A stretch of 31,517 nt of DNA from the IMG/VR virus record IMGVR_UViG_3300010300_000057, positions 1 through 31,517 of that record. One strand, 5' to 3'. The first letter of the stretch is position 1. Every line of letters starts with the position of its first letter. This document shows positions 1-31,517 of the stretch, one piece after another. Origin of the DNA: a virus. Below the pieces are notes generated by a model. It worked only from the letters and a program-made list of their open reading frames with translations, was not told the DNA's origin and searched no databases. The position numbers and the translations under genes are program-made.

Positions 1-1239
1 AATCTTGAACTTGTAATCAAACGCTGTTGCAAACTCTTCTTGGCTGAACTGCCTGTTTCTCTCTTCATTATCACGGGTGCTAGAACTTATGTCTACTTCT
101 TGGAAACGCTGCAGGATATCTTCTATAGAACCGTCGACAGAATTGATGTCGATGTCTGATTTACGCTGTGTCAAATAGTGTCTAGTAGACAGAACTATCT
201 TTCTTTCAGAGTCTGTGATGGTCTCATAGGAGATTACATCTCCCGGCTGCACCCTACTAGACATGAGTGTACCCATCAACTTTTCATTACCCTCAGCCTT
301 CTTCGTCATAGCCAGCAGTCTGCGACCAATCGCCTTAGCACTGGCCTTAGTTACTGCAGTTGGAGCGAAAACACCACCGGGTATCTCGTTCACTGTATCT
401 TTCTGTGGTCCAAAGTCGTCAACTTGCACTACATTTTGGTCGTTGTTGGCTCGGACTTTTCCCCGAACCACTACACGGTTGAGGGTACTTTTCCCCTCAG
501 ATTCGATTGAGCCTTCAGAAACCATGGTCTGAGTGATTATGTGCTCTCTGCCATGTTTCTGCTGGTGTGAGTAATGTAGATTGCCGAATTGATCGGTGCT
601 CACATTATACCCGTCGTGCTTCGCTAGGAAACGCATAGCACTGACCCCATCCATTCCATAGAAGTCTTGCGCTACGAATGTACCACTAGGATTCTTGATA
701 GTGAGGCCGTTCAATGAATTGGTACTAGCCCTCGCTAACCTGCCGACTAGGTCAGTTGTTCGCAATCCCACGTTTGCTTTCTGACCAATCCGTACCCTTT
801 TGTCAGTAAAACCAATTTGTTTTAATTCTGCGCCCTTTAGATTTCCAAGACGGTAGCGTGTGCCCTTGGTACTACTTTCTATAGAAGCAGGTACTAAGGC
901 TTGCTCAGGGCTATCTGCACCTATGGTAAGTGGTGGCAAAACACTAGTTGTAGTAACCTTATCATCGTTTGAAAAGATGTTCCCAGTGTATCTGTGTCCA
1001 TCGCTTGAATTGTGACTGAGTCTGATTGTATCTTCCTCTTCGATAAGAGAGTATTTCCGATCGTGAGTAGGTATGAAATCGCTGGATGTAGGTGCTTTTA
1101 CTACGAACCCGCTTTGTTGCTTAGTGTATTCCCCATGTCGCACACCATTGTCTACGAACTTAGGCTTACGCACTGTCTTCATGATAGCATCTTGAGATGC
1201 GTCAGCACGGCCAGTAACTGTATTCTTACCTACTGCCAT
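1..1239 (-). CDS. Tail hub-like protein (gpD/gp27-type), 3' end cut off by window edge
   Basis: The frame is open from an ATG at 1239 through 413 codons to base 1, so the C-terminus lies outside the window. I see a GGGGAG ribosome binding site 5 nt before the ATG, overlapping the TGA of the giant gene upstream (stop at 1242-1244). The middle of the protein reads SAMRFLAKHDGYN then DQFGNLHY near residues 195-220. A strand-rich segment NRVVVRGKV follows near 250, then a helix TAVTKASAKAIGRRLLAM near 293, and RVQPGDVISYE near 330. The pattern of a V.G strand, a Ta..Aa.......l helix, and a pGDvv strand is what I know from late control protein D / gp27-like tail hub proteins, which form the ring closing the tail tube at the baseplate. 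Its position after the tail tip genes fits. Hub is the best guess; another baseplate protein is possible. Confidence 0.6.
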   Translation of the reverse strand, partial: MAVGKNTVTGRADASQDAIMKTVRKPKFVDNGVRHGEYTKQQSGFVVKAPTSSDFIPTHDRKYSLIEEEDTIRLSHNSSDGHRYTGNIFSNDDKVTTTSVLPPLTIGADSPEQALVPASIESSTKGTRYRLGNLKGAELKQIGFTDKRVRIGQKANVGLRTTDLVGRLARASTNSLNGLTIKNPSGTFVAQDFYGMDGVSAMRFLAKHDGYNVSTDQFGNLHYSHQQKHGREHIITQTMVSEGSIESEGKSTLNRVVVRGKVRANNDQNVVQVDDFGPQKDTVNEIPGGVFAPTAVTKASAKAIGRRLLAMTKKAEGNEKLMGTLMSSRVQPGDVISYETITDSERKIVLSTRHYLTQRKSDIDINSVDGSIEDILQRFQEVDISSSTRDNEERNRQFSQEEFATAFDYKFKI

Positions 1240-1241
1240 GT

Positions 1242-4200
1242 TCACTCCCCACTATGGTCACCTGTATTATAAGATGCATCCCCGTCACTACCTTTTGGAT
1301 GTAGGGTTTGGCTATGTCTTGGTTGTACATTATAATCACCCTCTTCATCATCAGGTGATTTTCGACTTGCATCTGCTCTGAAATGCTCAAGTGTGTTCTC
1401 AGACATGACTACTCTTGCTACCGGAGAGCGTATGTCAGTCTTGTCATATCCCGTTACATCTACACCCTGAATCTTAGGACCTTGACTGGTAGGTACAGTT
1501 AGACTAGAGCCGGGTGTAATTGAGTATACAGGTGCATACGGTGGGCTACTAGGAGTACCTGTTAGGGCATTCGGTGCATCACTTGTGAACAGTCCATATT
1601 TGCCTCCGGCTGTCGCTCTATAGAAGTTGGAGCCAACTTGGTCTGCACTACTCTTCATTACAGGGGCAGGTCTGAAGAACTGTACGTGCTTACTATCCAA
1701 CACTTGTGCTGGCCTATACAGGAATTCTATCTTGGAGTCAGTGAAGTTAGTGTTCTGTATGATAGGGTCGTGGTTAGCATCTTGGTATGGGTTAGATGAT
1801 GTGGACACGCCAGTTTGCCCCCAACCTTTCACATCTAATACACCCGAATACCTACTCCATTCCATGATGTAAGTTCCACCCAAAGGCCAGTATGCATGTG
1901 CATTAGAGAACCTTGTAATACCTGCAACAGGGTTAGTACTGAAATCTAATGAGGTCATATCTAAGTCGCCCAATGTACGACTTCCACCAGTCATGGCCCC
2001 TCTCAGGTTAGTCCTTTGCCCTACTTCTCTGTCAGTGTGCAAACTCGCTGCCTCTGTAGACATGATGACATATTCCCTGCTGACACCATCATTGAGTTCA
2101 GCAATTGTATCTACATCTAGTCCCATTCGGATATCATCTCTAGCAACAGGGTCTACTAACCTAGTGTCAGCAGTAACTGTTTCTACTCCTTCACCAACAG
2201 ATGCACTCGGTTTGAGTAATCCGTCTTCGTCCGCTAGATCGAGTCTTGCACTGATGCCTCTATCGATTTCACCTGCTTGTAGAGTTTCGTTACTTGGTCG
2301 AACTAATCCCTGACCAAATGCTGGCTCTGCAGTGCTGTGTGAAAGAACTAAGCCTGTTGCTTCATGAGTTTCGCTAACATCCATCAACATACTTTCGTTG
2401 AATACTGTAGGCCAGCGGACACCTCTTCCGTCACCTCTGTCACCGACACGCATAGCACTGGCTGGGTTAAACCAATCTGCAGTGCCCATGTTACTAGCGT
2501 CATTGTTAGCAGTGTTTGCGTTACCGCTGTAACGGTCATTACCGTCACCGCCGAACAAGTCATGTGCTGCTGGCCTGTGAGTTACGTTCGTATCTTTGTA
2601 AGCGTCTTCAGGATCCCAAGATGGCCTAATACCAAAGCCTCTGACAGGGAATCTGCGGACATCTTCTCCACGAGTATTGCCCCACCAATCGACCAAGTAA
2701 TACCTGTGTGCATCTGCTAACTCTGCAATACCTTTGCCTGCGTGGTCGCCGGGGTATTCTCTCCTAACCGTAGATGCGTTTCGTATAGTTCTAACTGCAC
2801 AACCGAATGGCTCTGTCATTCTTCTTCCGTCACTATATCTTACTTGTCTACCGATTTGGTCTTGATTCAACAGTGCACTGATTTGTGTTAATCTCTCTAG
2901 TATTCCTATGTAAGTAGCATTGAAATCGACATCGCTTGGAGCACCATCACCACTATCAGCACCGACATAATCCCAGCCGCTAGTCTTGTTATCTTGCTGA
3001 ACAAATGGTCCGTGATAGTACCCATGTAGTGCGTTTGAGTCAGCGACTTCTAACCAGCCCCTTACATAGTTAGACCAGCGAGGTCTGTTGTAAGCCTGTC
3101 GAATTCCAAATCTGAATCCAAAACAATAGTTACGAGCATATGCTGATGCAGATGTCATTTCAGCGTAGGTACGAGTTCTAATTCCTGTATTGTCATCAAA
3201 GCCACCACAGTCCATTCCGTGAGTTTCGCCACCCCAGCCAATCAATGCAGAGGTATATGATTCTAAGCGACTCACTCCTCCGCCACCATGAGAACCACCC
3301 GGCCAAAATCCTGCGAAGTTATACTTGTCTGAGCCATCTGTACCTCCTTGGTGGTCAAGCGTACCGCTTCCGTCTACACGGGCATCCATCTGTGCAGCAG
3401 TGTATATTGAACCGTCGTGGAATAACGCTGTGAATACATCGTTATCAGCGTCATGTGGCGGAGCAACCCACTTCATAGCAAAACCAAATGGCCCCTTACT
3501 AGCAACATAGTTGAAGTCGTGATAGTGAATAGTCTCAAAGTATTCAGGTACGTGGTTATACGGTTTCTTGTCTACGGGTGTATCTGCGACTCCCGTTTTA
3601 TCGTAGAAATTACGTGTGCCACCAGTAGCAGTATCACTGTACCAAGTAAACGGTCTACCTAGATTCGGATGCCACAAACACAAGTATGCGTCGGGTAAAT
3701 GCAGACTGTTTGTATCTCCAGTTCCATCAACCAATGATTTGCTGAACTTGTCTTCCAACTTTCTCGGTGGGAATAATCTTGTAGCAATGCTTGATTTGGT
3801 ATCAGTATAAATAGTATCAGAAGCGTATGTATTGTAAGGTCTCGTTAGTTTGAGAATTGTATCTGCACCAATGTTAGCCCAAAACTCTGTGCTACCTGTT
3901 ACACTTTCAAATGTAGTCGATTCACCCAAAGTGGCGTGTGCAAGGGTACCTGTTCTATTTCCATATGTCGCAGTGTACCTTATGCCATTCTTTGTATATT
4001 CCAACTCCTCATCGTAATAAGGCTCTACAGGGAACAAATCATTGTTGTCAACGGTGATAGTAGATGCACCGCTGTTTACAGAGAGAACTACACAAGTTGG
4101 ATTTAGGCTCCTATTACGCCTGTGTACTTCATAGATATCCATGAAAGATGTAGGATAACCAGCAATTGTAATCTGTGCACCTACACAACCGTAAGACATT

Positions 4201-7200
4201 CTACAGAATTCGTAATAGTTGTCAGGCTTGTGCCACTCCAAATGTTTGAATTTACTAGCACCGGCACTACCAGCACCACCTTTGTGCAATATGCCCCACC
4301 AAGGAATGGTTACAGTGTAACCCGGAGTAGCACTGCTAAACATTCCCGGTCTGTATGGCAAACTTCTGCGAGTCAGTGACGAAGAAGTAGTCTCTTGTAC
4401 ACCTAATGGGTTGTAAAGTCCAAGTGTAGGCATGTTTGTGAAATGACTGCCGGAATCAGGTTCGATGTCGAGAATAACTTCGTTGATTATTACTTCACAC
4501 CCTCTAACATCGGCCATTATTGCCTCAGCCAAGATAAGCGTGTGTGCTCCGTTTGTACTGATATCTTGCTCAATTGCAATCACTGTGTTTACCTGTTGCC
4601 CTGTCAATTCCACTACCGAGCCATCAGGTGTATCTGCTGCAGGTCCGTTTGCATGGAAGCCCTTGAGTTGTTGCTTGAAGACGTTAGGCTGTATTACAAT
4701 TTGATAAGCCCCTACCTCCATCGGATCGGGGAAATGGTTGTTGAGTGTGTATGTGCCAGCCGCTTCTAACACTAATTCGTGCCCACCAGCAGCATTCTTT
4801 GTACCTGCATCTCCTACAGATGCAGCGATACCGTAGCCTTCGTACTTGACTTTGGTTTCAGTCAACAGTGTAAATCCTCCACCGTGTATATCGGATGGAG
4901 AGAATGCAGCAGTTGGGCCGGAGAAATAGATGTAAGGGTCTCGACCCGGTTCATGTGTAGTTGTAGTTGCAGTACCGCTAGTTCTAGTTGCTTCATTTGT
5001 ACCAACTAAACTGTCTATTGCAGGTGCGTTATTGGATGTCCTACAACTTTGATTCAGTTGATACAGCCTCTGATAAGCAGGGTGGGCGTAATGACCCGGC
5101 AGCAAAGCCATAGTTGGATTGACATAGTGATGGCCCATTCTTGGAATAGGCATAGGTGTCATCTTAGGCTTAGTTAGATTATCATGGGCAGTAGAGAACG
5201 GCTTAACCATGGCACCGGTATTTGCGGGTAAATTAGTGTAAAGGGTGTGCCAATCTGTAATTTTCATATCAGGACTTGCACCACTGTATTCACTGTGGTC
5301 ACGGAGTCTGCGAGATGCAAATATGCGAGTGCTACCTGCAGGCATGTAGTAAGAAGGAACAACCTTCAAACCAGTCTTACCTGTAACAAATTCTACAAAG
5401 TCAGGAGAGTATACTACTCCTGTAAAGGTACTACCTGAAACACCTGTGTAAGAAGCAATCACTCCCTTGTCAGTATTAGGGTCGTAAACTCTGAGGAAAT
5501 ATCTACCGCCACTCTGCTCTGATGTATCTAACCAAGTAGCAGATTCAGGAGCACTACCAACTGTAATGACGGAACCACTGTAACTAGAATATGTCAATTC
5601 ATCAACATCATCTCTGTGAGTCATACTCACGCCCATTTTTGTTACATGGAAATACAAACTCCTGTCGTGCGGCTCATAAGAAGTAGAGAGTGGTTTGTTA
5701 CCTGTGTGGTCTTGCCAGCCTTCTGAAGTAGATGCAGGGAAATTCAACCTATGTTCATTCTTATCAATATCAACATCAACTAAGTCTTGGCTCAAGTGCT
5801 CCCACCCATTGTTTTCCCAAGTAGGCCAAAGGCGGGGACCTGCATATGTATTATCGAACATATCCGTGATATGTTGTATTGGTTGTGCTGGATGTTGTAA
5901 ACCACCTGAACCAATAGTCTCATTCTGATAGGCTTGGATGCGATCGAATCCGGGCCTCACAATGACATTGCCGGGTATTTCGTCAGGATTAGGTAACCTA
6001 ATCTTCATGTTAGGAGAGACACCTGTACCTGCAAGGGCTGGTGCTAGACCTTGTATCTCTCTGTCACTGACATGTCTAAAGTCCATGATGACTGTGCCTA
6101 GCGGAGAGCCACCCTCTAGCCTGTGCTCTTGACCTGTATCGTCAACAACAGTCATGCTTTGGAACTGTAACTCCTCGTTTGGAATCATTAGTGCGTTCTT
6201 AATTTCTATTGGGTGTTGTTCTGCTAGTTGTGGGTGAGACAGTTCCTGAGCCTGTATTACAGGGAACATGGCGGAGTTAGTAGATTCAAAACTAAACCTG
6301 ACGTTGCCCAGCACCTTCTCTCCGACTAACTTGTAATCACTGCCGTCTTTGCGCTTTACCCAAGGTACAGCACCTAGTCCTCTTGCATTAGCAGCAGGCA
6401 TAGTCAGGCTACCACCATCCATTCGTTTCCAAACGATGTGTTCAGCCGAAAAGTTACGAGCAGCACTTCGCTTTTCATAGTAACCAAATAGACCGGGATG
6501 AGGCATAGCGGTGACTGCTGCTGAAGGATTCAAGTAATCGTCTAGTCCGCTATTACCTATACATTCCACACCGTATGTACCAAAATCCTCATGGAAGTTT
6601 GAGCCTTTAATTATACTCTCATCCCAAAACAAATCACCAGTTGGATGCAGACAAGGGTTTGCTTGTACCATATCACCTGACTGTATAGTGCGATGCCATT
6701 CAGCGTCAGTAGGTGCGCTGCCGGAAGCAGGATAATCTGAGTTGTCAAAAGGCCTTGTGAAGCCGGTGTGCATTTGTGCTTCTACACGAGGGCCAGCGTT
6801 AGCATAAGCAACATACCTAGACTTATTGTGGACTTTGTCAGTGTCCCATTGAATAGTACCGGCATGTAGAATGTTACCATTTTCCTTTGCCATTAACCAA
6901 TCGCCTGAACATAGAATGCCATCTCTGTCTGCTTTGGCAATCAGTGGTAATTCACTTTCATTAGTTATTGCAATCAAATGCCTCGATGATAATCCGTTTA
7001 CACAGGCTTCTGAGAAAGTAGCGGTAGCAACATCGCCCGTACCTACAGGGGCTGAAGATGCAAGGCATGTTTCTGCTGCGCCATACGGATTGAAGCCGAG
7101 GAACGGATGCCAAGCACCAAGTCCAGCAGGGTAAACTCCTGAACCTATTTGAGTACCGGTGTATGAATTGAGATAGGAATATGCTTCGCCAGCCCACCCT

Positions 7201-10200
7201 ACTGCGCCAACTGGCTTAGTTCTATCAATTGCATCAATCAAGCCGTTGTAATGCACTTGGCACATGTGGTCTCTTGAAGTAACACTACTGTCGTTATTGT
7301 GTCTGTGTGTTCCTGCCTTTGTCCAAACATATGCTTTGTAATTACTATCAATAGTAATATCTGCCCCTGTAACAGGACTGGTGACGTTGGTGTTACCAGT
7401 AGTATCATCGATTGTTACTCTAGCATCATCGCTAGCACCGGGTTGAATAATAATTACTTCTTCGCCGGGAACATACCCTGAACCCGGATTGTTTATTGTT
7501 ACACCAGTTACTTGTCCCGAACCATTGACTGTGATATCGACTGTCAAACCATTACCGTTCTGTGAGCCACCGGAGCCATCAGTGACTACATTACTTGCCG
7601 CTGTATATCCACCTGTTCCTGCTGGACTGATGATTGAAATTGCAGAGACAGAGGTAGTTGTGGGTCCTTTGCCTAATGTAAAGGTAGTGTTAGGTGAACT
7701 AATTGTTTGACTGACATAGGGTGCGAACCCTGCTTCACTACCGCTAAATCTGAGCCAACCATAATCAGGTAAAGTAGTAGCCGTGCTTGTTACTCTAACG
7801 CTGGCAGCAGTACCACCTGACTCCGCAGTATACTGATTTACTGCAAGTTCTACCCAACCGTATCTATCCTGCTTGTGTGCGTTTTGCATAGAAGGCAGGA
7901 ATGTACCACCAATTGCTTTTAGTGGATCTTTACCGGGGAATGTGTTGATAGATGCGCTAATTACTGCACCTAATTCTTCTGCATTCTGTACACGGGTAGC
8001 GTCTATCAAAACTATGTTAGCATCACTCAGTTGGCTATCCTCAGAGCCACTTCCATAGGCCGCTAGATAGGCCTCGGCTAACAAACCACATGGTCTAAAC
8101 GCAGACACATTGTGTTTGTTAGCACTACCTGTAGCAAGCCTACCTGTCTCAATAGGATGTTTAGGATTGAGATTGATATGGTTATCGAGGAAGTGTCCTC
8201 CGGGATGGTAACCACCATCCATGTGCCAAATCGCAAATGCCTTTTTGGTAGTGGGGTAAGTGCTACTTTCCAAATGGTTACCATTAATATCAGTAAAAGG
8301 ATAGTTGAAAGGATGAGCAGATGGTGCAGTCAAGCCGCTAGGATATTGTAAGTCTGTACCTTCGTAATAAAATGCCTTATCGTAAGTCTGAAGCATTTCT
8401 CCAGTACCGCTAGCGAGAACACTAGGGAGTCCTTTAGTTGGTTCCCAATTCATATCGTAATTAAAGCCTCTAACTTTGTTCTTTTGGAAAAATGACGTTC
8501 GTGGCAAGTGTGCAGATGCAGCCAATGTTCGATTAAATCCGCTTGAAGTATCATGCCCATTCGCTAATTGATTTGGTAAGAATGACGGAGAGTCACCTGT
8601 TGTATAAATTGGAACGGCACTGTACCCGTTCCCTGTAGTGACTATGTTCGATCCTTGTGGTTCAAATGCAGCGGTGTTGTGAGGGAATGCTTGGCCGGGA
8701 CCAAACACCATGTACACAGTTTGGTCCAAAGTGTCACCTTCTGCACTATATCTTGCATGAGGGTGAGCAAATCTGAGTATGATTGGGCTAGGTATGTTAG
8801 TTGAAACTGTGTTTGTTAAATCAGTGTAAGTAATACCAGTGGCCTTAGTGTTAGCACCTTTTGCCATATCAAACGTCAAAATACCATCTTGGTTGAACAT
8901 CGGTGGATTGTTTTTCCCTTTGTGGTCATCTAAGTAGGGTGTACCGGGGAACATTGCTAACATAGCGTTAGTGTCAAGTAAAGCATAGGAACCAGCGATT
9001 TCTCCAACATTTTGTAGACCAGCAGAACCTGTTGGGCCACCAGCGTATGGGTGAGTGTAGAATTCACCGTAATCATTTTGCGTACCGTCATTGATGTCCA
9101 TTACTACTCCACTAAAACCACCACCAAAGTAAAGTGGTACCCAGTGGTCAGGACTATCTCTACCGCCTCTGAAGTAAAGGAATGGACTAGACATTTTACT
9201 ACCGGCTCTACGAATGCCATCCGTTTTCATACCGTTTTTGACATCTCCATTCCGCATGAGAATTTCAGTGCCGGAAATAGTAGAGTTATTGAAATTGGTA
9301 CTAGTGCCTGTAGCGGCAGAATAATCTAATTTTATTTCTGCATCAGAGCCACCCCTGTGACTTTTTACTTCTGCATATTCATTAGAACCTAACCAAAGAG
9401 TAAACCGCTCGCCCCAACTTTCTGCGTTATCCGAACCGGGTACACAAATAGAGTACATGTAAGTATTACTTGCTAAAACCAAATGAGCACTCGAAATTGA
9501 ACTTAAAGTAATCATAGGACTATCTACCTTTGGAATTATGTGGTCACCGGCAACACTAGTGTAGTTTTCACCACGAAGGTTTCTTTGCCATGTAGATGTA
9601 TCAACAGGGTTATTTTGGCTGTCGACTAGTATAGGTGTGGCTGTGTTAGCGTTAGTCCCCTTATATCGAGTAGTGATGTGCAAAACCGTGTAAGGTATGT
9701 AGCCCACGTCTAATCTAGTGCCATCGTCCCTTTCCGAATCACTAAGTCCACCAGTGTGCTTACTAGAAACGACAGCATCACTGCTCGCACCTTCTAGTAG
9801 TCCCCAATCTCTACCTCTGCTGACTTCAAACAGTTTGCTGAGAGGAATTTGACTCTTAGTACTAGTTTTGATTCTAATAGCAGTAGGGCTTACTCCCCAT
9901 TCACGTAACGTGCGACCATCGGGTGCAAACATATCAGTGCAGTCGAAACTAGTTGCCTCTACACTTTGGTCACTAGGATCGCTCATGGTTAGGGCGTATT
10001 CTACTGCTGCAGCAATCACCTCATCAGTGAGAACACTAGTGAAATTTAGTCTTGGACTGATTAGTAAACCTTCACTTCCAGTTATAGCACGACCACCTGT
10101 ACAGCCATAGAAGTAGTGTTTGTTAGATGCTCCAGTATCACCATCTTTGTCAAAATGAGAACGACTTGTATAATGAATAGTTATACCTTGGTCTCCTAAT

Positions 10201-13200
10201 GGACTACCACTAGCATCATCTGTAAGTTGTATCATACCTGATTCGGGGAACCCTAAGTAACCAAGTATGTCAGGATGAGACAGTGTACCAGCCGTATCAT
10301 AAGGAGCAGTAAATACTATGTCGAGAGTTTGCCCGGTTCCAATGGGTTTGTTAGCATTGACATGAATTCCTACAGCAGGTGATGGGTAGTTATTCCAAAG
10401 ATTACCTTTGAAGGATTGAAGAGTACCGCCAGTTTTCTCGCCGCATACTTCTCCTTTACCTATCATGTGTTTACCGATTGTAAAGCCACCTTGTGCTACA
10501 TCTTTGTCATCAAAGTAGATTACTACTTCTTCATCAAATGTAGGAGGAACCATGGTCAAGTCATTGCCAAATGGCTGACCGCATTCTTTGTACACCATTC
10601 GGACAGTGTGGTTGTTACCTGTGTGGTCAGTAAATCGAATACCATACAGGTTGCCGTCGCCTATGTTTGTAGGCTTCATTTGGTCTTCAGGTATATAGCC
10701 AGTGGTGCTACTAGTAGCGTTGAAAATGGTGGTACCCAGCATAGGCGTTGCTACATTAGCAGCATTCCCATAAATCGCTTCAAACCGAGCATCCCCATCT
10801 CTACCAACTCCCCATTTACCTGTATTAGGTGCCCAGCCGGGAATACCAGCCTGTGTAAGGCCACCGAAATTAATACGGGCTTTTGCAGAAGTTCCAACTC
10901 TGAGTCCATCTACGAGTGTAGAAGATGGACTCTTTGTCTCAAACGATTCGTTGATAACTGTGTTTGAGTTTCTTCCCGATGCGTTTTCTCGGAATGTATC
11001 TGCTTTCTGCGTAGATCCAGCGACGGTTTCAGGCCCAAGACTCAAATTGTTTTCAAAAGAGTCTAGGGTCTCTTCAGGGGGTATGAATTCTTTGAGCGTA
11101 GTAATAGGTGCAAATGGCCTACCGAATCTGTTGATAGGCATAGGTGCAGGGTGCATGTTTTCTCCTGTCATTTCGTCAGGCTGGCACCAATAGTTCCTAA
11201 ATCTACCACCGTGACCTATTAGGTACTGTGGGCGATAAGGACTCTGCGCACGACTATTGTCTAACCAAACACAGAAATTCCTGCCTTGTGCACCCGGAAC
11301 GGTAGAGTGAATGACAATGGAAAATCCTTCCTTGCCGTTGGAATCTAACATAACTCTACCTAAGTGAGCACGTACATAACCCATGTGCGTCCCTTTGTCA
11401 TGGCTAGAGAATCCTTTCTTAACATCCCAAAATGGTGCTGGGTCGTGAGTAGAACCAGTGCTTTTACCCAAGTGCTGCTCTGCTGTCTTTTTGATATGAG
11501 TTCTACCGTTCTTAGCACCTGCTTGGTTGATTAGTCTGACAACTTCAAGAGCAGCAGACTCTATGTTAGTTACACCATCTTTCAAAGCGACTTCGCCCAA
11601 ATCAACAGTCAATCTGCGAACGAAATCCATTTGTGTCCAATGGTCTAAATGCTGTAGACGGGTTTCTTCATGCCCACTCAAATCTAACGCTGAAGAACGA
11701 ATACCCTTCAGTGCAAGGAACGCAGGTATAGCACGAGTTCCATCAGGAGTATCGAAGAAAGTAGATACTTCTCTTGAGTCTTTATCAATTTGCTCATGTA
11801 ATAGACCAGCATCATTTGAGTTAATTACTGCGTCATTAGTTCTAGGCATTCCGTTATTTGTGGCGTATTTAGAGCCTACATCCGGTGCATGCGGTGAGAG
11901 GATTGTACCCGTACTAGCGTTCCATGTGCTCTTGTGTGAATATGCAGCCTCAATAAACTGAGACTTAGTAGTTGAAGTAAGGTACTTGTTTTGACTTGGG
12001 AAACCGGAGGCTACATCTAATTGAGAGCCGGAATCTGCGTCACTATGAGAAATAGCACCTGCAGTAGTACTAGGTTCAGTTCCTATCTTGATTGCATCTG
12101 CGCTACTTTGTACTTGCATCCATAAGTCTTGGAATGCGATGAATTCACGGTCATGCGCTACATCATAAAGCAGGACACGGGCATGCTCATCAGATGACTG
12201 GTACGGATCTATGTAGGCAACTGTAGGTGCTAAATCAGCGGACAAACCTAGTGCTTCATAGTTCAACTCAATTGTTTTATTGACGTGCTGTACGAAGTTT
12301 TCTGCAGTTTCAATACAAGTATTACCAATCAAAAAGTTCTCCAACGGTGTACTGCTTCTAGGGTTTGCATTCATTGCACCTTGCCCACCGTTGAATCCTG
12401 TCCACACTTTACCTTCGTTTAGCGTACCTCTACTTTTACAGAATAGACCCTCAATCGAATGAGGATTAGTATAGTGCATGTTCATCCAAACTGTGTCACC
12501 ATCACGCAAACCTCCCGGTGCGTAAGGATAAGCCCAACTTCTATTCAAGAATGCCTTTTCATTTACTTCAGGATATATTGTAGTCGGACTTGCATGCATG
12601 TCAACTAGTACGACTTCATCACCCTCAGATGGAGTGAAGGCTGTATCTCTTTGGTTGAGAGTGATTGTTGTGTTAGTTCTTGATTCGTAATGTGCATAAC
12701 TGACAGTGCCACTTGCATTCCTGTATGCTAATCGGTACCGATAGCCTGCGTAACCTTCTACCCCTTCTCTATCTTCAGGGAAAAGACTAGCATCTTTTAG
12801 ATTCAGCACATTTGTACTTGTATTTAAAGCCAAAACTACACCTTTCGCCCTACCACTTTGAATTCTGTCAAGGTGAGGATTGACACGAGGTCCTGCTCTA
12901 AATTCAACCGCACTGACGTATTGCTTCATACCATAATCTACGTTGCCACCTTGTGTCATTACGTTCGACCTATCATAGTAGAATGAACGCCTACCCTCAT
13001 ATCCGGCACTCTCTAGTAATGGGTTGTCTGCGATAGGGCTGTAATTCATGTCTTGGTAACCCGGACCCGGAGTTAACTGTACACCCACTGCGAACTCTTT
13101 GACGAAGTTTTTACTCATTGCAAAATTACCACCAGCAGTTGCCGCTGACGCTGCTGTGATTGTATTGTTAGTTGTATCTCTATCAATGTAAAGCACCCAC

Positions 13201-16200
13201 TCTCCGCTTGGCAAAAATGCCCTTCGGTAACGAGCACTACCATCTATACCTGCAACAGTGACAGGGCCAGCAGTAGGAATAGGGAATATGCTTGCATCTT
13301 CAACATGAATCAAAATTGGAGCACTTGTATCAGTAAAAGGAGCAGTAATCTTAGTGCCTAATCTGTGACTGTTAGAAGAAACAGTGTAGGAAAATGCACC
13401 GAATATCTCAGGGTCTTGTGGTGAAATGGCATCGTGTCTTCTGCCAACAGGATTGGGTGCCCAATTGCTAGCAGTGTGTGTTGCGTCTACATGCAACTTC
13501 ATGCTGTTGTCAGGGCCGGGGAATATACCCTCTGCCTCATTTTTGAAGAACTGGTCAGGGAATAATGGAATCTCGACTAGTGCACGAGTACTTGCATATT
13601 GAGTACCTAGTTGATAATCATGCTGAACAGTATCTAGTGTTTGGAAAAGCCTATCGTTAATAGTTGTCCCATCATTACACAGTGATTCTTCTAGGAATTT
13701 GTCATCCACATGAAGATTACCTCCAACTATATTGGTCGAACCAACCGCTGTGACCCAATCAGAGAATGTATCTGATTCGCTACCGTCAGCGAGCATGAAC
13801 ACGCCGTTACCTCTTTGGCTACCGGAAGGGAAAGTAAACTTGTTACCAGTCTTAGATGTATATTCTGCAGAGGCAAAACGAATAGGTTCGTTTACATCTG
13901 ACCTACTTAACTCAAGATACACCCTACCTACCTTCGGGAAACAATACGTACCCCAAGACTGTAGGTCTGACGCACGATTGTTTAATGGAGAGACCGTTAT
14001 AGTTCTAGCACTTGTATCAACAGCAATGCCACTCGTCACACAATCGCGCCTTGTGCTCCAAGCAAGTCTAGCGGTAGGACTTGGATCCCAAGTCTCTTTG
14101 GTATTGATTGCACCTTGTCCGGGGCCACCCAATGTAACTGTAACCACAGGTGCACCGGGCATGATTTCCTTGACTATGTGAGAATCAGGTGCACCGTCGC
14201 CCTTTGCACTAACGCTTGCACTCGCAATATCAGATACAAGTCCGTAGGCCAGCATACTAGAAGTTCCATCAGGCTCATCACCAAACGATAGTACTCTGCC
14301 TCTTGAAACAAGATATTCGATAGAAATCGAGTTAGGTGTAGATGCATCCGACCTCAACTTTGCTAACTGAGAGAAACGCCTGCGGTCACTCGGCTGTACT
14401 GTAAGAACTACCTTTTTACCTAAAACTTGGTGTTCAATAATGTCAAAGATTTCGTAAACTCCTGTAGACTGATTTGTTGTACCGGTTCCTAAAACAATAG
14501 GACCGATAAACAATTCTTCGTTATCTTGCAGAGCAACTGCTGTTCCACCACTACCTGATATGCGGATAGTAGTCTCAGTTACTGTGTGATTAATTGTGCC
14601 GACCTTAGTTCCGTCCGCTTTGTAGACTATGTCCCCATCGACAAACACTGTCCTAGCATCTACACCGTCTACGGTTAGTGCAGTAGTAGTACTAGCCGCA
14701 TAACCTCCGTTATTGTTAATTAGTAAGCCAGTCCTAAGTCTATGGCTAGTTGGCAATTGCCTAGTCATATCCTCAACTTCTTCTAAATTACTGGAGTTGT
14801 AACTACGAGAAACAATGACCTTACTAAACTGAGAAGACTTAGTTGATAGATTAGAATCAGCCAATGCTATACTTTGAGGGGTTTTAGCAGGGGTGTCTGT
14901 TGAAGTCAATGGTAGATAGTTTTCAGGACAGAGTGTGAAGTCCAACTTTGGTTCTGCGACTGTACCCTCTTCGGTATCTCCCTCTAAGTCACCTTCAGTG
15001 AATCCAAAGTTTTCAGGCATATCTATTTCAATTCTACCTCCGGGTGAATGTATGTCTAAGTCTCCTGCGTCTAATGCAGTATGGATAAGATCGAGAATGG
15101 AGGTAGTACCAGTAACAACCGTACTCACGTCGGGTACAGTTTTCGTTACCATTAATGACGGACCATTCATTCTTAATTTTACTATAGCACCAGTAGTGTC
15201 AGCAGACTGGAATGCTGAATCTGTAGCCGAACTAAATGTGATTTTCTTAGTAGTGTGGTCTAATGTAGCAGTAATTGAAGGGTCTGTAGTTGCAGGAGTG
15301 CTACCTATAAGGAAATTGGCTGCGGACAAAACGGCTCCGTCTTTGCCAAAAGATTTGATACTTTCCAACTTGATAACTGTAGATGTACTGGTAAAGGATG
15401 AGTCTATCCTAGACGCAGCAGCAACGGAAAAATTCTCAGAATTATGAGAAACAGCATTGTAATGGACTTGTATAAATGGAGCGTAGTTATAAGTTGAAAG
15501 TGAAGGTAAATCTAGTATAGCAATCCTTGACTCATCGGACGAAACTAAATGCCTAGCAGCCTCCACCGAATCATTTAGAGTAGCATTGCCACCTACACTC
15601 TTCAAACTAAATAGACTTGAATCAAATCTAACACCACCTATACCAATCATGCCTCTTTGCGTATCAGAGATATCGCTCATGCCGTTTTCTACTACTTGGC
15701 TTACCTTTGTGCTAAAGGTCACGTTAGTTAATGGGTTGCTAATATGTGAATCGTAAGCAGATATCTTTGAGTTGACGGGAACTGTGTCTTTGATATCTGA
15801 GTACTGAGAGTCGAAAGATGCAGAAATTACATCAGCCGATGCATCTAATTTTTTGTCTACTACTAAATCCGAAACTGGTGGCAAAGTACCCATGAAAGGA
15901 TGACTCTTGACATGATTGAGAGTATGTCTACCCGAATGACCTATGTAAAACCCGTCGCCGGGATTAGCAGAGGATGCTGAAAACTTGTTGTAACTATCAG
16001 AGTCGATCGACATGCTCATTGAAAACATAATGCCGTGGTTTTCAAAATCACTTTCATCAATGCACACTTGGCCCTGCCTGTGAGAAAATTGAGTACCACT
16101 ACCTTGTGGCTGGAAGTCGTTACCATTTCCACCATCTACTATGCAGTCTCCCGTAACGACAACAAATATACCTGCGTCGTGTGCTTGTAGTGCCCCTCTT

Positions 16201-17309
16201 CTCCCATTAGAAGTTGCACCAAAATCGAGATGAATTGATTCAACTGTTACTGTACCTGCACTGCCATCGATCGCCATCAATCGGAGGCGTTCAGGTGCCT
16301 TTGCAGTAGGCTTACCAGTTGTTGGGTTGTAACCTAAAGGATTAACTATGATGTTGTAAGGTACTTTTGGAATGGTAATGTCGCTAGTAGATGTTGCGGC
16401 ATATTTCTTTACAGTGTAAGAACCCTGTGAATTCCATGGTGCAGTTGTAGTAAAGTCAATACTTTCTGTTACACCATCTCCTGCTAATTCTTTCGCTAGT
16501 GCTTTAGCAGCGTTTGTTCCTATATTGATTGTAGAACTAGCACTAGTCGATGCTGAAATCGATGGAGTAACAACTTGCGTGGCTATTGGCTCAATCGGCT
16601 CTTCAAACCTCCAAAGTGCTATTGTATCATCACTTTTCATAGGAGCATAAGCAACTTTACCTGAAGGCTTGACACCTCTTGAGAGATGAATTGCTTCTAT
16701 TGTTCCTCGGTATTCACCACCTTTACCTCCAAGAAACATGTTTGAGGGATTTAGTACAACCTGTTGCACTTCATCAAAGGCCTTGGAAACCACTAGGTCA
16801 CCATTAATATGCATGGTTAATCTTCTACCTGTGAAGGTAACTGTAACATTCAGTAATTCTCTATGACCATCGTTCAAAGCAGTGGGGTCATTTAAATCAG
16901 CATCTATGTACACATATGAATTATGAGCATTCAAATGAGGAGTTGGGAACAACACACCATCCCAATAAGCCAAATCTCCATTAGGACTGTGTACAGGCTT
17001 TGCACTATTCAAAGAATAAACACTAGTAGTACCAGCGGCTACATTTTCTAAATTTATTTCAAAGGTTGCAGGTGCAGGACTGGATGGTGTACCTACACTC
17101 AATCGCATGACATTTTCGTATTCATACACAATGCCACCGCAGTCAGGTACTATCCAAGTTTCTAAAGTAAACGAACGTAATACGTTAGGTAAAGTCTTGA
17201 GGCCTCCATCATTCTTGCCGTGTACGATGTTAAGATTCGGGGGAACCAATACACCATCAGTTATGCCGTTGAAAAGTAAAGCGTGTCCGGGGTCAATCAG
17301 TATAGTCAT
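1242..17309 (-). CDS. Giant (about 5355 aa) beta-rich LamG-domain tail fiber/adhesin-like protein
   Basis: One uninterrupted 16-kb frame occupies half the window. I start it at the ATG at 17309, behind GGGGTG with 5-nt spacing. A GTG two codons upstream lies inside that ribosome binding site and the preceding stop. Residues about 5-235 form a LamG/concanavalin A-like domain (SFTLETWIVPDCGG; LTMHINGDLVVSKAF; ALWRFEEP). Residues about 240-480 are Gly/Ser/Thr-rich. DAS-L/I-FP beta modules occur near 1340 and 1510, with a looser copy (NNDLFP) near 4420. A GGxGY...GSGYxxGE module sits near 3225-3305, and a Gly-rich patch (FWPGGSHGGGG) near 4670. The protein is rich in Thr, Ser, Gly, Asn, Tyr and Trp. 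I see no signal peptide, membrane segment or long coiled coil, so it is not a tape measure. LamG domains commonly bind glycans, so I infer a surface-exposed tail tip or receptor-binding protein. No enzymatic motif was recognised. It lies between the baseplate-like proteins and the hub. Confidence 0.75.
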   Translation of the reverse strand: MTILIDPGHALLFNGITDGVLVPPNLNIVHGKNDGGLKTLPNVLRSFTLETWIVPDCGGIVYEYENVMRLSVGTPSSPAPATFEINLENVAAGTTSVYSLNSAKPVHSPNGDLAYWDGVLFPTPHLNAHNSYVYIDADLNDPTALNDGHRELLNVTVTFTGRRLTMHINGDLVVSKAFDEVQQVVLNPSNMFLGGKGGEYRGTIEAIHLSRGVKPSGKVAYAPMKSDDTIALWRFEEPIEPIATQVVTPSISASTSASSTINIGTNAAKALAKELAGDGVTESIDFTTTAPWNSQGSYTVKKYAATSTSDITIPKVPYNIIVNPLGYNPTTGKPTAKAPERLRLMAIDGSAGTVTVESIHLDFGATSNGRRGALQAHDAGIFVVVTGDCIVDGGNGNDFQPQGSGTQFSHRQGQVCIDESDFENHGIMFSMSMSIDSDSYNKFSASSANPGDGFYIGHSGRHTLNHVKSHPFMGTLPPVSDLVVDKKLDASADVISASFDSQYSDIKDTVPVNSKISAYDSHISNPLTNVTFSTKVSQVVENGMSDISDTQRGMIGIGGVRFDSSLFSLKSVGGNATLNDSVEAARHLVSSDESRIAILDLPSLSTYNYAPFIQVHYNAVSHNSENFSVAAASRIDSSFTSTSTVIKLESIKSFGKDGAVLSAANFLIGSTPATTDPSITATLDHTTKKITFSSATDSAFQSADTTGAIVKLRMNGPSLMVTKTVPDVSTVVTGTTSILDLIHTALDAGDLDIHSPGGRIEIDMPENFGFTEGDLEGDTEEGTVAEPKLDFTLCPENYLPLTSTDTPAKTPQSIALADSNLSTKSSQFSKVIVSRSYNSSNLEEVEDMTRQLPTSHRLRTGLLINNNGGYAASTTTALTVDGVDARTVFVDGDIVYKADGTKVGTINHTVTETTIRISGSGGTAVALQDNEELFIGPIVLGTGTTNQSTGVYEIFDIIEHQVLGKKVVLTVQPSDRRRFSQLAKLRSDASTPNSISIEYLVSRGRVLSFGDEPDGTSSMLAYGLVSDIASASVSAKGDGAPDSHIVKEIMPGAPVVTVTLGGPGQGAINTKETWDPSPTARLAWSTRRDCVTSGIAVDTSARTITVSPLNNRASDLQSWGTYCFPKVGRVYLELSRSDVNEPIRFASAEYTSKTGNKFTFPSGSQRGNGVFMLADGSESDTFSDWVTAVGSTNIVGGNLHVDDKFLEESLCNDGTTINDRLFQTLDTVQHDYQLGTQYASTRALVEIPLFPDQFFKNEAEGIFPGPDNSMKLHVDATHTASNWAPNPVGRRHDAISPQDPEIFGAFSYTVSSNSHRLGTKITAPFTDTSAPILIHVEDASIFPIPTAGPVTVAGIDGSARYRRAFLPSGEWVLYIDRDTTNNTITAASAATAGGNFAMSKNFVKEFAVGVQLTPGPGYQDMNYSPIADNPLLESAGYEGRRSFYYDRSNVMTQGGNVDYGMKQYVSAVEFRAGPRVNPHLDRIQSGRAKGVVLALNTSTNVLNLKDASLFPEDREGVEGYAGYRYRLAYRNASGTVSYAHYESRTNTTITLNQRDTAFTPSEGDEVVLVDMHASPTTIYPEVNEKAFLNRSWAYPYAPGGLRDGDTVWMNMHYTNPHSIEGLFCKSRGTLNEGKVWTGFNGGQGAMNANPRSSTPLENFLIGNTCIETAENFVQHVNKTIELNYEALGLSADLAPTVAYIDPYQSSDEHARVLLYDVAHDREFIAFQDLWMQVQSSADAIKIGTEPSTTAGAISHSDADSGSQLDVASGFPSQNKYLTSTTKSQFIEAAYSHKSTWNASTGTILSPHAPDVGSKYATNNGMPRTNDAVINSNDAGLLHEQIDKDSREVSTFFDTPDGTRAIPAFLALKGIRSSALDLSGHEETRLQHLDHWTQMDFVRRLTVDLGEVALKDGVTNIESAALEVVRLINQAGAKNGRTHIKKTAEQHLGKSTGSTHDPAPFWDVKKGFSSHDKGTHMGYVRAHLGRVMLDSNGKEGFSIVIHSTVPGAQGRNFCVWLDNSRAQSPYRPQYLIGHGGRFRNYWCQPDEMTGENMHPAPMPINRFGRPFAPITTLKEFIPPEETLDSFENNLSLGPETVAGSTQKADTFRENASGRNSNTVINESFETKSPSSTLVDGLRVGTSAKARINFGGLTQAGIPGWAPNTGKWGVGRDGDARFEAIYGNAANVATPMLGTTIFNATSSTTGYIPEDQMKPTNIGDGNLYGIRFTDHTGNNHTVRMVYKECGQPFGNDLTMVPPTFDEEVVIYFDDKDVAQGGFTIGKHMIGKGEVCGEKTGGTLQSFKGNLWNNYPSPAVGIHVNANKPIGTGQTLDIVFTAPYDTAGTLSHPDILGYLGFPESGMIQLTDDASGSPLGDQGITIHYTSRSHFDKDGDTGASNKHYFYGCTGGRAITGSEGLLISPRLNFTSVLTDEVIAAAVEYALTMSDPSDQSVEATSFDCTDMFAPDGRTLREWGVSPTAIRIKTSTKSQIPLSKLFEVSRGRDWGLLEGASSDAVVSSKHTGGLSDSERDDGTRLDVGYIPYTVLHITTRYKGTNANTATPILVDSQNNPVDTSTWQRNLRGENYTSVAGDHIIPKVDSPMITLSSISSAHLVLASNTYMYSICVPGSDNAESWGERFTLWLGSNEYAEVKSHRGGSDAEIKLDYSAATGTSTNFNNSTISGTEILMRNGDVKNGMKTDGIRRAGSKMSSPFLYFRGGRDSPDHWVPLYFGGGFSGVVMDINDGTQNDYGEFYTHPYAGGPTGSAGLQNVGEIAGSYALLDTNAMLAMFPGTPYLDDHKGKNNPPMFNQDGILTFDMAKGANTKATGITYTDLTNTVSTNIPSPIILRFAHPHARYSAEGDTLDQTVYMVFGPGQAFPHNTAAFEPQGSNIVTTGNGYSAVPIYTTGDSPSFLPNQLANGHDTSSGFNRTLAASAHLPRTSFFQKNKVRGFNYDMNWEPTKGLPSVLASGTGEMLQTYDKAFYYEGTDLQYPSGLTAPSAHPFNYPFTDINGNHLESSTYPTTKKAFAIWHMDGGYHPGGHFLDNHINLNPKHPIETGRLATGSANKHNVSAFRPCGLLAEAYLAAYGSGSEDSQLSDANIVLIDATRVQNAEELGAVISASINTFPGKDPLKAIGGTFLPSMQNAHKQDRYGWVELAVNQYTAESGGTAASVRVTSTATTLPDYGWLRFSGSEAGFAPYVSQTISSPNTTFTLGKGPTTTSVSAISIISPAGTGGYTAASNVVTDGSGGSQNGNGLTVDITVNGSGQVTGVTINNPGSGYVPGEEVIIIQPGASDDARVTIDDTTGNTNVTSPVTGADITIDSNYKAYVWTKAGTHRHNNDSSVTSRDHMCQVHYNGLIDAIDRTKPVGAVGWAGEAYSYLNSYTGTQIGSGVYPAGLGAWHPFLGFNPYGAAETCLASSAPVGTGDVATATFSEACVNGLSSRHLIAITNESELPLIAKADRDGILCSGDWLMAKENGNILHAGTIQWDTDKVHNKSRYVAYANAGPRVEAQMHTGFTRPFDNSDYPASGSAPTDAEWHRTIQSGDMVQANPCLHPTGDLFWDESIIKGSNFHEDFGTYGVECIGNSGLDDYLNPSAAVTAMPHPGLFGYYEKRSAARNFSAEHIVWKRMDGGSLTMPAANARGLGAVPWVKRKDGSDYKLVGEKVLGNVRFSFESTNSAMFPVIQAQELSHPQLAEQHPIEIKNALMIPNEELQFQSMTVVDDTGQEHRLEGGSPLGTVIMDFRHVSDREIQGLAPALAGTGVSPNMKIRLPNPDEIPGNVIVRPGFDRIQAYQNETIGSGGLQHPAQPIQHITDMFDNTYAGPRLWPTWENNGWEHLSQDLVDVDIDKNEHRLNFPASTSEGWQDHTGNKPLSTSYEPHDRSLYFHVTKMGVSMTHRDDVDELTYSSYSGSVITVGSAPESATWLDTSEQSGGRYFLRVYDPNTDKGVIASYTGVSGSTFTGVVYSPDFVEFVTGKTGLKVVPSYYMPAGSTRIFASRRLRDHSEYSGASPDMKITDWHTLYTNLPANTGAMVKPFSTAHDNLTKPKMTPMPIPRMGHHYVNPTMALLPGHYAHPAYQRLYQLNQSCRTSNNAPAIDSLVGTNEATRTSGTATTTTHEPGRDPYIYFSGPTAAFSPSDIHGGGFTLLTETKVKYEGYGIAASVGDAGTKNAAGGHELVLEAAGTYTLNNHFPDPMEVGAYQIVIQPNVFKQQLKGFHANGPAADTPDGSVVELTGQQVNTVIAIEQDISTNGAHTLILAEAIMADVRGCEVIINEVILDIEPDSGSHFTNMPTLGLYNPLGVQETTSSSLTRRSLPYRPGMFSSATPGYTVTIPWWGILHKGGAGSAGASKFKHLEWHKPDNYYEFCRMSYGCVGAQITIAGYPTSFMDIYEVHRRNRSLNPTCVVLSVNSGASTITVDNNDLFPVEPYYDEELEYTKNGIRYTATYGNRTGTLAHATLGESTTFESVTGSTEFWANIGADTILKLTRPYNTYASDTIYTDTKSSIATRLFPPRKLEDKFSKSLVDGTGDTNSLHLPDAYLCLWHPNLGRPFTWYSDTATGGTRNFYDKTGVADTPVDKKPYNHVPEYFETIHYHDFNYVASKGPFGFAMKWVAPPHDADNDVFTALFHDGSIYTAAQMDARVDGSGTLDHQGGTDGSDKYNFAGFWPGGSHGGGGVSRLESYTSALIGWGGETHGMDCGGFDDNTGIRTRTYAEMTSASAYARNYCFGFRFGIRQAYNRPRWSNYVRGWLEVADSNALHGYYHGPFVQQDNKTSGWDYVGADSGDGAPSDVDFNATYIGILERLTQISALLNQDQIGRQVRYSDGRRMTEPFGCAVRTIRNASTVRREYPGDHAGKGIAELADAHRYYLVDWWGNTRGEDVRRFPVRGFGIRPSWDPEDAYKDTNVTHRPAAHDLFGGDGNDRYSGNANTANNDASNMGTADWFNPASAMRVGDRGDGRGVRWPTVFNESMLMDVSETHEATGLVLSHSTAEPAFGQGLVRPSNETLQAGEIDRGISARLDLADEDGLLKPSASVGEGVETVTADTRLVDPVARDDIRMGLDVDTIAELNDGVSREYVIMSTEAASLHTDREVGQRTNLRGAMTGGSRTLGDLDMTSLDFSTNPVAGITRFSNAHAYWPLGGTYIMEWSRYSGVLDVKGWGQTGVSTSSNPYQDANHDPIIQNTNFTDSKIEFLYRPAQVLDSKHVQFFRPAPVMKSSADQVGSNFYRATAGGKYGLFTSDAPNALTGTPSSPPYAPVYSITPGSSLTVPTSQGPKIQGVDVTGYDKTDIRSPVARVVMSENTLEHFRADASRKSPDDEEGDYNVQPRHSQTLHPKGSDGDASYNTGDHSGE

Positions 17310-17311
17310 TT

Positions 17312-19285
17312 TCACACCCCTATTACAAAGTCAGACGCTAATAATCTCAAATTGAATGCGTAGTAGTTGTTGCCAGCATCATAGCGTACATGTAGTTTTT
17401 CAGGAATAATCCTCATTCCACCTTCGTTTCCGTGAGGGTCAGAAAGTAATGTTAGAAATGTATCACCAACAAAGTTTGTAACAAATGACCCAAGAGCCAA
17501 AAGTGCATCACCAAATTCAGCAATGTTAGCAAGCAAACCCGAACCCCGATCTGGTAAAGGGTCACCGCCTAAATCTCCCGGTAGTAAGCCCGGTATCATT
17601 GTACGTGACGCTGGGATATTATTACCGGAGGAACCTTTTGCTTCAGGGTCTTGCTCTCCAAAAGTCAAGAAGAAATTTCTTGCGGTTGGCGTTACTGCAT
17701 CGCTTTGTATCAAACTATCATAAGGTATTTGTATGCCTCTGATTAAATCCCTATTCTTTTTAGCATTTGATACTAGTCCAATCAAATCCTGCACTTTATC
17801 ACCTGCAGACTTTGAATTTACACTTACAGAGTAGGTACTGTAATTGTCAGTAAAGAACTCTATTTGTGCCAACTCGCTTCCAATGTCATAATTTTGAGAG
17901 TTAAGTACCTGACTACAAGGCTCTAAAACAGACAGCAACGTATTGTTCAAAGGTTCAACTTTTTGCTTGACTTTTAGCATAGGGCCTGAGACAGAGACTT
18001 CAAAGGCATCTGATACTGCTGAACCTGACGCTCCATCAAAGTCTCCGATTTCCATTGCATCTGAGGTCAACTCTAACGCTTTCTTTACGATTAACGCAAG
18101 TGTTTCTGCAGGATTACCATTTACAGAATGTGTGCTTATTCCTCCTACTGGTACCTTTATGATTACGTCCTTGCCATTACTAGTAGAAGACCTTACACCA
18201 TTGACTGTACTAGGTATATGCTTTCCTTGTTGAGTTACGGATGGATAAGAGCCAGTGGTCCCTTCGTTTTGATAATCTGTATGGGCCATATCATCTGAAA
18301 ATTGTAATTGTACTGCTATCGGTTTTGGCCTAGCAGGAGCAAAGCCAGCATTATTCGTCCTGCTGACAGTATCTATACGCCAAAAATTAGGGTACAGTTC
18401 GATTACTTTTTGGTCAAGTACCCTTTCAATTGGTGCACTAGCACCACCTAAAACCATATAATAATCGACATAATCATAAACAGGTTGAGCGAAACTATCT
18501 AATTCGATTTCCTTTATTCTCAATTTCGTTACATCTGCATTAGTTTTAACGCCTACTACACTACCTACTATCTGTCCTTTAGTCGTGTATAGAGTCGTAG
18601 AATAGGAATGTAAGTCAGTGTTATCTGCCAAGGTAACAAGAGTGCCGTTTGCAAAACTCAAAATGTCACCACTAATACCAGTAATTGTACCAACAAATGT
18701 ACCGTTAGACAGGTGTATTCTCTCCCCTACTTTAAACCCGCTACCAGCATCAACCTGTATACTAGTCGAGCCAGCAGCATAAGAACTAGCAGAGGGATGG
18801 TCTACAGAATTTCTGTCAGAACTGTTATCGAGTGTAGAAGTTAATACACGGAGAGCAAAATCTTCGCTGTCGATGTCGTAAATGTCTATGTCACCTGTGG
18901 TGGATGATGTTGACTTAGCAAAGTCTTCTTTGAATCTAGTCACTATGTAAACGTCATTATTACCGTATATTGACAATAACGATTCATTGTTTGCTAAGTT
19001 AGAAGTAGGCATAGCAGATGCAAAATTGAAAACTATATCTCCCCCACTTATTTTAGACTTAGTTGTACCCACATCGATACTAGCACTAGTATCATCTTGG
19101 AACACACCCCCTATGTCTATCGCAATACTAGGTATGTTTGTATCAATTGCTATTCTCCCTACAATGTTGTTAGGTGTCGGAAAGGCGGAAGCATTACGAT
19201 CTACAGAGATATCTAGGGATTGTGCCTCCAATGGTATCTCCATCAAGTTATCCGGCCCAACAATTAATCGTATAGGTAAAGCCAT
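17312..19285 (-). CDS. Baseplate/distal-tail-like protein, shorter paralog without LamG
   Basis: This 657-residue protein starts at an ATG at 19285 with GAGGGA upstream, 9 nt after the previous stop. Its first 70 residues (IRLIVGPDN; LDISVDRNASAFPTP; IAIDTN; DIGGVFQDD) match the start of the gene upstream almost motif by motif. Its C-terminal third shares KSAGDKVQDLIG (about 492), GIQIPY, and a final strand ending YYAFNLRLLASDFVIGV. The two are therefore tandem paralogs. Residues about 170-235 carry a small beta module (GSTSIQVDAGSGFKVGE). Residues about 580-615 hold a hydrophobic, possibly amphipathic helical stretch (LLANIAEFGDALLALGSF) absent from the paralog. Position after the chaperones and before the giant protein and hub suggests a tail tip ring or baseplate component. 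I do not recognise a specific named family. Confidence 0.55.
   Translation of the reverse strand: MALPIRLIVGPDNLMEIPLEAQSLDISVDRNASAFPTPNNIVGRIAIDTNIPSIAIDIGGVFQDDTSASIDVGTTKSKISGGDIVFNFASAMPTSNLANNESLLSIYGNNDVYIVTRFKEDFAKSTSSTTGDIDIYDIDSEDFALRVLTSTLDNSSDRNSVDHPSASSYAAGSTSIQVDAGSGFKVGERIHLSNGTFVGTITGISGDILSFANGTLVTLADNTDLHSYSTTLYTTKGQIVGSVVGVKTNADVTKLRIKEIELDSFAQPVYDYVDYYMVLGGASAPIERVLDQKVIELYPNFWRIDTVSRTNNAGFAPARPKPIAVQLQFSDDMAHTDYQNEGTTGSYPSVTQQGKHIPSTVNGVRSSTSNGKDVIIKVPVGGISTHSVNGNPAETLALIVKKALELTSDAMEIGDFDGASGSAVSDAFEVSVSGPMLKVKQKVEPLNNTLLSVLEPCSQVLNSQNYDIGSELAQIEFFTDNYSTYSVSVNSKSAGDKVQDLIGLVSNAKKNRDLIRGIQIPYDSLIQSDAVTPTARNFFLTFGEQDPEAKGSSGNNIPASRTMIPGLLPGDLGGDPLPDRGSGLLANIAEFGDALLALGSFVTNFVGDTFLTLLSDPHGNEGGMRIIPEKLHVRYDAGNNYYAFNLRLLASDFVIGV
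17315..17320 (-). promoter_or_regulatory. Ribosome binding site of the giant gene
   Basis: On the minus strand the junction reads GGGGTGTGAAAATG. GGGGTG is 5 nt before the ATG at 17309, and the TGA between them ends the upstream gene. This favours the ATG over the in-frame GTG at 17315, which overlaps the binding site. Confidence 0.6.
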
Positions 19286-19294
19286 TTCATTCCC

Positions 19295-21835
19295 TCAAAT
19301 TATTATATTAGCCGCTACGAATTTTAAAGCAAACTCGTAGGCTTTCATTTCTGCATCTCTATGTACATGGAAGTCTGTGATTATGCCGTGTATGCCATTA
19401 CGCCTGCTGTCATCATGCTCAGGTGCGTAATCCTTTGATGCATGAGTATCGTTACTTACAGCCATCTTCTCAAATGTTGGTGCATCGTCAGTCATGACCC
19501 AGTGATTTCTTTGTGCAACTTGCTCATCTAAACTACTGTTGCCCTTTGTGACATTGGTGTTGTAAGGTATTTGGATAGCGTATATGTAATCCCCTCTATT
19601 TCTTTCACCATAAAATGTCTGTGTGGCAAGACTGGCGACATCTAAAATAAAATTACCTAGACTATTGTTTGACTTTGTCACATCAAAACTATTGCTATTA
19701 CCAAGTATACCCAAGATGTCCTGCACTTTATCACCAGCGGACTTAACCCTCTTGCCTGCCCTGCCTCCTGTAAAGCCCTGCACTGTGGGTAAAGTGCCGA
19801 CTCCAAAGTTGTGACGAATTTGGTTGTTGACAGTGCCAAGTGATGTAGCATGGACTTGAGTTATCTCTAATCTTGTTTCAAAACCATCTCCGCTTTTCTT
19901 GATAGCAGTTGTAAATACACTATCTATTGCTACATCACCCACCGCATTGACTGGTCGCTGACTTATTTCTAAACCGGGTTGAGTAAGTAAATTGGATAAT
20001 AGATATGTGATATATTCGTCTGCTCTTTTTCCCGGTGGATGAATACTTGGATGAGTAGGTATTTGCGAATTGCCCTCGGTTCTAGTTTCTCCGTCTTCAT
20101 AATTAGGGAAGTCCACGTAAGTTACAGTTTGACCGTGAGCAGTGAACTCTGCGAATGCGTTTTCTATAGGAAGAACTAGTACCGGACCTCCGTAAAGCGA
20201 AGACTCATACTCAGGACCAAAGACTGGTGCTAAGTGTATTTCGTCGTTCGCATTTAAAGTGGAACCTAACCCGCTAACTATTTCACAGTTAATCGTAGAT
20301 GCAGTAAGTGCAGTCACTTTCACTAATAAATCACCAGTTGTAGCATCACTTCTTATTGCACCAGTTGATGGGTCTTTAAATTTCAAGTTTGTAGGTGAAG
20401 TGCTATTGGTAAGTTCAATCCACTCTCTAGGATCGTCAGTCGTGGTGATTTCAAAATTGACTTTAGCCCCATCATAATCGGTGGAACCAACGTAAACACC
20501 TTGCATTGGTCTTACTTTATTCACAAAACCATAAGGCTCTAATTTAGATGGAACTCTTTTAGCATCAAAGACTACTTTGACAGAGTCTGCATCTTCTCTA
20601 AAACTGAAAAATTTGTAAGGGTGCTCCCCTTCAAAAATGCCATTTATTGGTATGTTGTATTTGCTTGAAAGATAGCCTTCAACTTGTTCTCTTTCAAAGT
20701 TAGCAAGCACTCTATCATAAACTATGATTTCGTAAATGTTACCCGTTAAGAAATCACCACTACTACCTGACCCTATTTGTGTAGCATCGTCATCAACTAT
20801 ATCGTAGTCATCCCCAGTATCGGTATCTTCTAATTCGCCCCTATTATACAATTCAGTATGGTATGTACCATCGCCTTGCCTATCAGCAGTGTGGGCGTGT
20901 AGTTGTGGAACACCTGCTACAAGCACTGTTGTTGAATCTGATACTTCGTCGCTACCTGAATTGTAAAGTGCTAATCTAATCTTATTGTTACTACCAAATC
21001 TATAACGAATAGTCCAACCTTTATTAGAACCTTCTCTAGTGTTAATCACGTATTGCTCTGAGTCAGCGTTGCGGTCTGTACTATTTGCTACAATGAATAC
21101 AGTTTTACTTTGAGGGTGCAGTGCAGCGTTGTAGGCTACATCGAACCTAGACGAGCCATCAAAGTAAACGTAAGGTTGTCCTCCAGCACCGTGTTGTTTG
21201 TATATAGGTGAACCTGATTTGTTTGCAGTTACACTAGAAATAGAATCTACCCAAGTGTTTACAGTAGCACCGTGCTCTAAAACTCCGCCTACCATATTAG
21301 TAGCAGACAAATCACTTGCACTAAATCTGACACTAAGACCCGATGTAATGGGTAACCCACCTGTCGCCGTTTGATTTTGTTCTACCCAGTATGCAACTGG
21401 AAAGGACATGTATTTGCCGTGCCATTTTAACCAATCCGTTCTTCTTCTTCTTGGAGCAACGTGTATGCTAGTAGGTCTACCGCCAAGGCCTCTTTTATTA
21501 CCAACGCCCCTTGCCTGTTGTTTACCACCACTGTTGGCTTCAGCATAGGCTGCTGCAGCCTCTTGGTCAAATAGCGTTTGGGTATGATTCAAATCAACTA
21601 CGGCCTTTGCTTGAGAAGAGGCCTCTTGTCCTTCGTCATCGGTAAACACACCCTGTATCTCAAAACCTACAACTGCTTGGTTCAAATCAATCGCCATTTT
21701 CTTTGCATCAGCCAAAGGTATACCAAAGGCAGACTGTTGTCTTTCTACAACCATGTCTATGCTAGTCGCATCTAGGGAGATGGTGTTACCATTTTCCTGT
21801 ACTAGTCGCACAGGCACTCTCTCCCCGTCAGCCAT
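19295..21835 (-). CDS. Baseplate/distal-tail-like protein with inserted LamG domain (longer paralog)
   Basis: I choose the ATG at 21835 (846 residues). The longer frame begins at a TTG overlapping the upstream stop, whereas AGGAG at 21845-21849 suits the ATG. The N-terminus (VPVRLVQENGN; SIDMVVERQQSAFGIP; IQGVFTDDEG) and the C-terminus (KSAGDKVQDILG near 700; AIQIPYNT; YEFALKFVAANIII) are shared with the downstream gene. A basic segment (APRRRRTDWLKWHGKYMSFP) follows residue 130. Residues about 160-405 form a LamG/concanavalin-like domain: VYFDGSSRFDV, TVFIVANSTDRN, then YEIIVYDR and the typical ending EREQVEGYLSSKYNI. The domain is inserted into the paralog core, so this protein may present a glycan-binding module at the tail tip. 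Structural role inferred from context; no enzyme motif seen. Confidence 0.6.
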   Translation of the reverse strand: MADGERVPVRLVQENGNTISLDATSIDMVVERQQSAFGIPLADAKKMAIDLNQAVVGFEIQGVFTDDEGQEASSQAKAVVDLNHTQTLFDQEAAAAYAEANSGGKQQARGVGNKRGLGGRPTSIHVAPRRRRTDWLKWHGKYMSFPVAYWVEQNQTATGGLPITSGLSVRFSASDLSATNMVGGVLEHGATVNTWVDSISSVTANKSGSPIYKQHGAGGQPYVYFDGSSRFDVAYNAALHPQSKTVFIVANSTDRNADSEQYVINTREGSNKGWTIRYRFGSNNKIRLALYNSGSDEVSDSTTVLVAGVPQLHAHTADRQGDGTYHTELYNRGELEDTDTGDDYDIVDDDATQIGSGSSGDFLTGNIYEIIVYDRVLANFEREQVEGYLSSKYNIPINGIFEGEHPYKFFSFREDADSVKVVFDAKRVPSKLEPYGFVNKVRPMQGVYVGSTDYDGAKVNFEITTTDDPREWIELTNSTSPTNLKFKDPSTGAIRSDATTGDLLVKVTALTASTINCEIVSGLGSTLNANDEIHLAPVFGPEYESSLYGGPVLVLPIENAFAEFTAHGQTVTYVDFPNYEDGETRTEGNSQIPTHPSIHPPGKRADEYITYLLSNLLTQPGLEISQRPVNAVGDVAIDSVFTTAIKKSGDGFETRLEITQVHATSLGTVNNQIRHNFGVGTLPTVQGFTGGRAGKRVKSAGDKVQDILGILGNSNSFDVTKSNNSLGNFILDVASLATQTFYGERNRGDYIYAIQIPYNTNVTKGNSSLDEQVAQRNHWVMTDDAPTFEKMAVSNDTHASKDYAPEHDDSRRNGIHGIITDFHVHRDAEMKAYEFALKFVAANIII

Positions 21836-21837
21836 TT

Positions 21838-22257
21838 TCAACCACTCCTACTAAATCCGCTTTGATTGAGTGGACCACCCATTTTAGATCGTAATTCCTT
21901 TTGAACCATAGCACTGATTTCTTTAGCCAGTGCCTTCTTATCACTTCTATCAGTTACACCGCTGACATCTATGCGGAGGTTTACAGTGATGTCGCCCGGT
22001 GTTTCTTGAGTAGCACCTAAACCTGCTTGGGTTCTTTCTGTGGAAGGACTTGTCAGTTGGCTGAAGCCTTCTGTTTTACTAGTCTGTCTGAGCGATTCTC
22101 TCAGGTCGTTACTATGTGCTTTAGTCATCGCCATAGAATTAGTGAACTTGTCCATCTGTTCCTGCAAAGCCCTCATGTTTTTCTGCGCCTCTTCGGTATA
22201 ATCTTTGAAGTTCTCCATCGCTTCTACGCTTCTAGGATCGATATTGCCGTCTACCAT
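21838..22257 (-). CDS. Short coiled-coil protein resembling the C-terminal end of a tape measure protein
   Basis: This 139-residue protein starts at an ATG that shares one base with the preceding stop (TAATG), behind GGAGG with 7-nt spacing. Residues about 8-62 are predicted helical with heptad-like spacing (EAMENFKDYTEEAQKNMRAL, then MDKFTNSM). A Ser/Thr-rich linker follows, then ITVNLRIDVSGVTDRSDKKA and a final helix (LAKEISAMVQKELRSKM). An amphipathic strand, the phrase V.gvtDrsD, and a terminal helix resemble endings I associate with tape measure proteins. The gene sits exactly where the tape measure gene normally lies, directly after the chaperones. At 139 residues it is far shorter than any usual tape measure (700 or more). 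It may be a minimal tape measure, a split remnant, or a small tail tip initiator. Confidence 0.5.
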   Translation of the reverse strand: MVDGNIDPRSVEAMENFKDYTEEAQKNMRALQEQMDKFTNSMAMTKAHSNDLRESLRQTSKTEGFSQLTSPSTERTQAGLGATQETPGDITVNLRIDVSGVTDRSDKKALAKEISAMVQKELRSKMGGPLNQSGFSRSG

Positions 22258-22526
22258 TATATCTCCTCCAATGGTGGCACAACGTCATACCCCAAGTAAA
22301 CTGCGTTTGCTGAAGCCTCTGATTCGTCATTAGAGGCCTGCGCCCAGTATAGTAACTGTTTGGCATCTGTTACGCTAAGATTTCTCACTTCGTTCAGCCC
22401 CATGTTATAGTGTGTCATCAGAAGGTATTCCATCCCTTCTCGTTGGTACCGAAGTCGGTTGGCAACGGACCTGCCGTTGATGAAGTGTTTGATTTGTCCG
22501 ACTTCGGCTCCCGAAAAAGTAACCAT
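22257..22526 (-). CDS. Tail assembly chaperone-like, second frame (gpT-like)
   Basis: This 89-residue frame overlaps the upstream 122-residue gene by 109 bp in the -1 frame. It has its own ATG at 22526 behind GAGGTG (22532-22537, 5-nt spacing), so it may be translated independently. It may also be made as a -1 frameshift fusion (see the T-run at 22514-22518). Residues 25-62 (YQREGMEYLLMTHYNMGLNE, VRNLSVTDAKQLLYWAQA) resemble the second domain of tail assembly chaperones, where a helical segment with a Y/N-G motif precedes an l..W ending. Such proteins coat the tape measure during tail assembly and are not part of the virion. The arrangement between tube gene and tape measure position is the classic one. 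The functional call rests on this arrangement more than on sequence. Confidence 0.5.
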   Translation of the reverse strand: MVTFSGAEVGQIKHFINGRSVANRLRYQREGMEYLLMTHYNMGLNEVRNLSVTDAKQLLYWAQASNDESEASANAVYLGYDVVPPLEEI

Positions 22527-22786
22527 TCCATCACCTCACTAGGTTCAGGAAGTATAGAGGCAAGTGCCTTTCCTTCTTCAGGAGTCAGTCTTTCCACGTC
22601 AAAGTAATCGTCATAAAATAACCAATTCCTGAAAGCATGTCGCCAGTAATCAGAAAAGTCCATGGTGCCACTCATCAGCAAAGGGGCCGCTGCTTGAACA
22701 TCGAAAAATGTCAAGGGCTTTGCTGATATCTCATGAAGTAATCCGTTTATTTCAATTTCAATACTATTCTTCTTCTCCTGCGACAT
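22418..22786 (-). CDS. Tail assembly chaperone-like, first frame (gpG-like)
   Basis: This 122-residue protein starts at an ATG at 22786 and overlaps the end of the 68-residue gene by 23 bp. The N-terminus (SIEIEINGLLHEISAKPLTF) is a strand pair followed by a helix. The middle (FSDYWRHAFRNWLFYD; RLTPEEGKALASILP) is helical with the ltpeE...l...lP phrase common in tail chaperones. After residue 91 the sequence becomes low in structure (KSDKSNTSSTAGPLPTDFG). In contrast, the -1 frame continues with well-structured sequence, which hints that the alternative fusion is the longer functional form. The gene lies between the tube-like gene and the tape measure position, as gpG does in lambda-like tails. 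The ribosome binding site is weak (a GAG near the start), consistent with translational coupling. Confidence 0.55.
   Translation of the reverse strand: MSQEKKNSIEIEINGLLHEISAKPLTFFDVQAAAPLLMSGTMDFSDYWRHAFRNWLFYDDYFDVERLTPEEGKALASILPEPSEVMEWLLFREPKSDKSNTSSTAGPLPTDFGTNEKGWNTF
22514..22520 (-). promoter_or_regulatory. Candidate -1 frameshift site joining the two chaperone frames
   Basis: On the minus strand the sequence is TTA CTT TTT CGG in the 122-residue frame. A TTT codon preceded by T can re-pair one base back. A -1 shift after that codon gives MEWLLFSGAEVGQIKHF and a fusion of 91 + 85 = 176 residues. It is not a textbook X XXY YYZ heptamer, so this is a weaker candidate than the lambda G-T site. 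Confidence 0.35.
22532..22537 (-). promoter_or_regulatory. Internal ribosome binding site inside the chaperone gene
   Basis: GAGGTG lies 5 nt before the ATG at 22526, within the upstream coding frame. It supports separate translation of the 89-residue protein, as an alternative or addition to frameshifting. Confidence 0.5.
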
Positions 22787-22970
22787 ACTTACTCACTGCG
22801 TCCTCGGATGCAGCCTGTTCGGGGGCATCCTGTGAAGCAAGGTGGGCGAACGGATTATCGCTGGCTCTCCCTGCTTCAGGGTCGAAGAGGTAGTCTCCTC
22901 CCTCTTCTTCTTCGTCCATAACATCGATTTCAATACGAGGATGAAGGGCTTTCCAAAACTTCATCGGCAT
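22764..22970 (-). CDS. Small acidic protein in the tail operon
   Basis: This 68-residue protein has a basic N-terminal helix (MKFWKALHPRIEI) followed by a strongly acidic run (DVMDEEEEGGDYLFDPE) and an Ala/Glu-rich C-terminus (EQAASEDAVSKYVAGEEE). It starts 9 nt after the stop of the tube-like gene and its end overlaps the next gene by 23 bp. There are two candidate starts, 22970 and 22964, and neither has a strong ribosome binding site. I do not recognise a family. It could be an additional chaperone or a short partner of the tube protein. The only gene in the set that ends in TAG. Confidence 0.5.
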   Translation of the reverse strand: MPMKFWKALHPRIEIDVMDEEEEGGDYLFDPEAGRASDNPFAHLASQDAPEQAASEDAVSKYVAGEEE

Positions 22971-22979
22971 ATTCTCAAC

Positions 22980-24977
22980 TCAACAATGGTATAACGTATC
23001 TTGACTGATTACCTTGACGTTTCTCGGCTCCAGCCTAATTTTGGAATGCAATAGTCCCATTCCATCAGGTACGGGAACAGGTACTTCAGTAATAACATAA
23101 TCGTCTATGAGGATTCTAAGTGATTGAGCATTGCTACCGCCACCACTAACAATTGGCTTCGTGAAATGCAAATGAATTAGGTTACCCGTTTCACCAACCG
23201 TCCCACCAGTTTCAAGGTGACTACGCAATCGATGAAGCAGGGTAGCATCAGTCAAAATTACGTCTATTTCCATCTCAAACTCTTCACGACCTTCACGAAT
23301 GATTGATGCGTTTCTAGTGCCACCATACGGTACTTGCTTTGTAGATAGGTTGTTTGTATCAAGTGTTTCAGCAATGGGGTTGCTCTGTATAGTGTGGAAG
23401 AGTTCTACTCCAGTCTTTCCTCTTAACTCAAACGCACTGACCATGCCGAGACTGGAGCCGAATGCCTCTACGCTGCCGTTGTAAAACATAAACGGCTTTT
23501 CAGAGCCACTTGCAATACCTGATGCCTTTCTCGATGCATCGTCAGTTGCAGTGTTTTGGAACATTCTGTGTGCAATGTATCTGTCACCCTTGTTCGATGT
23601 CTCCAGTCTACCAGTGTCGGTGTAAGTAGAAAGGGCATCGAATATACATCTGTATCTTAATTCAGCGTCTACAGTAGATGACAATTCGTATTCTACAACT
23701 TTACATCCTCTAAAGATGCGTGTCAGTTGTTTGCTATCATTAGCACCGCCCGGTGCGTTCGATGTCTGCTCTGTACTGTACGAGCCAACATCTCGATTGC
23801 GAATGCTATGCTCTAAACAGAATGATGGAATGGTGTCACTTGAGAATAGTAAACGCCTAACAGGATTTGTTATGTCTTTTGTTGTCGCAATACTTGGGCC
23901 TGTCGAATCATACTTTCTTAGTAAAACCTCATCGTTACTGTGCTCAAACTGCCAAGGGTCATCAACAAAGACCCTGTGCCCACTAGCCAAAGGCTCTATT
24001 GCCGCAATCCTGCGACACTCACTAGTCTCTGTCCACTCAAAGTGATGGGCATCCGATCCTAAACTACTAGCACTAGCAGGAGGCCAATAGTCTGTAGTCG
24101 CTATGTCAGGAGTCTTGTAAGTGACTGTCGGTGTCCGAGTGGTGTCTTTGATGAGAATGTAATCACCCACTGCCGCTGTAGCAGAGCCAAACGCTAGGCT
24201 ATCTAAATCGATGAAAGTCTGACCGGGGGCAACGGTGTAAGTCAAACTGGTTTTAGAAGTATGACCCGTTGGATTAGAGCCACAGTTGTAAGCGTCTACC
24301 ACTTCTCTCCCAAGACTATAGTACAGCCAGCGTGGACTATGTAATGGCATTTCAAGTACACCGCCCATGTGGTGAACCTTACCCGTTTGCTGCACTGCAA
24401 CCTGCCTACCTAAACCTACAACGTGATACTTGTGTATGTCTACAGTCATATCAGGTAAAGTCATGAATGATGACAGCCCTATGAATTGGTCGATTAAACT
24501 AACTTCAGCAGATGCAGCAGCACTAGCATCGATAGCCGTAGTTACTCCAACGGTAGGCATACCGAGAGAGTGGACAAAGATAACGTCAGTATCAAAACTA
24601 TTAACAGTCCCTCCGAGGTTCATTGCAGGTACTATCTTAATTTTAGTTACACCCGATTCAAAGGTATGGTCTACAATGCTGAATATCTTACCACTGACTG
24701 CCTCATAATAATGAGCAGAGAAATTGCCAGTGTCACCATGAAATGTCATTTTAGTACCAATTAACATACCTATTGGTACACTTAACACACCCGCTGCTGT
24801 ATTAGAACCTATTGAGCCTGCAGCACCTGCAGCAGTTGCAAATGTAATTACAGTGTGGTCTGCACCATCAGTTGCTGACCAAGTTAGAGGCTCATTGTGC
24901 TCAATGTAAAGCCCAGTTTCATGACCCATCGTTGCCTCAGAGACATCTCCCTTGTAGTGTGCTGCGAACCCTCCCAT
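22980..24977 (-). CDS. Tail tube-like protein, unusually long (665 aa)
   Basis: The ATG at 24977 follows GAGGTGATT, a near-perfect match to the 16S 3' end, and that site overlaps the TGA of the upstream gene. Residues about 165-230 contain LPDMTVDIHKYHVVGLGRQV then LYYSLGREVVDAY, and residues about 556-662 contain REEFEMEIDVILTD, ATLLHRLRSHLETGG, ITEVPVPVPDG and a closing strand pair. Both segments fit what I know of tail tube proteins (a tD..ll..l loop and i.l.nv.i.e.p.pvp near the end). Between them lies an insert of about 320 residues with Thr/Ser/Asp-rich beta modules (FIDLDSLAF; GHRVFVDDPWQFEH). Tube proteins are usually 150-300 residues, so the inserts may project from the tail surface. 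Position after the terminator-like gene and before the chaperones supports the call. Confidence 0.6.
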   Translation of the reverse strand: MGGFAAHYKGDVSEATMGHETGLYIEHNEPLTWSATDGADHTVITFATAAGAAGSIGSNTAAGVLSVPIGMLIGTKMTFHGDTGNFSAHYYEAVSGKIFSIVDHTFESGVTKIKIVPAMNLGGTVNSFDTDVIFVHSLGMPTVGVTTAIDASAAASAEVSLIDQFIGLSSFMTLPDMTVDIHKYHVVGLGRQVAVQQTGKVHHMGGVLEMPLHSPRWLYYSLGREVVDAYNCGSNPTGHTSKTSLTYTVAPGQTFIDLDSLAFGSATAAVGDYILIKDTTRTPTVTYKTPDIATTDYWPPASASSLGSDAHHFEWTETSECRRIAAIEPLASGHRVFVDDPWQFEHSNDEVLLRKYDSTGPSIATTKDITNPVRRLLFSSDTIPSFCLEHSIRNRDVGSYSTEQTSNAPGGANDSKQLTRIFRGCKVVEYELSSTVDAELRYRCIFDALSTYTDTGRLETSNKGDRYIAHRMFQNTATDDASRKASGIASGSEKPFMFYNGSVEAFGSSLGMVSAFELRGKTGVELFHTIQSNPIAETLDTNNLSTKQVPYGGTRNASIIREGREEFEMEIDVILTDATLLHRLRSHLETGGTVGETGNLIHLHFTKPIVSGGGSNAQSLRILIDDYVITEVPVPVPDGMGLLHSKIRLEPRNVKVISQDTLYHC

Positions 24978-24986
24978 CTAATCACC

Positions 24987-25433
24987 TCATGGAATCAATT
25001 CAGCCAGTATCACTACCTCGACTTGGAAGGTATGTCTAAACAAACGCTTGGTTCTGTCACTAAGATCGGTGCGAGTTTTGATGATTAATCTATCGTAATT
25101 AACACCGTCACCCTTGCGCTTAGTATGAATTAAACGACGGAATTCATCTTCCATTTTCCTAAGTCTAGTTCTACTGACTGCAGTTCTTATGTCAACCGTG
25201 ATGTTTACTCTTGTTGTAACAAAGTTGTAAAACAAATCGGGTTGCTCTTCACTGTGTGCAGTTTCGTAACATAGCACAAAGTCGCTACGCTGTAAATCCA
25301 AACGCTTACCACGCTCAGGACTATGGTCAGCGATATCAATGATGACAGGTTTGATGTTTTCTGTGTTAGCCCTGTTCCAATCACCTAGTACGGTGATAAT
25401 AGAGTCCAACGGCTCAGTGTATTCTGCCGTCAT
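24987..25433 (-). CDS. Tail terminator / completion-like protein
   Basis: This 148-residue protein starts at an ATG that overlaps the stop of the upstream gene as ATGA, with GGTG 5 nt before it. It opens with a helix (PLDSIITVLGDWNRA), then a strand pair (KPVIIDIAD), a long strand hairpin (YNFVTTRVNITVDIRTA), a helix with many charged residues (RLRKMEDEFRRLIHTKRK), and a last strand (HTFQVEVVILAEL). This helix, strands, helix, strand order and the size suit the small proteins that cap the tail tube and join it to the head, such as gpU-like terminators. The gene lies between connector-like and tube-like genes, exactly where such a protein is expected. A neck adaptor is the alternative. Confidence 0.55.
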   Translation of the reverse strand: MTAEYTEPLDSIITVLGDWNRANTENIKPVIIDIADHSPERGKRLDLQRSDFVLCYETAHSEEQPDLFYNFVTTRVNITVDIRTAVSRTRLRKMEDEFRRLIHTKRKGDGVNYDRLIIKTRTDLSDRTKRLFRHTFQVEVVILAELIP

Positions 25434-27031
25434 TCAAACACCACTATCTCCTTATATCTACTTAGAATAGCCTTGGCTTGATTACGGAATATCTGAATCT
25501 TTGCACCAAGGTCTACGTTTTGAGAGCCTTCAGGTATCAGCACTGAACGGTCATCCGACATGAGCAAGTCAGATGCAACCATCTTTGTAGCCGCTTCTTC
25601 AATAGCCTTCTCTACATAACGCTCCCCATAGATATAAGCGACTTTGATAGCGTTCCATTCAAAGTACGGATAAGAGTTGTTGAAGTAGATGATACCCATT
25701 TCGTAGTCAATCCACCAGTCTTTCAAACGACCTTGGTCACCTCCTAAGTCAGAGAATGCCCCAATATCTGATTGAAGTAGCCTTTGGAAAACAGTTGTAC
25801 CTGATGAGCCTAGTGTTGTCAAAGGAGTACCTATCACATTTACACAGCCTGTAAAAGAAGTATCAGTCTTGCCAGTGTATCTTAAAATGGCTACAGAATC
25901 TCCTGAGCCTACCATCAACACACCACCGTTGGCAAAGCCACTGGTTGACGCTACATTTACAGTATCGCTAGATACACTGGTTGATGTTGTGCTAGCCTCG
26001 GTCACTTGAGATATCGTCAAGTTTGTCAAGTCTGTAGAAGCAATGCTAACTGTTTCTCCACCCTTAGTTTGACGCAGACTTGTAATCTTGACTTTGCCAT
26101 TACCATAGTCAGAGTTTGCTGTAGCAAGTATCTCATTGTGAACTGCTATGTTACTAGTTGAACCTTCTAATGTAAAGGCTGGACTAAACTCTACAGCCGC
26201 TTTGTTTACTCTGTCCTCTTTGTTGATTAAGTCAGCGAGATTCTGAGCAGTACTAACTTTATCGAAGTCTGCTCTCCATTTGCTTGTTGAGTTGTCACCG
26301 TTGTGTTCAGCAAGAGTAGCAACACTGCCGTTTGCCATACCTATACAAATAGAGTCGCCTTTCAAACCAGCCTCATTTACTATCTCAAGTCTAGCCTCAG
26401 AGCCACACAAATCCCTGTAGTCATCACCCTGCCATACTTCAAGCCTCAAAACCTGCTGTACATTTCTGAACAGCAGAGGAGATGTACCAACATAATCTGT
26501 ATAGTACCGGCGGCGATACGGCTTGTAAGTATCGAAGTTGATATACTCAGCGTGAACCATCGTAGGTCGCCAAGCATTGTGAGTGTCATTGTCTATGCGA
26601 TCTTGAGTGCGCTTGATGAACTCTTCAACGGTTGCTCTTGTCATTCCACGAGTCTTGCCGTTGGTAAATGAAGCCTGATTCTGTATGTAGGTATTAGCAG
26701 CAGTGGTAAAATTAGTGTGAGTGAATGAAGTACTTGTAACCAATTTTACTCCACTTGCTCCGCCGTTAGCGGTAGAATCAATAGTGAGTTCTACGCCTTT
26801 AGGGTCTAAATCACTGTATATGAGAACAGTATCATTAGCACTAAATCCAGTGTTTCTGAAGTCTCCACCAGTAACAAATACGCCATCACTAACTGAATTA
26901 GCACTGGCTAGGACTGCTTCTTGAGGACCAATGCCAAGTAAATCTGCTACCTTTTGAGCAGTGGTATAGACGATTGCTTCAGGGTCAAGAGGTCGTGTTT
27001 CTGCCTCACCGGGAGAGAATATAACTGGCAT
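25430..27031 (-). CDS. Head-tail connector-like protein with inserted beta domains
   Basis: This 533-residue protein starts at an ATG with GAGGGG 9 nt upstream. The N-terminus (AIVYTTAQKVADLLGI) and the C-terminal helices (EKAIEEAATKMVASDLL; KIQIFRNQAKAILSRYKE) resemble the all-helical connector proteins that bind beneath the portal. Those are normally near 100-200 residues. Here two beta modules are inserted. One at about 50-110 (ANDTVLIYSDLDPKGVEL) is followed by a helix (ATVEEFIKRTQDRIDND). The other at about 345-410 (SSDTVNVASTSGFANG; ILRYTGKTDTSFTGC) resembles modules in the giant tail protein. Being upstream of terminator-like and tube-like genes supports a neck role. The inserts could decorate the neck as collar or whisker structures. 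Family assignment is by context and weak resemblance. Confidence 0.5.
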   Translation of the reverse strand: MPVIFSPGEAETRPLDPEAIVYTTAQKVADLLGIGPQEAVLASANSVSDGVFVTGGDFRNTGFSANDTVLIYSDLDPKGVELTIDSTANGGASGVKLVTSTSFTHTNFTTAANTYIQNQASFTNGKTRGMTRATVEEFIKRTQDRIDNDTHNAWRPTMVHAEYINFDTYKPYRRRYYTDYVGTSPLLFRNVQQVLRLEVWQGDDYRDLCGSEARLEIVNEAGLKGDSICIGMANGSVATLAEHNGDNSTSKWRADFDKVSTAQNLADLINKEDRVNKAAVEFSPAFTLEGSTSNIAVHNEILATANSDYGNGKVKITSLRQTKGGETVSIASTDLTNLTISQVTEASTTSTSVSSDTVNVASTSGFANGGVLMVGSGDSVAILRYTGKTDTSFTGCVNVIGTPLTTLGSSGTTVFQRLLQSDIGAFSDLGGDQGRLKDWWIDYEMGIIYFNNSYPYFEWNAIKVAYIYGERYVEKAIEEAATKMVASDLLMSDDRSVLIPEGSQNVDLGAKIQIFRNQAKAILSRYKEIVVFE

Positions 27032-27067
27032 CTTTCATTCCCCTCACCAAAGCCACGCTATAACTCT

Positions 27068-30000
27068 TCAATAACCCTGCCGCCAAATACGGTCTTTGAT
27101 ACTCTTCAGCAAGTCGTCACCAACAGTTGCATCGAAGCGACGCATTGACTCGGACTTTTGCATCATTCTTGCGAGAACTTCCTGCTGTATCTCTTCTAAA
27201 CTTTTACCTGCGAGAGATTGTATAAATGCAGGGTCTGTCAAACCTAATTGCTGTATCATTGCTGCGAGTTGTTCTTGATTTATACCAGCCGGTGCTGCCG
27301 TAACCTGAGTACCGGGCGACGGTGCTTGTGGTTGTTGTGGAGTAGTCGCAAACGGTGTAGGTTGCGGTGCCTCACCTATAACTTCAGGCTGCTCCCCTGC
27401 AGTAGTGTCCATAGGCACTACTTGTTGTTCTTGAGGGAATACATTTACAGGACCTCCTTGTTGTTGCATGGCTGAAAGTGGATTCGGTGGCTCTCCTGCA
27501 AAGGCAGACTCCCCCGGTGCAGGCGGCGCAGGCGGTGCTGCAGGAGGCGGTGTTGGCGCAGGTTCAGGTTCAGGTGTTGGCGCAGGTGCCGCTGCTGGTT
27601 GTAAGTCTTCTATGCTAAGAGCACCACTAGCAACTGCTTGCATCATATCTATCTTGTCACGCTGACTTGCTCTTTGATACTCAGGGATTTGGCCCAGTGC
27701 TTGTACCCTTGGATCTGATAGGAGGGCTTGTATTTGTTCAGGCCCCATAGTTTGTGCCATGTTACTTGTGAGGTCTTTGTCCATACCGAGAAGCCTTGCT
27801 TTGCTATCTGTCTCAGCCCCTGTTCTCCTAGACAGTGGTTCCGCCTCCCCTGCTCTAACGGCAGCGTCTAGTGAACGCTTTGGACCGGTTTCGTCAAGAC
27901 GCTTATCTCTTCCACGAATGTCTTTTTGTCCTGCCTCTGATTCATCTTCACGTTTTTTAGGCATTTGTAAGAAACCAGTTTCGTCATTAGGTCGTGCTAA
28001 TTCAAGGGCTGCTCTACTAGCCTGCCCCATACCTTCACGACTTCTCATTTCGCCGGACAATCGAGCAGCAGCAGGCATTTCGCCAAACTCTTCTTGAGTA
28101 ATTCCGAGGTCTCGCTGCGCCCCTAACTCTCTAGCGACTATGTCAATTTCTTGCTCACGGTTTTCTAGTTCTCTTGAAACTTCATCAAGAATATCTCCGT
28201 GAGTTCTTTGTGCCCCACCAGCCTGACCTACACGAGTTGGCGGTGCTCTCTGACCAAAGTCGACACGGGTTCTTGTTTGGTCGCCCATACCTGTGAATGT
28301 TGTCTTTTCTTTACCGTAACCTTTGATGTCTTCCATGATGCGTCGAACTACTTCAGATTCAGAAGGCTTGATGCCCATCGCTAAGGCTGAGTTTTCAGCC
28401 TCCCTTAGTCTATCTTCCAACTCATCTAAAGTAGGTTTATCACCAGTTTCTGCTTTTGCAGCATTGATAGACTGTAATAGTTCGGCTGCCCTTCTAGTAT
28501 CACCTTGCTCTAAGGCTATCTGTCTATCCATCTGCATTTGCTCTATGTCAAATCCTCTTTCCTTCTTTGGAACATCAGGATTCATGTCAAGCGTCGGTAG
28601 AGGTGCATCACTACCTATTCGTATAGGCTTAGCCCCACCAGCACCTTCATTGAAAGCCTGCATTTGATTGTAGATTTCCCTAAACTTGATTTCGACTGGT
28701 CGCTTGAGTTCTTGGGTTGCTGCGTTTAACTCATCGGCTCTACCAGTAAGTTCATCTGCATGAGCATACAAATCACCTATGTCTGTACCTTCAATATAAT
28801 TTGGTGGATATCCATATTTGCTTTGTAATTGGAATTGGATGCGGTTCATCATTTGCCTTATCGGAGCATCATTTCCTAAGAAGGATGCCATATCTGCTTC
28901 TTCTTTGGCTGTTGCACCAGCAAAGATTAGTGCTTGGGCTTCTCTCATTTCGTCAGCAGACTTGCCACCAAATCCGATACCCTTCATTGCGTCAAGCATA
29001 CCCGATTTGCCAAGAGCGTAATTTTCAGCAGCCGTTTGAATAGCCCTCTCTGTCATCCCGTGTTCCTTTTGGCGAATTGCGTTTTGCCTTCTTTCGTAGA
29101 TTTCTCTTCGCTTTTCAGGGTCTTTGCTTGCTAGATAATTTTCTGCGTCTGTTCTTTCTTCTAGCAATTTCTGCAACTTTTTATTCTCTATTTCAGGGTC
29201 AAAGTCTGCAATCAATTCAGGTCTATCGGCAGGCATGAATGTAGCATAATTGCCACCTAATACCTCTCTAGCACCTTCAGGAGTAGTAATGTGTTGTGCG
29301 AGGAAACGTGCGATTGATTCTTTCATCAATCTATCTAACTGCCTTCTCTGAGTGGTATCAGTTCTTCCTCTAAACTTTCTAGCGTCAGCACTTCTACCTA
29401 CTTGGTCTTCTGCAAGCATTTTACCTTCTTGGAAAGCCTCTCTGTATGAGGGCACCTCAAGACCAAGTGCTTCTGCCTCTGCAACAAAGGTTGGGTCATG
29501 TTTGAAATCCCAGTGAACTAGCATTTGTTCTTCATCTTTAGGAGATAGTGGTGGTAGACCTGATTCTTTTCTTTTCTCATTGGTTTCATCTATATTGTGA
29601 CGAAGAGTCGGCCCAATCCTGTCAAGTATCATCTGCATATCTCTAAGAGACTTAGCACTTAAATCACGACCTACGCCCCTACCACCTGCAGATCTAGCAC
29701 CTGTAGTTGGTCTACCGAGCATTTGGTCTAGGAAAAATTGTCTAGCAGGTACAGGTGCAGCAATATCAGAAGCGATATCAAATCCTTGAGATGTCATTGT
29801 AATCCTACCGCCTAAGCCAGCAGGGACGTTTCTCATTATACCGCTACTACCTTTTGGTAACTCACGGGAAGATAACAGACTTTGTCTTTCTTGCTCTAGC
29901 CTTTCTATCTGTTCTCTAACTTCGGGATTATCTTCAGGATTCTGCGCCATCAATCCACCTGTCATAGTTCGACCTTCGGATTTAATACCTCTAAGTTGTT

Positions 30001-31492
30001 CATCGATTTCTTGAATCCTATTGTTTGTTTCTTCATCCACAGGCAATTGTTCCTTGACCTTTTCATCCTGTGCAATCATTTGGAAGTATACATTCAAAGC
30101 ATCCTTAGCCTCGTCTATCTTGGCTTGGTCGCCTGTTTCTTGACCTTCACGCAAAAGCATCTGAGCCTTTATTCGCTCTTCATTGAACATAGCGTGTACA
30201 GGGTCGATGTTACCTTTACCGTCACCTGCAATGATGTAAGGCTCGTTCAACATAGACTCAAGTCTGTCAATTTTTTTGTCTCTACTTGTCGCCCTAGTTG
30301 CCTCTGTTTCCATAGCCTGTCCGCCCATTCTTCGAGCCATTTCGTTTAAATTAACAGGCCTTGACATTACATCTTCACGAGATTCAGGTGGGAAAACCTT
30401 CGCCTCTTCCTCTATAGCAGAATCCAAGACAGCGACTAACTTATCATTACCTTGGTCTAGTGCATCTCTTCGCTGCTGTTGATATCCATAGATAGCAACT
30501 AAAGCGTCATCCCTTGCTTGCTTATCTCCTCTTTGTTCGACAGCGACCTCTCTTGCTGTCTCTGTACGAGGTAACACGCCAACTTCTCTTGTCCTACCTT
30601 CATCATCAAGTCTCATTTCAGCAGTAGGTGTCCTACCTACTATCATGCCCTCTAAGATGTCTTGATAATTATTCTCTAAGAGTTCTCTATATCTAGGATC
30701 GACATCACCTTCAAGTCGCTCTTTCCCTGCCTTTTCACTAGGCACAGGGATGCCCTGCTCTCTAGCCATGCGCTTAACTTCGTTAAGTGCTCTAGTTTGT
30801 AGTAAATTGAAATCAAGACCCTTCGCTTCTGCTGCTTCTTGTGCACGACCTTCTACGCCGACTAAAGTTTGTCTTCTTCGACTTAGTTCAGGTTCGTCTT
30901 TTACGGCAACAGGTTTTCTTTTAGAAGGGTCACCTATGCCCAACGCTTCATCAGCAGCAGATGATGTTGATATAAACGGCTTAACTTCTTCTGTCGGTTT
31001 TTCTTCAGGTAAATCAATACCTAATTCTTTTGCTGCTTCCGGTACACCTATTCCGGGTCTAGGTTGCTCTTCTTCTTGGTCTTCATCTCTTACGTTTTCA
31101 AGAAGACTTTGTTCGTATCTTTTGTTATTTTCAAGTATGCTTTCTACCCTTTGCTTTTCATCGTCATCGAGTTCTGCATAGACTAAGTCATTTATTTCAT
31201 TCTTAATAGATGTAACTTTACTAGTGTCACCTGCTGCTTCTGCGTCTACGATTTCTCTGTTCAAATCCCTACCGGACCTGTTTTTCTCACGCATTATTAC
31301 TAAGGATTCTAAACTAGCCTTTTTCTTACTACCATCTTTAGCAGTATAAGTCCTTCTAAAGGTTGGTAATTTCTTCATAGAAAGAGGGATGGGTAGGTCA
31401 CGTCTGTCACCTTTACCTTCAAAGGATGCTGCTGCTGCTGCCTGCCTCTCGGCCTCAGTGTCGGCTCTCGACTTAACTAAAACATCACCCAT
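27068..31492 (-). CDS. Large charged, cysteine-free helical/disordered protein of unknown function
   Basis: This 1474-residue protein starts at an ATG with GGGAGG 9 nt upstream. I find no cysteine and very few tryptophans. Most of it is Glu/Arg/Lys/Gln/Ala-rich with predicted helices and short coiled-coil stretches (QIERLEQERQSLLSS; DELEDRLREAENSALAMG), separated by loops rich in Gly and Arg. Residues about 1298-1330 are a Pro/Ala/Glu low-complexity run, followed by a Gln/Pro-rich region. A final 70-residue helical end (EQLAAMIQQLGL; EEIQQEVLARMMQK; IWRQGY) closes it. No membrane segment or enzyme motif is visible. It is the most upstream gene and precedes the connector, so a head-associated, internal-virion or scaffold role is plausible. 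A displaced tape measure is another possibility. I do not recognise a family. Confidence 0.7.
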   Translation of the reverse strand: MGDVLVKSRADTEAERQAAAAASFEGKGDRRDLPIPLSMKKLPTFRRTYTAKDGSKKKASLESLVIMREKNRSGRDLNREIVDAEAAGDTSKVTSIKNEINDLVYAELDDDEKQRVESILENNKRYEQSLLENVRDEDQEEEQPRPGIGVPEAAKELGIDLPEEKPTEEVKPFISTSSAADEALGIGDPSKRKPVAVKDEPELSRRRQTLVGVEGRAQEAAEAKGLDFNLLQTRALNEVKRMAREQGIPVPSEKAGKERLEGDVDPRYRELLENNYQDILEGMIVGRTPTAEMRLDDEGRTREVGVLPRTETAREVAVEQRGDKQARDDALVAIYGYQQQRRDALDQGNDKLVAVLDSAIEEEAKVFPPESREDVMSRPVNLNEMARRMGGQAMETEATRATSRDKKIDRLESMLNEPYIIAGDGKGNIDPVHAMFNEERIKAQMLLREGQETGDQAKIDEAKDALNVYFQMIAQDEKVKEQLPVDEETNNRIQEIDEQLRGIKSEGRTMTGGLMAQNPEDNPEVREQIERLEQERQSLLSSRELPKGSSGIMRNVPAGLGGRITMTSQGFDIASDIAAPVPARQFFLDQMLGRPTTGARSAGGRGVGRDLSAKSLRDMQMILDRIGPTLRHNIDETNEKRKESGLPPLSPKDEEQMLVHWDFKHDPTFVAEAEALGLEVPSYREAFQEGKMLAEDQVGRSADARKFRGRTDTTQRRQLDRLMKESIARFLAQHITTPEGAREVLGGNYATFMPADRPELIADFDPEIENKKLQKLLEERTDAENYLASKDPEKRREIYERRQNAIRQKEHGMTERAIQTAAENYALGKSGMLDAMKGIGFGGKSADEMREAQALIFAGATAKEEADMASFLGNDAPIRQMMNRIQFQLQSKYGYPPNYIEGTDIGDLYAHADELTGRADELNAATQELKRPVEIKFREIYNQMQAFNEGAGGAKPIRIGSDAPLPTLDMNPDVPKKERGFDIEQMQMDRQIALEQGDTRRAAELLQSINAAKAETGDKPTLDELEDRLREAENSALAMGIKPSESEVVRRIMEDIKGYGKEKTTFTGMGDQTRTRVDFGQRAPPTRVGQAGGAQRTHGDILDEVSRELENREQEIDIVARELGAQRDLGITQEEFGEMPAAARLSGEMRSREGMGQASRAALELARPNDETGFLQMPKKREDESEAGQKDIRGRDKRLDETGPKRSLDAAVRAGEAEPLSRRTGAETDSKARLLGMDKDLTSNMAQTMGPEQIQALLSDPRVQALGQIPEYQRASQRDKIDMMQAVASGALSIEDLQPAAAPAPTPEPEPAPTPPPAAPPAPPAPGESAFAGEPPNPLSAMQQQGGPVNVFPQEQQVVPMDTTAGEQPEVIGEAPQPTPFATTPQQPQAPSPGTQVTAAPAGINQEQLAAMIQQLGLTDPAFIQSLAGKSLEEIQQEVLARMMQKSESMRRFDATVGDDLLKSIKDRIWRQGY
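27505..27600 (-). repeat. Pro/Ala/Glu low-complexity coding tract
   Basis: This G/C-rich tract in the 1474-residue gene encodes alternating AP, PTP, PEP and PPA units (about residues 1298-1330). Near-repeated hexamers such as ggttca and ggcgca are visible on the plus strand. It is likely an extended, flexible linker between the helical body and the helical C-terminal end. Confidence 0.7.
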
Positions 31493-31517
31493 GAAATCAT
31501 TCCTCCCTTTGTCCTAA

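Follow-up and report, generated by a model that had tools for sequence, protein, structure and literature searches.

A conserved giant gene in the tail module of a magrovirus-type virus, probably a tail-tip chassis with exchangeable lectin-like modules

Magroviruses are viruses of Marine Group II archaea (PMC10768690, PMC12999244, PMC5332604), and an ERCC4 nuclease is near-universal among them (PMC10160649). In a group A magrovirus contig, an ATP-dependent ligase gene adjoins that of the prohead protease (PMC7318539), and the HK97-type capsid clade of the HVTV-1-like haloarchaeal viruses (Druskaviridae) also holds magroviruses (PMC8651126). HVTV-1 itself is a haloarchaeal siphovirus in which several 151-480-aa genes lie between the tail assembly chaperones and the baseplate gene, with no giant there. 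The giant gene analysed here does have a counterpart in UniProt: A0A1B1IU10 (BFVD) aligns with giant residues 230-1300 at 30% identity over 1144 alignment columns (E 6e-53) and is evidently a homologue. This protein is viral and also giant, its BFVD entry comprising at least three segments of ~1377 residues, and it was not found in the INPHARED phage collection. The literature examined, which excludes Philosof 2017, Zhou 2023 and Prabhu 2025, holds no prior account of the giant or of the exchange of its modules; a preprint in which the words 'giant gene' occur is about other elements.

The window, an entire viral metagenome record of 31,517 bases and hence a fragment of a larger genome, contains no marker genes, and ten long relatives were therefore used for its placement. 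A family B DNA polymerase (PolB), an ERCC4 nuclease and a Cpn60 chaperonin are present in each of the ten. In a broader set of 17 contigs no chaperonin reached the GroEL cut-off, and the one that was compared has archaeal thermosomes as its nearest proteins, with a best full-length match to a Poseidoniaceae MAG (40%); the MGII-type chaperonin of the relatives agrees with what Nishimura et al. describe for clade 1 (PMC5332604). The 109-kb relative G001 has a recognisable terminase, portal, prohead protease and capsid protein, the last with best matches to HVTV-1, HCTV-1 and HCTV-5 at 31-33% identity (33% for HVTV-1). The prohead protease of G001 abuts a 1939-aa protein whose match to a ligase domain is weak and below the Pfam cut-off (E 6e-4), an arrangement reminiscent of the group A contig. 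The frame of this protein is L083:7709-13528, and the ligase-like match falls near its C-terminal quarter. The structural and replication gene blocks of G001 are opposed, and the contigs of the relatives span 90-109 kb, the Magrovirales genome scale being 90-110 kb. The relatives have in common with magroviruses, especially with group A (Apasviridae), the PolB, the ERCC4 nuclease, the chaperonin, the opposed blocks and the 90-110 kb scale, and perhaps also a prohead protease adjoining a ligase-domain protein. With PolB, the nuclease and the thermosome-type chaperonin in all ten relatives and an HVTV-1-like capsid in the one examined, the gene content fits the magroviruses (Magrovirales), tailed viruses of Poseidoniales (Marine Group II archaea), and within them probably group A.

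The gene order in the window starts with a helical 1474-aa protein and continues, on the minus strand, through a connector-type protein, a tail completion-type protein, the probable major tail protein, two small frames and proteins of 139, 848 and 657 residues to the giant and a hub-like protein. The connector-type protein (25430-27031) matches HVTV-1 gp125 (96% in profile-profile comparison) and phrog_17057 (4e-24), the completion-type protein (24987-25433) matches HVTV-1 gp127 (91%), and the 665-aa probable major tail protein (22980-24977) is assigned by position and by a weak profile match with HVTV-1 gp128 (33%). Two overlapping small frames (22418-22786 and 22257-22526, together 22257-22786) occupy the position of the tail assembly chaperones. 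In HVTV-1 the same position is taken by a frameshifted pair of tail assembly chaperones; a programmed frameshift is plausible for the window's frames, but their overlap showed no classic slippery heptamer. The ensuing helical protein in the tape-measure position (21838-22257) comprises only 139 residues (136-162 across 19 orthologues). This would mean a very short tail or a tape measure encoded elsewhere, for example by the helical, charged and proline-tailed 1474-aa protein (27068-31492) located between the head and connector genes. Neither a family match nor, in the fetched loci, a BLAST relative was obtained for the latter, although G001 encodes a protein of comparable size in the corresponding place, seen as two frames of 217 and 1089 residues that the ends of the fetched stretches truncate.

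Two fast-evolving tail proteins follow. The 848-aa protein (19295-21841) carries a LamG domain at ~20591-21229 and matches phrog_10356 (8e-10), its orthologues matching PF13385, while the 657-aa protein (17312-19285) is its paralogue. In L126, L127, L128, L132 and L086 the counterpart of the 848-aa protein has only 578-583 residues and is shorter by about one LamG domain, so the presence of LamG appears to vary in this gene too. On the other side of the giant, the hub-like baseplate protein (1-1245, 415 residues) is cut by the contig end; its orthologues have 466-778 residues, mostly ~550. It bears a small barrel at its C-terminus and is named on its position and on one weak Phage-tail_3 match (E 0.009). 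In every contig examined the giant is flanked by tail genes with overlapping ends. Judged by these neighbours, it is part of the tail module of a tailed virus, partly collinear with that of HVTV-1, and the sequence-only reading, which had placed it between baseplate-like proteins and the hub, agrees with this arrangement.

The giant gene (1242-17309, minus strand, as are all its modules given below) encodes 5355 residues, ~580 kDa, from the likelier start, ATG 17309, which is directly preceded on its 5' side by a GGGGTG motif; a GTG at 17315 would add two residues. The frame proceeds without interruption to the stop at 1242, and both neighbouring genes overlap or abut it. The residues G, N, D, S, T and P make up 45% of the protein, the longest run free of Pro and Gly is 43 residues, and composition and run-length analysis of the sequence detected neither a coiled-coil-like stretch nor a transmembrane segment. 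No tandem repeat was found within the gene, and a giant built of tandem repeats is ruled out, since profile self-comparison returned only about three weakly similar small barrels. The scan with the last 499 residues of the giant as query yielded 68 loci at 66-97% identity, and a broader profile scan confirmed 312 loci with giant relatives. The full-length orthologues (27 including the window) have 5211-5727 residues, those of a second clade 5173-5566, and those of the most distant group, which is ~45% identical (~38-49%), 5221-6129. One open frame of 5.15-6.13 k residues is present in over 50 marine viral contigs, which include a few near-duplicates. Among the ~45%-identical loci there are no split-gene relatives: short frames there are cut by the ends of the fetched stretches, and full contigs hold one frame. 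The interruptions seen are runs of N in L081 and broken frames in L088, which we read as sequencing or assembly faults. In L088 (G008) the giant is split into frames of 4411 and 960 residues with small ones between, and it is whole in all other long contigs.

The giant is under strong purifying selection, with a dN/dS of ~0.06 overall and at most 0.09 in each 500-residue block for which it was computable; pairs that involve the window are close to saturation at synonymous sites, but a closer pair (dS 0.62) gives 0.067. A chance frame or a misassembly is thereby ruled out, as one open frame recurs in more than 50 contigs under such selection. The single intact frame of about 16 kb, the beta-rich composition without coiled coils and the exclusion of a tape measure, all proposed from the sequence alone, are borne out. 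When G001 and the window are compared with nine relatives, giant residues 3310-5355 are 66-79% identical, versus 58-69% for the major tail protein and 42-69% for the hub; where the major tail protein stands at 58-61%, the C-terminal half of the giant reaches 67-74%. In the same comparison, the first 1000 residues of the giant are more variable (44-70%) and its 848- and 657-aa neighbours reach only 32-50%; the last ~1000 residues of the giant are among its most conserved. Measured by identity, conservation of the giant is close to that of the core structural proteins, which sets it apart from an ordinary receptor-binding protein. Conserved giants that are neither repeat proteins nor tape measures are unusual among tailed viruses. 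Searches of Pfam, PHROGs and PDB sequences with the giant returned nothing convincing beyond weak module matches, and the INPHARED phage-protein search returned no match.

Few domains are recognisable in this chain. A LamG/ConA-like domain is predicted at the N-terminus (residues ~40-218; 16656-17192), as had been proposed from the sequence alone: PF13385 is hit in orthologues at significant E-values (1e-5 to 5e-5), yet under the Pfam cut-off, and sub-threshold in the window, and the domain is gap-free in 27 of 27 full-length rows. A small beta-barrel module (residues ~856-940; 14490-14744; 92% and 81% in profile-profile comparisons) recurs in the two paralogous tail proteins upstream, the hub-like protein and the downstream ~551-565-aa frames of relatives. 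Within the giant, profile self-comparison reports copies at residues 1481-1550 (12660-12869) and 4397-4490 (3840-4121), the second also supported by AlphaFold2, and a weak one, near the reversed-profile null, at residues 1316-1388 (13146-13364). The giant is otherwise essentially non-repetitive. Two pieces of it were modelled with AlphaFold2 as monomers from a 24-row alignment. Of the piecewise prediction suggested by the sequence-only reading, the N-terminal part gave a partial model (residues 230-1300, pLDDT 61) and the C-terminal part failed (residues 4230-5355, pLDDT 28), its sole confident segment being the barrel at ~4403-4490. The N-terminal model led to the viral homologue A0A1B1IU10 and has no significant match in the PDB, only sub-threshold ones to phage tail tips. 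Apart from LamG, the small barrel and the inserts, no fold or family was recognised in Pfam, PHROGs, the PDB or the models.

The tail-tip protein J is a natural point of comparison, the giant being similarly near the hub and its sub-threshold structural matches including the lambda tail tip and J-type proteins. However, protein J fuses the hub domain, and the hub-like protein is here a separate gene; the giant also returned no J or Phage-tail_3 profile match in Pfam or PHROGs, and its assignment as a tip attachment protein J is not supported.

Differences in length between giants come down to discrete modules at shared, fixed sites, as seen in the 27 full-length rows and in the C-terminal rows. 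One module present in the window, which we call GSGY, spans 86 residues (3220-3305; 7395-7652); it is missing from 18 of the 26 other full-length rows and absent in more distant relatives. It resembles phrog_697 (structural protein), phrog_32294 (baseplate wedge) and phrog_2885, a likeness to these baseplate wedge or virion structural families that is limited to the 86-residue module and involves no full-length relation. Other inserts in relatives measure 69-153 residues. A further site, at residues 4618-4634 (3408-3458), is empty in the window; in relatives it is filled by modules of 60-160 residues or by propeller-like ones of ~270-320 residues, a propeller being weakly suggested for the latter by one sub-threshold match and by how the sequence looks. 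The site at residues 5168-5170 (1800-1808) is likewise empty in the window, and 15 of the 119 C-terminal rows bear a ~240-aa module after residue 5168 (insert at 5150-5185). These inserts pass the PF13385 cut-off (E 7e-10 to 2.5e-6), which identifies them by profile as LamG modules.

The history of the LamG insert was followed on a maximum-likelihood tree built from the flanking core of the 119 C-terminal rows, with the insertion sites left out. Presence at 5168 changes 13 times on this tree, at least 11 of the changes being forced by supported branches, and shuffled labels need 14.3 changes on average. LamG presence is therefore almost unlinked to ancestry and no more clustered than shuffled labels. 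The inserts, compared with ~20 flanking core residues included, can also be at odds with their cores: L062 and L069 are 99% identical in the core versus 45% in LamG, and L059 and L062 92% versus 36%, whereas L340 and L432 are 48% versus 78%, and L423 and L462 77% versus 95%. These identities indicate that LamG inserts have been replaced at the same site, besides being gained and lost. Recombinational exchange of host-recognition modules would be expected to leave such a pattern, which by itself is no proof of that role. The LamG domain of the 848-aa neighbour is only ~31-37% identical to the inserts of the giant over long alignments, and this comparison therefore gives no sign of recent LamG traffic between the two genes.

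We favour, with a probability of about 0.6, the reading that the giant is a conserved tail-tip (baseplate) chassis with interchangeable lectin-like adsorption modules in a magrovirus-type tailed virus of Poseidoniales. Many beta-rich domains would be made as one ~580-kDa chain, perhaps trimeric, that would assemble next to the hub, and fixed surface sites along the chain would hold the exchangeable modules, which are LamG/ConA lectin-like, propeller-like or small beta-barrels. The swap of a module would let the tail grip a different cell-surface glycan or surface-layer feature, the chassis being unchanged. We infer the presence of the giant in the virion, its assembly with the hub, glycan binding and an effect on host range; carbohydrate binding by the LamG modules in particular is suggested by the name of their fold. 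The archaeal siphovirus HFTV1 has carbohydrate-binding domains on its baseplate and head, with proposed surface-glycan contacts (PMC12494034), and may serve as a precedent for adhesive baseplate modules in an archaeal virus. The sequence-only reading had considered a very large receptor-binding assembly, and this stands in part. The chassis is conserved about like the core genes and in this differs from an ordinary receptor-binding protein, but the modules exchanged at fixed sites behave like receptor-binding parts, as do the fast-evolving 657- and 848-aa upstream neighbours, which could be the real receptor-binding parts instead.

The same data bear on other readings of the giant. If the giant were an exceptionally long tail fibre or spike, probably trimeric and itself binding the receptor with its C-terminus or its inserts as tips, this would agree with the size, with the beta-rich, non-coiled composition and with the LamG modules near the C-terminus, and an intertwined trimer would be expected to defeat monomer prediction. 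The distal end of a fibre is, however, usually its most variable part, and here it would coincide with one of the most conserved regions; a long repetitive shaft and any tail-fibre family match are also missing, and we consider this reading unlikely. We give even less credit to a structural polyprotein from which a protease would release several tail proteins. Its size, its many unrelated domains and the virus-encoded S78 protease of the relatives speak for it, but that protease adjoins the capsid gene, as the usual prohead protease does, a split gene was seen in no species among more than 50 contigs, and the inserts lie inside conserved stretches.

A tape measure proper is ruled out by the beta-rich composition, the maximum of 43 residues without Pro or Gly and the three genes that separate the giant from the chaperones. 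A related proposal, that the giant takes the place of the tail tube or wraps around it, perhaps acting as an outer or tape-measure-like component that sets tail length, draws on the lack of an ordinary tape measure, that position holding just the small protein of 136-162 residues. It is highly improbable for a beta-rich protein that has no coiled coil, carries LamG modules and does not directly follow the chaperone genes. LamG domains occur in cellular surface proteins too, which could point to a cell-surface or secreted infection protein acting outside the virion. The giant is locked between tail genes whose ends overlap in every contig examined, it has no transmembrane segment, and its C-terminal query has no match in 84,980 bacterial and archaeal genomes; this reading is the least credible of those weighed here, and a cellular surface protein as such was rejected on that same search.

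Returning to the chassis with exchangeable modules, it would, tentatively and at somewhat less than even odds, mean that in one of the most abundant groups of viruses of ocean archaea the tail tip is organised around one obligate, essentially non-repetitive chain of ~5.2-6.1 k residues, with standard docking sites for lectin-like modules exchanged by recombination, such that host-recognition evolution would be modular within one gene. The hosts are uncultured, and the insertion sites pinpoint the residues of interest for what these viruses recognise; modules that differ between viruses with near-identical giants would amount to natural host-range variants. Regarding annotation, Laminin_G_3 has been listed as an auxiliary metabolic gene in a magrovirus survey (PMC10160649). 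The matches to this domain in the 13 contigs that we scanned, by contrast, lie in frames sized like the 848-aa tail protein or the giant, and Laminin_G_3 in these viruses, at least in those contigs, therefore looks like a virion part and not an auxiliary metabolic function.
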